Source: a virus. From it: 62,651 bases of DNA. The translations under genes were made by a program, and so were the position numbers. The DNA is taken from IMG/VR virus record IMGVR_UViG_3300044858_004015, positions 1 through 62,651 of that record. One strand, 5' to 3'. Shown piece after piece: positions 1 through 62,651 of this stretch; position 1 is the stretch's first letter; each line of letters begins with the position of its first letter. The notes under the pieces were generated by a model that was not told the origin of the DNA, did not search any database, and saw only the letters and a list, made by a program, of their open reading frames with translations.

Positions 1-127
1 GGGCCGAGACCTAAATAGTCGCCGATCTTGCGAATCGCCTCACCCTGCTTGATGCCTAGATACCAGCAGATTACATCGATTCCATCGCCCAGGCCCTTAC
101 CGCATTGATTGCAGATAATCGAGCCGT
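1..127. repeat. Terminal overlap, copy 1 (circular contig joint)
   Basis: These 127 bases are identical to 62525-62651. The repeat lies inside a coding sequence that reads through the joint without a break, so it is best read as the overlap left when a circular genome is written as a line. True genome length would be 62,524 bp. A real 127-bp terminal repeat of a linear phage is a less likely alternative. Confidence 0.95.
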
Positions 128-293
128 TTTCGTTGTGATTGGAAAAGCGAAAGCGATCATTTCCGCCGCACTTTGGGCAGGGTCCAGCTCGTCCGCTCAG
201 ATAGTCGTCACCAATTCCGGCGACGTTACACAGGATCTCAGGCCAACGACGAAATGCCGCCGCCTTGATGTCGCGAATATCGTATTGCTGCAT
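1..293 (-). CDS. Primase zinc-ribbon protein, N-terminal part (continues at 62524)
   Basis: This is the 5' part of a 253-residue gene that crosses the joint; the rest is 62056-62524. The ATG is at 293-291. Residues 39-64 hold a four-Cys zinc ribbon (C39, C42, C61, C64) with the sequence CPKCGGNDRFRF, typical of the Prim_Zn_Ribbon of phage primase-helicases such as T7 gp4. It should recognise the template site for primer synthesis. The second half resembles the N-terminal part of the primase RNA-polymerase domain, but no TOPRIM is present; that is in the separate gene 59240-61318. The neighbour on the other side diverges at 550. The domain call is strong; the exact partner arrangement is inference. 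Confidence 0.85.
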   Translation of the reverse strand, partial: MQQYDIRDIKAAAFRRWPEILCNVAGIGDDYLSGRAGPCPKCGGNDRFRFSNHNENGSIICNQCGKGLGDGIDVICWYLGIKQGEAIRKIGDYLGLG

Positions 294-549
294 GATTCAG
301 AGCGCAGAAGCGCACCGCTATTAAGAGGCTCGTTTCATCGTGAAACGGCAGCAACGTAGTTTTACGTTTTCGAGAATGGTCGCCAGACCGATTGCAAAAT
401 ATATCGACCGGAAAAACAGATTGCAATATGGGATCGGAAAAATCTTCTGGACTTTTCTAGCGATGACCAAACGTGTCAACGAGCCCTTGTAACTTAGCTA
501 GCAGTGACAACCAGATCCACCAGACTATAACAACACGAGGAAAGACGCA
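294..549. promoter_or_regulatory. Divergent intergenic region with paired direct repeats
   Basis: This 256-bp gap separates the leftward primase operon from the rightward early genes, so it should hold two divergent promoters. Two imperfect direct repeats, 390-416 and 419-443, both begin GATTGCAA and end GGAAAAA, a layout typical of operator pairs. The motif TTGCAAAA seen here recurs as a perfect palindrome at 1650-1661. I cannot fix -35/-10 boxes with confidence. A purine-rich ribosome binding site (ACGAGG, about 536-541) precedes the gene at 550. Confidence 0.45.
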
Positions 550-888
550 ATGAACCCAACGCTGGAAGTGCATTACATCGACCAGCACGGAAGCCAGCGC
601 ACAGTCGAAATCCAGGGATGGGAGCAAGCCAGGAAGACCGCCAGGGAATTATCAACGCAAAGCGGAAGGCGCGCGATCATTCGCAGGGCACCGAGCAGGC
701 CATGGCGGTTGTACGTGATCAGGCTTGCAGATCGAAAAATCATTAAAACAGAAATGCGACTGACGAAGCGTGAAGCAATTGAATTCTGGCGACAATGGAA
801 CTCAAAAAGCAATGGGGGGATTTGCGTTTTTTGGCCTATCTGGGCTCAGCGAACGCACTATGGTTTAGGTAAATCAGAATCGAAATGA
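550..888 (+). CDS. Hypothetical early protein, 112 aa
   Basis: This is the first gene of the rightward early region. It is basic and small, with ARKTARELSTQ and RRAIIRRAP stretches and a hydrophobic C-terminal part (GGICVFWPIW). The ATG is preceded by an ACGAGGAAAG ribosome binding site. I do not recognise a family; the charge would fit a nucleic-acid-binding early protein, but that is a guess. Its 3' end overlaps the convergent lipoprotein gene by about 30 bp, so the last 25 or so residues are under double coding constraint. Confidence 0.5.
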   Translation: MNPTLEVHYIDQHGSQRTVEIQGWEQARKTARELSTQSGRRAIIRRAPSRPWRLYVIRLADRKIIKTEMRLTKREAIEFWRQWNSKSNGGICVFWPIWAQRTHYGLGKSESK

Positions 889-1223
889 TTATCGCGACTC
901 CCACTGTTTTTTATGACTTCAGTCACTTCGCCATTCCCATCAAAAAAGAAGTACCATTGCGAAACTTGCGGCGCTCCCTTTTGGTTGTGGCGAAGCTTTA
1001 GAAAGGTGTATGGTTTCTTTTCGAAATCGTAATACCGCTCGTAAGCGTAGGATCGATTGCGGCCAAACGGCTCGAAAATGCCGTTTGCCCACTGAATTTC
1101 TTCAATAGATGAAGGATCTTCATGGTTGTTCTGCAACCATTTTCTGACCGACTTCTGATCAGGTGAGGAGCATCCAGGAATGCACAAAAGAAACAAAACC
1201 AGCAAGAATCCCTTGGAAATCAT
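858..1223 (-). CDS. Small secreted lipoprotein, 121 aa
   Basis: The N-terminus is a clear lipoprotein signal: Lys at position 4, a hydrophobic run (FLLVLFLLCI) and a lipobox ending in Cys at about residue 18 (CIPGC, then SS). The mature part is about 100 residues, rich in aromatic and charged residues, with no family I recognise. It is read against the early genes and forms a pair with 1227-1637. Phage lipoproteins expressed from prophages often block superinfection at the envelope; that role is inference from position and signal. Alternatives are a host-derived moron of other function. Confidence 0.75.
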   Translation of the reverse strand: MISKGFLLVLFLLCIPGCSSPDQKSVRKWLQNNHEDPSSIEEIQWANGIFEPFGRNRSYAYERYYDFEKKPYTFLKLRHNQKGAPQVSQWYFFFDGNGEVTEVIKNSGSRDNHFDSDLPKP

Positions 1224-1226
1224 TAG

Positions 1227-1637
1227 CTAATCTTTCTTGTGTATCTGCCTTTTGACTTCCATTACTTGCGCTTTTGCCTTGGCTACTCTAGCACCTCCAG
1301 GCGTTAGCGATCCCGAAGTTAGCGGCCTTCCTAAACGAGTAGCGTTAATAGTCTGATAAAGACTGGTTTGAACACGCCTCAAAGATTCAACTGCGCGTAA
1401 GATTGCTGGCTTGTGCAGAACGAAAAACCCTTCAGTTTGCTTGTCTTTTGCTACTCTCTCCGCCTCTTCGCATAGACGCACTGCATCTAGTAATTGCTGC
1501 TTTATGGCTGCAATCTCTCCAGCGCTGAGTAATTCCGCTTTTTGTGGCGTCCTGACCATACGGTTATTGTACTGATCGATCAATATCGAGGAATCTTCTG
1601 TCAACACAAATTCTTGTGAATTAAAGACTTGCGACAT
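1227..1637 (-). CDS. Hypothetical helical protein upstream of the lipoprotein
   Basis: The open frame extends to 1700, but I choose the ATG at 1637 (MSQVFNSQEF). The extra upstream residues are Cys- and aromatic-rich, unlike the rest, and would cover the operator palindrome at 1650-1661. The product, 136 residues, is mainly helical with long amphipathic stretches (EIAAIKQQLLDAVRLCEEAER) and a basic C-terminus ending in HKKD. It is followed after 3 bp by the lipoprotein gene, so the two probably share a transcript. I see no helix-turn-helix and do not recognise a family. A lysogeny-expressed role is inferred from orientation only. Confidence 0.6.
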   Translation of the reverse strand: MSQVFNSQEFVLTEDSSILIDQYNNRMVRTPQKAELLSAGEIAAIKQQLLDAVRLCEEAERVAKDKQTEGFFVLHKPAILRAVESLRRVQTSLYQTINATRLGRPLTSGSLTPGGARVAKAKAQVMEVKRQIHKKD

Positions 1638-1816
1638 TATGTCGTAGCTGTTTTGCAAAACTAAGCAAAAATACGTAAAACACCAATTGCAATTTTGCAT
1701 AACTGCCGATACACTTCTCTATCAGTTGGCAGCAGGGAGGTCGCCAGGCCCGAGGCCAAAACGGACAAAATCACGACGGTTTTTATTGCACGAAGCTTTG
1801 AAAGGAACACAGAACC
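1638..1816. promoter_or_regulatory. Divergent control region with palindrome between lipoprotein operon and csrA
   Basis: The region separates two divergent operons. A perfect 12-bp palindrome GTTTTGCAAAAC lies at 1650-1661, and a related half site, ATTTTGCAT, at 1692-1700. Related TTGCAAAA half sites lie at 392-399 and near 5055. This looks like an operator for a phage switch protein. No clear repressor gene was recognised, so the binder is unknown. Confidence 0.45.
1802..1814 (+). promoter_or_regulatory. csrA leader motif AAGGAACACAGAA
   Basis: This 13-bp element holds the ribosome binding site (AAGGAA) of csrA. Almost the same word, AGGAACCCAGAA, precedes the exonuclease gene (2017-2028) and recT (3078-3089). 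The GGA core inside a ribosome binding site is the hallmark of CsrA targets, so autoregulation is plausible. Confidence 0.5.
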
Positions 1817-1987
1817 ATGCTAGTTCTCTCACGCAAGGAATCAGAGTCAATCATCCTGACCGACGAAGCGTCAAAACGCGAAATCACGATCAAGCTGGTC
1901 GCCATCAATGGGAACCGAGCCAGGATCGGGATCGAGGCTGACATGCAAGTGAAGGTACTACGCGAAGAACTGCGAGAAGCCAGCTAA
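1817..1987 (+). CDS. csrA: CsrA-family translational regulator, 56 aa
   Basis: The protein starts MLVLSRKESESI, the signature start of CsrA/RsmA, and continues with the KLVAINGNRARIGIEA and VKVLREEL blocks that form the beta strands and the RNA-contacting VxRE segment (V47, R49, E50). CsrA dimers bind GGA motifs in mRNA leaders and block or stabilise translation. At 56 residues it is a little shorter than bacterial CsrA (about 60-70) but has every core strand. The ribosome binding site AAAGGAA lies 10 bases upstream of ATG. It opens the main early operon just before the exonuclease gene. The gene is diverged from typical chromosomal copies in its middle. The family call is firm; its targets are inferred. 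Confidence 0.93.
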   Translation: MLVLSRKESESIILTDEASKREITIKLVAINGNRARIGIEADMQVKVLREELREAS

Positions 1988-2010
1988 CTAACACTTCAAT
2001 TTCTCCAATC

Positions 2011-2034
2011 CTGTCTAGGAACCCAGAATGACAG
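2011..2034 (+). promoter_or_regulatory. Predicted CsrA-type hairpin over the start of the exonuclease gene
   Basis: CTGTC (2011-2015) can pair with GACAG (2030-2034), leaving a 14-base loop TAGGAACCCAGAAT that displays GGA and the first two bases of the ATG at 2028. A GGA in a hairpin loop overlapping the ribosome binding site is the classical CsrA binding form. The pairing is seen directly; protein binding is inferred. Confidence 0.5.
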
Positions 2035-2813
2035 ACATCGCCTTCGACATTGAAACAGGTCCACTTGACCTGGAACAACTCAAGCAAGTCTTACCGCCGT
2101 TTGATGCTGCCAGCTTAGGCCAGCACCCCGGTGAGTTCGATCCGGCCAGCGTCAAGACCGGCAATCTAAAAGATCAATCCAAGATCGATGCTAAGATCGC
2201 CGACGCACGCGAGGCCCACACCTTGGCGGTAAAACGCTACGAAGAGAGCCTAGCGACTGGAGAGCCAGCGTATTGGCAGGAGCAACAATCCCGAGCCGCA
2301 CTATCCGCCATGACCGGCCAAGTATTGGCGATTGGATACGCGGGAGAGCGAGTTCTTTTGGATCACATCAGCGAGACTGCCAGCGAAAAGCAATTGCTGA
2401 TTCGATTTTGGAATCAATTCAATCGCTGTCGCGAGTCTGGCCGTCGAATGGTCGGATGGAATATCGAAGGCTTTGATCTTCCGTTTCTTTGCCAAAGATC
2501 AGCGATCCTTGGCGTTACGGTTCCCGAAAAGGTGTTCACCGAAGCTGGTTGGACGGATTTCACGTTCGTCGATTTGATGAAGCGATGGAGTCGCCCAACT
2601 CGAACACCAGTGAAGCTAGATACAGTCGCGCGAGCTTGCGGACTTCAAGGAAAGCCGTCAGATGAAAGCGGAAAAGCGATCGACGGCAGCCAGTTCGCGC
2701 GGCTGTTCTTTGAGACTCCAGAGGTAGCTCTGGATTATTTGAAATGCGACCTGCAAATGGTCGTAAGTATTGGATCTCGCCTTGGTTTGCAGATGGCAGG
2801 CAGCAATGAATAG
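2028..2813 (+). CDS. DnaQ-like 3'-5' exonuclease (PolB exonuclease-like)
   Basis: The 261-residue protein has the DEDD exonuclease motifs: FDIETG with D7 and E9, WNIEGFDLPFL (motif II) and YLKCDLQMV near the C-terminus (motif III), plus a conserved LDTVARACGL stretch. This matches the predicted PolB-type 3'-5' exonucleases common in phage recombination and replication modules. It likely trims DNA ends for the RecT system encoded next, or acts in proofreading; no DNA polymerase gene was recognised in this genome. An insertion at about residues 15-95 separates motif I from motif II more than usual. The start is fixed by the AGGAACCCAGAA leader. Confidence 0.85.
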   Translation: MTDIAFDIETGPLDLEQLKQVLPPFDAASLGQHPGEFDPASVKTGNLKDQSKIDAKIADAREAHTLAVKRYEESLATGEPAYWQEQQSRAALSAMTGQVLAIGYAGERVLLDHISETASEKQLLIRFWNQFNRCRESGRRMVGWNIEGFDLPFLCQRSAILGVTVPEKVFTEAGWTDFTFVDLMKRWSRPTRTPVKLDTVARACGLQGKPSDESGKAIDGSQFARLFFETPEVALDYLKCDLQMVVSIGSRLGLQMAGSNE

Positions 2814-3063
2814 CACCATCTGCAATCCATACGGCGCGATTCTAAAAATTGCTGACGGTCAGTTATTCGACGAGATCGCTCAGTATATCGAATGTCGACC
2901 AGGAGCGGAAGCGTCCTGGACTCAGGCCATAGGCGGCGCGTGCGCACTGTTGGCCAGTGAAAAACTAGTGATCAATCGCGAGTCAAAAGATCGGATTCGC
3001 GAAGAACTAGAAAAGCTGGACAAAGCTATCGCATTCGCAGCGTCTAGGCCGAACCGTGTTTAG
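2806..3063 (+). CDS. Hypothetical early protein, 85 aa
   Basis: I choose the ATG at 2806, which overlaps the end of the exonuclease gene (ATGAATAG), a coupling arrangement. The product has a helical, charged C-terminal half (ESKDRIREELEKLDKAI) and two Cys residues but no family I recognise. Position between the exonuclease and recT suggests a small partner of that module. Function unknown. Confidence 0.6.
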   Translation: MNSTICNPYGAILKIADGQLFDEIAQYIECRPGAEASWTQAIGGACALLASEKLVINRESKDRIREELEKLDKAIAFAASRPNRV

Positions 3064-3076
3064 AAAAATCCCAGTT

Positions 3077-3089
3077 AAGGAACCCAGAA
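3077..3089 (+). promoter_or_regulatory. recT leader motif AAGGAACCCAGAA
   Basis: This is the same word as before csrA and the exonuclease gene, holding the ribosome binding site 2 bases upstream of the recT ATG. A small stem GTT/AAC can expose the AAGG loop. It is a candidate CsrA target. Confidence 0.5.
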
Positions 3090-3090
3090 A

Positions 3091-4113
3091 ATGAACGCTA
3101 TTTCTTCGCAGTACCGAGAGGCACTGCAAAATTTTGAGCCGATCGAAAAAATCGGCAAGGCAATCGCCCAGTCTGGCATGTTTGGATGCCAAGATGCCCA
3201 TCAAGGGTTGATCATCGCATTAGATTGTTACGTCCGAGGCATTCCGCCACTTGAGTATCAGTCCCGCAATCACATGATCATGGGTAAGCCAAGCATGAAG
3301 TATGACGCCATGCTGGCGGACTTCGACGCGATCGATGGGTGTCGTCATGCGGTGATTGAAAAGACGCCAGATCAGGCTTCTGTAGCATTCTTTCAGACGT
3401 ATCACGACGAAGTAATTGAAAACGTCTTCACGTTGACCTGGGAAGAAGCCCAGAAGGAAGCTTTCGTCTACGAAGGAAAGGAAGCCGTCATCCTGGAAAA
3501 ATTGGCTCGTGGCGAGAAGCCGCCTTTGAAAGCTAAGTACGCTACACCGCGAAGCCGAGCGATCATGCTCTTTGCGCGATGCGTCTCAGATGCGATTCGA
3601 TCAGTGGCTCCTCAAGTTTCTGCCGGTCGATACACGCCAGAAGAAATCGAGGACATGACCGAATCGCCGATCGGAACATCTAACGCCAAGGTAGTTGCTT
3701 CACTGGCGGTCGAGTCGGCGAAGAATGAAGAGACGAAAGCCGATCCCGTTAAAAAGAACGGAGCCGCGACAAAAGAGACGGTCGCCAAACCAGAGAAGGT
3801 AGAGGCTAAGGTAGAGGCTAGGTCTGACGCCAAGCCAGTCAGCGAGCCCGTCACTAGGGTTCACGTTTCGGAGCCCATTACGACTGAGCAGGACGCGAAG
3901 ATCAGAAGGCTGATAGTCGACTTGAAAAAAGTCGGCATCACGGTTGCGCCTGGTATCAAGGACATACTGAAGAGCAAGGGCATGGAATCGCTATCGGATC
4001 TGACGATCGAGTCGGCGGACTGCTTGATTCGCGCGCTGGAAAAGAAGGATCTCGAAGCTTGGGCGGAAAGCCAGATTACTGGTCACAAGGATGCTTTTTC
4101 GAAGGCCAAGTAG
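3091..4113 (+). CDS. recT: RecT-family single-strand annealing protein
   Basis: The 340-residue protein carries the RecT-like core in residues 1-200: an N-terminal helical lead, MIMGKPSMKYDAMLADF, and YATPRSRAIMLFARCVSD followed by IRSVAPQVSAGRYTPEEIED. Proteins of this form coat single strands and anneal complementary DNA during phage recombination. After about residue 205 the chain becomes a low-complexity Lys/Glu/Ala/Val linker, then a short C-terminal helical domain (residues 265-335) with a helix-hairpin-helix-like look (GIKDILKSKGMESLSDLT). That tail may bind DNA or partners. The neighbours, exonuclease, SSB-like protein and RecD2 helicase, agree with a recombination module. Confidence 0.85.
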   Translation: MNAISSQYREALQNFEPIEKIGKAIAQSGMFGCQDAHQGLIIALDCYVRGIPPLEYQSRNHMIMGKPSMKYDAMLADFDAIDGCRHAVIEKTPDQASVAFFQTYHDEVIENVFTLTWEEAQKEAFVYEGKEAVILEKLARGEKPPLKAKYATPRSRAIMLFARCVSDAIRSVAPQVSAGRYTPEEIEDMTESPIGTSNAKVVASLAVESAKNEETKADPVKKNGAATKETVAKPEKVEAKVEARSDAKPVSEPVTRVHVSEPITTEQDAKIRRLIVDLKKVGITVAPGIKDILKSKGMESLSDLTIESADCLIRALEKKDLEAWAESQITGHKDAFSKAK

Positions 4114-4268
4114 AGCATTTTGGCGAGCCCTGCTTGGCTGGTTTGGTTAAGAAATACGGTCAGCTCGTAGTATGGCGAGCAAGCCTAACACGGCTGGGAT
4201 ATCCGGCCACTTGGATTACAGATGAATCGGAAGTTTTGAAAATCGAATCTTTTTTGAAAGGTGAATAA
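4059..4268 (+). CDS. Hypothetical small protein overlapping the recT end
   Basis: An open frame in a different phase runs from inside the 3' end of recT to 4268, two bases before the SSB-like gene's ATG. The C-terminal 45 residues (GLVKKYGQLVVWRASL onward) look protein-like. The start is uncertain: a TTG at 4059 gives 69 residues, and a TTG at 4134 would avoid the overlap. No family is recognised. It could be a short coupled gene or a chance frame; the tight spacing to the next gene favours a real one. Confidence 0.45.
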   Translation: MGGKPDYWSQGCFFEGQVEHFGEPCLAGLVKKYGQLVVWRASLTRLGYPATWITDESEVLKIESFLKGE

Positions 4269-4270
4269 TC

Positions 4271-4852
4271 ATGTCGTTTACTATGGAAATGCCAACTGAA
4301 TTTGGAAGCTCGTCAATGGTCGACGTTAGCGGAAAGTTTCATGCGGTGATTAAAGATGTGGAAGAAAATCCGATATTGGGCGATCATCCATTTCGCGGGT
4401 TCCAAGCGGAATTAGAAATCGTGTCTCCGAGCGAACACGCCGAGAAGACTGCTAAGATTCTGTTTGGGAATCCGGATATGTCGCACAAGGACAAGGGGGC
4501 TTTCGCTCGAAGCAAGCAAGCGAGCTTCGCGATCGCTACCAACCTGGTCGACCTAAGCAAGCTTGGACAGTCGGTCGATATCGATCTCACTTCGGCTATT
4601 GGCCAGCATGTCCTGGCTGAAATCGTAATGAAGCCAACGAGGAACGATCCAAATAAGGTCTTTCCAGAGCTTAACTACTCGAACATTTACCACGTCGACG
4701 ATCCACGAGCCAAGGGCTACCCGCGAAACGATGATGCGCTGAAGGCCGTCGGCGCTCCTCGTCAGCCCGAAGGGTACTTTGCTCCACTGACCAAAAAGAA
4801 GACGCCACCAGCGACGACTAAAGCGACTGACGACGATTTCGCTGGCCTGTAG
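4271..4852 (+). CDS. Phage single-stranded DNA-binding-like protein (DUF669-like)
   Basis: The 193-residue protein has a predicted beta-rich core. It ends in an acidic tip after a basic linker: KKKTPPATTKATDDDFAGL, the typical SSB tail that recruits partner enzymes. It sits directly after recT and before the helicase, the usual place for a phage SSB of the DUF669-like group. The role would be to coat single strands during replication and annealing. The core sequence itself is only loosely familiar to me, so the family name is tentative, but tail plus context is good evidence. Its ribosome binding site is AAGG at the end of the preceding frame. Confidence 0.7.
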   Translation: MSFTMEMPTEFGSSSMVDVSGKFHAVIKDVEENPILGDHPFRGFQAELEIVSPSEHAEKTAKILFGNPDMSHKDKGAFARSKQASFAIATNLVDLSKLGQSVDIDLTSAIGQHVLAEIVMKPTRNDPNKVFPELNYSNIYHVDDPRAKGYPRNDDALKAVGAPRQPEGYFAPLTKKKTPPATTKATDDDFAGL

Positions 4853-4864
4853 TCAACTCCCGCC

Positions 4865-4898
4865 GTTGGTCTCCTAAACTGGGCAATGGGAGACCGAC
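4865..4898 (+). terminator. Hairpin after the SSB-like gene
   Basis: GTTGGTCTCC (4865-4874) pairs with GGAGACCGAC (4889-4898) over 10 bp with one G-U, around a 14-base loop. There is no T-run after it, so it is not a classical intrinsic terminator. It may be an mRNA 3' end stabiliser or a processing hairpin before the tRNA-like element, whose first bases it overlaps. Confidence 0.4.
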
Positions 4899-4969
4899 TG
4901 GTAATTGGCTCCAGGTTCGGGCGGTAGGCTCATTACCCTACCGCGAGGGTTCGATTCTCTCAGTCGATT
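4893..4969 (+). ncRNA. tRNA-like element 1 (degenerate Met-CAU-like)
   Basis: The element is 77 bases, tRNA length. A canonical T arm is visible (stem 4945-4949 with 4957-4961, loop TTCGATT). The acceptor pairs 4893-4899 with 4962-4968, 6 of 7 bp. A strong 7-bp anticodon-like stem CGGTAGG/CCTACCG carries the loop CTCATTAC, with CAT in the anticodon place but eight loop bases rather than seven. The D arm is weak (GCTC/GGGC possible). No CCA is encoded. It may be a decayed or unusual phage tRNA, or a tRNA mimic. Confidence 0.35.
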
Positions 4970-4972
4970 TTT

Positions 4973-5152
4973 GATCCAGCTTGGATGATCGCATTAAGGA
5001 TTACTTGCGTTAGTAGCATAGCGAAACCCTGCTCAAATAAAGGACCCGAAACGGTTGCAAAACTGCGGTGGGCCTCGAAGGTATCAAGGGGACGTGAGTA
5101 ATCTGGTTTATGTGGTTCGGCAACATTGTGGGTTCAACTCCTACCTGGATCA
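4973..5152 (+). ncRNA. tRNA-like element 2 with long internal segment
   Basis: The 3' part is a textbook tRNA end: T arm stem 5128-5132 with 5140-5144, loop TTCAACT, directly followed by CTGGATC (5145-5151) and A. The exact complement GATCCAG lies at 4973-4979, three bases after element 1, giving a perfect 7-bp acceptor. About 150 bases separate the halves, too many for a tRNA, so it would need an intron or be a tmRNA-like structured RNA. I could not fold a convincing D arm or anticodon arm or see intron core motifs. Confidence 0.3.
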
Positions 5153-5188
5153 CTAGATCGTCCCCTGGTCAAAGTAGGAAACTAAATA

Positions 5189-5284
5189 ATGACATTTTTT
5201 GAAGCCTGGATGATTGGTAACATCGCCGGAACCGTTGCTTGCCTTTGGCTAATGGTCGTGCATAGCCGCTCAAAAGAAGTTTGA
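5189..5284 (+). CDS. Very small membrane protein, 31 aa
   Basis: An ATG at 5189 with a good ribosome binding site (AGGAA, 9 bases upstream) opens a 31-residue frame ending 4 bases before the helicase gene. The product is a single hydrophobic helix (WMIGNIAGTVACLWLMVV) followed by a basic tail (HSRSKEV), so an inner-membrane anchor with the N-terminus out is likely. Role unknown. Tight coupling to the helicase suggests it is translated, and might help start helicase translation. Confidence 0.65.
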   Translation: MTFFEAWMIGNIAGTVACLWLMVVHSRSKEV

Positions 5285-5288
5285 CACA

Positions 5289-7751
5289 ATGTCACGAAAC
5301 CTTGAAATCATCGCAACTTACCGATCTGAGCGATTCCGCTTTGACAATGCAGATTCGTCTGTAGTTATTGCCAGCGCTCAACTGGCTCCACAATCACGGG
5401 AGACCGCCAGGGAAGTTGGCATCGAGGATTCGTATATCACGATCAAAGGCGAGGCGGACGATAGCGAGCTGGAGAAGGGAATCACCTATCGATTCCTTGG
5501 CCAGTGGAAGGATTATTTCAATCGTCGCATTGGCATCAAAGAAAAGCAATTTTGCTTCGCGACATTCGTACAGCACGTTGCGCCCGATCGCCAGTCACTA
5601 ATCGACTATCTGACTCACGCTGGAAAAGGCAATGGAGTAGGAGCCCGCAAGGCTGCAATTCTCGTTGACCAATTCGGCATCGATGAAGTCCTTGAGAAGT
5701 GCCGACAACCCCTGGAGGTCGTCTCCGTAATCGGCATTAAACAGGACCAGGCAGAGCGATTCGCTGACTATCTGATCGAGCAAAAAGCGATCGAGTCCGC
5801 ACTGCTAGACCTAGATTCACTCCTGGCCGGCAAAGGATTCCCGAAGACACTTCCACGAAAACTGATCAAAGAATTCGGCAACCAGGCCGCACAGATCATC
5901 ACTGACGATCCGTTCACGTTAATGCAATTCAAGGGGGTAGGCTTCAAGAAGGCCGATAACCTTTGGAATCTACTGCGCAAGCCAGCGAATGATATTCATC
6001 GGCTCGCAATGTGTCTCTGGTATGGTATGCACTCAGACACCAGCGGAAGTACATGGTTTCCCGCCAGGGTTGCCGTCGAAAGGCTTTCGCGCGAGATTGG
6101 CTGCGAGATCGATTATCGAGGCGCGATCCTACACGGAAAAGAACTGGCTGAAACGTCCGAGCATCATTATGGGGCCATTGCCAGCACCAGAACCGATGCT
6201 GATGGGTATCCCAAGGAAGACGGTCCAGTCCTCTGGTTGTCAGAGTATCGAAACGACCAGAGAGAGCAAGGAATAGTTGAGGCTATTTCGCAAGCTTTCG
6301 ATGAAGCTAAAGATCGTGTTTTGAACGTCGGCGAAAATGGCTTTCAGGCTATCAGCAACAGCCAATATTCGATTTGGCCGGAAGTCAAAGAAGTTCAAAA
6401 TCTATCCGACCATCAAAATGAGCAATTGCATAACGCTATTGGCATGCTCAACACTCCGATCGCAATTCTGACCGGCTCCCCTGGCACTGGGAAAACGTAT
6501 GTGGTCGCTCAGCTCCTCAAAGCCGTTATCCGCCAAGGCCGTATTGGCGTGACGGATATCGTTGTCGGAGCCCCAACCGGCAAAGCAGCAGTTAGGCTAA
6601 CCGAGACGTTTCAGCAATTCGGAATACCAATCACCGCCAGGACATGGCATTCGCATTTATTTGGCCTGGATGCTGAGAAGGGTGTGGCGCTTCCATGCAG
6701 ACTGATGATCGGCGACGAGACCAGCATGAATGATCTTGAGCTGATACACCGAGTATTCTCAGCTCGACCATACGGCGCTCACATGCTTTTAGTCGGCGAT
6801 CCGTTCCAGTTACCTCCAGTTGGTTGCGGTGCTCCATTTCGCGATTTGATTGACTCGGGAGTTATTCCATCTGGCCATCTCACCAAGATCGAACGCAACG
6901 CTGGAGAAATAGTCGAAATTTGCGCTAGGATTCGCGACGGTCAGCGATGGGACAATTTGCTTAATGCCGGGAACGTGTCCTGTTTTCCATCTAAGACGCC
7001 AGAGGCGCAGATCGAGAAGCTCGAAACACTAGTTCGTCAGCATGATAAATGGGAAGCCCAGGTACTGGTCCCCGTCAACGACAAGAGCCCTATATCGAGG
7101 AAGATTCTAAACGACCGGCTACAGAAGTTACTGAATCCAAACGGAGATCCGGTCGAAAGGACAAAGTTTCGCATCGGCGACAAGATCGTCTGCACTCAAA
7201 ACGGATGGTATCAGGTCAGCGGCGAGATTTCACAGCAGATCGATGAAGCGGACGTAAACGACCGATCGGAAGTGAGGGTTGCAAACGGCGAGCTGGCCGA
7301 AGTCGTCAACCTACACACGAGAGGATTCATAGCCAAGTTGGAGTCGCCGCGACGACATGTGATCGTCACGGTGGGAAAGGAATCCGGCAAGGATGCCGCC
7401 ACGGATGGCGAAGATTCGCAGGCTGAATCGCCTTCGGAAGAAACCTCAAAGGAATCTTCCCCTGGCGGTCTCAAGTGGGAGCTTGGCTACGCTCTAAGCT
7501 GCCATAAGGCCCAAGGCAGCGAATTTCCGTTCGTCTACATCATGGTCGACGAATATCCCGGCGCTCGCTCTATTTGCGATGCCTCCTGGGTCATGACTGC
7601 AATCAGTCGAGCCAAACAGGAATGTTATTTGATTGGTAATCCTGAAACCGCTCAGCGCTGGTGCAGATCTTGGAAGATCGGCGAGCGGAATACGTTTTTG
7701 AAAGAACGGCTTATTGCGGCAAGTGTAGAAAAAGAATTGGAGGCTATCTGA
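5289..7751 (+). CDS. RecD2-like SF1B DNA helicase
   Basis: The 820-residue protein has the RecD2 layout: an OB-like N-terminus, a helix-hairpin-helix array (residues about 110-230, GNGVGARKA, GVGFKKADNLW) and two RecA-like motor domains. Visible motifs are Walker A GSPGTGKT at about 395-402, motif II GDETSMND, motif III GDPFQLPPVG, and the C-terminal GYALSCHKAQGSEFP and WVMTAISRAK blocks. It should unwind DNA 5' to 3' in recombination or repair. A low-complexity acidic/Ser insertion (about residues 700-730) lies just before the last motor motifs. Its stop overlaps the next gene's ATG, so the nuclease encoded there is probably its partner. Confidence 0.92.
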   Translation: MSRNLEIIATYRSERFRFDNADSSVVIASAQLAPQSRETAREVGIEDSYITIKGEADDSELEKGITYRFLGQWKDYFNRRIGIKEKQFCFATFVQHVAPDRQSLIDYLTHAGKGNGVGARKAAILVDQFGIDEVLEKCRQPLEVVSVIGIKQDQAERFADYLIEQKAIESALLDLDSLLAGKGFPKTLPRKLIKEFGNQAAQIITDDPFTLMQFKGVGFKKADNLWNLLRKPANDIHRLAMCLWYGMHSDTSGSTWFPARVAVERLSREIGCEIDYRGAILHGKELAETSEHHYGAIASTRTDADGYPKEDGPVLWLSEYRNDQREQGIVEAISQAFDEAKDRVLNVGENGFQAISNSQYSIWPEVKEVQNLSDHQNEQLHNAIGMLNTPIAILTGSPGTGKTYVVAQLLKAVIRQGRIGVTDIVVGAPTGKAAVRLTETFQQFGIPITARTWHSHLFGLDAEKGVALPCRLMIGDETSMNDLELIHRVFSARPYGAHMLLVGDPFQLPPVGCGAPFRDLIDSGVIPSGHLTKIERNAGEIVEICARIRDGQRWDNLLNAGNVSCFPSKTPEAQIEKLETLVRQHDKWEAQVLVPVNDKSPISRKILNDRLQKLLNPNGDPVERTKFRIGDKIVCTQNGWYQVSGEISQQIDEADVNDRSEVRVANGELAEVVNLHTRGFIAKLESPRRHVIVTVGKESGKDAATDGEDSQAESPSEETSKESSPGGLKWELGYALSCHKAQGSEFPFVYIMVDEYPGARSICDASWVMTAISRAKQECYLIGNPETAQRWCRSWKIGERNTFLKERLIAASVEKELEAI

Positions 7752-8512
7752 TGTTTAATCAACTATCAGAACAGCTTGGCATTGCTCGACCGTCAGACTG
7801 GTCGCAGGTCTCACCGAGCCAAGTTCTGGCCAAACCACGGACAGGCGATCGCACTTTGCAGAGCTTGCGGCTTTGGTTGGCCAAGCAAAATCTAACACTT
7901 CTGGACGATCAAACGCCAGAATATTGGCTTGCGCAGTCGGAAAGCGGCCCAGTTGTCAGCCCATTTGTAATCATCGTAGACGAAAAGGAACAACAGCCAT
8001 TCACATTCCCCGACCTACAGACAGGAGCTTCACAGGGCTATCGAAAGATAGTCGCCAGAACGATCCGCAGGTCGCTAGGAACCTCCAAGGGTGACTACTC
8101 GATGACTGGCTTCGAGGGACAGATTCATATCGAGCGAAAGTCGATGGAAGACGCCCACGGAACTATCCTTGGCTGGGGTGAGCGCCGCGATCGCTTCGAG
8201 GCCACATTGTCCTACTTGAACCAGATCGAGTTCGGAGCAGTCATTGTCGAATGCACTCTTGGAGTTTTGCTGGCCAACGCTCCCGAGCGCGGGAAGAAAA
8301 CGAAAGTCGAGAATCGTCGATCTATCAACGCGACGTACTTGTCCTGGCAAATGAAGTATTCATCAGTCCCTTGGATTTTCTGCGATACCAGGGGCTTGGC
8401 CGAGACGGAGACGTACCGGCTATTCGAGAAATTTTACGCTTACAAAATCAAGCGACGAAAATCCGCAGAATCACACTCCCAATCACTTTCTAACGACCTA
8501 TCTCTAATCTAA
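7751..8512 (+). CDS. ERCC4-type (XPF-like) nuclease
   Basis: I choose the ATG at 7751, which overlaps the helicase stop (TGATG). The 253-residue protein has the ERCC4 nuclease signature: IIVDEKEQQP (first acidic residues), GDYSMTGFEGQIHIERKSMED with the diagnostic ERKxxxD, then a helical segment (RRDRFEATLSYLNQI) and VIVECTLG. ERCC4 nucleases cut branched or flapped DNA near junctions. The translational link to RecD2 suggests a helicase-nuclease pair that resolves recombination intermediates made by RecT. The N-terminal 70 residues are unassigned. The eukaryotic-type C-terminal HhH is absent here, but the next gene supplies an HhH protein. Confidence 0.88.
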   Translation: MFNQLSEQLGIARPSDWSQVSPSQVLAKPRTGDRTLQSLRLWLAKQNLTLLDDQTPEYWLAQSESGPVVSPFVIIVDEKEQQPFTFPDLQTGASQGYRKIVARTIRRSLGTSKGDYSMTGFEGQIHIERKSMEDAHGTILGWGERRDRFEATLSYLNQIEFGAVIVECTLGVLLANAPERGKKTKVENRRSINATYLSWQMKYSSVPWIFCDTRGLAETETYRLFEKFYAYKIKRRKSAESHSQSLSNDLSLI

Positions 8513-8527
8513 GGAATCTAAAAAATC

Positions 8528-9700
8528 ATGGCAGTAATCGACATGACCGCTTTTACTCCCGAGTCAGCACAAACGCCAGTTGTCGCCGTTCAGGCTAATC
8601 CTGAAGTCACGGCCAAGCCAGTCGAAGCGAAGCCGCAAGAGACAAAACCACCAGCGGAGGCGATAACAGTAGTCGGAGTTACGCCAGACGAATTCGCACT
8701 ACTCGATTCACTCTACCAATCGTATCTGCGATTCCTAAAGGCGTCGAAGGAGCAGGCTCAGGCCGCGAAGGATCTCGGCGCGGCTCAAACTGCTTTTGAC
8801 GCCTGCCAGGGCGAAACAAAGGGCGCGAAGGAGGCATTCGAGGTAATATTGAAGTCTCTCCCGGACGAGCTGGTAAAGATCCGAGATCCGCAGGCAACCG
8901 CCATGATCGAAGCGGTTAGAGACCTGGCCGCCACCGAAACCATGCCAGAGTGTGCGAAGGAAGCCATTTCGCGATCGCAAGCCTACGAAGCTTGGACTAA
9001 GGAATCTACTCAAAAAATCGTCGATGCCGGTGTCCCTGGGCTCGGAAAGAAAAAAGCAGAATTGCTGGTCGAGAAATTTCCGACAATCGGCGATCTTGAA
9101 GCTTCGCGAGCTGAAGCCGCAGAATCGCGAGTCCACTGGTCGAAAAAGCTGCCCAAGGGCTTTGGGGTCGACGTTGCCGATGCGATTTACGACGCAATGG
9201 CAAAGCTTCTAAGGCAGATCGAGACCGCCAGCGAAAGCGGAGGTGATCCGGTGGCTTCAATCGTCCAAGACGATGCAAGTGATTCAAGCGAGCCGTCACT
9301 GGCGGTCGATCCCGAGCCAGCGCCGCCAGTGGTGAGTGACATCGACGCAGACGACGAGCTTGAGTACGAAGACTTCGATTCGGAAGATGATGATTTGCCC
9401 TTCGAAGACGAGTCGGAGAGCGAGGCTTCAGAGGTTGATAGCGAGCCCGAGTCCAACGATATTTCGGCGCTCGAGTGGATCGAGTCAATCTACAACGAGA
9501 TCACTGAAAACACTAGCGAACAAAAGAAGCTTTGGGGCCTGAACCAAGCCGGTAAAAACTCGCCAGAGTGGGAGAAGGGCCGTAAGGCACAGGAAGACGG
9601 ATTCGAGATCGCAGATTGCCCGTATGGTAAAGATCGAGAGCAGGCTGCCCGAGATTGGTTACGCGGATGGATTGCCGCCAGCATGAACATGGACCTTTGA
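8528..9700 (+). CDS. HhH protein with acidic linker and RMF-like C-terminus
   Basis: The 390-residue protein is modular. Residues 1-50 are a Pro/Lys/Glu-rich lead. Residues 55-145 are helical. Residues about 165-195 hold a helix-hairpin-helix (VPGLGKKKAELLVEKFPTIG). Residues 245-320 are a strongly acidic linker. The last 48 residues match the ribosome modulation factor pattern: W-x-x-G, then G, CPY, and W-x-x-GW. RMF-like domains occur in phage proteins. The HhH could serve the ERCC4 nuclease encoded upstream, as HhH domains do in XPF. Whether the tail binds ribosomes is open. Ribosome binding site AAGGAATC is 10 bases upstream. Confidence 0.7.
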   Translation: MAVIDMTAFTPESAQTPVVAVQANPEVTAKPVEAKPQETKPPAEAITVVGVTPDEFALLDSLYQSYLRFLKASKEQAQAAKDLGAAQTAFDACQGETKGAKEAFEVILKSLPDELVKIRDPQATAMIEAVRDLAATETMPECAKEAISRSQAYEAWTKESTQKIVDAGVPGLGKKKAELLVEKFPTIGDLEASRAEAAESRVHWSKKLPKGFGVDVADAIYDAMAKLLRQIETASESGGDPVASIVQDDASDSSEPSLAVDPEPAPPVVSDIDADDELEYEDFDSEDDDLPFEDESESEASEVDSEPESNDISALEWIESIYNEITENTSEQKKLWGLNQAGKNSPEWEKGRKAQEDGFEIADCPYGKDREQAARDWLRGWIAASMNMDL

Positions 9701-9714
9701 AACGGTAAGACAAA

Positions 9715-9987
9715 ATGGTAACGAACACGCTTTTGACGCCAGCCGAGGTTGGCGAGATCCTGAACCTAACCCCGCAGACTGTTCGTGCAATGTGCGATCG
9801 TGGAGAACTCGATCACGTTCGCATTGGCACTGGTAAGCGAACCACATACAGGATTCAGCGGCAATTCTTAGATAAGCTTTTGCAGCGAGGCAAAACTGAT
9901 TCGCAGGAGAGCGAAGCCAATTCAAGCGAGGACATCGACTACAGGGTAAATGATGACGAGTATATCAATAACTGGTCTAAGGAATAG
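9715..9987 (+). CDS. Excisionase-like MerR-type HTH protein
   Basis: The 90-residue protein begins with a winged HTH of the helix_turn_helix_17 / Xis-AlpA type: LLTPAEVGEILNLTPQTVRAMC followed by DRGELDHVRIGTGKRTTYRI. The C-terminal 35 residues are acidic and probably unstructured. Proteins of this form either direct excision together with the integrase or control its gene. The integrase gene lies about 850 bp away in the opposite direction, which fits an excisionase. It could instead be the lysis-lysogeny regulator, as no other repressor was recognised. Confidence 0.75.
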   Translation: MVTNTLLTPAEVGEILNLTPQTVRAMCDRGELDHVRIGTGKRTTYRIQRQFLDKLLQRGKTDSQESEANSSEDIDYRVNDDEYINNWSKE

Positions 9988-10222
9988 CGACGAATCTGGT
10001 GCGGATGGAGAGCCCCGGTCCGATGACTTCGACGTTCAGGGGGCGGCAATTGCTGACTTTCTAAGGCAATGTGCGGGTATGATGCGAGACGCCAGCGCGA
10101 AGGCAGTATCTCAGGGATACATAACAGACGCAGCATACTGTGCTGGTGCCGCCATTGTCTTGGAAACGTTAGTGCAGAAAGCAGATCGTGAGGGATGGAG
10201 CAGAACACCTCCCGTCCCATGA
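9950..10222 (+). CDS. Hypothetical protein, 90 aa
   Basis: The frame overlaps the 3' end of the Xis-like gene by 38 bp and starts with ATGATG inside it, so it is likely coupled. The product has an acidic N-terminus and two helices with small residues (AAIADFLRQCAGMMRDASAKAV and DAAYCAGAAIVLETLV). No family recognised. It is the last gene before the terminator at 10240-10290. Confidence 0.55.
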   Translation: MMTSISITGLRNSDESGADGEPRSDDFDVQGAAIADFLRQCAGMMRDASAKAVSQGYITDAAYCAGAAIVLETLVQKADREGWSRTPPVP

Positions 10223-10239
10223 ACGCTCGCATTAAAAAG

Positions 10240-10290
10240 CGGGCGTCGAAAGACTCAACCATTGCGAAAGACTTTCCCGCCCGTCTTTTT
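10240..10290 (+). terminator. Intrinsic terminator ending the early operon
   Basis: CGGGCG (10240-10245) pairs with CGCCCG (10278-10283), with a further inner GAAAG/CTTTC pairing, and is followed at once by TCTTTTT. Position 18 bp after the last early gene fits a rho-independent terminator. Confidence 0.65.
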
Positions 10291-10295
10291 CAATG

Positions 10296-10307
10296 CGTTG
10301 TTACCCT
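10296..10307 (+). repeat. Left 12-bp inverted repeat of a two-gene cassette
   Basis: CGTTGTTACCCT here is repeated as its exact reverse complement at 10783-10794. The pair brackets a promoter and two small genes. It may mark the edges of an acquired cassette or be a pair of regulatory sites. Confidence 0.5.
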
Positions 10308-10323
10308 GCCCCTTGATTCGCCA

Positions 10324-10353
10324 TTGACAATTCAAGCGAGTCGGCTAGGATAT
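10324..10353 (+). promoter_or_regulatory. Sigma70-type promoter for the cassette
   Basis: A perfect -35 box TTGACA at 10324-10329 is followed, 18 bases on, by GGATAT (10348-10353) as a -10 box. The first cassette gene starts 19 bases later with ribosome binding site AAAGGAAA. A terminator lies just upstream, so these two genes form their own transcription unit. Confidence 0.6.
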
Positions 10354-10371
10354 AGCTGAAAGGAAAAAGCA

Positions 10372-10596
10372 ATGAACAAATCACAGATCAGAAAATCGCA
10401 CGAAACCGAGCAATGCACCTTTTGCGGCGGTCGCAAGATCACGACTTGGACTCACGGTGTTGGTGTGTACGTGCGAGAGCGGCGACACGGCAAATGCCCA
10501 TCGTGCAAAGGCGAGGGCGTCAAATACAAGTTGCCCAGTGGTTTTTGGGACATCAATTACGTCGTTAAGTGGCACAAAGAACATGCAACAACCTAA
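10372..10596 (+). CDS. Small DnaJ-type zinc-ribbon protein, 74 aa
   Basis: Two zinc-knuckle pairs are visible, CTFCGG near residue 15 and CPSCKGEG near residue 43, in the CxxCxG style of the DnaJ cysteine-rich domain, separated by a basic aromatic segment. Total length 74 residues. Such small proteins occur in phages as RNA- or protein-binding accessory factors; the function here is unknown. It is the first gene of the autonomous cassette and overlaps the next gene by 14 bp. Confidence 0.65.
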   Translation: MNKSQIRKSHETEQCTFCGGRKITTWTHGVGVYVRERRHGKCPSCKGEGVKYKLPSGFWDINYVVKWHKEHATT

Positions 10597-10789
10597 ACAT
10601 GGTGGCAAGCGAAAGGGGGCAGGGCGAAAGCCCGCCCGTGGTGAAACCAAGGTTACAACGTCGATCGAGGTGACGCCGACATTGAAAGACTATCTGGCCC
10701 AGTGCGATCAGTCGCAAAGTGAGGTGATCGAATCCGCGATCCGACGGACCAAAGCATTTAGAGATTGGTTGGCGGCTAGGTTAGGGTAA
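10583..10789 (+). CDS. Ribbon-helix-helix DNA-binding protein with basic arm
   Basis: I choose the ATG at 10583 (MQQPKHGGKRKGAGRK). This common phage start has a Gly/Lys/Arg arm that binds the minor groove. A ribbon-helix-helix fold follows: TTSIEVTPTLKDYLAQC, then SEVIESAIRRTKAF. The 68-residue product is probably a dimeric transcription regulator, likely of its own promoter at 10324 or of the facing integrase gene. Its stop codon lies inside both the 12-bp repeat and the start of the 22-bp repeat. Confidence 0.75.
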   Translation: MQQPKHGGKRKGAGRKPARGETKVTTSIEVTPTLKDYLAQCDQSQSEVIESAIRRTKAFRDWLAARLG

Positions 10790-10809
10790 CAACGTTACAG
10801 CCTGCGCCG
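10783..10809 (-). repeat. Right 12-bp inverted repeat and 22-bp long-range repeat
   Basis: 10783-10794 is the right partner of the repeat at 10296. Overlapping it, 10788-10809 is a 22-bp word whose exact reverse complement stands at 57386-57407, downstream of the TerS-like gene. Both copies begin at or just after the stop of a + strand gene and face a minus-strand gene. It contains the palindrome AACGTT. Function unknown. Confidence 0.6.
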
Positions 10810-10825
10810 CGTAGGTTATTCAATA

Positions 10826-11842
10826 TTAAACCTGCGCATTCGCGACAAACGCCTTCGCCGCCGCATCTACCATGTGAGCTTTATGCCTGTCTAAATGCCC
10901 GTAGACCTGGCCTACCATCCTAACGTCGCTATGCCCAAGCAATTCTGCGACTTCAGCCAGCGAAACACCATTAAGCAAGCTCTGGGTCGCAAAAGTATGC
11001 CTATAGGCGTAGGCGACCACACTTGTCGGAAGCTTTGCCCGCTCGCGCGCTCGAGCGATCGACCTCGAAACCGAATCTTTAGTCCACGCACCGCCATGGG
11101 TGTTTCGGAATAGCGGCCCGTCAGAGTGAATTTTAACCAAAAGCCGCGTCAAAGTCTGCAAGCATGGAGGAAGATAGACCACCAGGGGGCGATTCGTCTT
11201 GTGCCGCGTCTTGTGATCCTCGAAAATCCATAGCTTCCCATCGACTGACACATTCCTGGCGGCTACTTCCCTAATCTGCCTTGGCCTAGCTCCGCAGCGA
11301 GACGCGATCAGATAAAGCCTTAGAGCTGGGCTAGCTTCGCTAATCATGGCAGCATGCTGCTGAGGCGTAATCGTCGTGTTTCTGGGCCGGGCAGCCGGAG
11401 CCTTCAGCCGGATAACTGGATTCTTTTCGATGATCCCCTCGTCACGAGCCCACCGAAACAGCCCCTTGACCACTCGAATAGCATCCTTCTGAGTCGTAGC
11501 TGACCAAACGTCGACCTTTGGCTTCTTTTCATTCACCCAGGCCATTACGTCATTCACCTGGAGGTTATCGACCTGCTTATTCCCGAGCGCAGTAGAAAAC
11601 TGACGCAAGTAAGACCAGTTGATCAAGAATCGCTTTTCGCCCTTACGGAATTCATGGGCCTCCAGGTACAGCCTCACAAGAGTCTTGATACGGACTTTAG
11701 GCCCTTCAGTGAACCTACCTGCCAACATTTGCCGCCAGAGTTCAAACGCCGTTTCTTCATCCGGATCAAGACGAATGAAACGGCCAGCCTTGTCTTTGAG
11801 ATACCAGCACTGATGCGACGAGCGAAAGAACGGCTTACGCAC
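10826..11842 (-). CDS. int: Tyrosine recombinase / phage integrase
   Basis: The 338-residue protein has an N-terminal arm-binding part, a core-binding SAM-like domain (residues 45-150) and a catalytic domain. Visible catalytic residues are R186 (GARPRQI), K211 (DHKTRHK), R281 in AYAYRHTFAT, H304 (ELLGHSD) and the nucleophile Y314 (GQVYGHL). The first His of the HxxR box is Tyr (Y278), a form I associate with planctomycete integrases. It should recombine attP (12028-12072) with a chromosomal tRNA-Pro gene. The gene is last on the leftward strand and its start lies 185 bp from the att core, the usual layout. Confidence 0.93.
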   Translation of the reverse strand: MRKPFFRSSHQCWYLKDKAGRFIRLDPDEETAFELWRQMLAGRFTEGPKVRIKTLVRLYLEAHEFRKGEKRFLINWSYLRQFSTALGNKQVDNLQVNDVMAWVNEKKPKVDVWSATTQKDAIRVVKGLFRWARDEGIIEKNPVIRLKAPAARPRNTTITPQQHAAMISEASPALRLYLIASRCGARPRQIREVAARNVSVDGKLWIFEDHKTRHKTNRPLVVYLPPCLQTLTRLLVKIHSDGPLFRNTHGGAWTKDSVSRSIARARERAKLPTSVVAYAYRHTFATQSLLNGVSLAEVAELLGHSDVRMVGQVYGHLDRHKAHMVDAAAKAFVANAQV

Positions 11843-11934
11843 AAACCGGCCTCCTAAATTGGATAACAGCGATCGAACTATACGATTTTTACTGAGTCCA
11901 GTTCAGGTTGCCAACAACGTCAAATGCTGTCGGT

Positions 11935-11980
11935 TTGGTGCCAAACCCGGTGCCAAGCGGAATTAGCACCAGGTTTGGCA
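11935..11980. repeat. Integrase arm-site candidates, P arm
   Basis: TTGGTGCCAA (11935-11944, inside the near-palindrome GGTTTGGTGCCAAACC) is followed by GGTGCCAA (11949-11956) and an inverted GCACC...TTTGGCA (11966-11980). The same decamer appears twice on the other side of the att core (12162-12182). Repeats placed on both sides of a core next to an integrase gene are typical arm-type sites for integrase or excisionase. Confidence 0.55.
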
Positions 11981-11987
11981 TTTTGAC

Positions 11988-12020
11988 AAACCCCATAATT
12001 CCTTAGGAATTACAGGGTTT
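11988..12020 (-). terminator. Hairpin beyond the tRNA 3' end
   Basis: AAACCC and TAATTCCT pair with AGGAATTA and GGGTTT (8 plus 6 bp with a small internal loop). Read leftward it lies just after the partial tRNA. It could serve as the terminator for the tRNA gene that is restored when the phage integrates, or for transcription from the late side. Confidence 0.45.
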
Positions 12021-12027
12021 TCGCAAG

Positions 12028-12072
12028 TCGGGCCGGCGGGATTCGAACCCACGACCTCTACCACCCCAAGGT
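12028..12072 (-). other. attP: attP core: 3' half of a tRNA-Pro(GGG)-like gene
   Basis: Read on the minus strand this is the 3' half of a tRNA, beginning in the anticodon loop (CTTGGGGTG, anticodon GGG = Pro). It continues through the anticodon stem, variable loop AGGTC, T arm (GTGGG TTCGAAT CCCGC), acceptor CGGCCCG and discriminator A. No 5' half is present. A partial tRNA beside an integrase is the standard mark of attP for a phage that integrates into a tRNA gene and rebuilds its 3' end. The exact crossover limits cannot be seen without the host sequence. Confidence 0.85.
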
Positions 12073-12157
12073 AAAAAATGAAGCAAAATACCTGGATTTT
12101 ATTGAGAATTTCGCTGCCAAAAAGCAAGAATTAGCAACAAAAAACGGCTAGAGGCGT

Positions 12158-12622
12158 CTAGTTGGTGCCAATTTGGTGCCAACGTTGCCTCGCCTCTTCC
12201 AGTGTCATTGGCGCGTCGCCGGTCTTTCTGTCGACCATACAATGAAACTTCCATGTCCATTCGAAGAATTTAGCAGAATCGTCGCACGGTGGTGGGTTAT
12301 TATGGACATATTCAATCGCGAATCGTCGGCATCCACAGTCAATAGACGGGACTGTTTTAAGCCATTTGGCAATTTTTAATTTGGATGGCTGAGTCATGCT
12401 ATGAAGAACCTCCCAGCACTTTCGACCTTCCATCTTCAATTGTTCGCGATGCTTTTCAATATCTACTTGGGATGCTGAATTATTCTCAACCCCTAAAGTG
12501 CCTGTTGATTCTTTATTGTTGCTGAATAAGGGCGAAGGCATTGCTTCAATGGACTTCGAAAGCATCTCCATCGTCACGCCTGGAGGTAAAATAATCGGCT
12601 GAGGCAAATCATCAATTCTCAT
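12158..12622 (-). CDS. Hypothetical protein at the end of the late operon, 154 aa
   Basis: The N-terminal 65 residues are Ser/Asn-rich and probably unstructured. The C-terminal part looks folded and metal-binding: IDCGCRRFAIEYVHNNPPPC, then FEWTWKFHCMVDRKTG, with three or four Cys and two His. It ends in a LEEARQRW helix. I do not recognise a named family. It is the last leftward gene before the att site, and its final codons are the TTGGTGCCAA arm repeats, so coding and att functions overlap. A virion or tail-end role is possible from operon position only. Confidence 0.6.
   Translation of the reverse strand: MRIDDLPQPIILPPGVTMEMLSKSIEAMPSPLFSNNKESTGTLGVENNSASQVDIEKHREQLKMEGRKCWEVLHSMTQPSKLKIAKWLKTVPSIDCGCRRFAIEYVHNNPPPCDDSAKFFEWTWKFHCMVDRKTGDAPMTLEEARQRWHQIGTN
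12162..12182. repeat. Integrase arm-site candidates, P' arm
   Basis: TTGGTGCCAA occurs twice in tandem (12162-12171 and 12173-12182), 11 bp apart, on the far side of the att core from the copies at 11935-11956. The spacing near one helical turn suits cooperative binding. The copies overlap the last codons of the gene at 12158-12622. Confidence 0.55.
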
Positions 12623-12629
12623 TTTGACC

Positions 12630-14261
12630 TCAACTTACATGATAGCTGGTGTTGGCGTCAATTCCTGGAAATGATGTTCCTGGAAATAATGCTGGGCACG
12701 GCTCGATTGGAGAAACCGTAAAAGAATTGTACACCAAAGGCTGAGTATGCACCCTGTGTGGAAAGACATGAGCCCACCTGGCGCTGTACGAGCCAATACA
12801 CCCGTATGGAGCAAAATATAAAACAATGTAATTGAAAAGAAATGGAAAAATCGGGGACGAAAGCGCAGGATATTCATCAACTGTCGTGGAGTCGGGGCTT
12901 GTAGCATAATCATTGTAAACCGTTCTTTTTCGAATCCAAAAGAATAGCCCATTGTTTCGAAAATGCACGTCACCCTCTTCCTTAATTGATTTGTAAAGAT
13001 GGTTGCTGGAACTCGCGACAGTAGTCGTATCGTTAAATATCTCGTAAGTGCCAACCTTGGGTGGTATTATCGGCCAATCATATCCGCAATTGTAGTTGAA
13101 TGGAATCACTACTGATCCGCTGATGTTACATGATACCGTTGTAGTGTTTATGTAGCTAAGATACTGAGGTTGTCCATTCCAGTACAATCTACATTCTCCA
13201 GATCCAGAAAAAGATGGCGGCATTTCTATAGTTAAAAAGCTCCTTCCATATTCGCATGGGATTGGAAAGGACTTGACGACCTTCACGCCGCAGCTATTCG
13301 TTACTTCGGCAGTCCATGACCTTCTACCGGTCGGAACGGTTATAGATGGAAAGTCATCGATTGCCTGTTTGCGACAATCGCGACCATAGAGAAGATCTGA
13401 GGAAGGGTTTATTATGACAGGAAAGCCGTAGCACGAACTTCCGGCCGTCAGCCCATAACCTGATCCTGGAAGCGAAATTGTCTGTCCGTCTATCTTAAAA
13501 CTGGTGATGGGGCAATTTATTGAATTAGAAACGGCTCTTGCCACAAGATACAATTTATTGCCATCTAATTCGCAGCCAAGGTAATCCCCTGGTGACCATT
13601 CTTCCGTGTATCCAATCAGCCCTCCTTCTAAGAATATGGGACAATTTGCATTAGTGATTCTGACTGTCATCGAATTGGCGACTATTCTTACTTCAGCCTT
13701 TTCCTCTACGCCTTCCTGTTCGATTTCTACTATGTCGCCAACGTTGTAGCCGTACCCCAGCTCGACAGGTACAAGGCCGCCAAGGTTCATCTGTGTACGC
13801 AGTTTTACAGATTTGACTTCTCCATCTTCTATCGTAATATCTAACCCGAGTCCCCCACCATCGCCGGTTTTCGTAGTGACGGTTATTGGTGGGTTTGGAA
13901 ATAAGTCGCTTGAATAGCCAGAACCTCCAGAGATTAGTTCCACTTCCGTAACGAATCCACTGCCTACATATTCGCACTCGCGATCTCTTGGCGGTTCATT
14001 GCAGCAGTATTGATACTGATATAGCCCGCTAGAACCAAGAGGCGGCGAGTATATGCCAGGCGTCTCTTCCGAGATAATGGAAAGTATTTCACCTAGTTCG
14101 TTGATCTGGACCAAGCGTCCTTTATGCGGCATGTCATAAAGGGAATGCTGGGTTTCGCATCCCCACTGTATCGAGCATCCGTTAGTGTCAGCAGAAATCC
14201 AACACTGGCAGTTATGCTTGTGGCAATTATTGTTGCAACAACGCGAGTTAAAGTGAGCCAC
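12630..14261 (-). CDS. Cysteine-rich tail/virion surface protein, 543 aa
   Basis: The first 100 residues hold many Cys residues (RCCNNNCHKHNCQCW, then YQYCCNEPP), and Cys pairs recur throughout. Residues 100-200 contain Gly-rich beta repeats (VGSGFVTEVELISGGSGYSSD and GGLGLDITIEDGEVKSV), like the GSGY repeats of phage tail fibre and adhesion proteins. The rest is beta-rich with many Tyr, Asn and Pro. It is the last large tail gene, so a distal receptor-contact role is likely. Disulfides or metal ions may stabilise it outside the cell. No enzyme motif was seen. Its start overlaps the stop of the next upstream gene. Confidence 0.6.
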   Translation of the reverse strand: MAHFNSRCCNNNCHKHNCQCWISADTNGCSIQWGCETQHSLYDMPHKGRLVQINELGEILSIISEETPGIYSPPLGSSGLYQYQYCCNEPPRDRECEYVGSGFVTEVELISGGSGYSSDLFPNPPITVTTKTGDGGGLGLDITIEDGEVKSVKLRTQMNLGGLVPVELGYGYNVGDIVEIEQEGVEEKAEVRIVANSMTVRITNANCPIFLEGGLIGYTEEWSPGDYLGCELDGNKLYLVARAVSNSINCPITSFKIDGQTISLPGSGYGLTAGSSCYGFPVIINPSSDLLYGRDCRKQAIDDFPSITVPTGRRSWTAEVTNSCGVKVVKSFPIPCEYGRSFLTIEMPPSFSGSGECRLYWNGQPQYLSYINTTTVSCNISGSVVIPFNYNCGYDWPIIPPKVGTYEIFNDTTTVASSSNHLYKSIKEEGDVHFRNNGLFFWIRKRTVYNDYATSPDSTTVDEYPALSSPIFPFLFNYIVLYFAPYGCIGSYSARWAHVFPHRVHTQPLVYNSFTVSPIEPCPALFPGTSFPGIDANTSYHVS

Positions 14262-15754
14262 TAGTCTACGACCTGTATTTGATATTGAAGGGTGATATCG
14301 CAGCCAGCATGGATGCCGCCAATGACTGTTGTGCTGATGGTTATTGTGTAAATTCCGTTAGATACGCCCTGTAAAGGTATGCCAGTAAACCATAAGTTGC
14401 TATCGTTCCAAACATTGCTTGCGCCGCGGTAAATACCCTCTGGCAATCCTGAAATAGTTGCGTTTTCCCAGTCGCAGTTCGTAAGCATGAAACGCGCTTG
14501 ATTCCCGAATGACCCTGATTTAGTGAACACGCGAGGTTCTGTAGTGAAAATTGGCAAGATCGAAGCTCCAAGAGCCCCATAATCGGTCGGAGATGGACAT
14601 TCAGACGGAATGCAGACACTAACTAGCCTTATTGGTATTGTACGAATGAATCGGCACCCATTTGGAATGGTCTCGCCCTCTAATATTGCGTTCCAGATCC
14701 ATGTCCCTAAACTTTGTTCAGTACCTCCAGCGATTGATTCAGGTGCAAATTCACAGTTGCTTACGTTTGGCGATCCAGATATCTTCACCTGGCTTCCTTG
14801 CGGATTTTCGGAAATCAACTCCGTAGAAAGCCACGACGGAAGACCCGTAATCTCGATATTTTCCACCTTCGACGCATTGACAATTGTTTCACCATAAACA
14901 CCAACACAACATGACTGAGAATCTCTAAAGATTCTCCAGGTTGGCTCTGCGCTAATACTCGCATCGGCATCGAGGGAGTCGCATGGCAAAACCCTAAGAA
15001 TGAATTCGACTTCGATAGGGCATTCATGTTCAGTGGTTTTACCCTTTACCGTGATAGTGTATGTAGAAGTAGCAGGCAATTCTTCGCTTTCTAGCGTGAT
15101 CGTGCCGTCCTCTTCGTCTACAGTTGCCGTGATCTCGTTAGGCAGGCCAAGGATCTGAATTTCCTCCACATCTGTAAAATTGATTACGTGTTCCCACTCT
15201 TCGAATTCATTTGCGATCGGCAGCATGCCAATGCTAATAATGCTGTCAACTGGATCGCACGGATCAATGCGAAGATTTGTGGGTACGTTGATCTCACATT
15301 CATTTTCTGTCGTGATGCCACTAATGATTATCGGGTAATTGCCTGCCTGTGTAGGAATTCCAGAAATCAAGTTAGTCGACGCGTCAAATGACAGGCCACC
15401 GGGCAAGCCTACTATCCTGACATCTTCGACATCAGTTACATTGAGCTGAAGTTCATATTCTTGATTAACGTAACCAATAGAAACCTGGCCAAATCCTAAT
15501 ATGCTACCTTCCTGGTCGCAAAATTCATCAACGCATCTTCCCTGTAAAAAGTAGTGGCCGCCCCCGTAACGAAACCACATTCCGAAATAACCTGCTGGGG
15601 TTCCGCCAGGTCTGCCGAAAAGAAGCCTTCCTGTAATCGTGCTTGGACTGTTTGGATACCAAATGGTTCCATCTTTATTGCAAAGCTTTGCGCTCCCTCT
15701 AAAACCACCAGTTAATGGGTTCGAATTTGAAATCAACTTCATGAATCGAATCAT
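14261..15754 (-). CDS. Tail protein with putative-Ig (He_PIG) repeats
   Basis: I choose the ATG at 15754, one base after the upstream stop. Residues about 100-330 carry several copies of the putative-Ig pattern: a VTDVEDVRIVGLPGGL strand, SFDASTNLISGIPTQAG, and a second set (VEEIQILGLPNEI, ATSTYTITVKG), each with Cys near the repeat edge. Such domains bind sugars or pack as spacers on phage and bacterial surfaces. Later segments repeat a third and fourth variant (ENIEITGLPSWLS and NATISGLPEGIY). It is probably a tail spike or fibre component. Cys content matches the downstream gene. Confidence 0.65.
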   Translation of the reverse strand: MIRFMKLISNSNPLTGGFRGSAKLCNKDGTIWYPNSPSTITGRLLFGRPGGTPAGYFGMWFRYGGGHYFLQGRCVDEFCDQEGSILGFGQVSIGYVNQEYELQLNVTDVEDVRIVGLPGGLSFDASTNLISGIPTQAGNYPIIISGITTENECEINVPTNLRIDPCDPVDSIISIGMLPIANEFEEWEHVINFTDVEEIQILGLPNEITATVDEEDGTITLESEELPATSTYTITVKGKTTEHECPIEVEFILRVLPCDSLDADASISAEPTWRIFRDSQSCCVGVYGETIVNASKVENIEITGLPSWLSTELISENPQGSQVKISGSPNVSNCEFAPESIAGGTEQSLGTWIWNAILEGETIPNGCRFIRTIPIRLVSVCIPSECPSPTDYGALGASILPIFTTEPRVFTKSGSFGNQARFMLTNCDWENATISGLPEGIYRGASNVWNDSNLWFTGIPLQGVSNGIYTITISTTVIGGIHAGCDITLQYQIQVVD

Positions 15755-15755
15755 T

Positions 15756-17522
15756 TTACGGTTCCGGTGGTCCGGGCGGATTGATACATGCACCTTGCAC
15801 GAAGGCCCATACTTTTCTAAGTTTCTTTTCTAATGGATCAAAGTCTGGTAACTCTTCATCCGGCTGGTAGTCTGGATTATCAATCATGTCGTCAACATAC
15901 GCGAACAGGCCAACGTATCCCTCTTCCGCGTTATCCAGAAGCCCCTCCCAGTTATAAACCGTTTCTGGCGCTGAAGGGATTTGACGATCATCGTCGAAAT
16001 CTGGATTTTCAATTTCCGGTCCTTCTGGATCTTCTGGATCTGGAATTGTTTCCCTTGGGTCGTAATCCGGATTATCGACCATCAAAACGATTCCGCCCAT
16101 AGTGCATTTCTGAGCCTGCAATTCTTCCTGCTCTTCTACATCTTCAATTAACTTAAAAAAAGCTAGCGCTCCCCCATCAGCGCCGCATTCGGAGTGTTGG
16201 CCATTTGAAAGAATAGCAGTAGGCAAGAAAATCGAAGGCAATTCATGATATTTAGTCAGAAACATATACTGCCCAGCATCATGCTCCTTTATTTGAATCG
16301 AAAAATAATCATCGAATCCGCAAATCGTGTTAGACGGATTGGGCATCTCGGGTTCTTCAGGCGGCTCCTCTGGAGGTGGGTCTAACGGTGGAACTCGAAT
16401 CACACCGGCCATGCTGTAGGCACCGCCAGAAAGCAGCCAGCTTTTGATATTGGCAGCTACTGCTTCTGCGAAGTCGTCGTACTCGGATTCAGTTGTACTT
16501 TCGAAACTAGACCAAACGTTCAATGGCTGAGAAAATACGCCGCGACCACTATCAATAGGCACTGTTTTGTCGATTGATATTCCATTCTCTTTCATCCATA
16601 ATGTCATGTCTTTAGGGTGGCTGGACGACCTGCCTTTATCTCCAGCGACAATTAACGGAGATGGGATGTCTTGTCCCTCTGGCAGTCCCCATGTTCGCAT
16701 TCTTGCGTTTCGAATACCAGTCGAGCTGTCAGCCCCCTGCGCATGGTAATAATGACGAACTGGATCATAGACGATTCTTAGTCCAGCAGACAGCGCGCCG
16801 ACGTCCAAAAGAGTGCATGCGAATTGGCTAATGCTAGGGCGAGATATCCTTGCGTCGGCGCTTCGGTACGATGGTGGGATGTCATCGTGCCAAAATCTAT
16901 CTGGTATAGCTAGTTCGCTTATTAGTTCCCGAAAGCATGCTTCCCAAGACATTAGACTTGTAGAATCACCCTGAACGGCGGAAGACTGCTTAACCGCGCT
17001 GAACCAGTATCTCTCATCTACCAGTGGAAGTAGCCACAAATCGACTCCACTTCCAGCGATACGATATGGGGATAGCGGATACATGTTTTCTATTTCAACG
17101 ACATGATTTTTCTCTGATTGGAATTTTAATGATAGCGGAATTAGATCTCTGTAAGTCGCCATCCATCTAGCTGGAGGGTTCATTGGCTTAATCGTTGCTG
17201 GATCTTTCTCCCTGCCCCAACATCTAAGAGCTATTTCTTGCAATACAGGCCAGTCGACAACGTACAGGGCTCGACCATAGCGGCTTATTCCGGTAGGGCA
17301 CTGGTATTCGTTTATTTGCAAGTCTGGCAGTGCAGTATAGGGCAATGCTAGGTAATTCGACGAATTGTCGCAGGTTAGTGGATTGACCGGCTTATTTTTC
17401 ATTGATCTTGAGAATAGCAGGTCTTCTGAGGGCAATCGAAGATCAAGAAAATTTTTGACCTGATTTTGCCAATCCAAAATGACTGGCATGCCTTGAATCA
17501 ATATGCTTCCAGTGGCTGTCAT
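15756..17522 (-). CDS. Tail-tip associated structural protein
   Basis: I choose the ATG at 17522 (MTATGSILIQG). The 588-residue protein is rich in aromatic residues and Pro, with a Pro/Glu spacer (LDPPPEEPPEEPEMP) near residue 385. The C-terminal part has an acidic repeat of the form DNPDYDP, ENPDFDD and DNPDYQPDEELPDFDP that may bind calcium. It is placed among tail-fibre genes and shares tight overlaps with both neighbours. Similar long proteins with little recognisable homology occur at this place in siphoviruses. No enzymatic motif was found. Confidence 0.55.
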   Translation of the reverse strand: MTATGSILIQGMPVILDWQNQVKNFLDLRLPSEDLLFSRSMKNKPVNPLTCDNSSNYLALPYTALPDLQINEYQCPTGISRYGRALYVVDWPVLQEIALRCWGREKDPATIKPMNPPARWMATYRDLIPLSLKFQSEKNHVVEIENMYPLSPYRIAGSGVDLWLLPLVDERYWFSAVKQSSAVQGDSTSLMSWEACFRELISELAIPDRFWHDDIPPSYRSADARISRPSISQFACTLLDVGALSAGLRIVYDPVRHYYHAQGADSSTGIRNARMRTWGLPEGQDIPSPLIVAGDKGRSSSHPKDMTLWMKENGISIDKTVPIDSGRGVFSQPLNVWSSFESTTESEYDDFAEAVAANIKSWLLSGGAYSMAGVIRVPPLDPPPEEPPEEPEMPNPSNTICGFDDYFSIQIKEHDAGQYMFLTKYHELPSIFLPTAILSNGQHSECGADGGALAFFKLIEDVEEQEELQAQKCTMGGIVLMVDNPDYDPRETIPDPEDPEGPEIENPDFDDDRQIPSAPETVYNWEGLLDNAEEGYVGLFAYVDDMIDNPDYQPDEELPDFDPLEKKLRKVWAFVQGACINPPGPPEP

Positions 17523-18076
17523 GATTCGATTCCTAGCTTCCAATCGAACGAGCATCCAAACGTTAGGTGCATTCCGTAATGCCCTAAACCGCCAGGAACG
17601 TCAGCCACTTCGGTCGAGTGTAGCGGCCTGAGTGGACTTCGAAGCAATGGACGCTGACTAACGACCGGCTCCCAGATTTTCGGATTCGTCGGATCTTCCG
17701 CGTTATCGAGTAGCAGGGCTGATAGAAGATTGCGCTTCCAGATCGACATGCCGCGCCGAGCGTGCAACAATCTTTGCTCACCGGCTGGAAGGCGATCGAG
17801 GTTCATTTGGACGATCGGCGTAACGATGATCTGCAAATCTTCATTGCACGTTCGATGCCCACCGCCAGTGAATAGAGCTTGGTCGAACGATCCCGCGCCA
17901 ACCGCTATTGTCACGAAATGACTGACGGTTGGAAAGATCGCTCCAGCGGGTATCGGCTGATCGGCGATGAAACAATGCTTGTCCTGAGCGCAATCCGGCA
18001 CGACTTCGCGAATGCGATCGCGAATTGCAACAAGGATTTCGTCTTGGGTGGCGTAGCGCCGAAGCGTTGGGTTCAT
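17519..18076 (-). CDS. Hypothetical tail-region protein, 185 aa
   Basis: The protein has a helical start (TQDEILVAIRDRIREVV) and a beta-rich core with several Cys and His, ending GHYGMHLTFGCSFDWKLGIES. Length and form recall phage minor tail or tail-completion proteins, but I recognise no specific family. It overlaps both neighbours by 4 bp, which indicates coupled translation within the tail-tip operon. Confidence 0.55.
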   Translation of the reverse strand: MNPTLRRYATQDEILVAIRDRIREVVPDCAQDKHCFIADQPIPAGAIFPTVSHFVTIAVGAGSFDQALFTGGGHRTCNEDLQIIVTPIVQMNLDRLPAGEQRLLHARRGMSIWKRNLLSALLLDNAEDPTNPKIWEPVVSQRPLLRSPLRPLHSTEVADVPGGLGHYGMHLTFGCSFDWKLGIES

Positions 18077-18765
18077 TGTGGATTGATTGGAGCGTATGCG
18101 ACGGTGATTCGACCGCCAGTGATGTAGATCCCGGTATCAGGCCAGCGAAGTGACCACTGAAGGTTTTGCTTTCTCTCTGTGAGCGCTGCGGTTGAAGGAA
18201 CTTGAAGTGAGCCGTTTTCCACCGTCAGCAACGACGACAATAAGACAACCTTCCTGGAGGTCTCTACCGTGAATCGCAGCTCTTCGCCTTCGATGCTGCT
18301 TAATGTTTCGTCGTCAAGCGATTCGAGAGGTATAATGGCTTGCAGGTCTTCGCCGTTGAACAGCGTTAGATCGCGAACGCCAAGACGCCTTGCAGGAGGG
18401 AATGGCTCGTTGGGTAGCACTTGTCCGGAAATCCATCTGACCACTTGAGCTAGAGCCGACTGCTTGAATCGTATCTGACCATCTACAGTTTCAACCATAC
18501 TGGCTAGCGTTTGATCGCTTGTAGTATTCTGGCTGAAGTCCCACTTCATTATATTTTTGTTCCAGTGTTCAGGCTGTGTATTGCCACGAAACAAGTACCA
18601 TTCGTTATGTTGATCATCTAATGAAATCTGGAACTGACCCGGCTTACCAGCAACCGGCACTGATGCTATTCCACTGGGAACATAATCTGAAAGATTGCCA
18701 GATCGTGGCAATGCTTTATAGACATAGCCCGGCTCTGCATCGAATAGGACTGTGATAATGGCCAT
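18073..18765 (-). CDS. Tail-region beta-rich protein, 230 aa
   Basis: I choose the ATG at 18765, which overlaps the upstream TAA (TAATG). The sequence MAIITVLFDAEPGYVYKALP opens a beta-rich protein with no enzymatic motif. Length and place between a fibre gene and the 185-residue gene suggest an accessory baseplate or fibre-attachment role. Function is not otherwise visible. Confidence 0.5.
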   Translation of the reverse strand: MAIITVLFDAEPGYVYKALPRSGNLSDYVPSGIASVPVAGKPGQFQISLDDQHNEWYLFRGNTQPEHWNKNIMKWDFSQNTTSDQTLASMVETVDGQIRFKQSALAQVVRWISGQVLPNEPFPPARRLGVRDLTLFNGEDLQAIIPLESLDDETLSSIEGEELRFTVETSRKVVLLSSLLTVENGSLQVPSTAALTERKQNLQWSLRWPDTGIYITGGRITVAYAPINPQ

Positions 18766-19523
18766 TATGCCAAGGCTCCCAAGTTGCGTGATCGAACCGT
18801 GCCGCCGATGTTGGCGTCTACCCACAGATCGTTTCCGTTAAGTCGAAATCCAAAGTAGCCTGCTGGCAGCGAGCCGACAGGAGCATCAGCAATGGCAGAC
18901 ACCGTAGCGGTTCTAGCTGACGCGCTCACCATGATTGATTCGATCCAACCATTGTTGTCTGTTGAGCCTCTCATCGTAGCGCCTGTATGTCCAACCAAAA
19001 TCGTATTAGCCACGTTGTTTGTGAGCGTATTGCCTATTGCGGTATTAGAGCCGCCTGACGCAACCACCGTGCGACCTAGAGCCAAAGCGTTATTGCCATT
19101 TACCGTGCATCCGCGACCCATCGCCATGGAACCATTTGCTAAAACTCCGGTTGTTCCTGCGCCGCACTGGGCTCCAATACAGACAGCACCTGAGCCATAG
19201 GCGACATGGGTAGCAGCAGTACGCGAAGCTTGAATATCTAAGGAGTTTGGTCCAGCCTCATTCAAAGCGCTGCCATTATCCTGAGTCAGCCGACCACCGC
19301 GATATCGACGTTCCGTCCCGTCAGGTGTTAGATCAGTGAATACTGCTTCGGTTTGAATTGCTACTGGGTCGGTGTCTTCATCGACCCCTACATACAGTCG
19401 ATTAGTGTCAAAGGTATACAGAAGCTCACCCAGCATAGGCTTCTGGCCAACCGGCAAGGCTTCCAAGTCAGCTTGCAACCCTCTACGTATTCGGATTTTG
19501 CTTTTGATTACTACATCAGTCAT
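18765..19523 (-). CDS. Tail fibre with YadA-like head repeats
   Basis: The N-terminus (IRIRRGLQADLEALP, then GELLYTFDTNRLYVG) matches the short beta-hairpin base found at the start of many phage receptor-binding and major-tropism-type fibres. Residues about 105-165 hold repeats of the trimeric adhesin head type: GSGAVCIGAQCGAG, GSMAMGRGCTVNGNNALALG, GSNTAIG. These fold as trimeric left-handed beta rolls. The C-terminus is a small beta domain (NGNDLWVDANIGGTVRS). It is probably a host-binding fibre. Confidence 0.7.
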   Translation of the reverse strand: MTDVVIKSKIRIRRGLQADLEALPVGQKPMLGELLYTFDTNRLYVGVDEDTDPVAIQTEAVFTDLTPDGTERRYRGGRLTQDNGSALNEAGPNSLDIQASRTAATHVAYGSGAVCIGAQCGAGTTGVLANGSMAMGRGCTVNGNNALALGRTVVASGGSNTAIGNTLTNNVANTILVGHTGATMRGSTDNNGWIESIMVSASARTATVSAIADAPVGSLPAGYFGFRLNGNDLWVDANIGGTVRSRNLGALA

Positions 19524-19526
19524 GAG

Positions 19527-20870
19527 TTAAGACCCTATGAGTGGCAAATTATTGAGTTTTGGGAACCTTGATAGGTCAGCAAACTGACAGGTATTACCTG
19601 TAGCGTTAAAGATCAAATTCGCTATAGCGTCTAAAGGTGGACCCTGCCATATCTGGGTGCTGGATGTTCCGCCAAAAGCAGTCGTAACAACCACTGCTTC
19701 ATTGTCAAGTATGAAATACATCGGGTGCCCCGAGTCGCCGGTCCTGACGTTGTCGGAGTCGTAGACGTAGGCTTCCAATGAATCAGGTAACCAATAGGGG
19801 AAACCCCAGCCGATAGTGTCGTTGTCGTGCCTAAACCAATTGCCATGTTGCCTGCTATTGACCCATCTACCTTCTGGGCTGTAATAGGCAGATCCCGCTG
19901 GCATGGGTGTTAGTATCTCATTGTCAAAGCGGTTTACGCGAATGGTCGGGAAAAATGATTGCAGGTACGGATAATAATTCTGACTGTAAGGCCATTCGTT
20001 AGGGTCGAGTGCTACTGACTCATACTGGTAGTAATCGACGTAAAGCGGATCAATGTAATCAGAGAAGTCAAATGGCACGAGCTTAGCGGGCTTAATACTG
20101 TCAGGTAGAGGCGAATTGAGAGTGACTAACTGACAGTCACCGAAAATAAGTTGAGAACTAGCTACCGTTCGCTCTACCCATTCGTTGCCCATGCTAACCC
20201 ATCGCTGGATTGATCCATTGGCTGGCGTAAAGTGAGCTGCCGCTATGCCGTGCAGTGGTGTAATCATGGTGACAGGTCTATCGGGCCAGACTGATAGACA
20301 GGAGATATCTACATGACGAGCAAACGTGTTGATATTGCGAACGTAAATCTTATCTGTATGAATTTTGGTCGTGAACAGATTGCGATTAGATACAGGTAAG
20401 CGCCTCAGTATCTGATGCCACATCTCATGGAGCAGGGTGCCTGGTCGGGTTTGGAAATTAAGTATTTTATTACGCTTTAGAAATGGCGTAGGCTCCGCTG
20501 GCTCGTCTTCTTGCCAAGTCATGTCCTTCTTTGCGAACGACCGCAATGGCCGAAACACCGGATCACTAGGGCTTGGTGTGGCTAGATAAGTTACAGGTGC
20601 GGGCTCAAGTAGCAGGGTCTGGTCATAGTCAGTAATAGCCCCGCCATTCAAAACGGTCACGCTTTCTACGGAAATTTCGTTGCTGCCGATAATAGCGTAT
20701 GGCTGCGAAATATCTTCTACTGGTGGAACTACAGCAATTGTACCGATGTAGCCCCTAGCGGCATTTACACGATCATCGAGGCCAAACCCAGCAGACGGAG
20801 CGAGCCCAATGACGCAAGAAAGCATCATACGTGATACGTTGCGGCGTTTATTTGCAGTATCGATTGCCAT
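19527..20870 (-). CDS. Tail protein with trypsin-like serine protease motifs
   Basis: The 447-residue protein shows the chymotrypsin-fold triad pattern in order. TPLHGIAAAHF near residue 209 resembles the AAH His motif. FGDCQLVTLNSPLP near residue 245 gives a candidate Asp. RTGDSGHPMYFI near residue 381 has the exact GDSG of the catalytic Ser, followed by VVVTTAFGG, a typical post-Ser strand. The N-terminal 160 residues are a separate structural part. It lies between the fibre and the baseplate-like gene, so a tail-borne protease acting on host surface proteins, or on the phage's own fibres, is inferred. Planctomycete surfaces are protein-rich, which would make such an enzyme useful. Confidence 0.65.
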   Translation of the reverse strand: MAIDTANKRRNVSRMMLSCVIGLAPSAGFGLDDRVNAARGYIGTIAVVPPVEDISQPYAIIGSNEISVESVTVLNGGAITDYDQTLLLEPAPVTYLATPSPSDPVFRPLRSFAKKDMTWQEDEPAEPTPFLKRNKILNFQTRPGTLLHEMWHQILRRLPVSNRNLFTTKIHTDKIYVRNINTFARHVDISCLSVWPDRPVTMITPLHGIAAAHFTPANGSIQRWVSMGNEWVERTVASSQLIFGDCQLVTLNSPLPDSIKPAKLVPFDFSDYIDPLYVDYYQYESVALDPNEWPYSQNYYPYLQSFFPTIRVNRFDNEILTPMPAGSAYYSPEGRWVNSRQHGNWFRHDNDTIGWGFPYWLPDSLEAYVYDSDNVRTGDSGHPMYFILDNEAVVVTTAFGGTSSTQIWQGPPLDAIANLIFNATGNTCQFADLSRFPKLNNLPLIGS

Positions 20871-21667
20871 TACGCGAACTCGCCCTTTGTCATGGTTGTT
20901 CCATCGTCGGCTAATGTTGCAGTGGCTATCGTCACTCCCGAATCGTTGCGAATAGTTTGGGCATTGGCTGTCGTTGTCGATTGATTCCTGAGTGCCATAT
21001 ACAAGAACATCAGTGCTTGTTTAGTTGTTGGCGTTCCTGAAGGAACTGACGTCAGTTCGCTAATTGCGGTTTCGAGTGCTGCCGTACATTGAGCCAAAAC
21101 CTGTGCAGTGCTTAGATTGTTTAGCGCAGAAACTTGGCTTGCTGTCGCAAGGCCAGATTGTATTTCCGTGACGGCTGATGCAGCTATGGCTGCGTTGGTA
21201 ATAGCGTTATCGGCAATCTCACCAACCCGTGCGTCTATTCGACCATCCACAAGAGCTTCTGGCAGGCGAGCAAGTATTTGCACCAAAAGCCCGAATTCAG
21301 GGTCGCCCAAAATGTAGATTAGCTGGCTAAGAAGAGCATCGCTTCTATTTGTGATAGAGAACTCAGCGACTATTCTTCCGACTGCTGAAATGCCGCCAAT
21401 CGTACCCGAGGTTAGCACTACAACGTACTCTGAGCCGCCAGAGTAAAAGTTTGAGTCTGCGTTTGTGTCGACATTAAAATGGTGTAGACCCGTCCTAGAA
21501 TCGAAGTTAGTAGCTAGGACAACACCCGCTGTCGATTCAGAAGTGTTTCCCGCAGCATACACAGCTAAAGCTGGTGAACCCGCTAAAGCTAGCGGTGTGC
21601 CGTCTGCGGCCCTTGTGTTAAAGAACCCTGCAATTATAGCGCCTGTTACGTAGTCACCTAAGTACAT
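20870..21667 (-). CDS. Baseplate / upper tail fibre protein
   Basis: The N-terminal 110 residues follow a pattern common in phage tail proteins: a YVTG start, SPALAVYAAGN, LATNFDSRTGLHHFNVDT, and the SEYVVVLTSGTIGGISAVGRIVAEF block. A long helical, Ala-rich coiled segment follows (residues 120-220, many A, T, S, Q), then a small C-terminal domain. It most likely joins fibres to the tail tip. It overlaps both neighbouring genes by one or a few bases. Confidence 0.6.
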   Translation of the reverse strand: MYLGDYVTGAIIAGFFNTRAADGTPLALAGSPALAVYAAGNTSESTAGVVLATNFDSRTGLHHFNVDTNADSNFYSGGSEYVVVLTSGTIGGISAVGRIVAEFSITNRSDALLSQLIYILGDPEFGLLVQILARLPEALVDGRIDARVGEIADNAITNAAIAASAVTEIQSGLATASQVSALNNLSTAQVLAQCTAALETAISELTSVPSGTPTTKQALMFLYMALRNQSTTTANAQTIRNDSGVTIATATLADDGTTMTKGEFA

Positions 21668-21915
21668 TAAATTTCCCCTCCGTCAAATACCTGAACGATC
21701 TCTAGTTTTGCGTCCACTTCCGCTTTTGTGTATACGTCTAAATCGCTCGGAGTTAAGCCATGCGGATTGCGATCAAGAGGGTCTAGGTGCGTCTCGAAGT
21801 CGGATAGAATCACCTGCTCCGCTGGTGTGGTGCCGTGCGCGACTGCGACCAAATGGTCATCAATACCACGACTAACCACCTGACTTGTGTTTACCGTTAC
21901 GCGCGGAGTTGACAT
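21667..21915 (-). CDS. Small tail-fibre connector, 82 aa
   Basis: The 82-residue protein contains the LDPLDRNPHGLTPSDLDV and YTKAEVDAKL segments often seen in trimeric phage fibre shafts, where the HG motif and the short coiled coil help trimer formation. It comes directly before the baseplate/fibre gene and after the GIY-YIG insertion point. Probably a connector or trimerisation unit. Confidence 0.55.
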   Translation of the reverse strand: MSTPRVTVNTSQVVSRGIDDHLVAVAHGTTPAEQVILSDFETHLDPLDRNPHGLTPSDLDVYTKAEVDAKLEIVQVFDGGEI

Positions 21916-22078
21916 TGATAATCGCTCTATATGTCGTCTATGATCAATTGCTTGGCAATCGAATTCTATGCCGCAAAGATGGGTGGCAATTATTTACATG
22001 CCACATTTGGCGTAAAAATTGCTTATCTGGCCATTTGGGAGGCTACCTAAAGCTGCATAAAAACGCTATTTTTCAGGA

Positions 22079-22888
22079 ATGCGTCCTCAGTCTAGCACCG
22101 CTCCAAAATGTCCGCACTGCGAATTTCCCGTCAGGATTCCGCCTGATCAGTGGCGATGGTCGAACCCATGGCAGTGCGGAAATTGTGGCGGCATGTATGG
22201 GATTCGAATACACCGCCAGGAGGTGTTCGCCATTCCGAGCGGGCTTGAACCGCTTTGGCCTCTATTCACCTGGATGGAGGCTCGGCGGTTCGGTTTCTTT
22301 GCGTCTGGGAAATACTACGTCTACGCGATTTGTTACCAAAACGGCATTCCGATGTACGTTGGTCGAGGAAGAAAATTTCGAGTCTGCCAGCATATCGAAG
22401 AGACATGGCGAATGCCCCGCGAAAGATTTCAGCCTAAGCATTGCGAAATCATCGCGCTGACCGATGCGAACGAATCGGAGTGGTATCACTTCTTGGCCCT
22501 AGTCGACGATCCGGCTAAAGCAGCCGCGATCGAAAGATCCTACGTCCAGAAATGGGGTTTAGCTAAAAGCGGTGGTTTACTACTTAATAAAGTCGTACCC
22601 GATGGATCGCCAGACTGGGAGCCGGACGACCTGGAACCGGTCGAATCGGTGATTATTCCCCTGGAGGTAACTAGCGGAACCCAGGAAGAGAAGCTGATTT
22701 TCCATCCGGATATCTCTGAAGGCAATCGCCATCAAACGAGACGCTATACATGCGGGATCTGCCGGTTGTTTTGCCTGGTGCCCGAAAGCCTGATTTCTCA
22801 CATCGTTCAATGCCCAAACTGTGCCCACCTGTTCATACCGATATCGGATGGCTGGTCGCCAGGTGAGCCCAGGGAATTTGGCGACTAA
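22079..22888 (+). CDS. Free-standing GIY-YIG endonuclease with zinc ribbons
   Basis: This is the only + strand gene inside the leftward late operon. The GIY-YIG core (residues about 75-170) shows YVYAICYQNGIPMYVGRGRKFRVCQHI, then a conserved Glu/Tyr helix and LLNK. The N-terminus (CPHCEFP, then CGNCGG) and the C-terminus (CGICRLFC, then CPNCAHLF) each hold a zinc ribbon. GIY-YIG enzymes of this kind are usually mobile homing endonucleases that cut an intron-less or gene-less relative. Its place between two tail genes and the reverse direction mark it as an insertion. Its end overlaps the converging tail gene by 4 bp. The start ATG at 22079 has AGGA directly before it; another start is possible. 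Confidence 0.75.
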   Translation: MRPQSSTAPKCPHCEFPVRIPPDQWRWSNPWQCGNCGGMYGIRIHRQEVFAIPSGLEPLWPLFTWMEARRFGFFASGKYYVYAICYQNGIPMYVGRGRKFRVCQHIEETWRMPRERFQPKHCEIIALTDANESEWYHFLALVDDPAKAAAIERSYVQKWGLAKSGGLLLNKVVPDGSPDWEPDDLEPVESVIIPLEVTSGTQEEKLIFHPDISEGNRHQTRRYTCGICRLFCLVPESLISHIVQCPNCAHLFIPISDGWSPGEPREFGD

Positions 22889-25125
22889 GCATAGCCATTT
22901 AGCGTGTTCTCGAAGGCTAGTGTACCGCGACTCTGACCGGATTCATTGAACCCTTGCCCAACTTCGCCGACTGAACCGTCAGGAGTAGTGGCCGGAGCGT
23001 TGGCGTTTGACCAAGTGCCACCGGTCCCACGCGTCAATCCTTCGTGATATTCGATTCTGTTTTGTCCAAAAATCGCTGCCCCAGGAATCCAGTTGTGCCC
23101 TGGTGAGCTGATTAGAGCTGGATTATTGGCGCATCGAAAACGCTCATTTGACGCAAGCGGCCTGGCTAGCATGTATTTAAGTCGCATTTGAGCCGAGAAA
23201 ATACGATGGCTGTTACCTTCAGACAGTCGAGGCGCATCGAGGACTAATTCCGATTTGTCGACCAATTCTTCAACGACCCCATTTGGATCGACTAGATATT
23301 GAGCTGGATCGGGTAGTTCAGGGGGACGCCCCTCTCTAGTGGCGTTGACTGTGACTATTCGAAAGGTTAGACCGGCATGAACCGGATACGCTACCGAGTG
23401 TCGAAATGGAGCCCCACCCTCAGCGCTCATGCCTCTCGGCCCAGATAGCGGCAAGACCATTTTTCCGGAGTCGACTTCGTATCGAGTATCAATATCTACT
23501 AGAGTGTAAGGATAGCTGCGATGCTGGGTGACTGTCAGATCAGGAGCGTCGACAATCGGTAAAGGATTGGCGTACTCCATGTAGTCTGTTTCTTTCCAGT
23601 ACTCCCACGCGTCTGAAGGTTCAGTCGCTGGCAGTAATGGAGGATTGTTGCTTGCACCATCGTAATGCTCAAGATTCGTTCCAAAATTAATTCGTTGCAC
23701 TTCAGGTATTCCATGCCAAACCGAGCATGGAGATTGAAGGTAAGTCGCAAAGATACCAGCGGGACGATTTAGATCGAAGGGTCTCGGAGTTGGCCACTTA
23801 TCTGGATTATAGTTCGCAAATGGAGTTGCCGGGACGGCTTGGATGTTTTTCGCGGAACTGACTATCGACGTAGCAAATGCTCCATAGCCACCAGTACCAG
23901 TATCGATCGTAACGAGGATGTTGCACATGATCGTTACGCTTGGCTTATCGCTCGGCTGAGTGATAACCAAAGCTTCGCGCCGAAACGGGACCGGGTTAAT
24001 CCCCTTTACTCTGACTGGATCATTCGCTGGCTTAGACGCTCCGGGAAATCTCGCATCCAGGACATTAAGCGCTGCCCCAAGCAATGCCATTCGGTTAATT
24101 CTCGGTGGACCGATCAATTCGATCGTTAGTTGCCGCCATACCTGGCCATACTCATCCCGAGCCGAATCGGTGTGGACCATCTTCCAGTCGATGGCCGGCA
24201 CGGGTGGGGCTGCCTCAGCCTGGCGATCTTCAATCCGATATTTCAACACTAAGTTTGTCGGGTCAGATGCGAATCTCTGGGAAATTCGCTTGTAACCAGG
24301 AAGCAATCCAGGCATGCACAAGGAACGAAATGCCTGCGCCCACTTACCACCGTCTCGAACTCGAAGGGTTCCTTCGACAATTCGAGTAATTCGCCACTGC
24401 TCGTCTCTGGTCTCTTCTGAACTCCAAGTGTTCGATAAAACGAATTTATTTTTAGCCATCCCTTCTTCGTCAGGGTCGATCCAGGGATACGGCGCTACAT
24501 TGGGATCGAGTACGTCATAGCAAAGGATTCTATAGACTTCGATCTCGAACGAGATTCTAAACGCAGTTCCTCCAAAGATGTTAGTAATTTGCACGTCGAT
24601 CGGTTTAGGGCCAAGATTTGCATCGGTGCAGTGCTTTCGGAGGATTTTCAGCGAAGCATTGTCTCTATTGTTGTAGTGAATCTGAACGTCCTGGCCAAAT
24701 ATGTTGGTGAAATACAGGTCGGTTTCACCATCTTTTACCGGTTCGCCAGTTGCCGCAAGCAGAACTTGATACCAACCTGCGCCGCCGCCATTTTGCCAGT
24801 TGGTGTCGTGAAGTGCATACCAAAAATCCCCGCGTGGCATACTTAACAGTCTATGAATCGTCTGCATTCTGTCGACGGAAGATTCCAGGTCTGACGAGTG
24901 GATACCCGCCCTGGCGGTTTCGACGGTCGCCGGATGTGACGTAAGATCGCCATAACCTGTAGGGTTTTCACCGCTCATGAAGCCAAAGACAGTCGACGAA
25001 ACACGAATGCGAAACTTGGAAAACATGCGATTTCCGGTTTCGTCATAGACAGTGCTTTGCGAAAACGTCTCGGTCTCGCAATCTCGCAGTTCGACTCCGT
25101 TATAAAAAACATGCGTTCCCGACAT
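22885..25125 (-). CDS. Large tail-tip / baseplate protein, 746 aa
   Basis: This long, beta-rich protein follows the tape-measure candidate, where distal tail and hub proteins are coded in siphoviruses. It begins MSGTHVFYNGVELRDCETET and has Tyr/Asn/Pro-rich beta segments throughout; residues 130-250 contain FTNIFG twice (FTNIFGQDVQIHY and ITNIFGGTAFRISF), possibly an internal duplication. No lytic or protease motif was noticed. I infer a distal tail or hub role from position and length, not from family recognition. Confidence 0.6.
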   Translation of the reverse strand: MSGTHVFYNGVELRDCETETFSQSTVYDETGNRMFSKFRIRVSSTVFGFMSGENPTGYGDLTSHPATVETARAGIHSSDLESSVDRMQTIHRLLSMPRGDFWYALHDTNWQNGGGAGWYQVLLAATGEPVKDGETDLYFTNIFGQDVQIHYNNRDNASLKILRKHCTDANLGPKPIDVQITNIFGGTAFRISFEIEVYRILCYDVLDPNVAPYPWIDPDEEGMAKNKFVLSNTWSSEETRDEQWRITRIVEGTLRVRDGGKWAQAFRSLCMPGLLPGYKRISQRFASDPTNLVLKYRIEDRQAEAAPPVPAIDWKMVHTDSARDEYGQVWRQLTIELIGPPRINRMALLGAALNVLDARFPGASKPANDPVRVKGINPVPFRREALVITQPSDKPSVTIMCNILVTIDTGTGGYGAFATSIVSSAKNIQAVPATPFANYNPDKWPTPRPFDLNRPAGIFATYLQSPCSVWHGIPEVQRINFGTNLEHYDGASNNPPLLPATEPSDAWEYWKETDYMEYANPLPIVDAPDLTVTQHRSYPYTLVDIDTRYEVDSGKMVLPLSGPRGMSAEGGAPFRHSVAYPVHAGLTFRIVTVNATREGRPPELPDPAQYLVDPNGVVEELVDKSELVLDAPRLSEGNSHRIFSAQMRLKYMLARPLASNERFRCANNPALISSPGHNWIPGAAIFGQNRIEYHEGLTRGTGGTWSNANAPATTPDGSVGEVGQGFNESGQSRGTLAFENTLNGYA

Positions 25126-25127
25126 GG

Positions 25128-26660
25128 TTAAACTTTCCTTCCGCGATTTTGAGCATCGGCGGCTTTATTACGCCAGGCGTCCAGCTCTTTGATAGCAGCG
25201 TTTCCATCGAATTTTTGTGCGTCAGGCTTGCCCCACGGGAGCCATTTCCGTATCAATCCATACATTTCCTCGAGCGGGCTGATGTAGTCCAGAATTCGGA
25301 TACCTATATCGGCTATCTTCGTTAAGCCAGTCTGAATGTCGGTCGCGATCACTTGCCAGTCACCGCGGAAGTTCATCATCGATTCTTCGAGGTCATTCTG
25401 GGCTCCAATCAGTCCTGACATTGGCCCAGACTGTTTTTGTGCTTGACGAAATTCGCGACTTAGACGGCCAAAATCTAATTCTGAGTACGCTTTTGTTAGC
25501 TCTCCGTTGTACTTCAGAAGATTGCGATTGTATTCGATAACAGCTTTATTAAGAAAATTCTGAGCCTCAGCAAAAGTGTATGTTGCCACGCCGAGCTTTC
25601 CGAGCTTCCCCGTGACGTCTACTACTGTATCCTTAAATCCGCCTAGATTCTTGCGTATGCTTTCATCGTCAGGATCTCCCGGTGAGTTAGGATCGCTAGG
25701 TCCGCCACCCGAGCCGCCTGAGCCGCCTGAGCCATTATTGGATCTGCTGCCCGATCTACCGACAGGAGAACTTGAATTACCTCTTTGGTCGTTACGCCCG
25801 AAAATCGATTCAACGAATCCCTTGGTGTCAAAATCGTCGCCGCCTGGTGCGCTACTAGCATTATCAACTGCCTTAACCGCTTCGGCGGCTTCAGCGACTT
25901 CGCTGGCATTCTCGACTGTCTTGGCCGGCTTAGCAGCTTTCGCCGCTTTCCCGCCATACTTCGCGCCCTTGGCCAAATCACCGACGTAAGGGATCATCGA
26001 AACGGCGCTGATCGCTGCGTTCCTCAGGTGTTTGGCAGCGCTTCTGGGATCTTTGATCGCTCGACCAATGGATATTGCGGCATTGGTTCCGTCAGATATC
26101 GGAGTTGGGTCAACTACGCCAGCCGCGTCGAGTATTGTCTGAGCGGCATCGGCGGTTGAGCTGTCTGATGAATTCTCATGAACTGCACTTGCAGACTCCC
26201 CTGGCGATTCGCGAACAATCTTGCTTTTGCCAGACCAAACAGCATCGAAGTCGATCAACTGGGGAAGATTATCTTTGCTTCCCATCCAGACGTCATGTAT
26301 CGGCGTATCAAGCGAGAAGTCATCGCCAGAACTGTAGGTCGCCTTACCACCGCCAGAGAGGTACTCTGCCAATGAATCTGGTGTGGCGTCTTTCCAAGAG
26401 TCATCAAGAAACGACTCGCTAAACTTTTGGGGTTTTACTTGGCTATCGACCGGCTTAGTTTCATTGCCTGGCTGAGCCGGTTGAATCGGGAAAACGTCAT
26501 TCTTGTCCGCAAGAATCTCATGGCCATCTTCATTTTCCACCCAGTAATTACCTACGAAGGTTCTGCTGACGATCTTACCAGAGATAACCTGGCCGTCGCG
26601 ATGCACCTGGACCGGATCGCCAGCCCTAAGCTTCTGAGGTCGAAATTCTGGTAAAGTCAT
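25128..26660 (-). CDS. Tape-measure-position protein with membrane-active segment
   Basis: The protein follows the frameshifted tail chaperones and precedes the tail tip, the tape-measure place. At 510 residues it would suit a tail near 75 nm by the usual rule of about 1.5 angstrom per residue. Residues 1-60 form a small KOW/SH3-like beta unit (LRAGDPVQVHRDGQVISG). Residues 200-260 hold a hydrophobic, Gly/Ala/Lys-rich segment (AVSMIPYVGDLAKGAKYGG) like the membrane-active pre-toxin segment of polymorphic toxins. A Ser/Gly linker follows (residues 290-325), then a long helical C-terminus. The fold supports delivery through the membrane. The tape-measure call is by position. Confidence 0.6.
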   Translation of the reverse strand: MTLPEFRPQKLRAGDPVQVHRDGQVISGKIVSRTFVGNYWVENEDGHEILADKNDVFPIQPAQPGNETKPVDSQVKPQKFSESFLDDSWKDATPDSLAEYLSGGGKATYSSGDDFSLDTPIHDVWMGSKDNLPQLIDFDAVWSGKSKIVRESPGESASAVHENSSDSSTADAAQTILDAAGVVDPTPISDGTNAAISIGRAIKDPRSAAKHLRNAAISAVSMIPYVGDLAKGAKYGGKAAKAAKPAKTVENASEVAEAAEAVKAVDNASSAPGGDDFDTKGFVESIFGRNDQRGNSSSPVGRSGSRSNNGSGGSGGSGGGPSDPNSPGDPDDESIRKNLGGFKDTVVDVTGKLGKLGVATYTFAEAQNFLNKAVIEYNRNLLKYNGELTKAYSELDFGRLSREFRQAQKQSGPMSGLIGAQNDLEESMMNFRGDWQVIATDIQTGLTKIADIGIRILDYISPLEEMYGLIRKWLPWGKPDAQKFDGNAAIKELDAWRNKAADAQNRGRKV

Positions 26661-27255
26661 GATGGCAGGCCAGCCCTATATCTTTCGTACTCGAACTGAG
26701 CGCGATCGGGGTCATCGTAGATACTATCGAACCAATCCCGAGTCAGTTTCTTCCCGATATGGTGGCCTAATCCCGCAAAAATTCCCAGTTGAATCATACT
26801 GGAATATCGAACTTGGGAACGATTGCGAAGCAAGAACAGCGCGAAAAACTGCTCGTAGTTTTCCGATTGCATGCGTCCTACATCGCAGCCGTACAATATA
26901 CAGGCATCAGCGAAAGCTAAATGTTTTTTTTTACAGCCTGGCAGTAGAGATAGAACGAATCGAGTAGCCCCTTGCGCTCGGCAATGGTCAGCCCCTTGCC
27001 ATCTTCGTAGGGCCTGACGTCAAAGATGTCGCAGACTGCATCGGCAATGATCTCCACTGCTTGACGATCGCCTTTCTGAGCGTCCGCCAAATGCTTTTCC
27101 GCTGAGAACTTCGAGTGGTTTTCCAAGGCGTAGATCACTTGAATCGGATCGATCGACCGCCACTTTTGCCCGTCGAAATAGGCAAAGATGCGAGTTGACG
27201 ACTTCGCGCGTCTTTTCGAAATGCGAAGTATCAGATTTTTGATCAAGCGAAACAT
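26657..27255 (-). CDS. Tail assembly chaperone frameshift fusion (G-T-like)
   Basis: The ORF 26917-27255 ends just after a run of nine A (GCT GTA AAA AAA AAC ATT TAG). Slipping back one base on A-AAA-AAC joins it to the open frame that ends at 26657, giving a product of about 199 residues. The added part starts HLAFADACILYGCDVG and continues to YRAGLPS. The frames differ by exactly -1, the pattern of lambda gpG/gpGT and most long-tailed phages. The fusion would chaperone the tape-measure protein encoded next (its start overlaps this stop by 4 bp). Confidence 0.7.
26917..27255 (-). CDS. Tail assembly chaperone, short form (G-like)
   Basis: The 112-residue product starts MFRLIKNLILRISKRR and has a helical C-terminal half (LADAQKGDRQAVEIIADAV). 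Length, place before the tape measure and the A9 slip site at its end all fit the short tail-assembly chaperone. I do not recognise the sequence family itself. It starts next to the stop of the membrane gene upstream. Confidence 0.65.
   Translation of the reverse strand: MFRLIKNLILRISKRRAKSSTRIFAYFDGQKWRSIDPIQVIYALENHSKFSAEKHLADAQKGDRQAVEIIADAVCDIFDVRPYEDGKGLTIAERKGLLDSFYLYCQAVKKNI
26923..26932 (-). promoter_or_regulatory. Slippery site for -1 ribosomal frameshifting
   Basis: On the coding strand this is nine A followed by C, containing A-AAA-AAC in the correct phase, immediately before the zero-frame stop TAG at 26919-26917. This heptamer is among the most efficient -1 slip sites in bacteria. 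No strong downstream stem was obvious by eye. Confidence 0.7.
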
Positions 27256-27566
27256 TACTTACCTTTTTCGTCGCCTTCGAGGATGTTTAGCCGTGTCTCC
27301 ATTTTCGCCAGTTCAATCCTGGTGATCTCGTGTTCCTGGTGACACTTTGTCACTTTTTCAACTAAAGATAACACTTCGCCTTCTAGGCTTTTGATGCGAT
27401 CCTCGTATGCCTTTACTTGCGTGCGATATAGTCCAGCGACAACGCTAGAGAGCGTGGCGATGATTAGTCCGACGCCACCTAGAACCCAGCCGAAAAACGA
27501 CTGACCGGCGCCTTCATACGTCTGGGCATGCTGAGCGATTAGCGTTGGGATGTCTCGCTGGTTCAA
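27255..27566 (-). CDS. Single-span membrane protein with coiled coil (holin candidate)
   Basis: One hydrophobic helix at residues 26-47 (FFGWVLGGVGLIIATLSSVVAGLY) is followed by a long heptad-like charged helix (VKAYEDRIKSLEGEVLSLVEKV). The 103-residue form, an N-terminal membrane span with a charged tail, is common among phage holins and pinholins. It overlaps the upstream membrane-protein gene by 4 bp and sits in a block of secreted and membrane proteins. Holin is an inference; a spanin-like or tail-membrane role is possible. Confidence 0.55.
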   Translation of the reverse strand: MNQRDIPTLIAQHAQTYEGAGQSFFGWVLGGVGLIIATLSSVVAGLYRTQVKAYEDRIKSLEGEVLSLVEKVTKCHQEHEITRIELAKMETRLNILEGDEKGK

Positions 27567-28072
27567 GTTTTATTCCTTAAGGCTTTGATGATTTCTGCCA
27601 GTGCATCGCCGCTTAGTAATCCTGCTACTGGATTGATCTTGTTCATCGCCTTTCGGTAGAGTATCAAACCGACGATCGCGATGAAACCGATTAAGACCGC
27701 CAGGGACAGGACTAGCAGCATCAGCTTCCAAACCAGACCGATAAGTCGATCGACCAGATTTTGAAGCGGTGTCCATCGCTTTTCTACCGCCTCGAATCTC
27801 TCGCCGATCCGATCGATCATGCGGGTACGCTCTCGGATCTCGCCAAGGTCTGGAATTGCGTCTCGCAGCCTAGCCTCCAGTCGCTCGTTTACCTTTTCTT
27901 CGATCGCAGCGACACGCCGGTCGACCATGTCAGCGATCGGCCCGCGACCCTCCGTTGCGGCCTTTTGTAGCTCTGCATCTGGCAAATAGCCATCGACTCG
28001 GCGATATTCCTGTTCCTGAGCGTAAGCCGCTAAGGATACAAATAATGCGAAAACCAATAGCAAATACTTCAC
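27563..28072 (-). CDS. Secreted/membrane coiled-coil protein (lysis block)
   Basis: I choose a GTG start at 28072, just after the protease stop, because the protein then begins with a signal peptide (VKYLLLVFALFVSLAAYAQ). A coiled coil follows (residues 30-100, many Glu/Arg, VDRRVAAIEEKVNERLEARL), then a second membrane helix (WKLMLLVLSLAVLIGFIAIVG) and a short cytoplasmic tail. The topology, exported coiled coil with a C-terminal anchor, could bridge the envelope as a spanin does. No family recognised. Confidence 0.6.
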   Translation of the reverse strand: MKYLLLVFALFVSLAAYAQEQEYRRVDGYLPDAELQKAATEGRGPIADMVDRRVAAIEEKVNERLEARLRDAIPDLGEIRERTRMIDRIGERFEAVEKRWTPLQNLVDRLIGLVWKLMLLVLSLAVLIGFIAIVGLILYRKAMNKINPVAGLLSGDALAEIIKALRNKT

Positions 28073-28074
28073 GG

Positions 28075-28872
28075 TCACACCTTCACGGGTTGGAGTTCTG
28101 GATAAATCATGCCTTCTGGCGCGTAGATTACGTGCGAGCTGTATCGATGCTCGACTTGTTGTTTTAATGCCTTGGGCTCGTTCTCGTTGCATCCGTCTCC
28201 GTCCCACATCCCCCAAGAATTGATGCGACGATATAGGCTGCCCTTCTTAGTCCAGAGAGTGGTCGAGTGGCCACCGCCACCATTACCAACGTAGTTGGTG
28301 ACTATGGTTCTGCTGACCGAGTTGTCCCAGATGATCCCGTCCTGAACCGGTAACCCCATATCGAGAGCTTCCGCGATCAGTTCATAATCGCGTGTTGGTT
28401 GAGAGGCCACCAGTTTGAACGGAAACGATATTCCAGCCGGTTGCCGTGGATCGTAGCTTGGTGGGTACGGCCAATCCTCTTCTAAGCATAGACCGTGTTG
28501 AGTCGCCACCCACTGGCCAGCGGAAAGCGTTGATCCGCGATCGCCCTGAATACCGTCTTTCTTTTGGGAAAGATAGTAAGCAGCAGCGCGGGAAAAGTAA
28601 TCGACCCTACCGGTAGCCAGCCAGTAGCAAATCGTAAAGATCAGTGCTAGCGCATGACCTTGGCAGGCCCCCTGGCTCTTTTGATCCAATGGGGCAAATA
28701 GCGTCGAAGGGTGAACATCGACATTAAACGTCGGCTTGTTCTCCCGCACAGCCTTGAGCATTGCGTGAGGGCTCATCCCCTGTGACATCAATAGCGGCTT
28801 TTGTTCCGCCATGATGGCGTAGCCCATCGCTCCAATGGGTAGCTCTCTGTCTTCGGTGTGCCCTTGGCTCAT
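28075..28872 (-). CDS. Papain-like (C1) cysteine protease
   Basis: I choose the ATG at 28872 (MSQGHTEDRELP), which has AAGGA upstream. The catalytic order of clan CA is clear: Gln then Cys70 in QKSQGACQGHALA, a His in NGGGGHSTTLWTKKG, and Asn in YRRINSWGMWDGDG. The protein lacks a signal peptide and a long propeptide. It lies among membrane and secreted proteins, where an endolysin would be expected, yet I found no cell-wall hydrolase. It may take part in lysis by cutting envelope proteins, or be a virion protease; both are inference. Confidence 0.8.
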   Translation of the reverse strand: MSQGHTEDRELPIGAMGYAIMAEQKPLLMSQGMSPHAMLKAVRENKPTFNVDVHPSTLFAPLDQKSQGACQGHALALIFTICYWLATGRVDYFSRAAAYYLSQKKDGIQGDRGSTLSAGQWVATQHGLCLEEDWPYPPSYDPRQPAGISFPFKLVASQPTRDYELIAEALDMGLPVQDGIIWDNSVSRTIVTNYVGNGGGGHSTTLWTKKGSLYRRINSWGMWDGDGCNENEPKALKQQVEHRYSSHVIYAPEGMIYPELQPVKV

Positions 28873-28910
28873 GTCACTTGTCCTTGAAAACTGATCGATT
28901 ATCCAGGATG

Positions 28911-29339
28911 CTATCTGCAATCTGGCCCGTTGCACTTTGGGAAATACGATGGAATGTACGGCGATGAATACGCTGGAACGTTGAATTTCAACGATTCCTG
29001 GTATCGTCTTGGCGTGATAGTCGTCGTCCTGGTAACTGGAGCCGCAAGAGTTGGAAATCCAACCGGGATGCCATCAACAGCGACGATCCTCTCACCAGGA
29101 GCCAGATTGAAGCCGCTCGGCTGAGAAGCCTGCGACGCAACTGACGACTGAGATCGAAGCTTCAGCGATTCTTCGATTCCGGCTAGCCTGCTTTCAATTG
29201 AATCAAGTCGCCGTAGTACTTCCGATTCGCTTGGAAATGATACTTGAGCCAGCGCGTTGCCCGTAAGGACCGCAATCAAGACGATTGCCACCGAAACAGG
29301 TAGGCAACCGAAATTATTTCGTCGAGGAATCGAGTTCAT
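28911..29339 (-). CDS. Secreted coiled-coil protein, 142 aa
   Basis: A signal peptide covers about residues 1-32 (CLPVSVAIVLIAVLTGNALA, then Q). A short coiled coil follows (VLRRLDSIESRLAGIEESLK), then a Ser/Gln linker and a Pro/Tyr-rich C-terminus (YSSPYIPSYFPKCNGPDCR) with two Cys. Secreted proteins of this style with coiled coils and PxxY tails are familiar from planctomycetes. The gene overlaps its neighbour 29336-30160 by 4 bp. Role unknown; envelope interaction in lysis or infection is likely. Confidence 0.65.
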   Translation of the reverse strand: MNSIPRRNNFGCLPVSVAIVLIAVLTGNALAQVSFPSESEVLRRLDSIESRLAGIEESLKLRSQSSVASQASQPSGFNLAPGERIVAVDGIPVGFPTLAAPVTRTTTITPRRYQESLKFNVPAYSSPYIPSYFPKCNGPDCR

Positions 29340-30160
29340 TTTACTTTCTCCAGTGCGAGTGAAATTTCATTCAGCGCCGCGAACCAATCTTCACGGCTGA
29401 ACTGTGTTTTCGTTTGTGCTGCGATCAACGCTGCATTGATCGCCAAATGCCAAGCCTTCCATCCTTCAGCGTTTGAAGTGCTGACCGATTTCTGCTGGAC
29501 AACGATCCAGGCTAATAGGTTCTTGTCAGGATTGGCTGCGTCTTCGTGCTTGGACGAGTAGACCGACTTCAAGCTTGGTCGACCATACAGAAAATCAGCA
29601 GACTGCCGATAGATTCGAGCGTACTCCCTGGCAGTGCCAGGCTCCCTGGGTGCCTTCGAGAACGCAACAGCCCCAAGGCCGTATTTGTTAGGAACATCAT
29701 CAGGCGTTGGGCCTGGGTTTGGTCCTGGACCTGGGCCGGGGCTCGTGCCGTCGATATCCAAAACAAACTGCTGATCCTCGAAGATATCCCGCTTGAAATC
29801 GAATACAGTAACTTCAATCCATATTCGACCAGCTCCAGAAATCTCCCAAAATCCGTTGCCGAGGCTTTTCACCTCCAGGGGATTGCGGCTTGAATCGCTG
29901 GCTCTGATTTTTGTCTTCGTGCTGGGATCTTTGGCTAGAACACGAACAATTCCTACTGGATTTAGCGAGATCGACTGACCGTTGATTTTTTCGACTAGAA
30001 TCGAGTCGCCAAAAATCTGGGGATCTGCGACTCCGGCTATCTTATGCCGCACGCCCGCAGAGACGGCAGCGGTTGACTCTAGTATCTGCGCGTTGGAATT
30101 ACCGCAGAAGCCAGCGAAGGCTATAACCAAGGCAATCTGTATTAAAGTCGGCCTATTCAT
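29336..30160 (-). CDS. Secreted protein with Pro-Gly linker, 274 aa
   Basis: A signal peptide is present (IQIALVIAFAGFCGNSNA). Residues 30-135 form a beta domain, perhaps binding. A PGPGPGPNPGPTP linker lies near residue 145, and a helical domain of about 120 residues follows (REYARIYRQSADFLYGRP, then AWHLAINAALIAAQ). The layout, exported beta domain, Pro-Gly hinge, helical domain, recalls secreted planctomycete proteins. No catalytic motif noticed. It is part of the lysis/envelope block and overlaps both neighbours. Confidence 0.6.
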   Translation of the reverse strand: MNRPTLIQIALVIAFAGFCGNSNAQILESTAAVSAGVRHKIAGVADPQIFGDSILVEKINGQSISLNPVGIVRVLAKDPSTKTKIRASDSSRNPLEVKSLGNGFWEISGAGRIWIEVTVFDFKRDIFEDQQFVLDIDGTSPGPGPGPNPGPTPDDVPNKYGLGAVAFSKAPREPGTAREYARIYRQSADFLYGRPSLKSVYSSKHEDAANPDKNLLAWIVVQQKSVSTSNAEGWKAWHLAINAALIAAQTKTQFSREDWFAALNEISLALEKVK

Positions 30161-30410
30161 CGGGTTCCCCAGTTAGCGGCATTTCGCCGGGATCTGTTAC
30201 TTTTCGGTCTCGCCACCACAGCCACAGTTTGACAGCGAGAATGATTAAATTTGCAATCGTCCAAATATCAAATCCAAATGTCGCCAGCTTCTTTTCAAGC
30301 AATTCTTTCCGAGCCTGCTCTGAATCAGCCTCCAGGTAACACTCCCGAGCAAGCCGTCTACATAGCTTGCGATTGTGTATTGATAGTTGCTGATTGTTCA
30401 TTTTCTTCAA
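30153..30410 (-). CDS. Small membrane protein, 85 aa
   Basis: A charged N-terminal helix (HNRKLCRRLARECYLEADSEQARKEL with heptad spacing) precedes one hydrophobic helix (IWTIANLIILAVKLWLWW) and a short charged tail. It could start at the second Met (residue 4). The gene heads the secreted block between the tail-tube-like genes and the lysis genes. A holin or antiholin role is possible. Confidence 0.55.
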   Translation of the reverse strand: MKKMNNQQLSIHNRKLCRRLARECYLEADSEQARKELLEKKLATFGFDIWTIANLIILAVKLWLWWRDRKVTDPGEMPLTGEPDE

Positions 30411-30419
30411 TATGCCAAC

Positions 30420-31013
30420 TTAGATATCAATTACGCCCTGGAAGAATAATGTTCCTTCATTAAAACCGTTTACATAAAAATTCTGCGTATCAATAACTTC
30501 CCAATGACCGACAGGCGTTCGGTGCATAGAAAGCTGACACCTGAGCATTTCGAACTTTGTTCCACCGCCAATGATGTGAGCCTTCTGAACTATGGTGCAT
30601 GGAAAGCAGACGCTTCTCAGTGCATTGGTCGTACACACAAACCAGAAGATGTACGAATAATTTTTTCTCAGAAAATCGCCGACAGCGCCTTGAAGAATCT
30701 TCCCGTTGGTCGTTACTAATCCGCCCGCTCGGTTAATCGCATTGGCAACTTCAGGATCAAACATAGACAGTTCAAGATTGGTCGATGCCGTCATCGACAT
30801 GAACTGTTCTTCGATAGAATCGCCAGCCTTGCCACCGTTTCTATCGCCGGGTACTGGGTAGTTATGCTGCTCAAGCTGAATTTGAATCTCGTCGGCTGAT
30901 TCACCTAGCTTGGCGAACGATCCCTTAGACTGATTGGAGCCACCAATCGAATAGTCGAAGGGACACGCGACGAAGATATCGACCTTGCCGGGTACTACTA
31001 TGTATTCAGCCAT
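30420..31013 (-). CDS. Tail-tube-like protein, paralogue B
   Basis: The 197-residue protein starts MAEYIVVPGKVDIF and is about half identical to the gene at 31034-31648, sharing SADEIQIQLEQHNYPVPGDRNGG, EQFMSMTASTNLELSMFDPEVANAINRAGGL, and the ILQGAVGDFLRK and GGGTKFEMLRCQLSMHR blocks. Two tandem copies after the head-tail adaptor suggest the tube protein and a variant. Here the middle is changed (SYIFWFVCTTNALRSVCFP instead of SYRLTFRATIDASRSVNFP), so the copy may have a specialised place in the tail. Confidence 0.6.
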   Translation of the reverse strand: MAEYIVVPGKVDIFVACPFDYSIGGSNQSKGSFAKLGESADEIQIQLEQHNYPVPGDRNGGKAGDSIEEQFMSMTASTNLELSMFDPEVANAINRAGGLVTTNGKILQGAVGDFLRKNYSYIFWFVCTTNALRSVCFPCTIVQKAHIIGGGTKFEMLRCQLSMHRTPVGHWEVIDTQNFYVNGFNEGTLFFQGVIDI

Positions 31014-31033
31014 TTTTACCTTGCTTTTCTAGC

Positions 31034-31648
31034 TTAGGTCAAAGCTGGAATGCCCGTCATGTCGCGATCGAATAGGACGTTTGCCTTGCTATTGACGTTG
31101 TTGTCTGCCAGTCCCCAGTGCCCTGACGGCGCGCGGTGCATAGAGAAAGAACAGCGAAGCATTTCAAACTTCGTTCCACCTCCAAGGATGTGAGCCTGTT
31201 GGACGATGGCGCATGGGAAGTTGACTGAGCGGCTAGCATCGATAGTCGCCCGAAACGTGAGTCGGTACGATCGATCTTTTCGAAGGAACCCGCCGACTGC
31301 ACTTTGAGGAATACGGCCTGGAGTCGCCATCAATCCGCCTGCACGCATGAGAGCGTTGGCAACTTCTGGATCGAAGATAGATAGTTCAAGATTGCAGCTC
31401 GCTCGCTGCGACATGAATTGTTCTTCGATCGGATCGCCGGCACGACCACCATTGCGGTCGCCGGGAACAGAATAATTTTGCTGCTCCATGGCAATGTGTA
31501 TTTCGTCAGCAGACTCGCCGAGCTTCGTTGGGGTGCCAATTGGAACGTTGACCAATACCGGAGGCGTTGCGGTGTTGTAGACGCTGTACGCAAAATTACA
31601 CGCCAGAAAGATATCGATCTTGCCAGGAACTACGATGTATTCAGCCAT
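31034..31648 (-). CDS. Tail-tube-like (major tail) protein, paralogue A
   Basis: The 204-residue protein follows the Mu gp36-like adaptor and precedes its paralogue. It starts MAEYIVVPGKIDIFLAC and is beta-rich with conserved blocks ESADEIHIAMEQQNYSVPG, QRASCNLELSIFDPEVANAL and GGTKFEMLRCSFSMHRAPSG. Length and place fit a major tail tube protein, though I do not recognise the family. It has an insertion near residue 25 (VLVNVPIGTPT) lacking in the other copy. Confidence 0.6.
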   Translation of the reverse strand: MAEYIVVPGKIDIFLACNFAYSVYNTATPPVLVNVPIGTPTKLGESADEIHIAMEQQNYSVPGDRNGGRAGDPIEEQFMSQRASCNLELSIFDPEVANALMRAGGLMATPGRIPQSAVGGFLRKDRSYRLTFRATIDASRSVNFPCAIVQQAHILGGGTKFEMLRCSFSMHRAPSGHWGLADNNVNSKANVLFDRDMTGIPALT

Positions 31649-31654
31649 GACTTA

Positions 31655-32164
31655 TCACAATCCTCCGCGCTGTCGTTGCCCCTGATCAGGAAAGTATCGC
31701 CCCATCCGATCCGGCAGTAGGTTCAAGCTTTCGAGCTGCACGGCGCTCATGTGAGCCACCGTCAAATTTCCCGATTCCAGCTTCTCTGGAATGCCAAAAA
31801 TATTTTCGCCCTTACGAAGACGGTTTAGGTGTCCTCTGGCGACTTCACAAATCTTCTCAGCCGTCTCTAGGGCGATCTTATTTGGTCGCCGTTGAATCAG
31901 CAGACACATAGCCAAGTCGCAGTTGACTCGGATCAAGTGTGATTGATTTAGCCCATCTAACTCATCGAGGTCTTCTTCGGTGTAGTTCCCGCCAGTCTGG
32001 AGGCCTACAACGATTTCACCCGCCGCGTCATCGAGTGCCGATGCGACTTTTGCTTCAGCAAGAACCTGGCCAAGTGTTAGTTCGACCATATCGTCCGAGC
32101 AGAGGTCTCCGATCAGTCGATAGTCATAACGGTTGGTCAGGTCATTGGCTGAAGCAAAAGCCAT
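31655..32164 (-). CDS. Head-tail connector, Mu gp36-like (DUF1320)
   Basis: The 169-residue protein begins MAFASANDLTNRYDYRLIGDL, the typical opening of DUF1320 / Mu gp36-like connector proteins, and continues with helices such as LALDDAAGEIVVGL-like (SALDDAAGEIVVGLQTGG) and a conserved CDLAMCLL segment. It should sit on the portal ring and join head and tail. It lies directly after the capsid gene, as in Mu-like gene order. Confidence 0.75.
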   Translation of the reverse strand: MAFASANDLTNRYDYRLIGDLCSDDMVELTLGQVLAEAKVASALDDAAGEIVVGLQTGGNYTEEDLDELDGLNQSHLIRVNCDLAMCLLIQRRPNKIALETAEKICEVARGHLNRLRKGENIFGIPEKLESGNLTVAHMSAVQLESLNLLPDRMGRYFPDQGQRQRGGL

Positions 32165-32189
32165 CGCGGGGTTTTTCCATCAGGCCAAA

Positions 32190-33230
32190 TTAGGCCAAAA
32201 CGTTTTGGAACCAGAAGCCGGTCGCAGGAGCGGTAACCACCGCACAAACATCATCGACCACGCTTCCCAAATGCCGACGATTGTCAGTATCGTCCTTTGA
32301 CTCAACGCTCATTTCTTCGTAGGCGAAGATCGTCAACGTCGAGAACTCTGGCCCTTCGTTTTCATTGCCAAGTTCCCCGACCTTGGACAGCATGAATACG
32401 CTGCCGTCTGGGAATACCCGAGTGCGAACCGCCGAAGCAGCGCCGCGACGGCTAGTCACCATCACAGCACGTTCGATTGAAATGTCGAAGCCATAGAGCT
32501 GGTCAGGCAATCCATACTTATGGAATTTGCCTTGCTTGCCCTTGACTTGATCCAAGGCATCAGGCGATCCCTTGATGTGATCGACGATCTCCTGGCACAA
32601 GGAAACTTTCTTGGCCGTGTTGGGGCTCATGACGATATGGAATTGGCTTGGATCGACAGCCGCCAAGGTGTCCAGTTCAATCAGTTCGCTGCCATGGAAC
32701 AGGGACCGCTTGATATCCTGCCGAGCAGTCGTCGAGGCTTCCCACGTTCCGGCATTTCCGGCGATCGAAGCAACCGCTGAAACGTGCGATGCGTCCCAGT
32801 TGGCCGCATTAGTCAGAGCTTGAACCGCCAGGCGAGTACGACTGGTCATGGCTCGCTGGGCAGCAATCGCCCCGTGAGTGCCGGAAATATCCCAGTCGGC
32901 TTGCTCCTTGGCTTTCTGGCCGAGCTTGAACGGGAATGCGTGTCGCTGGGTGCGGTAAGGCAGCCAGGCGAATTGCTCGGTCCCGTCATTATGCTGAGGA
33001 CGATCAGCGCCATCAGCCCAGACGGTTTCGTCGGTGTTGCCGCCAACCAGTCGACCGGCTTGCTCTGCGTTGATTCGCAGGTAATAGCCTTCGTCTTTTT
33101 GGACGGTCTTAAGCTGAGCGTATTGGTGAAGATCAAACTTATTCGGGTTCCGAGAGAACTCGACTTTAAGCTTGCCAGATGCAGCAAAGCTGCGGACGTA
33201 GGTGTTTGAACCGCCAGGAAGAGCAGACAT
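32190..33230 (-). CDS. Major capsid protein (HK97-fold candidate)
   Basis: At 346 residues, placed between the decoration protein and the connector, this is the capsid candidate. It opens MSALPGGSNTYVRSF, has an ADWDISGTHGAIAAQRAMTS helix with typical spine-helix spacing, a central beta region (DPSQFHIVMSPNTAKKV), and a C-terminal ISIERAVMVTSRRG segment with an STLTIFAYEEM strand, like HK97-type subunits of the Mu-related group. The first residues resemble a Pro-Gly-Gly-Xaa-Asn-Thr-Tyr word also present in the protease/scaffold protein (LPGGGNTYIRGTE), perhaps a shared binding or cleavage site. Confidence 0.8.
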   Translation of the reverse strand: MSALPGGSNTYVRSFAASGKLKVEFSRNPNKFDLHQYAQLKTVQKDEGYYLRINAEQAGRLVGGNTDETVWADGADRPQHNDGTEQFAWLPYRTQRHAFPFKLGQKAKEQADWDISGTHGAIAAQRAMTSRTRLAVQALTNAANWDASHVSAVASIAGNAGTWEASTTARQDIKRSLFHGSELIELDTLAAVDPSQFHIVMSPNTAKKVSLCQEIVDHIKGSPDALDQVKGKQGKFHKYGLPDQLYGFDISIERAVMVTSRRGAASAVRTRVFPDGSVFMLSKVGELGNENEGPEFSTLTIFAYEEMSVESKDDTDNRRHLGSVVDDVCAVVTAPATGFWFQNVLA

Positions 33231-33345
33231 ACGCAGGGTCTCCGTTGCGTGTGCCAGCTCCGTTGTTCGGTCGCCTACACTATGTTAGAACTGAAAATTT
33301 GACTTTGAAACTAAAAACTAAACTCGAAACAAAAATCCGGTCAGG

Positions 33346-33747
33346 TTACGGCATCACGCCGCGAACGATCGTACACTTGACGCGTTGACCGGCAGCGGTC
33401 GCTGAAGTGTGGGCTTCAGCCGAATAATGCTGTCCGGTAGTAGCCGCAACAGCACGCCCCTGAGCGTCAGGCTTCAGGTAGACAGGTCCACTCGTGATGG
33501 TGATCGAACCACCAGCCTCGACTTCGCAGGTGTCACCGATCCCATACGCCAGCATTTCCTGGCCAGTACGAGCCGCAAAGCGATCCGTCATGCCTGGAAT
33601 CGGAGCATCAACCGTGCCTTCTTGCGAGACGCCATAGGCGACCGTATCGGCAGCGGCCTCGGCCATCCTTAACTCGCCACTTTGTCGAACGAACCGTGAA
33701 GGCCGCACATTGGCGGAAGCGATAAAAGTCCTTGGAGCTGACTGCAT
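33346..33747 (-). CDS. Capsid decoration protein (DUF2190-like)
   Basis: The 133-residue protein is rich in Ala/Gly/Thr and beta structure: VAYGVSQEGTVDAPIPG, the VEAGGSITITSGPVYL block and the QGRAVAATTGQHYSAEA segment. Small, beta-rich proteins of this type between protease/scaffold and capsid genes trim or decorate the head, and DUF2190-like proteins have this form. The N-terminal 25 residues are basic and may be a tail that is removed. Confidence 0.65.
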   Translation of the reverse strand: MQSAPRTFIASANVRPSRFVRQSGELRMAEAAADTVAYGVSQEGTVDAPIPGMTDRFAARTGQEMLAYGIGDTCEVEAGGSITITSGPVYLKPDAQGRAVAATTGQHYSAEAHTSATAAGQRVKCTIVRGVMP

Positions 33748-33805
33748 GTTTTTTACCTACTGCAAAAACGTTGAAACGTGTGAAAAACTGTGTGCGGGGT
33801 TGGGA

Positions 33806-35410
33806 CTAGGCTACAATGCCACGTTCGCGAGCCAATTCGTCGGCCACTTCGTCGTAGCTTCGAACTTTGCCCGAGTGCATCGCTGCCGTGCATCGCTTGA
33901 CGACTTCATCGTTGAATGCTTGGGAATATCGCTCCTTCGTCGCATCCTTCGAAGGCAATTCCCCGTCAGGGATCATGCCCTTTGGCGGCGACGACTGAGC
34001 CGCATATCGCTCGATCGTCTGGCAGTGTGCATCGAACTCGTCGTCGGTCATCTCGGAACCAGCCGAGTACAAAACTCGACTCAATTCTTCGTCAAGATTC
34101 GCTTCAATGGCGGAATACTTTTGAGACATCTGCTGGAGCCGAAACGCGCGCTGTGCGTCGGTTCGCTCCTGCATCAGATTCCCAACGGCAGATCGAAGCT
34201 TTCCGGTTTCTTCGAGCAATTCCTGATGCTTGCCGATCAGGTCTTCAACGAATTCTTGTGAATATTTTTCAGCCACGACTTCTTCATCTCCTGAAATAGA
34301 ATTTCGCATCAACGCCCCACCAACCGCACCAGCCATTAACGGAGCCGCCAAGGCTGGTAGCGCGTATGGGTCTTTTTGTCCTGGAGGTTGCCCGCCAGAA
34401 GGTAGGTTCAGCGGATCGCCAGGGTTGCCTGGCTGGCTGTCCGAAATGCCAGTAGCCGGAGCCACGGACGGACTAGGCTGGCCGATCGCTCCTGGATCTT
34501 GAGGAAGACCCGCAGGCGGCTGGCCGGGGATCTGCTGCCCTGGAATACCGCCCATCTGCTGCTGACCACTCTTCATGAATCCTTCGAGCGCTGCAAGCCT
34601 TGGCTCGATCGCATTCGAGATCGCATTGACCAGTTGATTCATTTCTTCTGGAGTGATAGGCATTGAACTTCCTGCCGGTTGTGCTTGATATTTTTGATGA
34701 TCTTCAGTTCCGCGAATGTAGGTGTTTCCACCGCCTGGAAGCGCGAGCGATGGAGCCATGATTGAGTAGCGTTCAATCATAACCCCATCATCCTCGATCG
34801 CTCCGTAATAAGCAGGTGGGAGGTCTAATCGCGGTGCCTCAGCACCTAAACATGCTATGGGATCAAAAAAATTTCTACTCGAATCTGCATATCGCATCAG
34901 CTCGACTGATCGCCTTGGCTTTTGGTCCACAACTCCGATGTATCTCGGCTTATGAAATTCATCGCCAAAGATTGAATATTTCTGCTGCTGATCGCCAATC
35001 ATTCCAATGCGAAAGCAGCCGGAATAGCCGACGATCTGTGGTTCGCCAGCACTTGGATCATTGCTTGTGTGCTTGTCGATTAGTGCGGGGTACAATCCAA
35101 CTTCGCGACTTCGGCGATTCAGATTTTTGCAGATCGCGCTGAGTTCATTGGGACCGACAACAAATGGTCCGCTGCGAGTGTTGATTGTGTGTTCGGTGAA
35201 ATGGCATACCGATGGAAGATGTCGATAACCAGCAAATTTCTGCTGAGCCTGATAGCGTTCTGTACCTGGATTCGCCATGTCCCAAGCATTCCATACAGCC
35301 TGATTCCTTTGCGAAGCATTGGGAATCGCGGCCATAGACGAACGATGCGCGCGAATACAGAAGTCTTCGCAGCTCTCTCCGTTCATTGGCGTTGGGACGA
35401 TAGGTATCAC
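33806..35410 (-). CDS. Head maturation protease / scaffold candidate
   Basis: The start is GTG at 35410, overlapping the upstream stop. Residues 50-240 form a beta-rich domain with LYPALIDKHTSNDP, then GYSGCFRIGMIG, resembling phage prohead proteases of the Mu gpI group, where a His after the strand (IDKH) is catalytic. A Pro/Gly/Gln-rich linker follows (residues 270-360), then a helical C-terminus (EFVEDLIGKHQELLEETGKL and FRLQQMSQKYSAIEANL) as in scaffold proteins. This fused protease-scaffold order just before the decoration and capsid genes is standard. The catalytic assignment is inference. Confidence 0.65.
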   Translation of the reverse strand: MIPIVPTPMNGESCEDFCIRAHRSSMAAIPNASQRNQAVWNAWDMANPGTERYQAQQKFAGYRHLPSVCHFTEHTINTRSGPFVVGPNELSAICKNLNRRSREVGLYPALIDKHTSNDPSAGEPQIVGYSGCFRIGMIGDQQQKYSIFGDEFHKPRYIGVVDQKPRRSVELMRYADSSRNFFDPIACLGAEAPRLDLPPAYYGAIEDDGVMIERYSIMAPSLALPGGGNTYIRGTEDHQKYQAQPAGSSMPITPEEMNQLVNAISNAIEPRLAALEGFMKSGQQQMGGIPGQQIPGQPPAGLPQDPGAIGQPSPSVAPATGISDSQPGNPGDPLNLPSGGQPPGQKDPYALPALAAPLMAGAVGGALMRNSISGDEEVVAEKYSQEFVEDLIGKHQELLEETGKLRSAVGNLMQERTDAQRAFRLQQMSQKYSAIEANLDEELSRVLYSAGSEMTDDEFDAHCQTIERYAAQSSPPKGMIPDGELPSKDATKERYSQAFNDEVVKRCTAAMHSGKVRSYDEVADELARERGIVA

Positions 35411-35583
35411 GGCTTTTCTGTCTCCGACTGGCTTGTTTCAACTAAGACAATCCTGCCGTCTTGAACTGTCAGCTTTAGCGAGAAAACGCCAAACGCCTTG
35501 GCCTTTTTGGCTAGACACTCGCTCAGCTTGTCTCGAAGAGTTTTACAGGCAGTGTCGAACTGTTGATCAATAGTTGCGTTCAT
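35407..35583 (-). CDS. Small hypothetical protein, 58 aa
   Basis: This short frame starts ATG at 35583 and ends inside the GTG start of the protease gene (GTGA overlap), so translation is coupled. The product has an amphipathic helix (FDTACKTLRDKLSECLAKKAK) followed by a beta hairpin (FGVFSLKLTVQDGRIVLVE). No family recognised. It may be a small head-assembly factor. Confidence 0.65.
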   Translation of the reverse strand: MNATIDQQFDTACKTLRDKLSECLAKKAKAFGVFSLKLTVQDGRIVLVETSQSETEKP

Positions 35584-35628
35584 GCGTTCTAAAATTGCCG
35601 ATTTTTGAAAAAACAGAAAGGGGAAAAA

Positions 35629-37209
35629 CTAGCTTAGTGAATATCTAGGATTGCTAATCCAATTCATCCAAGCACGAACAGAAAACGGAACTGGGTCAAA
35701 TTCATCGCTACTCGAGCGCGAATCGTCGAAACTTGATTCGGCTTCGGCCCAATGATTCTCTAGCGACTGGCGGAATCCCGGCCCGAGCATGTCGATCGCT
35801 CGATCCATCACTTCGGGAGAATCGATTTTTGGCTCCTGCTTAAGACCAGTACGGAAAGCGTCTAGCAATGCCTCTTCCGGTCCCCATTTGCCCATGGTTA
35901 AGTGCGGATAGTGCCGAAGAGCTAGATCGACGTATTCGTCGAAACCCTTGATACTATCGCCGTCTTGAGCCCGCTTGGTCTGCTGAACAAAACTTCCAAG
36001 CGACTGGCCTTTGGCCTTCATTAAACCATGGATTCCGCGAATCCCCTCGTTCCATTCCTGGGCCTCAGAAACCATAGTCTTAAAAGCTTCTGGGACCATC
36101 TGCTCAAGTGCGACCTGCGCTTCGTAGTTGTCATCGCCGATCTGATCGTGAATCGCCTTCATCATTCGAGCCCGCAACTGCGGAGAAAACTCAGGCTTTG
36201 GCGCTGGTGGCCTTGGTGGCTCGGCTGGAGCCGGCTGCTGCTCTTGCGACGACGGGCTGACAGTGCCCCCCGTGTTATCCTGAGCATTTTCTTGGCTTTT
36301 CGACTGACCGTCAGACATTGGGCTGACACTGTCAGCGGGCTGACTGACACTGTCAGCGGACTGACTTTGGCGGCTTGGAGTCAGCCCCATTTTCCGTTCG
36401 ACTACACTACGAAAATCAGGGTTTTCTAGCATCCTCTTGCGGTCGAATCGCGTAGCGCTTTGGAACTGCCTGAATGCCGACTCTTCATCGTCAGAAAACG
36501 CTGGAGTCCCACGATTTTGAGATCCAAGCTTGTCGCGAATCTTTTCGGGATCGAAAAACCGGCTTCCAGAATCAAGCCGCTCTGCCAGGAATCGAGGGAT
36601 CATTCCATTGGCATTCACAAAATCAGAGATCCTTGCTCCGTTTTGCTCCCCGTGCTTGTGGTCGAGATCATTGATTCTCGCAAGCGTCGCGCGAACGGCA
36701 TTCTTATCGACCTGAGACCAGGCGTATTCTTTATCCTGCTCAGTCTGCGCCTGGTCGACTCTTGCAAGGTGGCTTGCCAGTTCTTTGCCAAGACTCTGGA
36801 GGGTCGACTTGGTGTTTTGATCTAGGACGGATAAGTGTAGGGCGTGACCGCGCTGGACCGTGTCTGGAAGAGCTGCGACCTCGCGCCGGCGAGTGCTTCG
36901 GAATTGACCACCAGGGGAAGGACGTCCAGAAGCTTGCGGAAATGGCGACTGCTGGCCTGGCGGTCGGACTTGTTGAGCCTGGATCGACGTCGAGCTTCCT
37001 GATTGCCCGCCAGGTTGCTCAGACGATCGAAACTGGCCGCCTTCCGGCCGTCCGGCCGTATGTCTCGGGTGATCCGATTCGCTCCACTGGTATCGGTGGA
37101 CGTAAAACGGAATGAGATCGCTGACGAGCGACAAGAAATCGCCTGGCTTGTTTTGTTGCATTGAAGGTTCTCCGTCTTCGAGGCTATCGAAAACGCGAAA
37201 AACTTTCAA
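35629..37209 (-). CDS. Internal virion-type protein with HPR...GQF linker, 526 aa
   Basis: The protein carries the linker SDHPRHTAGRPEGGQFRSS near residue 45, the same HPR...GQF word found three times in the giant protein. Next come Gln/Ser/Pro-rich stretches, a helical domain (residues 115-260, TLQSLGKELASHLARVDQ), a second low-complexity linker with two SADSVS / PADSVS units (coded by repeated TGACACTGTCA palindromes), and a C-terminal helical domain from residue 325 to 526. It is probably packed in the head with the giant protein. A start at the second Met (residue 17) is possible. Function not recognised. Confidence 0.6.
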   Translation of the reverse strand: MKVFRVFDSLEDGEPSMQQNKPGDFLSLVSDLIPFYVHRYQWSESDHPRHTAGRPEGGQFRSSEQPGGQSGSSTSIQAQQVRPPGQQSPFPQASGRPSPGGQFRSTRRREVAALPDTVQRGHALHLSVLDQNTKSTLQSLGKELASHLARVDQAQTEQDKEYAWSQVDKNAVRATLARINDLDHKHGEQNGARISDFVNANGMIPRFLAERLDSGSRFFDPEKIRDKLGSQNRGTPAFSDDEESAFRQFQSATRFDRKRMLENPDFRSVVERKMGLTPSRQSQSADSVSQPADSVSPMSDGQSKSQENAQDNTGGTVSPSSQEQQPAPAEPPRPPAPKPEFSPQLRARMMKAIHDQIGDDNYEAQVALEQMVPEAFKTMVSEAQEWNEGIRGIHGLMKAKGQSLGSFVQQTKRAQDGDSIKGFDEYVDLALRHYPHLTMGKWGPEEALLDAFRTGLKQEPKIDSPEVMDRAIDMLGPGFRQSLENHWAEAESSFDDSRSSSDEFDPVPFSVRAWMNWISNPRYSLS

Positions 37210-37520
37210 ACTGCATCTGCTTTCTCAGCCAGCAAAAGATTCAGCCTGGCCCGCCGCGAAGCTAGATCCTCTTCCTGTCCTGAAATCGTCCCTTTCAGGA
37301 TATCCGTAGCTATCTTGTCTAATTCTCTCCGACGATTCAGATCCGCCTTTGCTTGTCGAATCAATGCCATCGTCGCCCACTTCGTAAAATTGTGATTGTC
37401 GGAAGCAAAAAAACCCTTTAGGACATTGCGCCAGACTACGTCGGGGACACGACCAATCTGGCGGCATTTTGTCTTTCCGGTTCGCTTGCGTCCGGTTTTG
37501 TGCTTTGTAAAACGCTTCAT
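37206..37520 (-). CDS. Basic helical protein, 104 aa
   Basis: The protein starts with a basic arm (MKRFTKHKTGRKRTGKTKCR) and continues as charged helices (KADLNRRRELDKIATDILKG and SRRARLNLLLAEKADAV). It lies between the giant gene and the internal virion protein and overlaps the latter by 4 bp. It may be a DNA-condensing or head-internal protein; no family recognised. Confidence 0.55.
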   Translation of the reverse strand: MKRFTKHKTGRKRTGKTKCRQIGRVPDVVWRNVLKGFFASDNHNFTKWATMALIRQAKADLNRRRELDKIATDILKGTISGQEEDLASRRARLNLLLAEKADAV

Positions 37521-37559
37521 GCTCTATTGCTCCAATGTCGTATCAACTTGGGCTTGCTG

Positions 37560-40500
37560 TTACGAGAAGGCTCCCGCCCTACCTTGCGACGATTTTTCAT
37601 TTACTTCTTTCAACCAATTCTCAGCGTCAAGAATGGCTGTTTTCAGCCTCTCCCCGCTTTTTGAATGCCAATTGCGGATCTTCATATCGGTTGACGCTGG
37701 AATAGTTTCGTCTTTGGCCTTCATGAAATTCCTAAACTTATGATCGTCAGCGTATGGGCTTTTTGCTGTTCTGCCGCCAGCAGCATCAAGACCTAAATGC
37801 GTGTTCAATCTTCTGACTATGTCTATTCCGCGCTTTTTAATTTCGTCTATGCGACTATCTGAATAGCCATGATCTCGCTTTCTGAGGCTACGGATTATCT
37901 CGGATACAGCACCCCAAGAGCTTCCACTGACCACTTTCCCGTCAGGGGCTGTACTCATTTTCTCGGCGATCCTGTGACCCTCTCGGAGTAAATCCCTGTA
38001 CTCTTCAATTGGATTTTGGCCGGAGGCTCTTTTAGCTGCCTCGGCCTCCAGTATCCTGGCGTGCTTCCGTAGGCGATCGACCTCGCCCTCTTGCCATTTT
38101 TGACTATACTCGGACGCGCCTTCTTTTTTCAACGATGCCAATTTTTGCTCTGCTTGTGCAAGCTTTAGAAGTGCGGTTCCGAGCGTCCTTACTTTGCTGC
38201 CCGCTTCTTTGGTTAGCCCTAAAAGCCTGATGGCAGATTCAACGCTGGCTACCTTCAGCCCTTCGCCTGGAATACTTACACTGAACTGGTGGACTATTTG
38301 GCGGCCAGTATGCTCGTTTGTTTCTGCCCTCGACCAGTCTGATCGCTTGACTTCTGATTCGCCGTCTTCGCTGATTTCCCATTGCCACTGCCAAGTGTAA
38401 GAGACGATAGATGCACCGGTTGGGCCAGTAATCGGCTTGACGAATACACCCCCTCCAGTCTTATCTCGCTTGGCTCCCTGCTGGATCGCGTCAGACTTGC
38501 TGGCCGCCGTAGCTTTAGGCTTGGCCTCAGCTTGCTTAGCTTTGTTGTCGATCCTGTCTTTAGGGATGAACTGCCCTCCATCGCTTTTGCCTGCTGATGC
38601 CCTTGGATGTTCGGACTCATCCCAGTTAAATGCCAGTTGTGATTTTCCGGCATATCGAAACATTTCTCCAGAAAGATCGCAATTCAGCCCCCAATACTTC
38701 ACCAGCTTAGCCGCATGATCGCGGATCGAAGAATACTTGATATGCTTCTTCACTTCAGGAAATCTCAGCGACAAAGGTTTCAGGATAGACTTCAAGTAGT
38801 CGTCATGGTCATATTCGGAAACAAAGTCGGCGGCTTCTGCTACGCTCAAGCCGGCTTGCATTGCTGAAATAAACGTGTGCGAGTCTTCTGATCCGGCTTT
38901 ATGTAGAGATTCCGCAGCTTTTGCTAGAAGTAGTTTTTCTTTGCTGTCAAGGTCTTGCCCGCGACTCCTGCGTTTCTCAAGTTGAGCCAATAAAGACCCC
39001 GCGTTATTGGCTGCGATGTGAGGCGGATCAAGCAATTCACTTTCGATCCCTGCCTGCTGAAATATCCTTCCAAGCCTAGATCGATCCATGGCCTGGTCGT
39101 CTTGGTAAATTCCCCAGGTAGTATCATTTTTCTTGACAGTTCCAAAATCGAAGAACTTCAATTGCCCTTGGCCATCCGTTCCAAATTGCAATTCGTCGTT
39201 GAAGGCATATCCGGCATCGTGAAGGCTCTTGATTAAATCTGCGGCTTGCCTGGCCTGTTCTGGAGTGTACTTGTCCAAAACGTTCAGCTTCTCTTGAATT
39301 GTGAAAACGCGATCGCCATGCTCGACTACCGATTGATTCGGCAGCCCTTTAACGCCAGCTCGCTTTAGGTTTTGGTAGGCGTCGAACTGCTGCTTAGCCG
39401 CTTTCCTGGCATTTTCAGGTGTTTGGTGCCCTGGCCCTCCAACTGCATGATATGGCACTGTCGTTGAGCTTTTGATAACATTCCCGTCCAGCGAGTCCCA
39501 GACTACAGAGTCATTACCCTTCCCGATGTACTTCGCACCGCCAGAGATGACGCGATCAATGGAAGCGTTCCCGCTGGAGCCATGAGGTGCTAGATACCGG
39601 ATGTCGCCGGTTAGATCGGCACGCATGTGCTGTAAGGATTCTTTCGGAACTTTAGCCGTCATGCCCCACTGGTTTGATACTAACGCATGGGATTCATCGA
39701 GCTTCGATATCTGCATTACGCTTGGATCATTACCGCGATGTGGGACCGCAGTAAATGAATGCCCTACTTCGGCGAACTGCCCTAATTCATCCCGAGGGTG
39801 TTTGGATTCGTCCCATGTAGCGCTATATCGATCAACGTCTACTTCTCTGGTTGGCTTGCTGTTTCCGGCTGCCACCATCTTCAATGCGACAAATCTCAGC
39901 GACAAAGGTTTCAGGATAGATTCCAGATCCTGGAGAACTGGAATAGCGTCATTAGTCCCAGAAAAACCTGCTAGCCTTCTTAATGCTTCTACCGCTACCG
40001 GCATAGAAGGGAATTCTTTTTGAATCTTCTTGGGTATCAACATCTCGGCAGTTATGCCAACCTGATGATCAAAATCCTTTTTTATGTATTCTTGTATCTC
40101 GCTTTCCGAGTATCCTCCCCGCTGGATTTCGGTCTTGATTTCATGATCGATATAGCGTTTCTTTGCCCATCGTCCTACAGCCTCAATCTGGTCGTTATTT
40201 AGCGTCTGAAGGAATGGGATGATCCTTTTTTTGACGTCATAGCCAAACCTGCCAGGCTGTTCACCAGTCCAGAAGACTTTCCCAATTGGGCCGCTTCGTA
40301 ATTGATCCCAAGTCTCTTTTTCTTTGGTCCGCTCTATGTGATCCTTAATTTCCTCCAGGCTTCGCTGCCTGACCGCCCTGAGCTTCGATTCCTGATCCGC
40401 CTTGACCGCTTTCATTTCGCCGTCAAATTGCTTTGGATTGGCCGTTTTCTTCTGTTGGCCGCTGAACAACCCATGCACTGGCATGAGCGATCCGCCTTTA

Positions 40501-43500
40501 TAGAACTTACCGTCAACATCAGATACCTCACCGCCAGGCTTGGCTCTTGGTTGCTCGACGTATCCTTCAGGTAAGTCCTTAGCCTTGGGGGTAGGCTTTT
40601 CCATGTTATGCGTAATCGATTCTAGCCAGGATCTTACCTTGGGCAGATTTTGATCAGGCGCGACACCGATGAAATTTCCGTCCATGGTATGGGCCTGTAC
40701 GCCATAGTTAGCCATTTCGGCACGCTTCCAACTATTGACGCGGCCTATGTGGAGCTTCTTGCCGCGCTTCTTAGCTTCTTTCATTAGTCTTGCGTGGTCA
40801 TAGTTGACACCCGATTTTTGCAGCTCGCTATCAGTCGGTCGAAGAGGATTGCCATCGATCGGATTGAAACCAAGCTTCCAAGCAGTGGAACCACCAATAA
40901 ATAAAACATCAAAATCGTCCCATGGAATTTGGTCAGTGTTTTTCTCGATGCCATCCTGGGCGACCCAGGCCACCGGAAACCCTCGATCGCGAATCTCTTT
41001 TAACCATGGCTTGCTGCGCTTAACAGTTTGTCGCCAGTCGCCGACAACATCCGGCGCGACCACAAACTTTACCTTTGCTTTCGATTCTGGATCTTTGGCT
41101 ACCTTATCGAGAAGCTTGCGAAACTTATCTTCGTCAAATGGAGCGCTGCCAGTGAATTCACTGTAAACACCGTTGTCGATCGCTATATGGCTGTAATCGG
41201 TAATATGCCCAACGTATTGCGGTGTATTGGGAGTAATCAATAAGCCGATGCCAGGATTTTTCCTGGCCTCATTACGCACTGGCTCACTACTGTGGCCAGT
41301 TAAAAAGCTTGTCGGATGATCTCCTACGACCTTATGGCGACGGCTAGACCATTCATCATGCGCGCTGCCTAATGCAGCGTGTTTAGGCGCAAACTGGCCT
41401 GGAAGCTTTCCATCATGCTTTTCCGTTTCACGAGGATGCTTGGATTCATCCCAGTCAAACATCAATTGAGACTTTCCAGCGTACCTAAACAACTCCCCCA
41501 GGCGCTCAGTGCTTAGCCCCCAATATTGAATCAGCTCAGCCGCGCGATCTCGGATTGACCCTGAACGCCCAAACTGCATTACCCGATCTTCAGGCGTTAC
41601 GCCATCGTCGAACATTAGCATTTGATCAGGATCGCCCTTGGTATCGAACATAGAAAGCTGCTTACCCTTAGTCGGAGCAACATCGAGCTTCGCTTTGCCT
41701 CTTGGAACGTTTGCTACGTCGCCGAATAGCCCCATTTGATCGTTTGGCTTTGCGTCGGAGTTAGTTCGGGTGTCGAAGGCGATGCCGGAAGAGGGCTGAT
41801 CTGATTGTGTTTCTCGCAGATCGCTAGACTTGACTTCAACGTTCCCTGACTTTCCTGGTCCATTATTGACCTGTTTCCAAAATTCTCCGACGTCAAGACC
41901 TGTTGAATTTTTGATGATTGACTTATGTTCATCACCGTACTTTGACAAAAATTCGGCCTTAGTGCTTCTCTTGGCGAATGTTACCAAGTTGCTATTTTTC
42001 TTGGGTAGCATTTCCTTTAGTTTCATGCGGTGTTCAAACTTGATTCGCCTGGGATGATTTTCGGACATGCTCTCAAAATCAAATGGACTGGCATGGATCA
42101 TCTCTGACATGTCCGAGTCAATTGGTTTTATTCCTACGAGATTACCCAAACCTCTCTTCTTCGCCCTAGCTTTAGCAACTTCGGATTGTGATATTGGCCT
42201 GTAAACTACTCCATTGTCAAACTTAAATGCGACGTAAGGATTGTGCGGATTTCCGTGTTCATCACCGCTTGAGTATTCTTTCCATTTTCCAGGATGCTTA
42301 CTGGCAAAATCCCTCAACGATGGCGACACTAGACTTAAATTGATCGTTGACGCTGAAGATGATGTCTCTTGGCCTGTGTCAGATTTCGGAGTATCTGACT
42401 TGTCGGCATTCTCTGGACTTGAAGAAGCATGCTGATTGCTTTTCTTTGGACTGCCTTTAGGAATCGCGATTCCAGCACTATCGAAACCGGATTCGTCAGA
42501 ATATGGACCGCCTCCAGCGTAGTCGCCGCGTTCTTTCAGTATGCTTCCGAACATGCCAATTTCAGCATCCAGCGAACGATGCATATCGTCTCGCTGGTCT
42601 TTAGAAATTTCTCCGCGCTGAAGCTTTCTGTTGTAACTGTTCTTGATTGAGTTCGCGTAGCTTATCGCGCGATGCAAACTGCGACTTCTCGCATCTTTAG
42701 GATTGCCAGTTACTTCGTTGAAATTGTCGGCAGACTCTTGCCAGCTCTTTTCGTCTTCGCTTAGATTTTCGGATTCTTCTTTATTTGACTGCTTAGCCGT
42801 AGGGGAGTTGGCTTTCGACACGTCAACGCTCTGCCGTAGTCGCTCGGCAGCCTGGCGGATCTCGACCGGCTTAGGAGTATCAATCCCATGCTGCTCCCAC
42901 ATTTGCCGACGTAGATCTTCAATGTCATTTACGCTAAGACCCTGAGAGACGTCCATTTTGCTTAGCCTGGCCTTCAGGTCGTCTTGCGGTGAAAGCTTCT
43001 GGCTTGCTGCTTTTGAATCGGACTGCGATCGCTCTTGGAACGCTTTACCAACAGCCGAGCCAAATTCCTTGTATCCGGAAAACTGCTTTCGAAACTTCTC
43101 TGGCATGTTAGCCCATGCTGTTTGGCCTTGCTGCTCAGCCTGAGCGCCGGTCTGGACGTGCCCGGCTTTGTCGATGATCCCCAGCGCGTGCTGGATAGCG
43201 TTATCCCGGTCAGTGGATTCGCCGCCAAGACTAGCAGCCGATGTCGGTTGGGGCGGCTTGCTGCCAGGTTTACCAGCTAACTTCAGTGCTTCTTCATTGG
43301 CCTTTCGGTGCTGGTTGTCTGTGTATTTCGTGAAACCAGCGCCGTGCATTGCTGATTGAGCCATGCCATCGGCCTTCTTCGTCGCTTCCGCAATTTTTTC
43401 AGCACGTCGCTGATACGCTTTTGGTTCAGGATCGTCAGCAAATTCGGGATGTGGCCCGTCCGCATCCATAACCAATGAATAAATTCCACTAGTGTGATAA

Positions 43501-46500
43501 TCAACCGGCTTCATGTGCGATCCAGTTTGATGATCGACCGCACCGAGCTTTCGCAGGACTTCGCGAATTGAGTTATTTTCTTCAGGTGTAAACGGCTCCA
43601 TTCCCGGCGGAAGAATGCTAACGCCCTTATCCTTGGTAGTATTGCGACGAACTTTTACGCCAGGAACCACTTCATTCAGAACGTCTTTTAGGTGTTGCTG
43701 TTCATCAGCGGTCATTTGCCGCGAAGATTTTGCGCGCGGCGTTTCTTTGTCCATTCGCTTAACAAAATCCTGGCGGGACTCGCCTTCACGTTGAGACCAT
43801 TTATCTGACTTCGCCGGTTCGACTGCCAGGGAAGCTTGATCATTGGACTTTGGCTGATCGATCGCCTTGATTTCGTCATGCCCTACCTCCTCGGTGGAGC
43901 CGTCATCGAATTTGACAGTGTGATCTGTGCCAATGATGTCGCCGCTTGCAGGCCCAACAATGGTGCCGTGCTTACCTTCCCACTCAACACGATCGCCCTC
44001 CTTGTGCGGAGATGGCCGGTTGATATTCCTGGCGCGTGCATCAGCCGCATCCTCACCGACTTTAGGCTGAGCAAATGTTGGCTGCGGTTTAGGTTTGCCT
44101 AGTTCTGCATCACCGCCATCTGAGGCTAGTTCCTTATCAAGCTCGCTCTGGATCTGATCAATCCTCTCTTTGGCATATCGCTTGCCTTCGACTGCCGTTG
44201 CATTGTCGAAAATGTTTTGCATTGTCATTTTCTGCTTATCGAGCTTCTCGACTCGCTTACGCTTCTCGGGATCTTCGATATCGCTTCGATCAACAATGGC
44301 TTGCGTGTTTACTTTGCCACTCTTGAATTTAGCCAGCGCAGTTGCAAGATAGGCTGGATCGCTTGGTACTGGGCTGTTATTCCAGTATGCCATAAACCGT
44401 TGTTGATCTTCCGGCGATAGCTCGGAAATGCCCTTAATGGCTTTCTCCCGAGTGGCTTTCGAATGTTCATCAAAATGCTTGAATATTTCTTGATTTCTCT
44501 TGTCTATGTCTTTGATTCTCTGCTCAGGTGTGGGCTGTAGCTCGGCAATCTGGTCGGAAATCAAAGGTGCCGCGTCCCTTTCAAGCTTTAGCCGTCGCTT
44601 CGATGCCGCCAGTCTTCGATTGTTTATTTCGCGTTCAACTGGTTCATCTGCAAACTTAAAATTGTTTCCCCGTAGCTGATCGGGATCTATAGCTAGGCCC
44701 GGCGGATTGCCACTTGGTTCGCTATCTGATTGCGGAAGCTTTTTGCTCGCTCTCTCTTCAAGGATTTCTGTAGAAGATTCGTTGATCTCTTCCGCCAGGT
44801 CAGGTCGTTGCTTAATTAGCCAGTTTTCAAAATTGCCAGCTCGATTCTCTGGAACCTCAGAAAGCAATCGATAAACGTCTTGCTTGCGAATCTTCGACGG
44901 ATGATCAGCGACGATCTTGCTAAAATTCTCATTGAATAAACGAGATTCTTCGGCAGAGTTTATCCCATCCTCTTTAGCTTGAAGCTCTCGATTACCTCGC
45001 TTGATCGCACCGGGAGCCATGGCTTTGATCGAAGCTTCGTCGACATCCTTCAGATCGCTTTGCTGGATCGGCTGACCGCCTGGCTCTCCAGGTTCTCTAA
45101 TCGTCAATCGTTTCGATTGTTTTTGATCTTCACCCCCAAAAGCTTCGCTCAGCTTTTGACCGGCAAACTTGCCGGTCTTCATTTCGCCATCTTTGCCGAT
45201 GTAGACCGGGTGCCCACCGTGCTTGCCGCCATCAGCACCGCTTTCACTTCCGATCGTGATCCATCGGCCACCATCGAGATCATCGAAAGACATTTGGCCC
45301 GGTGAAGACTTGGGTGACTTGCGAGCGTACTGCTCAAGATGTGGACCGAATCCCCAGAAGGCCATCAACTCCTTCATCGCAGCGATTCGAGAGAATTTTA
45401 CCTTCTCAGCCGATCCGTACTTTTCCTGGCGGAATGCTGCGAAGATCGCATCGAATGCGGGTGCCATCGCTTTAGCCTCTTCAGCATTTGGCCAGAGTGG
45501 ATGATCGCCGCCGAGACCCGATAGGTAGGTGTTTTGCCGTCCATCCTCTTCGAGCTTATGCTTGACGTGACGCTCAAATGTACGGGCAAACACTTCGCGA
45601 CCAGATGCCCAGTAGTCTTGGGCCTTGGCATGACTCATTGTCCCATTGCGAACTTCTTGCTGGAGAACTGTCCGCAATCGGTCTCGATATGGCTTACAGG
45701 CTTCCTTCCAGGAGTTGTAGGCTTTCCTGATGTCCGACCTTGATTTTTCTCGCATCGAAAAGCCTTTGTTTGGCTTGGCGTTATGCGGAGCGTCAAATGA
45801 TCTTCCAGTAGAATCATCAACGATTTCATGAGTGAATTCGCTATTTTCCGACATATAGCTAGTGTCTTTGAGGCTGGTCTTAAAATCCGCCAGCATGTGA
45901 TCGAAAGCATGCCCCCACTCGTGAGCTAGCGCCCCAACGCCACTCGCTCTGGTTAGATTGATAACCTTACTTCCAGGTTCGTAGTGTGCCGAAGCATTGC
46001 CTTTACCTCGAGCGCCGATCGCCAAACCGAGTTTACCGCCAAGGGAGAAGTCTTTCGGGTGTAAGCCAACAACGTCGGCCAGGTCTGTTATGGCCTCTAC
46101 GACTTTGCCTGCATGGTGCTTTCGTTCGTCGTCGGTAACCGAATTGCCCCACTGAACCCCACGAATCTGGAGTTCGTCGACCATGTGCTTAACGGCCTTA
46201 TTGGGGTCTGCCACGATCTTTGATACATCACGACCGCCCTCGCGCTTGGCATAGCTGACGTAGGCTTCAGACGGATCAAAACGACGCACTTTCTTTTTCT
46301 CAAGGCCGAAAACGTCAGTCATCGACTGCCCTTCGATCAAGTCCTGAGCGTGTCGCGTCAGATTACCCCAATATGCCCGCTTGGCCTCTATACTGCTCTT
46401 GGCGGCAGCGTCTAAGGACGTTCCGTATTTGCGCTCGACTTGCTTTACGAATTCGCCAAATCGGCCACCTACGCTTGTTTTGTTTCTGGAATATGGTGAA

Positions 46501-48209
46501 AGGTTGTTCGTAAAATCGATTAAGTCATTTGCTGTCTGGTTATATCTATCAGATACCGGAACCGTTGCATTTGGATCTGAAATTTTTTGCTCACGAAGTT
46601 TCTTTATTTTATCGGTTGCAAGTGCTTTCAGTTCGCTCATTGCACTCATTGATTCGACATCGCTGTACTTGCCGACAAGCTCTTCAGCTTTCGCCTTGAG
46701 ATCCCGATATGCTTCGAGATATTCCTTGCGATTCTTTTCGGGTGTTCCGCTGCGAGTCCCAGGCTTGGGAGGAAATGCCTTAATCGCAAAGTGCATACAC
46801 AAGCTTAAAAGCGGCTTCTCCTGCGCTTGTGCGACAAAATTCGTCGGCTCCAGCTTTAGCAGACTATCCCTGGTCACAAGCTTATCAGCGTTACCGTCCT
46901 TTTCAGCCTGCTCCAGCCCCTTCCAGGCGTTTACTTTGTGCCGCGCAGATCCCTTCAAGTCTTCCCCGGCATTGCCGACTTCAGAAGCTCTAGCGTAGAT
47001 GTAGTCTTCATCGAGCTTCTTTTGGGCAGCCTTGGCCGCTTCGCGCGGAGTACCGCCAGAGTTGATTGTCTCGCCGAATAGCGATGCCGCCGACTTCGGT
47101 TCAGGCGCGGCGGCTGGAGCGATCGGCGATTTCGGCTCGCTCGCTGGCTTTTCCACTGGCTTTTCCACTGGCTTTTCGACCGGCTTAGCGGCTTGCTTCT
47201 TACGGCTTACCATTTGCCATTTGCCAGGCGAATGCTGGAAAATGCCGTACTCTCTCCCGTCAATGCCCTCCATGCCCTTAGCGATCCGAGATTGTACGAA
47301 TTCGCTGGCTAACCCAGCGTGCATTGTGTCGTAAGTTCCATCAGATCCATCGCCGAGCTGATCGGCAGATACTCGGGCGATCCCGTCGCTTGGCGGTTGA
47401 TCCGGCTGCTTTGGTTCGGCCTTTGGTGGCTCAGGCTGACTTGGCTTACTTTCCGGTTCGCTTGGTCCATACCCTGGCGGCGTCACGTCGGTAACCGTAG
47501 CGCCGAGATTTTTCGCGTCGTGGGCCTTGGCCATGCCCATTAGCTTATCGTAGTGAGCTTTGAACTCTGCCTTAGTTCCTTTCCAACCTGGATTTATTGG
47601 GGGGTATCCAGTTAGATCGACGTCATCATCTGAATTGGATGCCGATGGAGATGCTTCGGGCTCGTCAGTTTTTGGCTGGACCTCGTTCTCTTCGTAATCC
47701 AACGGAGTTGGGAACCAATCGTGAAAAACTTTTGTTACTAATCGCTCCTCCCTTGGATCAAGCGTTTTTTGTGCCAATCGAACCTGCTCATGCAATTCGC
47801 GATAGGTCGAGTCGTATTCCTCCGAGTCTCGCTTGCTTTCTAATTCCATGCCCTTTTTGCGGATTTCAGCCAAAAGATCGTTGATGGGCCGAGCAACCAC
47901 TGTTTTTGCTTCTGGCTTTTGATTGGCTCCAGGTTTCGGCCGACTCACATCCGGATTGCCGCGACTTCCAAACGCTTCATCCAATGTCTTCCCAGCAAAC
48001 CTACCGGTCAGCATTTTTCCATCGCCAGAAATTTTGACCGGATGACCGCCATGTTTCTTGCCGTCCGCGCCGGGCTCGCCGCCAATCGTGATCCACTTGG
48101 CATTACCGTCATCCCCAAATAACTCAGGCGACTTGCTCTTTTGCGCACGCCGAGCCATGTAGCGATCTAAAACGCCGTAGCCAGCGATCAATTCTGCTAT
48201 ATTCATCAA
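37560..48209 (-). CDS. Giant polyvalent protein, 3549 aa, with zincin, TGT/DpdA-like and kinase-like domains
   Basis: The gene follows the portal without a gap; the start is TTG at 48209 or ATG at 48206. Domains in order: a repeat unit GADGKKHGGHPVKISGDG (about 40-85); a polyvalent-type zincin with LAHEWGH (His763) preceded by GLAIGARGKGNASAHYEP; a second GGKHGGHP unit (about 980-1020); a KOW-like unit GDRVEWEGKHGTIVGP; a TGT/DpdA-like domain (about 2315-2535: IDNGVYSEF, VVAPDVVGDW, PVAWVAQDG, LFIGGSTAWKLG, HIGRVNSWKR); and a kinase-like domain (about 2880-3050: IGKGNDSVVW, LHDAGYAFND, FFDFGT). Linkers of the DESKHPR...GQF type recur three times. Tandem EKPV units lie near 345. Long multi-domain proteins of this kind are known as polyvalent proteins, injected with phage DNA to act on the host. 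The exact activities are inferred. Confidence 0.85.
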   Translation of the reverse strand: MMNIAELIAGYGVLDRYMARRAQKSKSPELFGDDGNAKWITIGGEPGADGKKHGGHPVKISGDGKMLTGRFAGKTLDEAFGSRGNPDVSRPKPGANQKPEAKTVVARPINDLLAEIRKKGMELESKRDSEEYDSTYRELHEQVRLAQKTLDPREERLVTKVFHDWFPTPLDYEENEVQPKTDEPEASPSASNSDDDVDLTGYPPINPGWKGTKAEFKAHYDKLMGMAKAHDAKNLGATVTDVTPPGYGPSEPESKPSQPEPPKAEPKQPDQPPSDGIARVSADQLGDGSDGTYDTMHAGLASEFVQSRIAKGMEGIDGREYGIFQHSPGKWQMVSRKKQAAKPVEKPVEKPVEKPASEPKSPIAPAAAPEPKSAASLFGETINSGGTPREAAKAAQKKLDEDYIYARASEVGNAGEDLKGSARHKVNAWKGLEQAEKDGNADKLVTRDSLLKLEPTNFVAQAQEKPLLSLCMHFAIKAFPPKPGTRSGTPEKNRKEYLEAYRDLKAKAEELVGKYSDVESMSAMSELKALATDKIKKLREQKISDPNATVPVSDRYNQTANDLIDFTNNLSPYSRNKTSVGGRFGEFVKQVERKYGTSLDAAAKSSIEAKRAYWGNLTRHAQDLIEGQSMTDVFGLEKKKVRRFDPSEAYVSYAKREGGRDVSKIVADPNKAVKHMVDELQIRGVQWGNSVTDDERKHHAGKVVEAITDLADVVGLHPKDFSLGGKLGLAIGARGKGNASAHYEPGSKVINLTRASGVGALAHEWGHAFDHMLADFKTSLKDTSYMSENSEFTHEIVDDSTGRSFDAPHNAKPNKGFSMREKSRSDIRKAYNSWKEACKPYRDRLRTVLQQEVRNGTMSHAKAQDYWASGREVFARTFERHVKHKLEEDGRQNTYLSGLGGDHPLWPNAEEAKAMAPAFDAIFAAFRQEKYGSAEKVKFSRIAAMKELMAFWGFGPHLEQYARKSPKSSPGQMSFDDLDGGRWITIGSESGADGGKHGGHPVYIGKDGEMKTGKFAGQKLSEAFGGEDQKQSKRLTIREPGEPGGQPIQQSDLKDVDEASIKAMAPGAIKRGNRELQAKEDGINSAEESRLFNENFSKIVADHPSKIRKQDVYRLLSEVPENRAGNFENWLIKQRPDLAEEINESSTEILEERASKKLPQSDSEPSGNPPGLAIDPDQLRGNNFKFADEPVEREINNRRLAASKRRLKLERDAAPLISDQIAELQPTPEQRIKDIDKRNQEIFKHFDEHSKATREKAIKGISELSPEDQQRFMAYWNNSPVPSDPAYLATALAKFKSGKVNTQAIVDRSDIEDPEKRKRVEKLDKQKMTMQNIFDNATAVEGKRYAKERIDQIQSELDKELASDGGDAELGKPKPQPTFAQPKVGEDAADARARNINRPSPHKEGDRVEWEGKHGTIVGPASGDIIGTDHTVKFDDGSTEEVGHDEIKAIDQPKSNDQASLAVEPAKSDKWSQREGESRQDFVKRMDKETPRAKSSRQMTADEQQHLKDVLNEVVPGVKVRRNTTKDKGVSILPPGMEPFTPEENNSIREVLRKLGAVDHQTGSHMKPVDYHTSGIYSLVMDADGPHPEFADDPEPKAYQRRAEKIAEATKKADGMAQSAMHGAGFTKYTDNQHRKANEEALKLAGKPGSKPPQPTSAASLGGESTDRDNAIQHALGIIDKAGHVQTGAQAEQQGQTAWANMPEKFRKQFSGYKEFGSAVGKAFQERSQSDSKAASQKLSPQDDLKARLSKMDVSQGLSVNDIEDLRRQMWEQHGIDTPKPVEIRQAAERLRQSVDVSKANSPTAKQSNKEESENLSEDEKSWQESADNFNEVTGNPKDARSRSLHRAISYANSIKNSYNRKLQRGEISKDQRDDMHRSLDAEIGMFGSILKERGDYAGGGPYSDESGFDSAGIAIPKGSPKKSNQHASSSPENADKSDTPKSDTGQETSSSASTINLSLVSPSLRDFASKHPGKWKEYSSGDEHGNPHNPYVAFKFDNGVVYRPISQSEVAKARAKKRGLGNLVGIKPIDSDMSEMIHASPFDFESMSENHPRRIKFEHRMKLKEMLPKKNSNLVTFAKRSTKAEFLSKYGDEHKSIIKNSTGLDVGEFWKQVNNGPGKSGNVEVKSSDLRETQSDQPSSGIAFDTRTNSDAKPNDQMGLFGDVANVPRGKAKLDVAPTKGKQLSMFDTKGDPDQMLMFDDGVTPEDRVMQFGRSGSIRDRAAELIQYWGLSTERLGELFRYAGKSQLMFDWDESKHPRETEKHDGKLPGQFAPKHAALGSAHDEWSSRRHKVVGDHPTSFLTGHSSEPVRNEARKNPGIGLLITPNTPQYVGHITDYSHIAIDNGVYSEFTGSAPFDEDKFRKLLDKVAKDPESKAKVKFVVAPDVVGDWRQTVKRSKPWLKEIRDRGFPVAWVAQDGIEKNTDQIPWDDFDVLFIGGSTAWKLGFNPIDGNPLRPTDSELQKSGVNYDHARLMKEAKKRGKKLHIGRVNSWKRAEMANYGVQAHTMDGNFIGVAPDQNLPKVRSWLESITHNMEKPTPKAKDLPEGYVEQPRAKPGGEVSDVDGKFYKGGSLMPVHGLFSGQQKKTANPKQFDGEMKAVKADQESKLRAVRQRSLEEIKDHIERTKEKETWDQLRSGPIGKVFWTGEQPGRFGYDVKKRIIPFLQTLNNDQIEAVGRWAKKRYIDHEIKTEIQRGGYSESEIQEYIKKDFDHQVGITAEMLIPKKIQKEFPSMPVAVEALRRLAGFSGTNDAIPVLQDLESILKPLSLRFVALKMVAAGNSKPTREVDVDRYSATWDESKHPRDELGQFAEVGHSFTAVPHRGNDPSVMQISKLDESHALVSNQWGMTAKVPKESLQHMRADLTGDIRYLAPHGSSGNASIDRVISGGAKYIGKGNDSVVWDSLDGNVIKSSTTVPYHAVGGPGHQTPENARKAAKQQFDAYQNLKRAGVKGLPNQSVVEHGDRVFTIQEKLNVLDKYTPEQARQAADLIKSLHDAGYAFNDELQFGTDGQGQLKFFDFGTVKKNDTTWGIYQDDQAMDRSRLGRIFQQAGIESELLDPPHIAANNAGSLLAQLEKRRSRGQDLDSKEKLLLAKAAESLHKAGSEDSHTFISAMQAGLSVAEAADFVSEYDHDDYLKSILKPLSLRFPEVKKHIKYSSIRDHAAKLVKYWGLNCDLSGEMFRYAGKSQLAFNWDESEHPRASAGKSDGGQFIPKDRIDNKAKQAEAKPKATAASKSDAIQQGAKRDKTGGGVFVKPITGPTGASIVSYTWQWQWEISEDGESEVKRSDWSRAETNEHTGRQIVHQFSVSIPGEGLKVASVESAIRLLGLTKEAGSKVRTLGTALLKLAQAEQKLASLKKEGASEYSQKWQEGEVDRLRKHARILEAEAAKRASGQNPIEEYRDLLREGHRIAEKMSTAPDGKVVSGSSWGAVSEIIRSLRKRDHGYSDSRIDEIKKRGIDIVRRLNTHLGLDAAGGRTAKSPYADDHKFRNFMKAKDETIPASTDMKIRNWHSKSGERLKTAILDAENWLKEVNEKSSQGRAGAFS

Positions 48210-49718
48210 CTATGCCCCTTGGCTTGTAACGCCGGTTTCTTTGTAATAATTCTCTAAAATCTGATCCTTCAGACTCTTTTCTTTCTTAGCCTGATCGATC
48301 GCCAAGGCCACCTGCGGATTGAAAAGCTGCTGCTCTTCATCGTTGGCCATAGAAATGCCGATAACGTCAGCAACGTCCGATGCCTTGATTCGCATCCCCA
48401 TATCCCAAGCTTGCTTCAGACCCTGCATTTTCTTTTGGGCGTCTTCGCTTTCCGTATCAATCTTGAATCGAAGATAGTACATTGCCGAGCGAGGAAAATT
48501 CCAAAGCTGAATCGGCCTTAAAAAGTCCTCTGTAAGCGTCTCCTCTTGATTGATCGCGTCGTAGGTGACGATATCGGCAAACGTCGCCATGTGAGCATCG
48601 GCAACGCCAGATCCCAATCCAGTCGCATCGGCTTCGCTGGTTAGAGTCTGCCCGAGGATGTATCGCTTGATCTTGTGGCCGAAGAATTCTTTGATTACGG
48701 TTAGCATCGAATCGACGCCAGCCATGCCTGGTTCGATATGCTCGACGCCAAACATGTCGGCTTGCTCGCCCGCGTAGACTGGGCAGAGAACGACAGATCG
48801 ACCGCCAGAGATGTATTCCTGGGCGGCCTTGCGAACCCGAGCTTCGGCAAGCTGATTACCTGCCGGAAATCGCCAGATCTCAACACCCATCGCCGACCGG
48901 TCGAGGTATTCCAATACCCGCTGGAGACATTCCGTCATGGCGTACCATGTCCAGTAGATGCGATCGCGGACGCCTACCCCGTGGATTCGACCCATCATTC
49001 GCGGCTCGTGAAACGGAGCGTCTTCGATCATGTGCTTATGCACCACAATCGTTTTTCGCTCTTGCGGGTCAAGCCAGTAGACCATCCCGTGATCGGTGTA
49101 TTGAATATGCTCTCGCTGCTCGTCGTGTCGCAGGCGGCTTTCGGTTCTGTAATGGGCACCAACGCGGATTCCGACCTGACCGGCCTGGTAGGTGTGCGTT
49201 CCATCGTCATACCGAAAAACGAGCTTGTCGCCATGTCTTGGCTCGACGCGCCGAGCGAAGATCCGCTTCTTGCCGTCGATCCAGTCTGTGCCGTAGTTGA
49301 TCGCCGCCGCGTACTTTCCATACCAGACGTTTTCCTGTAAAAATCGCCGCATTTCAGTAAATCGGCTGGTTCTCTTCAGGATTTTCGTTAGTTCTTCGGC
49401 CAGGATCTTTTGATCGTAAGACTGCGAATTTTCGGGCTCGATATGCCAGTTCAGGAGAGCGACAGACCGCTGGCGGCCTTCAAGCGATTCCATGATGCCG
49501 CAGTCCTTGCGCATTCGTTCGGCATTAGCCATCGAATTTAGCGTGGCTTCGTCGAGCGTCAGATAAGACTGGGACGTTATCCCAGTGCGACCTAGCGAAG
49601 TATAGGTGTGCGGAACGATATCTTGGCCGAAAAACGGCGGTGCCCCAGGGAATGCCCTTGCTGGGTCATAAGCACTCACGTCGAAGATTCGCGCTGGAAT
49701 CTGAGAATTATCGGTCAC
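48210..49718 (-). CDS. Portal protein, Mu gp29-like (DUF935)
   Basis: The 502-residue protein has the DUF935 form. Its middle has a conserved core (YGKYAAAINYGTDW, YWTWYAMTECLQRVLEYLDR). The typical C-terminal segment is KRYILGQTLTSEADATGLGS, followed by AHMATFADIVTYDA and the closing helices. Mu gp29-type portals form the dodecameric ring for DNA entry and exit. The giant protein is encoded directly downstream, where Mu-type phages place gp30/MuF. Confidence 0.88.
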   Translation of the reverse strand: MTDNSQIPARIFDVSAYDPARAFPGAPPFFGQDIVPHTYTSLGRTGITSQSYLTLDEATLNSMANAERMRKDCGIMESLEGRQRSVALLNWHIEPENSQSYDQKILAEELTKILKRTSRFTEMRRFLQENVWYGKYAAAINYGTDWIDGKKRIFARRVEPRHGDKLVFRYDDGTHTYQAGQVGIRVGAHYRTESRLRHDEQREHIQYTDHGMVYWLDPQERKTIVVHKHMIEDAPFHEPRMMGRIHGVGVRDRIYWTWYAMTECLQRVLEYLDRSAMGVEIWRFPAGNQLAEARVRKAAQEYISGGRSVVLCPVYAGEQADMFGVEHIEPGMAGVDSMLTVIKEFFGHKIKRYILGQTLTSEADATGLGSGVADAHMATFADIVTYDAINQEETLTEDFLRPIQLWNFPRSAMYYLRFKIDTESEDAQKKMQGLKQAWDMGMRIKASDVADVIGISMANDEEQQLFNPQVALAIDQAKKEKSLKDQILENYYKETGVTSQGA

Positions 49719-49785
49719 TGGTGGCCCCTAGAGAAAGAGAACGGTTCAAGCCGACCATAACCGAAAGCAAAAAAAACTTCAAAGA

Positions 49786-50034
49786 CTATTCGTCTGCGGC
49801 AGGATATTGCCGAAATTGGACGACATGGGCTTCCTCTTCGAGCAAATCGCCAAGCATTTCTTCCGGTTCGCCGTCTTCGGCTATCTTTCTTCCCTGGTAG
49901 ATCTCGACGCGACCGCCAGAGCGAATCGAATTGAAAAGCGCCGTCAGAAACCGCTCTTCGATAAAACTATTAGACTGGATCGCCAGCGTCTGGATTCTTT
50001 TGCCGCTAACGTGGTGAATGACTTCCATATCCAT
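49786..50034 (-). CDS. Hypothetical protein, 82 aa
   Basis: The 82-residue product has a beta start (MDMEVIHHVSGKRIQTLAIQ), a helix and an acidic C-terminus (GEPEEMLGDLLEEEAHVV). It overlaps the stop of the upstream KTSC-like gene and precedes the portal. Acidic small proteins before the portal can be head-assembly helpers; no family recognised. Confidence 0.5.
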   Translation of the reverse strand: MDMEVIHHVSGKRIQTLAIQSNSFIEERFLTALFNSIRSGGRVEIYQGRKIAEDGEPEEMLGDLLEEEAHVVQFRQYPAADE

Positions 50035-50978
50035 TACGGCCTCCCTGTGTTTGGTCTACCGCGATTAGGTCCAGCGCGATTAGGCAGAAAGCTTCGCGGT
50101 GCCAGCGTAGATCGCCTATGCCCTGCCTTCGATAGTAGATCCCGCCGCATTTGCCTGCCGTAATCGGATACCGCTGGATTCTGAGACTTTTCGAGTCGAC
50201 TAAGCGCCGACCATGTTTCGTTTGGTATCTTTGACGCAAAAGCGTTTACCTGATGCCGAGACCGAAACCCGGTTTGCGTAGCTTTACGCGGAACATATTC
50301 CCCCTGATTCTGAAGGAATTTATAGCGGTGCTGGTGCTGCCAAACCGTACCGCGAACCCTGAGATAATCCCAAACCGCTTTACCAGCGCTCGCATCGCTA
50401 GCCCGTGCGAATTCATGATATTTCGTTGTTGGAACGTCAAAATAAACGTAGGTCGAACCTGGCGACTGGGGACGATTACCGCCAGAAGTAGCTTCCGCTA
50501 AAAATGTAACGTACAGTAAGCCAGTGTTTGGGCTCCCTTCAGTTTCGAAGTAATAGCCCCAAACATTCGACGAGCTGACTTGCCGCATTCTATCCATCAG
50601 CCGATCGACAGCGCCCGCATCGTCGTAGCTCGCATCGCGACCGATCAGAGTTATTTCGTCGTAGACTTCCTGGACTTGCTGGATATCTCGCTGTTCTCTC
50701 GGCGTGATCCTGGGAGTCTGGGGAGCATGTCGTCGGTCGACCGGCTGGCCTTGCGGCGGTTCCCTGGTGGGTGGTGGAGCAAATGGGGGTGGTTGCGGTC
50801 CAGCGCCAGCCCTTTGCCCTGACGGCAAGACCGGAGGTTCTAAGGGGACACGACGGCCGTCCGGCAAGACTGGCGGCTCGACCACTGGCGGCTCAATAGT
50901 CGCCGTGATTGGCTTTCGCAATGACCGGCGCTCGAGAACACGCCGCACCGCTTTTCTTGCCAGGTCAAAAAGTTTCAT
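50034..50978 (-). CDS. KTSC-like domain protein with Pro-rich linker, 314 aa
   Basis: The N-terminal 30 residues are basic, followed by a long Pro/Gly/Arg linker (residues 30-85, repeats of PPVLPDGRRVPLEPPVLP type). Residues 125-215 resemble a KTSC domain: NVWGYYFETEG, LLYVTFLAEA, TYVYFDVPTTKYHEFARAS, then AGKAVWDYLRVRGTVWQH. KTSC domains occur in phage and prophage proteins and may bind RNA or protein. The C-terminus (NRAGPNRGRPNTGRP) is a basic Gly/Arg/Pro tail. It lies just upstream of the portal block, so a packaged accessory protein is likely. Confidence 0.55.
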   Translation of the reverse strand: MKLFDLARKAVRRVLERRSLRKPITATIEPPVVEPPVLPDGRRVPLEPPVLPSGQRAGAGPQPPPFAPPPTREPPQGQPVDRRHAPQTPRITPREQRDIQQVQEVYDEITLIGRDASYDDAGAVDRLMDRMRQVSSSNVWGYYFETEGSPNTGLLYVTFLAEATSGGNRPQSPGSTYVYFDVPTTKYHEFARASDASAGKAVWDYLRVRGTVWQHQHRYKFLQNQGEYVPRKATQTGFRSRHQVNAFASKIPNETWSALSRLEKSQNPAVSDYGRQMRRDLLSKAGHRRSTLAPRSFLPNRAGPNRGRPNTGRP

Positions 50979-51193
50979 TAGAGCCGTTCGATCCTGATTG
51001 GCAGGAAGATTCGAATTTTCAACAAAAATCCAGTGAAATGATTCCGAGTCAGCATTTCACCATCTGGCGGAAATGAATTCAACTTGAACACACCCAGGTA
51101 GAGTCGATACCAGCCCGGTGGGTAGCTAAAATCGCTGAAACTCTCGCAGACAAAATGGATCTTGCCAACTGACAAATCTCTAGGAAATTGCAT
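50978..51193 (-). CDS. Hypothetical protein, 71 aa
   Basis: I choose the ATG at 51193 because a strong GGAGG ribosome binding site lies 7 bases before it (the frame itself extends to 51211). The product MQFPRDLSVGKIHF onward is aromatic-rich with a beta look and a basic end (LLKIRIFLPIRIERL). No family recognised. Confidence 0.5.
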   Translation of the reverse strand: MQFPRDLSVGKIHFVCESFSDFSYPPGWYRLYLGVFKLNSFPPDGEMLTRNHFTGFLLKIRIFLPIRIERL

Positions 51194-51207
51194 TACATTG
51201 CCTCCAA

Positions 51208-51807
51208 TCACTTACACAAACTGCCACAACGAGCGTAGCCGGCAATATCAGTCCAGTTATCGCGTTTTCGTTGATGCGTTTCGCGGCTGAGTTTCAACGC
51301 AATCATGAACATAGCGACTTCCCTAGCTTCAAACTCGACTCCCTTGATCGCCGACCACATCGCAGCCGTTCGCTGGAAATCCTGATCAGGCGGCCCATAC
51401 GAGGCATTTCGATCGCCCTTAGTAATTCTCAAAGCCTCTTCTAGCACGTCTTCCGGTTCGGAGTATTGGTATTCAACTTGGAGCCCGAGCCATTCCGCCA
51501 AGGCTTTCTCGGCTTTCGCGCCCCTGGAGTTCTCCCAGCCATTCAGCATGTAAATGGCATCGCATTTCTTCAGCGCCGCAACATCGCGATCGATCGCTTC
51601 ATTGAGCGAAAAGCCGATTATGTCCAGATCCATCCAGTCGTAGTCGTCTGGGAGTAAGATAGGATCAAACCCAGCTTCCCGATCTAGGTTAGCCGGAGAG
51701 ATTACATTGAACCCCCTGTCTTTCAAGAAAGATTCTGCCTGGTCGAACGCAGGAAAATTGAATCTCTTGATCCCGCGCATTGGTCCAGCAATGTAAACAG
51801 TTTTCAC
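51208..51807 (-). CDS. DUF4406 (deoxyribosyltransferase-like) fused to DUF6378
   Basis: Residues 1-115 match DUF4406: VYIAGPMRGIKRFNFPAFD, VISPANLD, and CDAIYMLNGWENSRGAKAE, a fold related to nucleoside 2-deoxyribosyltransferases. Residues 120-199 match DUF6378: ALRITKGDRNASYGPPDQDF, then FMIALKLSRE and RDNWTDIAGYA. Both domains are common separately in phages and are thought to handle nucleotides. The fusion suggests that they act on one substrate. The gene overlaps the phosphoesterase gene by 4 bp. Confidence 0.8.
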   Translation of the reverse strand: MKTVYIAGPMRGIKRFNFPAFDQAESFLKDRGFNVISPANLDREAGFDPILLPDDYDWMDLDIIGFSLNEAIDRDVAALKKCDAIYMLNGWENSRGAKAEKALAEWLGLQVEYQYSEPEDVLEEALRITKGDRNASYGPPDQDFQRTAAMWSAIKGVEFEAREVAMFMIALKLSRETHQRKRDNWTDIAGYARCGSLCK

Positions 51808-52745
51808 CTAAGAGCCTCCACAAATGGTTCAAGTAGCGATTGTCCGTCGATAATAGGCACGTTGATATGCAAAAAATCTCCGTTAGATCGAACAAGCTGA
51901 AGCCCGTAGCCGTGGGTCCAGTCGGTTGGCGAAGTGTGCTGCCAAAGAGGCTGAAGCTTGCACAAGCAGCCTGGGCACCAGCCGCCAATCGCGCCGTCTC
52001 GGACTGTTCTAATCAGGTAACTATCAGCCCTATGGGTATGCCCATGGACCACATTTCCGCCAAATTTTCTAACGTGCGCACTAGCAGCGTGCGAACTCGT
52101 GTAGCTTCCGTGCGTGAAATAGCAATTTCCCGATTTAATCGTCCCTGGTATCGGCAGATCGTCGTAGAAAACGCCCTGTCTGATCCAGCGCATTCCCCGC
52201 TTCTCAATGCCTAACACCGAATCCGCCGAAAACATTTTTCGCAAAAATTCGCCGTCAGCCTGCGATTTTAATACCTGCGTGACGATCCAAGATTCTATTC
52301 GTCGCTCGTGATTGCCTTCGATGTAAATATGGTCAGCATTACATCGGCTCATAACAGCATCTAAAAGCTGATTCGTCGCCGACACGTCATTTTCAAACGT
52401 GTATTCGGTTTGCGCAACGTAGCCTAGTGTGTGATGTTGAGCCAGGAATCCGCCGCACTCCAAATGATCGCCGATCCAAATAACTTCAGCCGGTTTGATG
52501 ATTTCGGTATCAGCCAGCATCGCGGATATTGCCGCAGGATCGCAGCCGCTACCATGCGTGTCTGGAATAACCAGACGGCAATGGCTTCCGCCTTTAGTTG
52601 TCTTCCGCTTACCAATGGATAGCTTGAATTTCGCCGATCGCATTCGATCAATTTGGTCGGCCTGCTTGCGAACTAGCTCGCGAAGCGTTGCAATCTCGGA
52701 TCTTTCCTTGGCAGAAGCTATCGCCGATTTTGCTGTCCTATTCAT
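51804..52745 (-). CDS. Metallophosphoesterase (calcineurin-like)
   Basis: The 313-residue protein has the motif set of the calcineurin-like superfamily: IPDTHG (D-x-H), IGDHLECGG, YIEGNHERR, CYFTHGSY and VVHGHTHRA. It has an N-terminal helical extension (ERSEIATLRELVRKQADQID). Such enzymes in phages can act on nucleic-acid ends or nucleotides. It forms a translationally coupled pair with the DUF4406/DUF6378 gene, suggesting a joint nucleotide or tRNA role. Substrate unknown. Confidence 0.85.
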   Translation of the reverse strand: MNRTAKSAIASAKERSEIATLRELVRKQADQIDRMRSAKFKLSIGKRKTTKGGSHCRLVIPDTHGSGCDPAAISAMLADTEIIKPAEVIWIGDHLECGGFLAQHHTLGYVAQTEYTFENDVSATNQLLDAVMSRCNADHIYIEGNHERRIESWIVTQVLKSQADGEFLRKMFSADSVLGIEKRGMRWIRQGVFYDDLPIPGTIKSGNCYFTHGSYTSSHAASAHVRKFGGNVVHGHTHRADSYLIRTVRDGAIGGWCPGCLCKLQPLWQHTSPTDWTHGYGLQLVRSNGDFLHINVPIIDGQSLLEPFVEALR

Positions 52746-53013
52746 CGCAGAGCGCCTTCATGTGATCGACAACGCATCGAGGCAATACGTTGAGCGAAAA
52801 TTCTTTGATGAAAAATTTCGCCAGCGAAGTAACGGAAGGATAAAGACGATTGATTTCGCTCCCGGCGATTCCGCGTTCCTTCCAGATTTCTTTCATTTCG
52901 CTCAGGTCTTCGCTTGCAATCGCGACCCACCAGCCGCGATTCTTTTGATCCTTCGGTGCTGATTCAATCAGTCTTTGCCGTAGGCTAGATGCTGTTGCTT
53001 TCTTCCTGTTCAA
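52738..53013 (-). CDS. Hypothetical protein, 91 aa (TTG start)
   Basis: The open frame is longer (to 53148), but the upstream part lies antiphase to the protease gene. I choose the TTG at 53013, which overlaps the protease stop (TTGA). The product LNRKKATASSLRQRL... is basic, with a helical middle (LSEMKEIWKERGIAG) and a C-terminal helix with two Cys. Its end overlaps the phosphoesterase start by 8 bp. No family recognised. Confidence 0.55.
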   Translation of the reverse strand: MNRKKATASSLRQRLIESAPKDQKNRGWWVAIASEDLSEMKEIWKERGIAGSEINRLYPSVTSLAKFFIKEFSLNVLPRCVVDHMKALCDE

Positions 53014-53315
53014 CTGTTCACCTCGTCGCAGAATGATTCGTAAATAGCCCAGGTTTTCTGCCAAGCATTCCAAAACGCTGGGCCGTGTGGTTGATCGGGT
53101 GGGTCTAGGTGCCACGAAATAGCGTGTGCTACCTCGTGAGATAACCAAGTCGCTTGGTCGCTGGCGTTTTCGTCGATCTCGATAAAAAAGACACCATCCT
53201 TGAAGCGAAGGCTTGTTAGCCCGAGATTTTGACTTAGCGGCTTTCGATGAACTCGAAATTTAAGACCTGGAAATTCCTTGCGATATCGAGCGGCTAATTT
53301 TTTGAGCAAATCCAT
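53010..53315 (-). CDS. Small zinc metalloprotease-like protein
   Basis: The 101-residue protein contains LSHEVAHAISWHLD, a clear HExxH zinc-protease motif, followed about 12 residues later by HGPAFWNAW, giving a likely third ligand His, as in the SprT/WLM minimal metalloproteases. The N-terminal half is a small beta sheet (VFFIEIDENA). Its role may be to process or degrade phage or host proteins bound to DNA. It is compact compared with usual members. Confidence 0.8.
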   Translation of the reverse strand: MDLLKKLAARYRKEFPGLKFRVHRKPLSQNLGLTSLRFKDGVFFIEIDENASDQATWLSHEVAHAISWHLDPPDQPHGPAFWNAWQKTWAIYESFCDEVNS

Positions 53316-53413
53316 TCTTCACCGCCAAGGGTAATGCTCTCGATAAACTACCGATTGGCCGACTCCATTCAGCCAACCGGCTCCCAGTGTTCTGATTTCA
53401 AAATGTCTCCAAC

Positions 53414-53560
53414 TTAACCATACGTAGATGGTTTTTGATCTTTTCGTATTATTGGCCTTGGCAGCCTGCTGCTAACGACTCTCGGCCAGTAAACTCGCAA
53501 GACGAGCAAGACCGGCATCGTAAGAATCAGGCTGGTAATGATGATCCAGACTATGAACAT
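53414..53560 (-). CDS. Very small membrane protein, 48 aa
   Basis: The ATG at 53560 begins 4 bp after the upstream stop. The 48-residue product has one hydrophobic helix (FIVWIIITSLILTMPVLLVL) followed by a basic tail (RVYWPRVVSSRLPRPIIRK), so a membrane anchor with the tail inside. Function unknown. The 98 bp between it and the protease gene contains part of an open frame without a normal start (53319-53471). Confidence 0.55.
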   Translation of the reverse strand: MFIVWIIITSLILTMPVLLVLRVYWPRVVSSRLPRPIIRKDQKPSTYG

Positions 53561-53564
53561 TCAA

Positions 53565-54164
53565 CTAATCGGCGGTGGTGATCGAAGCTAGGAAGTCCAG
53601 GATCTCAGCATTCAGCGTGTCGCCAATTCCCTTGATCGGAACTAGCGATCCGTTCTCGGCGATGTATTTCTTGACGTCCTCGATCGTGTTCAGGCCGGCA
53701 CGAATCAAAATTTTTGCGCCAGGGATATTCGTCGATGCCAGGCCGGTTTCCGTTGTGTCCGACGACGAATTAGATTCATCTAACGCCGAATCTAATTCGT
53801 CGTTAGGCTGGCTGGCTTGATCCAGCAAAACATTGACATTTTGATCACTAACCGCCGAATCTTCATTTTGAGATTCGTCGTTTTCGTCGTTTTCGTCGTT
53901 CTCCATGATGAATTCGCTTGGACCCAAGCCGGTAACGGTCCCGTTGTCAGGCGATACAGCAAACACCTCTTCGATGACGAATCCATGGCGCGCCGCCGAA
54001 TCTTCTGTATACCGCTCTGGTAATCGATCTGGCCAGCAGACGCAAATCTGATCGAGACCGCCATATTCAATCGCGAAACCGTAGCCAACCAAATTGTTGA
54101 CGTCGGTGACTCTCAATAGTGTTCCACGTAATCGGAATTTTGATTCCAAGGTAAGTTCTCCCAT
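53565..54164 (-). CDS. Hypothetical protein with acidic linker and HhH-like C-terminus, 199 aa
   Basis: The N-terminal 95 residues form a beta-rich unit (FRLRGTLLRVTDVNNLVG). A long Asp/Glu/Asn/Ser linker follows (residues 88-150), coded partly by tandem TCGTTTTCG repeats and by a perfect inverted repeat at 53762-53803. The C-terminal 50 residues (AKILIRAGLNTIEDVKKYIA, then LVPIKGIGDTLNAEI) resemble a helix-hairpin-helix or RNA-polymerase alpha-CTD-like unit. It overlaps the TerL 3' end by 52 bp. DNA or polymerase binding is plausible. Confidence 0.6.
   Translation of the reverse strand: MGELTLESKFRLRGTLLRVTDVNNLVGYGFAIEYGGLDQICVCWPDRLPERYTEDSAARHGFVIEEVFAVSPDNGTVTGLGPSEFIMENDENDENDESQNEDSAVSDQNVNVLLDQASQPNDELDSALDESNSSSDTTETGLASTNIPGAKILIRAGLNTIEDVKKYIAENGSLVPIKGIGDTLNAEILDFLASITTAD
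53762..53803. repeat. Perfect 16-bp inverted repeat inside a gene
   Basis: ACGACGAATTAGATTC (53762-53777) is the exact reverse complement of GAATCTAATTCGTCGT (53788-53803), with a 10-base loop. A stem this strong within a coding region is unusual. It may pause transcription or be a remnant of a small mobile element. Confidence 0.7.
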
Positions 54165-55690
54165 TTGTTAGGTTTGTGAAGTGAACTGGAAAGAGCCGCA
54201 AGAGCGCCAAAGCGATCCCCGGTGTGCGGTGATTGAAGACTGATCCGACCAATAGGCCCAGGGTCAATCGTGACAGTGCTAGCAAGCTTATTGAACGCTC
54301 CAGAGCTGGCGTCCACCTGATCGCAGTATTTCCATTCAGGAAATGCGGTCAACTCAGAAATATAATCTTCAGTCCACGGAGCCCGTAGAACGTGAACCAT
54401 TCCAGCTTCTGCTTGGGCAGCAAACGGCATCGCGCGAACGACCTTCGCTTCACCAGGTAGGCTTTCACCGTCGACAATGCGAAAACGTCGACCGGACACA
54501 ATATCACGAAAGACGCTATAGCCTGGCAGACGCTGAACCATCTGCGCCGCGACTTCCTTACCGGCCGAGCCACCTTCTTGCTCGAAATAAGTAATGACAT
54601 GCCCGCCGTACTTGCGGCCATCACTGGCAGTTACTTGATCGATAATCTTGTTTCTCTCGAGCGCGCCCCATCGCCCGCGAACCACGCTTTCGACATAAAG
54701 CCGCCCATCGAGATCCCGAGCCATCAGGACGCCCGCCGTATAGCAACCGCTATCCGGGCTAGCTGCGTTATCCCAGTAGCGAACCCGCAAAGCTTCCCTT
54801 GGCACCGAATCGACCAAATGAAACCATTCACGCCGAAACAGGAGCCCCGATATCTCAACGAATTCGCCTTCCAACTCTTGAGCCGCCAGCATCGTGCCGT
54901 AATCGCTGCGAATCGTTTCGTAGAAATCCGGAGGTAAAAACGGATTATCCTTGGTACTTGCGCGGACCAAATGCGTACCCGGCCGACGAACATAAGCCCG
55001 CCCGTTGATATGTTCCACCTGCCCAGACTCGGCCTTTTCGATCAAGGCCCTCCGAGCCTCTTCGCTCATTCCTTCGCCAAGGCTAGCGCCATCGCCGCCA
55101 AGGATTGACTCCACTGGCAGGTAAACCCGCTCGAACGTCCAATGCCGCGTGCCCTTGGGTGTGGCGGTGATCAAGATCGGACCCATTTTCCCGCGCCATC
55201 GAAGTGTCGGCCGTATCAGATCGTAAACGTCTTTCCGCATTACAGTGGCTTCGTCCAGCCACGCTCCAGCGTAGTTACCACCGCGAAGCTTCTCGGGTTT
55301 CTCGCCAGATCGAAAGACAAGCGAAGCTTTTCCACCGTCCATCGTTCGGAAGACAACCCGAGGAAATGGCGATCGAACGTCGCTGATGTATTGCCCGGTT
55401 TTCTTAGTGAAGTCGATGAACGTCGGAAATGACGTTTCGATCGCAACGCCATAGTCAGGCGCGACGCAGACCCACGATTCGTCGGTATGAGCATCCAGAG
55501 CGACTGTAGACGCTCCGATATACGTTTTCCCGGTCCCGCGCCCAGCGATGAACGCGCGAAGCTTCGAGTCCGACTGCCGGAACTCAGCTTGCTTTCCGTA
55601 GATCGGTAATGCCTGGCACTTGGTTGCAATCATCAAATCAACGTAGAAGCGTTTCCAAAATGTATCTACGCTAATTTTCGTTAAGCCCAC
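54113..55690 (-). CDS. terL: Terminase large subunit
   Basis: The 525-residue protein has the Walker A motif AGRGTGKT (residues 49-56), a Walker B-type GAWLDEATV, a coupling ITATPKGTRHW and the C-terminal RuvC-like nuclease with RYWDNAASPD, YFEQEGGSAGKEV and DQVDASSGAFNKL. It drives DNA packaging. The start is GTG at 55690, or ATG at 55633 (MIATKCQAL). It faces away from the TerS-like gene group across 43 bp, an unusual arrangement. Its 3' end overlaps the next gene. Confidence 0.93.
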   Translation of the reverse strand: MGLTKISVDTFWKRFYVDLMIATKCQALPIYGKQAEFRQSDSKLRAFIAGRGTGKTYIGASTVALDAHTDESWVCVAPDYGVAIETSFPTFIDFTKKTGQYISDVRSPFPRVVFRTMDGGKASLVFRSGEKPEKLRGGNYAGAWLDEATVMRKDVYDLIRPTLRWRGKMGPILITATPKGTRHWTFERVYLPVESILGGDGASLGEGMSEEARRALIEKAESGQVEHINGRAYVRRPGTHLVRASTKDNPFLPPDFYETIRSDYGTMLAAQELEGEFVEISGLLFRREWFHLVDSVPREALRVRYWDNAASPDSGCYTAGVLMARDLDGRLYVESVVRGRWGALERNKIIDQVTASDGRKYGGHVITYFEQEGGSAGKEVAAQMVQRLPGYSVFRDIVSGRRFRIVDGESLPGEAKVVRAMPFAAQAEAGMVHVLRAPWTEDYISELTAFPEWKYCDQVDASSGAFNKLASTVTIDPGPIGRISLQSPHTGDRFGALAALSSSLHKPNKWENLPWNQNSDYVEHY

Positions 55691-55733
55691 AAATCACAAC
55701 GTTTTTAACACTCAGGAAAGGCAGAAGCCAAAA

Positions 55734-56738
55734 ATGGCAAAATTAGTAAACAACCGCGAGATTCGACAAGTGTTCATGGTTGCCGAAAACGAGCAATTGA
55801 AGTTTAACGCTACCAATGGCCCGCTGATCCATTGGAACGGATACGACGTGAAGGCTATCAGTGAAGAACTTTTCAATGCGTTGGTGAATTTGTGCAAGCT
55901 TTCAGCCACCGCCAGCGAAGACGTCCATGCGGAATCTCAAGAGGCAATTCTTGCGATCGATGAATTCGCGAAGTCATTTTCAGACTTCCAGACTCGGAGC
56001 GCCGCATACGATGTGACATGCCATCCATCAGGGACGCAGGAAATGTGGAACGCTTTTTACCTAGTCCGTAGGGCGATCTTCGAGCCGAGGGAATTTCGAC
56101 CAATCGAGTCCATTGACGTACTTTTGCACAGGCAAGGCGTGTCGCTCCAGCAGATCGCATTGATGTATGGTTTTGTGACCGCAGACGGATCGCGCGAAAT
56201 CCACAAGGTTGAAGAGGAACTAGCCGAGCCAGGTAAGCATACTGGCGGTGATTGGCTACCGCCTGACGAACGAAAATACCGCGACGAACTCGCTAAGCGA
56301 TGGTCAAAGCGAACCCCCAACCATGAATTCTTGGAATTTGGCGAAGAGCCCAAAGGCCGCGATCGCAAACGACCAGAAGCGCCCGAGTCGCTAGAAACCC
56401 TGATTTTGCAGCGTGTTTCCGTCGACCAGATCGCCGACATGAAGCCAAGCTTAACACGCGAAGAGATCGAACTGAAGGCAGCAGAAATGGGCGTCAACCT
56501 GCCCGGCGCCCAGTGGCATCGCCCTAGCGCCGCAGCCGCCGAGCAGGCCGAGAGCGGAGTGAGAATCCCGCCAGCAGGAGCAGCCGAATCGCCCGAACAG
56601 TCCGACAATGCGGGCTCGACAAAAGAGGTTGCCGCCTTCGTTCGCAATCTCAAGAACCAAAACAAATCCGCCGATGAGATCGCTGCTAAGGTGGCAAAGA
56701 AATTTCCCGGCGTCGATGTGTCCGGAATTTTAGGATAA
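55734..56738 (+). CDS. Hypothetical protein, divergent from TerL, 334 aa
   Basis: The first 60 residues form a beta unit, and residues 120-190 resemble a helix-turn-helix region (LHRQGVSLQQIALMYGF, then SREIHKVEEELAEPG). A Pro/Ala/Glu linker follows (240-300), and the last 45 residues are another helical unit (EVAAFVRNLKNQNKSADEIAAKVAKKF). It lies immediately upstream of the TerS-like gene. It could be a packaging or control protein. I do not recognise a specific family. Confidence 0.6.
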   Translation: MAKLVNNREIRQVFMVAENEQLKFNATNGPLIHWNGYDVKAISEELFNALVNLCKLSATASEDVHAESQEAILAIDEFAKSFSDFQTRSAAYDVTCHPSGTQEMWNAFYLVRRAIFEPREFRPIESIDVLLHRQGVSLQQIALMYGFVTADGSREIHKVEEELAEPGKHTGGDWLPPDERKYRDELAKRWSKRTPNHEFLEFGEEPKGRDRKRPEAPESLETLILQRVSVDQIADMKPSLTREEIELKAAEMGVNLPGAQWHRPSAAAAEQAESGVRIPPAGAAESPEQSDNAGSTKEVAAFVRNLKNQNKSADEIAAKVAKKFPGVDVSGILG

Positions 56739-56754
56739 TTGCCGACAACGCAAC

Positions 56755-57378
56755 ATGCCTAAAGAATCGCCTGGCTTTATAACACGCAACAAGAACACCG
56801 CGCTAGCCAGGTACAACGAATGGAAGAGTACCGAAGCGCTTGCTGTAGCCCAGCAGGTCGCTTCGCTTTACCTCCAAGGGTGGTCGATCAAGCGAATCGC
56901 TGAGAGCCTACAGCTAGCAAGCTCTACAGTCAGTAAGTCGATCAGGAAAGCCAAGGACATCTGGCTGCGAGCCACCAAAGACGACTACGGCGCCCACGTC
57001 GCCAATGAACTGGCAAGAATCGCTACGGTTGAGACTGAAGCTTGGGAAGCCTGGCAGAACTCGAAGAAAGATCAAAAATCCCTATCAGTAACCACCGGCA
57101 AATTCCCTAGCAAAACTCGATCGCGACATAACAGCAACGGCGATCCGAGATTCTTGGCAGTCATACAAAAATGCACCGATCAGCGAATGCGACTGCTTGG
57201 CCTTGGCGATCCGCAGGATGGCTCAGCCAGCAATCAGAATCCGCAAGTGGTCGAGGTTGTCATCCACACCAGAGCCGAGAAGGATGAATTCGATCGAATC
57301 ATGCCATATTCGCAGTTTCGCCAGCATCAGCAGCCACTGACGCTAGAGGGTGAAGTTGTGAAGACCGACGAAAATTAA
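56755..57378 (+). CDS. terS: Terminase small subunit-like protein
   Basis: The 207-residue protein has an N-terminal HTH (QQVASLYLQGWSIKRIAESL, then LASSTVSKSIRKA) and a following helix-rich segment with conserved RIATVETEAWEAWQNSKK, a form common in phage small terminase or related DNA-binding proteins. The C-terminus is a charged beta/disordered tail. With the gene before it, it is coded on the + strand next to TerL, so it probably marks the DNA site for packaging. The 22-bp repeat 57386-57407 follows its stop. Confidence 0.7.
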   Translation: MPKESPGFITRNKNTALARYNEWKSTEALAVAQQVASLYLQGWSIKRIAESLQLASSTVSKSIRKAKDIWLRATKDDYGAHVANELARIATVETEAWEAWQNSKKDQKSLSVTTGKFPSKTRSRHNSNGDPRFLAVIQKCTDQRMRLLGLGDPQDGSASNQNPQVVEVVIHTRAEKDEFDRIMPYSQFRQHQQPLTLEGEVVKTDEN

Positions 57379-57385
57379 AGCTGCA

Positions 57386-57407
57386 CGGCGCAGGCTGTAA
57401 CGTTGTT
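57386..57407 (+). repeat. 22-bp long-range inverted repeat, second copy
   Basis: The 22 bases (beginning CGGCGCAGGCTG) are the exact reverse complement of 10788-10809. The copy lies 8 bp after the TerS-like stop and before the convergent gene at 57451. A chance match of this length in a genome of this size is not expected. Confidence 0.75.
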
Positions 57408-57433
57408 CGGGACATATCGACAAGTCCCGACAA
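57403..57433. terminator. Hairpin between convergent transcription units
   Basis: TTGT-CGGGAC (57404-57413, one bulged T) pairs with GTCCCGACAA (57424-57433) round a 10-base loop, located between the TerS-like gene and the leftward gene that ends at 57451. It lacks a long T-run but its place suits a two-way terminator. Confidence 0.45.
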
Positions 57434-57450
57434 TTCCTAAATTCTCGCTT

Positions 57451-57702
57451 TCATCCATCCATCGAGTCGATAGCCAGGTCAACGATTCTGCGAGCCATCG
57501 CTTTACTTGTTCCGAGTCTCATGTATCTTCTCACTGCTTTGATCAGGTTGTCTTCTGCACGCTCCAGCTTTGCTCGATCTTCTAAAATTTCTGGATCAAT
57601 TTCGCGATTCTGCATTTCCCGAAGCCTCCAGTTGTTCAACCGATGCTCGGCGACTTCATCGAGGCTAAAAACACGCCGAGTTAGCTCAATTCCTGTTTTC
57701 AT
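57451..57702 (-). CDS. Hypothetical helical protein, 83 aa
   Basis: I choose the ATG at 57702 (MKTGIELTRRVFSLDE); the longer open frame to 57816 would overlap the upstream gene by more than 130 bp. The product is almost wholly helical with many Arg/Glu (LNNWRLREMQNREIDPEIL, then RAEDNLIKAVRRYMRL). No family recognised. It is the last gene of the leftward replication operon. Confidence 0.6.
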   Translation of the reverse strand: MKTGIELTRRVFSLDEVAEHRLNNWRLREMQNREIDPEILEDRAKLERAEDNLIKAVRRYMRLGTSKAMARRIVDLAIDSMDG

Positions 57703-58261
57703 TTTGTAATCTTGCTCCGCTGGTTTTCCCAGTCTTAGATACCCTAAATTCCTTCGGCACATACTCGGGCATACGCCTGAGCTTCCATTGTATTTCCTTG
57801 GTGATCCTACCGCCAAGGGATTCGATCAACCTCCCGAGATCCGCAAACGTCGCGTCCTGCTCATGCCACAACGGCAGCCCGCGCTCGAGTCTCTGCCGGA
57901 GGACTTCAACCTTCTCTGGCGTCCCTGCAATCTCCTGAGTTGGCAGGAAATCTTTTTTCAGGTCCATCGCCGCGCCGGGCTCCCAGTCTACTAGATCATG
58001 CGATCCATTCGCACCGATCAGATCAAAAAACGAATTCAATTTTTTATCGATCCCCACAAGCCTGGATGGCCTGTATGTCAGATCCGCCGCATCGACCATC
58101 TTGACGACCGGATACATCGACGACCTATGCTTGTGGTTCCCAATCAAAACCCTGTTGGGCTCGACTGTGCGATTGACCATTAACACCACGATTCTTTTGT
58201 CCTGATGGTATAGCTCGTCCCCAACGTGTACCGGTATGGACTTCCTTTTCGCTTTTTTCAT
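57686..58261 (-). CDS. Hypothetical protein, 191 aa
   Basis: The protein begins with a basic arm and a beta unit (SIPVHVGDELYHQDKRIVVLMVN), perhaps an SH3-like fold, followed by helices (EKVEVLRQRLERGLP) and a basic C-terminus. It overlaps its upstream neighbour by 137 bp in another frame. Its ATG lies right after a run of eight A, so a frameshifted fusion with that neighbour is possible. No family recognised. Confidence 0.6.
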   Translation of the reverse strand: MKKAKRKSIPVHVGDELYHQDKRIVVLMVNRTVEPNRVLIGNHKHRSSMYPVVKMVDAADLTYRPSRLVGIDKKLNSFFDLIGANGSHDLVDWEPGAAMDLKKDFLPTQEIAGTPEKVEVLRQRLERGLPLWHEQDATFADLGRLIESLGGRITKEIQWKLRRMPEYVPKEFRVSKTGKTSGARLQNENRN

Positions 58262-58778
58262 TTTTTTTCGTCGCTTGAGAAATTTGGACTAACACAGGAA
58301 ATTTTGCAACAACCTGAGCGTCTATGCTCGAACGACAACACCAGCACTGGTAGGCGATCCCACCATCCCTGCTGCAATACTCAACAAACCACCTCGAACC
58401 GCACTGGCCACATATCGGGGCCATAGCCGTTAGCGTAGCACGAGTCTCCGGATAGTCGACTGAAACTGCGCCCATGTCGATCGGCGCAATTCTGCGAGCC
58501 TCTATCGCTTGCTTAGGACCATCCCGAGTAGTTCGCCTGACCATCCACCGCGCAGCCGGCGGATCGCAATGCAGGCACCGCCAGGGGGCAGACTCGGAGG
58601 AAGGACCGCCAGGAGTAAGCATCTCCCAGCCCTCGGCACTTCCGCACTTCTCGCAAGTAAAGATCCCATCCCTATCGCTATCGCTGTCGATTTTCGGTTC
58701 CAGCTTTTTAGGATCTTTTTTTATGTCGTAAAATTTTGCTGAATCGAACTTTCCGACTAGGCCGCTTAGGAACGACAT
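58125..58778 (-). CDS. Zinc-ribbon protein (possible frameshifted upstream part)
   Basis: Two zinc ribbons are visible: FTCEKCGSAEGWE with CLHCDPP, and ICGQCGSRWFVEYC with QCWCCRSS. The first 175 residues look like a normal protein. The last 40 (after NEKSEKEV) are low in structure and overlap the next gene in another frame, which suggests that either the stop is later than the true end of function or the ribosome shifts at the A8 tract near 58262-58270 into the next frame. Role unknown; zinc ribbons fit binding to nucleic acid. Confidence 0.6.
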   Translation of the reverse strand: MSFLSGLVGKFDSAKFYDIKKDPKKLEPKIDSDSDRDGIFTCEKCGSAEGWEMLTPGGPSSESAPWRCLHCDPPAARWMVRRTTRDGPKQAIEARRIAPIDMGAVSVDYPETRATLTAMAPICGQCGSRWFVEYCSRDGGIAYQCWCCRSSIDAQVVAKFPVLVQISQATKKNEKSEKEVHTGTRWGRAIPSGQKNRGVNGQSHSRAQQGFDWEPQA

Positions 58779-58895
58779 AATTTTTTCTCCAAAAAAATAA
58801 AATCGAGTTTTTAGCTTAAAATTCGAATGGATTCGATATCTGCCAAAATGGATTCGATGTTTTTAGGTATCGAAGCCATGTTTCACCCAATGAAT

Positions 58896-58934
58896 CATTG
58901 AGGAAATGCGCCTTTGGCGTCGATGGATTCGATA
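58896..58934 (+). repeat. Left arm of the origin inverted repeat
   Basis: The arm starts CATTGAGGAAATGCGCC and ends in the iteron ATGGATTCGATA. It matches the reverse complement of 59066-59104 at about 34 of 39 positions. The arms can form a large cruciform with the AT-rich tract in the loop. Confidence 0.7.
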
Positions 58935-59065
58935 CTTTGACATTCCTCTTATATGTATGAAGCATTACTACTCACCTATTGTATTTTTATTTATTTATTT
59001 TTTATTTTTTTAATTTTTTATACTCTTACCTTCTACTACTCTCTCTACATGTAGAATAGTAAGAA

Positions 59066-59104
59066 TATCGAATCCATCGAAGCCAAGGGCGCATTTTCCC
59101 AATG
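59066..59104 (-). repeat. Right arm of the origin inverted repeat
   Basis: The arm starts with the iteron TATCGAATCCAT and ends GGGCGCATTTTCCCAATG. It pairs with 58896-58934. Three further iteron copies follow within 80 bp, toward the helicase gene. Confidence 0.7.
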
Positions 59105-59239
59105 AAAATAAGGGTAAACTCTTGGCGTCGATATTTTTTCTATCGAGTCCATATCGAATCCATCGACGCCATATCGAGTCCATGATTTTTACTCCGACTG
59201 CAAATATTTTTTTATTTCGATCAAAAAATTTTTTCATTG

Positions 59240-61318
59240 TCAAAAAACTTCGCTATGCCCGTTTTTTACATTTACGCCGACGAAAATTTTATTTCTTGAT
59301 CCGTAATTTAATCTTCGTGTTTTTAGGTTTGGAATTACGTTTCTTAGCCTTCGGGCAAATAACTGAACTGAATCTTTTTCGTGAATACCATTAGCTGAAC
59401 ACCATCGCTTCCAAAAGTTAAACATTTCGATGACTTCGATTTCTGACGCTGGATCGCGATTACATTCTTCTTCGAGGAACACCGACATTGGGCTAGCCAC
59501 AGCCTTAAACGCTTCGATGACTTCCTGGCTGCTCTCGGGCTGTTCTATCCTCCCAGCGTCCACGAGCATTTTTAGACCGCCAAGAGCGTACAGAAACACG
59601 CCTGGCAACTCTGCTAGGATCTTGTCGCCAAGTTTGAGATCCTCTTTCCCTAGATAGCTGTTGCCCATGACTAGGATTAGGCATCGACTCACCAGCGCCG
59701 AGGAATCATCATTCAGCTTCGGTATTTGATTGGTGAATAGCATGAATCGAAGGTTCAGCTTCACCGAGCTGATTGGATTCATGAACTTACGATGGATATC
59801 TTGAGCGTCTTCCCCGACTATCGAGATCAGCCGTTCAGTGATAATGGTTGCGTCTACGCTACTTGGCAGCCTGGCTTCATTGATGATCGCCAGCGATTTT
59901 CCAAGCCAAGAGTGCATTTCGAATTTATCTGCCATACTCGCTAGGGTCGGATTGACTACGGTTTGGGCACCCCCGAGCAAAGCTTTCAACGTCCTGGAGA
60001 TCGTTCCCTTACCAGATCGCGGAGGCCCGATAACCATCATCATTTTTTGCAGATCAGTTCGCTGCGTCAGGCAGTAGCCGAACCACATTTGCAAGGCTCG
60101 CAGTGATCCTTGATCGCCGTCGAATACTTGGCTGAGGAACTCCATCCATCTTGGACATTTAGCTTCAGGATCGAAGTCGAAAGGCAGCTTGACCGTAGAG
60201 AACCAGTCTGACGTATGTGGCATTAAGCAATCTTCTGGCTCGCCGCCTTGGAATAGCTTATCGATATCGAGGACGCCATTTTCCATCGATACTAGTTGAC
60301 GCTTTGACTTGTCAGGCAGCCAGCATGGCATTTCTACGCTTCCGCTTAGCAGGCTCTTTGTCTCCATAGCTTTGATAGTGTTCTTAACGAGCTGCTCCGT
60401 TACTTTGGTAATTGGCTTTTGCTTGATTTCCTTTCCAGTTGCCTCCTGTTCGGCGATTCGTTCCGCTTCGCTTTCGCGCCACTGGTCTTCGAGATACTTG
60501 CGAATAGAACCATTTAGTTTGGCTTTTAACTCGAATTCTTCGATTTTTCGATACTGACCATCCCGATATCGCCACCACTCGCCAGTCCAAAACTTCAGTC
60601 CGCCATCGTATTCTTTGGCGTAGGACTCCAAATTCATTCGAGCTAGTCGATGCGGATCGTCGATCGCCTCGAATATTTCTGGATCGGAGTCAGGTGGTGT
60701 CAGTTCATTCTTGATCCCCGTATGGGTTTCGTATGGGTTTTGTAGGGTTTCGGAAGGTGATTCGCTTAGATCAATCACCGGTTGACCCTGAGCATACAAA
60801 AGCAACGATAGATAACTGTGAGCCCGAGCTTTCTCCAGCTCGAACCCGATCCCCATATATTTTGTAAGCATTGCCTCCAAAAAGTCTTCCAGGTCTTCGC
60901 CCTTGCTTTCGGATATCTCGGCCGGCAAGACGACGTTCCGGCATTCGTCGGCATACTTCGCGATGACTGGAGCCCAGCCAGGCCGCGATCGACCATTGCC
61001 GTTGACTACCTCGAGCGCTCCAGCTTGGCCCGGTTGGTCGCAGTCGTGAACGACGTAGACGATCTTTCCGCGAAACTGCTCTAGCAGCCATTCTTTGGTT
61101 TGGCCGGTAGCATCGATGCTGAGCGGATTTTCGCCAGCGCCGTGCTTGTTGGTCCATCCGTAATGCTCATGCGGATAGATTCTCTTCAGGTCGATCATGC
61201 AGGAAGCCAGAGCAGCCAGGTCCATCAAGCCTTCGGTCTTCCAGACTACTGGTAGATCGAGCAGGGCAAAATGATCGGCGTCAATTTCTTCGATGATCTG
61301 AATATTGCTAAGATCCAT
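59240..61318 (-). CDS. TOPRIM and SF3 (D5/P4-type) primase-helicase
   Basis: The 692-residue protein starts with a TOPRIM half: VVWKTEGLMDLAAL (Glu of motif 1) and VYVVHDCDQPGQ (DxD). Residues 225-320 are a helical link with a YRDGQYRKIEEFELKAKL segment. Residues about 330-640 form a D5_N/SF3 helicase: LQMWFGYCLTQRTDLQKM, Walker A GPPRSGKGT near 428-436, SLAIINEARLP near 480 and a C-terminal winged part. It should unwind DNA and help in primer synthesis. The zinc ribbon and the first part of the primase catalytic domain are in the separate gene at 62056-293. The origin candidate lies just downstream. Confidence 0.9.
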   Translation of the reverse strand: MDLSNIQIIEEIDADHFALLDLPVVWKTEGLMDLAALASCMIDLKRIYPHEHYGWTNKHGAGENPLSIDATGQTKEWLLEQFRGKIVYVVHDCDQPGQAGALEVVNGNGRSRPGWAPVIAKYADECRNVVLPAEISESKGEDLEDFLEAMLTKYMGIGFELEKARAHSYLSLLLYAQGQPVIDLSESPSETLQNPYETHTGIKNELTPPDSDPEIFEAIDDPHRLARMNLESYAKEYDGGLKFWTGEWWRYRDGQYRKIEEFELKAKLNGSIRKYLEDQWRESEAERIAEQEATGKEIKQKPITKVTEQLVKNTIKAMETKSLLSGSVEMPCWLPDKSKRQLVSMENGVLDIDKLFQGGEPEDCLMPHTSDWFSTVKLPFDFDPEAKCPRWMEFLSQVFDGDQGSLRALQMWFGYCLTQRTDLQKMMMVIGPPRSGKGTISRTLKALLGGAQTVVNPTLASMADKFEMHSWLGKSLAIINEARLPSSVDATIITERLISIVGEDAQDIHRKFMNPISSVKLNLRFMLFTNQIPKLNDDSSALVSRCLILVMGNSYLGKEDLKLGDKILAELPGVFLYALGGLKMLVDAGRIEQPESSQEVIEAFKAVASPMSVFLEEECNRDPASEIEVIEMFNFWKRWCSANGIHEKDSVQLFARRLRNVIPNLKTRRLNYGSRNKIFVGVNVKNGHSEVF

Positions 61319-61342
61319 TTCAAACGTCCTGCTATTAAAAGA

Positions 61343-61606
61343 TTAAGCCAAAACCATATTGCCGCTCTCATCGCGAATTACGCCAACGCTAACACTTTCA
61401 AGCCATCGCGATCGGTTACTTGTGAATAGGTACATTGCAATTCCACCATCGCCAATGTTTCGGAATTCATGAATAAACCCATCGATTCCGATTAGGAATC
61501 GACCCCAACCATCAATTTGGAACGTCAGCGTCTCTTTCGATACGTCGATTAGTAGCACTCGATTAGCGCCAAAAAGCTGGTTAATTCTGTTGAATTGAGC
61601 AATCAT
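61343..61606 (-). CDS. Hypothetical protein between the primase parts, 87 aa
   Basis: I choose the ATG at 61606 (MIAQFNRINQLF), which has GGAAAAGAG before it. The product is beta-rich (VLLIDVSKETLTFQIDGWGRFLIG) with no family recognised. It overlaps the end of the acetyltransferase gene by 26 bp and precedes the TOPRIM-helicase gene by 24 bp. Confidence 0.55.
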   Translation of the reverse strand: MIAQFNRINQLFGANRVLLIDVSKETLTFQIDGWGRFLIGIDGFIHEFRNIGDGGIAMYLFTSNRSRWLESVSVGVIRDESGNMVLA

Positions 61607-62069
61607 CTCTTTTCCTTCTGTATTGAAAAACGTAAGCATCGCGATCGTTCTCGGTAAATGGGCTCTTCAGAACTCGAATAGCCCTCATGCCTGTAGACCG
61701 AAAAAACAATTGAGCCGCCAAATTGGTCTCGACAACATCTAGCAAAATCCTGTTGCGGCGATCGTTTAGTCGCCGAATCAGGCAGTCCATCATGGCGGTT
61801 CCGACTCGCATTCTTCTGACTGGAGTGTCCACCGCAAAATCGATCAAAACAGTTTGATTTTTATGCAGCTCATACAGCATGAATCCAGCGATCTTTCCAT
61901 TCATTTCAGCAACGGTTCCAATGCAATGTTGTTGCCTAAGAAAGACGCGAAAATCGGATTCTTCCCAGGGATAAGAGAAGCAACCTCGCTCGATCCTTAA
62001 AACCTCTGAGAGATCGCGAACTTTCATGAAACGTAGATTGATCGGGAAATAATTTCTAACGGTTTTCAT
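61581..62069 (-). CDS. RimI-like GNAT acetyltransferase
   Basis: I choose the ATG at 62069 (MKTVRNYFPI), which overlaps the primase stop by 14 bp; the frame reaches 62084. The fold is clear: PWEESDFRVFLRQ, the GTVAEMNGKIAGFML strand pair, the acetyl-CoA loop VRRMRVGTAMMD, DVVETNLAAQLFF and the final FRSTGMRAIRV. It acetylates an amino group, perhaps the N-terminus of a ribosomal or phage protein. Similar RimI-like proteins are frequent in planctomycetes, so the gene may come from a host. It lies inside the split primase operon. Confidence 0.85.
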   Translation of the reverse strand: MKTVRNYFPINLRFMKVRDLSEVLRIERGCFSYPWEESDFRVFLRQQHCIGTVAEMNGKIAGFMLYELHKNQTVLIDFAVDTPVRRMRVGTAMMDCLIRRLNDRRNRILLDVVETNLAAQLFFRSTGMRAIRVLKSPFTENDRDAYVFQYRRKRDDCSIQQN

Positions 62070-62651
62070 TTTTCGTCGCTCCAAAACCTACTCCAATCGC
62101 CTTAACTTTTAATTGCTCGTAACTTCCGTCAGCTTGCTTCGCGCCTGGTAGCGTTCGCTCTTTAAGGTTGTAGAGGAAATAGCCGATCGGCTTTCCTTCG
62201 CAGTCCACGCTTGGGACGGCCAGTACGGTGTATCGCTTCTTGCCTGGCTGATAGTAGGCGACGAACGCGCCTAAGACTCGCAGAGACTCAGGAGTGATCA
62301 GAGATCCAGATCGCCGCTTAGCGCACCACCAGGCGACGAGCTGTTGATTCCAGCCACCAGGGAAGGGTGTAATCTGCTCTTGGATTTTCTTCAGTTCTGA
62401 CTTGGCCTTTTCGACCTGCTTTCTCCGGAGTTCGTCGGATGAATGCGAATGTCCGTTGACTCCGATAGAGCCATTCAGGGTGCCATTCCCTGGCGGTTTA
62501 GCCTTCGAGTGACCATTGCGACTTGGGCCGAGACCTAAATAGTCGCCGATCTTGCGAATCGCCTCACCCTGCTTGATGCCTAGATACCAGCAGATTACAT
62601 CGATTCCATCGCCCAGGCCCTTACCGCATTGATTGCAGATAATCGAGCCGT
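62056..62651 (-). CDS. Primase zinc-ribbon protein, main part (5' end at 293 across the joint)
   Basis: This is the 3' part of the 253-residue gene; within it, 62525-62651 repeats 127 bases of the 5' part. The segment has a Lys/Gln linker (RRKQVEKAKSELKKIQEQI) and then TPESLRVLGAFVAYYQPG and YTVLAVPSVDCEGKPIGYF, which resembles the N-terminal half of the primase RNA-polymerase domain in phage T7 gp4-like or DnaG-like proteins. It ends there without a TOPRIM, so the catalytic domain is divided between two genes. The stop is TAG at 62058-62056, overlapped by the acetyltransferase start. Confidence 0.85.
   Translation of the reverse strand, partial: GSIICNQCGKGLGDGIDVICWYLGIKQGEAIRKIGDYLGLGPSRNGHSKAKPPGNGTLNGSIGVNGHSHSSDELRRKQVEKAKSELKKIQEQITPFPGGWNQQLVAWWCAKRRSGSLITPESLRVLGAFVAYYQPGKKRYTVLAVPSVDCEGKPIGYFLYNLKERTLPGAKQADGSYEQLKVKAIGVGFGATKNENR
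62525..62651. repeat. Terminal overlap, copy 2
   Basis: This segment is identical to 1-127 and should be counted only once in the genome. Confidence 0.95.

Follow-up and report, generated by a model that had tools for sequence, protein, structure and literature searches.

A CsrA-family gene repeatedly tied to a predicted recombination operon in a planctomycete-associated lineage of putative temperate phages

We analysed a short viral gene located at positions 1817-1987 of the window (i.e. the whole IMG/VR record IMGVR_UViG_3300044858_004015, 62,651 nucleotides) and found that it encodes a real CsrA-family protein, correctly named as such. On balance, we favour the view that this is a working CsrA-family RNA-binding protein, whose gene is frequent, kept and repositioned within a single lineage of temperate phages that probably infect Planctomycetota. 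Phages with csrA genes have been described before, as has the use of these genes to take over the host or suppress CRISPR (PMC7366521, PMC8450108). What sequence comparison indicates as new here is that csrA is repeatedly tied to an exonuclease-RecT-RecD2-ERCC4 operon in a planctomycete-associated lineage.

The first and last 127 bases of the record are identical and form a direct repeat (1-127 and 62525-62651), which points to a probably complete genome of about 62.5 kb; a primase-like frame on the minus strand crosses the join of these ends. Matches to an integrase, an excisionase-type HTH protein, a terminase, a portal, a major head protein and a primase identify the virus, by its predicted gene content, as a temperate tailed phage. 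The tyrosine integrase is encoded on the minus strand at 10826..11842 (phrog_1, E 1.7e-41) and the excisionase-family HTH protein on the plus strand at 9715..9987 (TIGR01764, 30.8 vs 28.8 bits). A tRNA scan of the virus DNA found none. The protein encoded at 57686-58189 (minus strand) contains a 31-residue stretch about 52% identical to the frame located just upstream of csrA in three other loci (L003, L004 and L007).

The csrA gene (plus strand, ATG start codon) specifies 56 residues, and the preliminary description, which had named this product CsrA from the sequence, was borne out by profile and structure databases. The protein matches the Pfam CsrA family (PF02599) over residues 1-55 with 58.3 bits (E 7.4e-16, cut-off 27) and the PHROG_9500 'CsrA-like regulator' profile over residues 1-54 (E 1.5e-10), and a sequence search of the PDB returned CsrA/RsmA chains, the best being 1y00 (E 1.6e-5). 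It scored under all cut-offs of the NCBIfam csrA equivalog models (47.6 vs 73 and 46.2 vs 70.1 bits for NF002469 and TIGR00202, respectively, and 41.5 vs 106 bits), and is thus a CsrA-family protein but not an orthologue by NCBI's standard. The remark that the gene is easily missed by annotation accordingly holds for the NCBI csrA cut-offs but not for Pfam and PHROGs, which both detect it.

Alignment with E. coli CsrA revealed the equivalents of both L4 and R44, described as the most critical RNA contacts of CsrA in the available text of a review (PMC7652899), together with five extra residues inserted near residues 16-22 and an L replacing H43. An AlphaFold model obtained with 22 aligned relatives (mean pLDDT 86.1) displays the CsrA arrangement of strands and then a helix at the C-terminus, and the top 13 Foldseek rows for this model were all CsrA/RsmA-type chains (query TM 0.51-0.65), with a best E of only 0.01 for this very small protein. 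The predicted fold is CsrA-like. The viral protein thus resembles the CsrA/RsmA family in fold, length class and the two contact residues, and differs from it by the insertion and by its scores below the equivalog cut-offs. The function we suggest for it is drawn from knowledge of the family.

Both ORFs on the left of csrA (858-1223 and 1227-1640) lie on the opposite strand, and csrA heads a rightward run ordered csrA-exonuclease-RecT-like-orf193-RecD2-like-ERCC4. This run comprises, all on the plus strand, a 3'-5' exonuclease of DNA_pol_B_exo2 type (2028..2813; PF10108, E 1.5e-9), a RecT-like annealing protein (3091..4113; phrog_561, E 3.8e-10), orf193, which has no assigned function and is conserved in the operon (4271..4852; tblastn to L033, L034 and others), a RecD2-like helicase (5289..7751; PF13604, PF14490 and PF13538) and an ERCC4-type nuclease (7661..8512; phrog_3490, E 5.9e-6). 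The earlier statement that csrA opens an early operon therefore stands as far as its leading position is concerned, the term 'early' being deduced from the recombination functions of the genes. In the same operon, the product of 8528-9700 carries at its C-terminus an Rmf/CrpP-type domain (NF041886, 28.5 vs 28 bits; Pfam RMF E 1e-4, under the cut-off), possibly a ribosome-binding module on a phage protein. Near csrA, the 858-1223 frame (minus strand) encodes a small protein whose start, LCIPGC, looks by eye like a lipobox.

The linkage between csrA and this operon was assessed in related records. Two loci, L033 and L034, were retrieved by a search with RecT rather than CsrA, and both have csrA immediately upstream; further operon loci were found with RecT and ERCC4 profiles. 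All 26 operon records were retrieved by RecT or ERCC4 queries, a single one (L012) by CsrA as well. PF02599 was found in 19 of these 26 whole records versus 0/50 other RecT-bearing records (50 of 67 generic RecT loci, subjected to the same whole-record search; Fisher p 1.7e-12). Two further ERCC4 profiles yielded 11 new, more distant operon-type records, four of which possess csrA over the cut-off and one more a partial match under it, and no csrA was found in any of 32 records from a clade where this order is reversed, ERCC4 preceding RecD2. All 37 whole records (26 + 11) were picked because the operon, or its RecD2-ERCC4 part, had been seen in them. From the proportions 19/26 and 4/11, the tie appears strong among near relatives and weaker further off.

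Several of the operon records devoid of csrA above the cut-off (7/26 and 7/11) are fragments. Among the seven near ones (L035, L038, L113, L115, L124, L128 and L131), L113 amounts to a fragment of 14 kb, and two loci (L035 and L115) start close to exo. L113 is also the closest relative of the virus (88% ERCC4 identity); its RecD2 (1584-5087) contains a long in-frame insert right after the GTGK of Walker A, intein-like by eye, from which the window copy is free.

Within the 19 csrA-bearing operon records, csrA precedes exo or RecT in 14, lies between exo and recT in L126 and is located elsewhere in three (L037, L045 and L119). In L012 it sits in the recD2 region; there it overlaps the linker that joins the N-terminal portion (ORF 4082-5137) to the helicase portion (5171-6481), thereby splitting recD2. 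For 16 records csrA falls inside the retrieved locus, always on the strand of the operon. Despite deep divergence, equivalents of L4 and R44 are present in 21/21 CsrA proteins of the operon lineage.

Regarding the host, ERCC4 profile A5 matched species-genome contigs at one place only, i.e. L125, a bacterial locus outside the 26 records that belongs to a Planctomycetaceae MAG. Its gene row reads exo, csrA (110 aa), recT, an integrase is also present, and the contig continues with host-type ZnuA/ABC-3/iron repressor genes (zinc uptake, ABC transport); L125 is a prophage of that MAG, related to the virus. The csrA gene occurs in 41/41 genomes of this Planctomycetaceae family, at 3-14 places in each, with nine matches in the MAG bearing L125, and the planctomycete CsrA proteins closest to that of the virus share 42-57% identity with it. 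In one genome of the family, G027, two nearly identical csrA copies lie about 12 kb apart. The ERCC4 profile matched 17 of 392 Planctomycetota genomes, strongly only in the one already known, and the virus terminase, taken as a host marker, had only weak relatives, in 2/294 planctomycete genomes, so that the assignment of a host to the virus itself is indirect. Taken at this level, the sequences suggest that the virus probably infects planctomycete bacteria.

In the scenario we favour, the phage CsrA would be made alongside the recombination and replication proteins as infection or induction begins. Its dimer would bind ANGGA sites in host mRNA leaders, and host translation would shift in favour of the phage, within a host already running on several CsrA paralogues. 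The protein would also limit its own synthesis via GGA sites in the csrA leader. That a phage CsrA may take over or buffer host translation, as had been proposed at the outset, is plausible, and the idea is already in the literature for other phages (PMC8450108, PMC7366521).

The region upstream of csrA was inspected for such sites. A candidate promoter, TTGCAA-17-TACACT, was read by eye at 1687..1715 (plus strand); a consensus promoter scan gave nothing at csrA and did not list it. The csrA leader (1722..1816, plus strand) contains an imperfect hairpin with GGA in its loop (GGCAGC-AGGGAG-GUCGCC), an ACGGAC motif, a T5 run and AAGGAAC at the RBS; no perfect GGA-loop hairpin was found in it, and the fold of the entire leader is less stable than that of shuffled sequences (z +1.58). 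In the Shine-Dalgarno-like AAAGGAAC, the GGA (1804-1806) is located 10 nt ahead of the ATG. ANGGA density on the plus strand reaches its maximum, 4 per 150 nt for a mean of 0.45, at 1713-1862, level with three other places. The virus DNA had no match in Rfam at gathering thresholds, and so none to a known attenuator or CsrB-like RNA. In E. coli, csrA autoregulation likewise involves leader GGA sites, including one at the RBS (review PMC7652899); the viral leader offers a counterpart suggested by sequence only.

These observations bear on a first alternative, possible though we hold it only tentatively, in which CsrA is mainly a phage-internal regulator that targets its own leader as well as the exo and recT RBS, timing the early operon, with a possible leader attenuator and with host targets being secondary. 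The csrA RBS word GGAACACAGA (1804..1813, plus strand) recurs in the form GGAAC[AC]CAGA at 2018-2027 and 3079-3088, and the exact matches in the 62.6 kb, both strands included, are these three only, i.e. the RBS of csrA, exo and recT, for about 0.24 expected by simple arithmetic with equal base use. Moreover, ANGGA occurs near the starts of 5/9 rightward early genes versus 7/34 others. However, a GGA within an RBS is indistinguishable from an ordinary Shine-Dalgarno sequence, and the word was not seen in the printed RBS sequences of 17 other phages.

Leaders of other csrA genes speak on both sides of this alternative. With the first hairpin settings (stem of at least 5, 3 GC pairs, loop 4-11), 8/21 lineage csrA leaders were positive versus 5.25 in shuffles, which is not significant (25/200 shuffles reach 8). 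Relaxed settings (2 GC pairs, loop 3-8), chosen after the leaders had been seen, gave 9 GGA-in-loop hairpins in the 21 leaders versus 3.35 in shuffles (0/150 reach it); the corresponding figures are 10 hairpins for 73 leaders taken from the other genes of the operon and one for 18 leaders of chromosomal csrA genes. In the lineage, clear examples are L034 (ACGGA and AGGAA loops), L039 (AGGGAGA) and L042 (AAGGA). An earlier count on shorter leaders showed little difference (2.86 GGA per leader against 2.41 for shuffled sequences). Under the relaxed settings, 19 leaders from other viral csrA loci gave 14 hairpins versus 2.35, eight of the 14 coming from the related L013, L017 and L021. A fresh set of viral csrA leaders showed no enrichment, with 8 hairpins in 58 leaders versus 7.3 (58 of 72 loci, after removal of 14 that were short or nearly duplicated; L197 and L246, already used, were excluded beforehand), and we therefore do not claim GGA-hairpin enrichment as a general rule.

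T-runs of at least 5 just before csrA were found in 7/21 lineage leaders versus 4/73 for other operon genes (p 0.002), and in 0/20 other viral csrA loci. The leaders of L120, L121 and L122 show long stems with CCACACA/TGTGTGG-type arms and a T-run directly ahead of the csrA RBS, a terminator-like arrangement. In another viral group (L013, L014, L017 and L021), two tandem CGGA-loop hairpins with CARGGATG between them stand within about 100 nt before csrA and, to judge from their sequence, look like a CsrA-binding leader. Overall, the leader data hint at self-control in part of the lineage and do not amount to a demonstrated rule. The suggestion that CsrA times the phage's own early genes is thus weakly upheld by GGA-rich leaders and shared RBS words, and failed to generalise to the 58 fresh leaders. 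A more elaborate model, which we regard as speculative, would make CsrA a built-in clock of the recombination/replication operon: the leader would be a CsrA-binding RNA (with a terminator-like element in some members), and free phage CsrA and host paralogues would together set early-operon output and couple lysis/lysogeny to the Csr state of the host.

Unlikely in our view is a role as defence suppressor, through which phage CsrA would lower translation of CRISPR-Cas or other defence genes. In Serratia, CRISPR-Cas is repressed by the RsmA of the host, and RsmA homologues carried by phages are proposed as anti-CRISPR (PMC8450108); for the present virus, no sign of such a role was seen in the window, PADLOC on 8 neighbouring or small ORFs giving no match but one weak CARF (E 0.009). 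We consider still less likely that csrA is a passenger ('moron') gene captured from a host and devoid of a role in the lytic programme: its position does vary among operon records, and the csrA of phage JC1 is termed a moron in the part of PMC9144972 available, but the retention of L4 and R44 in deeply diverged phages and the tie to one operon lineage argue against it. A virion-carried CsrA injected with the DNA is highly improbable, as, although one CsrA peptide was detected in JC1 virions, csrA lies there between the portal and major capsid genes (PMC9144972, same part), whereas here it belongs to a recombination operon far from the head genes.

The preferred reading, that of a working RNA-binding protein kept by one phage lineage, can be set against other mobile csrA genes. 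In Vibrio phages D65 and 1.232.O, csrA is found among small, mostly unknown genes, unlike this operon. A csrA with 42.6% identity to that of the virus is present on a plasmid record of P. fluorescens SBW25. We take this plasmid gene to be RsmQ. According to the text available for PMC9928087, RsmQ, likewise a mobile-element CsrA homologue, recognises GGA and ANGGA, above all those in hairpin loops, and reprograms its host; its binding and regulon were measured, while the viral protein is known from its sequence. As far as the accessible portions of the papers go, csrA was counted in 30/2517 phage genomes (PMC7366521), is abundant among phages in GenBank and IMG/VR, where its proposed role is to steer the host, with a possible action against CRISPR (PMC8450108), and occurs in JC1 and related phages (PMC9144972) and in a Vibrio phage (PMC12038007). 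The virus shares with the published phage csrA/rsm genes (PMC7366521, PMC8450108 and PHROG_9500) the carriage of a csrA homologue, and differs in its link to the exo-RecT-RecD2-ERCC4 operon of a planctomycete-associated lineage. In literature titles and abstract openings, mostly of non-subscription papers, we found no csrA in planctomycete phages or linked to a RecT/RecD2 operon.

Whereas earlier surveys count phage csrA genes, csrA is tied here to a definite operon, a lineage and hosts with many csrA copies. This lineage offers a concrete system in which the reasons for the carriage of CsrA by mobile elements can be explored. Should self-control and early timing hold, it would represent a phage switch that is read out in translation.

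What the first reader, a model, noticed from the sequence alone, without database searches (positions are those of the whole stretch)
37560..48209. 3549-residue polyvalent protein coded directly after the portal
Seen: one unbroken 10.6-kb gene, 17% of the genome, with a zincin, a TGT/DpdA-like domain, a kinase-like domain, a KOW-like unit and repeated linkers. Known: polyvalent proteins of phages and conjugative elements join many domains and are injected to act on host defence. Inference: the particle carries a multi-tool that can cut proteins, change bases and phosphorylate targets at entry. I know no description of this domain set in one phage protein. The position after a Mu gp29-like portal, where gp30/MuF is usual, agrees with a head-internal location.
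Basis: partly seen in the sequence, partly recalled or inferred. Interest (0 to 1): 0.92.

Follow-up and report, generated by a model that had tools for sequence, protein, structure and literature searches.

The report
Giant phage effector protein with joints
Right behind its portal gene, a phage of planctomycete bacteria encodes a 3,549-residue multi-enzyme protein of the known 'polyvalent' kind, whose modules meet at a conserved tag that, in many unrelated phages, links the portal to probably injected effectors and so may mark cargo for the capsid.

Summary
The gene is real: one uninterrupted minus-strand frame, 37560-48209, abutting a Mu-type portal gene. A zincin with LPD1 is certain. The kinase-like domain is confirmed by fold. 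The 'TGT/DpdA' domain is a TIM barrel with moderate similarity to DpdA. The KOW unit was not confirmed. It is a polyvalent protein in the sense of Iyer 2017, so the kind is known.

What is less ordinary is the linkers. The five repeated units carry two boundary tags. One, W-D-E-x-K-H-P-R-x(2-8)-G-[QKER]-F, recurs in about 100 IMG/VR stretches. There it typically lies between a portal (up to five Pfam portal families) and an effector domain (ART, zeta toxin, PBECR, Acb1, LPD3). I found no published description of it.

A sister prophage in a Pirellulales genome (portal 83%, capsid 82% identical) has only an 1,110-aa protein in the same slot (LPD3, tag, zincin-LPD1, InPase). About 2,400 residues, including the TIM-barrel and kinase modules, were therefore gained or lost there, with breakpoints at or near the tags.

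Best reading: a tag-jointed, capsid-loaded and injected cargo chain. Packaging, injection, cleavage at the tags and every enzymatic activity are inferred, not shown.

The parts
37560..48209 (-). giant polyvalent protein gene (3,549 codons; likely start ATG at 48206)
48210..49718 (-). Mu gp29-type portal protein, directly upstream in the same frame
   Evidence: (PF06074 2.2e-36)
47934..48209 (-). boundary unit U1 (aa 1-92): WITIGG...KHGGHPV type
   Evidence: family in other viruses
45330..47084 (-). core module aa 376-960: zincin (HEWGH at 45909-45923) plus LPD1 (45423-45632)
   Evidence: 77% identity to sister prophage L271
45087..45434 (-). boundary unit U2 (aa 926-1041): helix + W-tag of type 1
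41541..41831 (-). cassette aa 2127-2223 with three Q-x-x-[LM]-F motifs (sliding-clamp-binding-like), conserved in L137 and L271
41370..41579 (-). boundary unit U3 (aa 2211-2280): YWGL/RYA helix + WDESKHPR...GQF tag
   Evidence: tag HMM 1e-5
40608..41318 (-). TGT/DpdA-like TIM-barrel domain (aa 2298-2534)
40149..40586 (-). module aa 2542-2687, shared with L019, where it follows the tag in a portal fusion
39756..39944 (-). boundary unit U4 (aa 2756-2818): LKPLSLRF + WDESKHPR...GQF tag
   Evidence: tag HMM 6e-9
39030..39719 (-). kinase-like domain (aa 2831-3060)
38550..38819 (-). boundary unit U5 (aa 3131-3220): LKPLSLRF + YWGL/RYA helix + WDESEHPR...GQF tag
   Evidence: tag HMM 1e-5
37563..38549 (-). 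C-terminal module (aa 3221-3549), no recognised family
35629..37209 (-). second tag-bearing gene; WSESDHPR...GGQF at about 37030-37086
   Evidence: the L271 homologue (38% identical) also carries a tag
32190..33230 (-). major capsid protein (end of the syntenic head block)
   Evidence: phrog_1005 6e-6; 82% to L271

Best explanation
The gene encodes a polyvalent effector chain of a phage of planctomycetes, made with the head proteins and most likely loaded into the procapsid near the portal and injected with the DNA. Its modules are strung together by boundary units. Each unit is a short helix followed by a W-tag (WITIGG..KHGGHP or WDESKHPR..GQF), and most precede a cargo module. The tag is a portable joint used by many unrelated phages between portal and effector; I infer that it is a capsid-loading and/or processing signal, comparable in role to the T4 capsid-targeting sequence. 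Because cargo is bounded by joints, modules are gained and lost there. Once inside the cell, the zincin would release the modules or cut targets, and the TIM-barrel and kinase-like domains would modify host or phage molecules. Shown: gene, domains by sequence or fold, tag conservation and placement, module gain or loss between sister phages. Inferred: packaging, injection, cleavage, all activities.
For: Zincin + LPD1; kinase fold; TIM barrel. The tag DNA pattern, which covers only WDE-x-KHPR, hits 102 IMG/VR stretches; in 105 non-redundant tags the later G is 105/105 and F 102/105, though the pattern did not ask for them. Before the tag in the same frame: up to 24 of 49 sequences match portal families (PF06381 12, PF05136 5, PF06074 4, PF04860 2, PF21919 1). 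After the tag: LPD3, zeta toxin, ARTs, Acb1, PBECR, topoisomerase IB. A tag HMM built without window sequences finds U3-U5 (1e-5 to 6e-9) while shuffled sequences stay at <=9.4 bits. In 31 portal-related loci all 19 tags lie in the portal gene or 1-5 genes downstream, none elsewhere. In 397 planctomycete-order genomes the only exact tag lies on a contig with a related portal. In isolated phages the tag lies in the portal-type gene or just after the portal. One weak plasmid hit. The sister prophage L271 differs by whole modules.
Against: No virion proteomics was found for this virus, and no tag has a tested function. The tag count is based on a search for its first eight residues, and related prophages contribute several of the portal hits (e.g. 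PF06381). The last boundary unit is followed by a module without known fold, and U1/U2 are of the other tag type, so treating both types as one joint is an inference. The Amycolatopsis plasmid hit shows a tag-like element outside an annotated phage. The DpdA assignment is moderate and the kinase-like relatives lack DFG (DTG instead).
Confidence: 0.68

Rival explanations
1. Polyvalent effector as above, but the tags are only inert linkers that spread because recombination happens in them; they carry no loading or processing signal.
For: Tags sit at module breakpoints and are followed by G/S/A/K-rich, probably disordered stretches.
Against: An inert linker would not keep W, H-P-R, G and F at fixed places across unrelated portals and hosts; G and F are conserved although not selected by the search.
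Confidence: 0.2
2. The tags are cleavage sites: the zincin or a head protease cuts there, so the chain enters the particle as several separate proteins. A sub-case of the best explanation in which processing, not targeting, is the function.
For: P1 DdrB is processed before packaging and zincins are proposed autoproteases (Iyer 2017). Portal-tag-effector fusions would need cutting to free the effector.
Against: Many tagged proteins carry the tag only 8-60 residues from the start of the frame, where a cut frees nothing but a leader; N4 virion RNA polymerase is packaged uncut.
Confidence: 0.35
3. It is a structural head or scaffold protein whose enzyme-like domains are degenerate relics.
For: Position inside the head-gene block; kinase-like relatives have lost the DFG motif.
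Against: HEXXH is intact and the core is 77% identical to the sister phage; the kinase-like domain here keeps DFG; size and content vary wildly in the same slot, unlike a structural part.
Confidence: 0.1
4. Portal and giant protein are one product made by readthrough of the single TAG codon, so the effector is tethered to the portal.
For: Same frame, one stop codon apart; portal fusions exist in relatives (L012, L014, L016, L019).
Against: The sister L271 also has a stop, TAA, followed by NTG-ATG, and many relatives use another frame; simple translational coupling explains it.
Confidence: 0.05

Closest known systems
Polyvalent proteins of phages and conjugative elements (Iyer et al. 2017, PMC5512222)
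   Same: Several unrelated enzymatic domains in one chain, zincin plus LPD domain, truncated kinase domains, head-gene context, portal/MuF fusions
   Different: TGT/DpdA-like TIM barrel, KHPR and WITIGG boundary tags and planctomycete hosts are not mentioned there
Sister prophage L271 (G145:C3, Pirellulales genome) and L137 (Pirellulaceae)
   Same: Same slot, tag type 1, zincin-LPD1 core, QxxLF cassette; for L271 also in-frame junction and synteny
   Different: 1,110 and 1,766 aa; LPD3 and (L271) InPase instead of TIM-barrel and kinase modules
Streptomyces phage Gilgamesh gp48
   Same: Giant protein (record 31978-45852, about 4,620 aa) near the portal-MuF fusion gene with a KHPR-like tag at its start
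   Different: Different host and portal; tag match weak; domain content not examined
Viral contigs L176 and L178
   Same: The same TIM barrel inside giant polyvalent proteins; L176 also has the kinase-like domain, L178 two KHPR-like tags
   Different: Apparent ParB, methylase-helicase or ART domains; no zincin-LPD1 match to the window protein
DpdA/DpdA2 and Cap10 (TGT-superfamily TIM barrels)
   Same: TIM barrel; order of the motifs DNG/DSG, PDVVGD/DxIGD, GG
   Different: Much shorter, no Pfam TGT match, no 7-deazaguanine pathway genes among the window genes tested
T4 capsid-targeting sequence (analogy from my own knowledge)
   Same: A short peptide that sends internal proteins into the procapsid
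   Different: No sequence relation claimed; KHPR tags are also found inside chains and in portal fusions

Membership tests
Polyvalent protein (Iyer 2017) | Two or more domains with disparate activities in one polypeptide | tested here: met
   zincin, TIM barrel, kinase fold
Polyvalent protein (Iyer 2017) | Zincin-like peptidase and LPD domains | tested here: met
   LPD1 48 bits against cut-off 27; intact HEWGH; homologues annotated LPD5-containing in phages
[quoted passage not shown]
   portal adjacent, TerL at 54113-55690
Polyvalent protein (Iyer 2017) | Carried in the particle and delivered at entry | not testable with these tools
   needs virion proteomics
MuF polymorphic toxin | MuF domain (PF04233) | tested here: not met
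   no hit in the giant protein or the head-block genes tested
TGT/DpdA transglycosylase | TIM-barrel fold | tested here: met
   pLDDT 81.5, pTM 0.81; Foldseek hits mostly TIM barrels, incl. Cap10
TGT/DpdA transglycosylase | Profile similarity to known members | tested here: inconclusive
   hhalign to phage 9g DpdA + Sonali gp87: E=3.8e-4, probability 36%; E. coli Tgt and control negative
TGT/DpdA transglycosylase | Pfam TGT family match | tested here: not met
   none of 22 members
Polyvalent-type protein kinase | Kinase fold | tested here: met
   top 50 PDB hits are structures with a kinase or kinase-like domain
Polyvalent-type protein kinase | Conserved Gln in the last N-lobe strand, shortened C-lobe | tested here: inconclusive
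   Q in the window protein (FTIQEKL) but not in most relatives
KHPR-tag boundary element (defined here) | W-D-E-x-K-H-P-R-x(2-8)-G-[QKER]-F at the start of a cargo module in a portal-linked protein | tested here: met
   U3, U4, U5 by an independent HMM; the K and the spacing vary in U3/U5

The most novel reading that the evidence does not exclude
The KHPR tag is a general, undescribed capsid-loading (or loading-and-cleavage) signal used by phages of many hosts and several portal types to carry injected effectors, and the giant protein is a chain of such tagged cargoes. The tag would then predict injected proteins across viral sequence data.
Probability: 0.4. Interest if true: 0.85.

Novelty: new variant of a known kind. 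Interest (0 to 1): 0.6.

Why it matters
Which phage proteins travel in the capsid, and what selects them, is known for a few model phages. A short sequence tag that sits between portals and effector domains in unrelated phages would make that question testable by sequence search and by a simple mutation, and would give a list of candidate anti-defence effectors. The sister-phage comparison shows that cargo can change size several-fold in one slot while the head genes stay the same.

Tried and rejected
Direct tblastn of units U1 and U5 in phage records: nothing significant. Pfam, NCBIfam and PDB sequence searches for the TIM-barrel and kinase domains: negative; folds decided. A KHVGGTPV DNA pattern for tag type 1 was too strict (0 hits); a gapped pattern gave 8 contigs. 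Stop-codon readthrough of the portal considered and judged unlikely. MuF identity rejected. KOW unit not supported. Assembly chimera: GC is even across the gene and both ends of the sister-phage cassette occur inside it, so unlikely but not excluded. Text search for the tag in open papers: one unrelated hit only.

Full report
OBSERVATION. The frame 37560-48209 is open on the minus strand for 3,549 codons. The portal gene 48210-49718 ends in TAG, and TTG-ATG follows at once in the same frame, so the likely start is ATG 48206. The record is a virus contig of 62,651 bases with TerL, primase, an exonuclease V/helicase-type gene, a RecT-like protein and an integrase. Portal relatives point to Planctomycetota: 63% in a Pirellulaceae MAG, 58% in a Planctomycetaceae MAG, 83% in a genome of the same order.

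DOMAINS. Aa 670-930: zincin with HEWGH and LPD1, related to proteins of Stx and other phages. Aa 2298-2534: related to ~200-aa phage proteins called DpdA-like; an AlphaFold model with 22 sequences is a confident TIM barrel that matches TIM barrels in general, among them Cap10, a transglycosylase-family enzyme of type IV CBASS. Profile comparison with phage 9g DpdA and Sonali gp87 gives E=3.8e-4 at 36% probability, with motifs DNG, PDVVGD and GG aligned; controls are negative. I therefore call it DpdA-like, not a proven transglycosylase. Aa 2831-3060: kinase-like; eight sequences aligned, model pLDDT 71, top 50 PDB hits are structures with a kinase or kinase-like domain. The rest has no recognised family.

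LINKERS. Five units recur: U1/U2 and U3/U5 are homologous pairs and U4/U5 share LKPLSLRF. U3-U5 end in W-D-E-S-[KE]-H-P-R-x(n)-G-Q-F; the next tag-bearing gene, 35629-37209, has the same element. A DNA pattern for WDE-x-KHPR hits 102 stretches in IMG/VR; from pattern degeneracy I estimate about one by chance. In 105 non-redundant tags the downstream G is invariant and F nearly so, though not part of the pattern. What precedes the tag in the same frame is a portal in up to 24 of 49 cases; what follows includes LPD3, zeta toxin, ADP-ribosyltransferases, Acb1, PBECR nucleases and topoisomerase IB. Where the tag is N-terminal, upstream genes include portal, MuF and terminase. In isolated phages the tag lies in the portal of Xanthomonas PhiXhv-5, the large gene after the terminase in Pseudomonas Orimi01, a HI1409-family (portal-type) gene of a Helicobacter prophage, and the gene at or just after the portal in Gordonia Boopy and Streptomyces Gilgamesh. 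The plasmid collection, three times larger, gives one weak hit. An HMM of IMG/VR tags finds U3-U5 and little in shuffled sequence. In 31 portal-related loci all 19 detected tags are in the portal gene or 1-5 genes downstream, none elsewhere. In 397 genomes of the host order the single exact hit shares a contig with a related portal. Tag type 1 (WITIGG...H-x-GG-x-P) also occurs in large proteins of eight other viral contigs, once together with KHPR.

EVOLUTION. Sister prophage L271 keeps the head block (portal 83%, capsid 82%, intervening genes 38-77% identical), but its protein after the portal is 1,110 aa: LPD3, tag type 1, a QxxLF cassette, zincin-LPD1 (77% over 585 aa), InPase. In the window protein the tag-cassette unit is split by about 1,090 aa, and three tag-bounded stretches (TIM barrel, kinase, C-terminal) are added. 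L137 has 1,766 aa. L019 places one of the modules in a portal fusion behind a KHPR tag and the zincin core in the next gene. L176 joins the TIM barrel and a kinase-like domain in another giant protein. So the slot is a modular cargo site.

QxxLF MOTIFS. Three Q-x-x-[LM]-F motifs lie in aa 2158-2200 (0.4 expected, p=0.005 by shuffling) and recur in several relatives. They resemble sliding-clamp-binding motifs (my own knowledge); a tether to the replication clamp is possible but untested.

MECHANISM. Inference: made late with the head, held near the portal, loaded by way of tags, injected, then released or active as modules. The zincin precedent is P1 DdrB processing (Iyer 2017). Tag as loading signal and tag as cleavage site cannot be separated from sequence.

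NOVELTY. The protein is a new, very large variant of a described kind. The TIM barrel is not mentioned in the main text of the founding paper. For the tag, text searches in 5.39 million open papers found no description; most subscription papers and preprints could not be searched.

Noticed in passing
window 41541-41831 (-); also L137, L003, L011, L019, L020: Clusters of Q-x-x-[LM]-F motifs (QMGLF, QLSMF, QMLMF), resembling beta-clamp-binding peptides, conserved across these portal-linked giant proteins.
   Followed up: partly
L127 (Streptomyces phage Gilgamesh gp48): Hypothetical protein of about 4,620 aa near a portal-MuF fusion gene with a KHPR-like tag at its start; contents not examined.
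   Followed up: no
L132 and L278 (Arthrobacter phage Sonali gp81, gp86-88): A short DpdA-like TIM-barrel gene sits near a ParB-like nuclease, a gene annotated queuine tRNA-ribosyltransferase and a QueC-like gene, suggesting that the short family has a separate role beside DpdA.
   Followed up: no
L178: A 967-aa frame beginning with a KHPR-like tag, then an ART-like stretch, a second tag-like element, the TIM barrel and the start of a methylase-helicase: tags bounding different cargo.
   Followed up: partly
L129 (Amycolatopsis plasmid, about 8001-8057): Tag-like WNEADHPRGADGRF at the start of a 190-aa protein on a plasmid with TraM-like and relaxase genes; the only hit outside annotated phages.
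   Followed up: no
window 51208-52745 (-): Nucleoside deoxyribosyltransferase/MazG-like and metallophosphoesterase genes between portal and terminase.
   Followed up: no
L147 (Acetobacteraceae MAG): Related portal and zincin-LPD1 core in a proteobacterial bin; the contig may be mis-binned or show a host jump.
   Followed up: no
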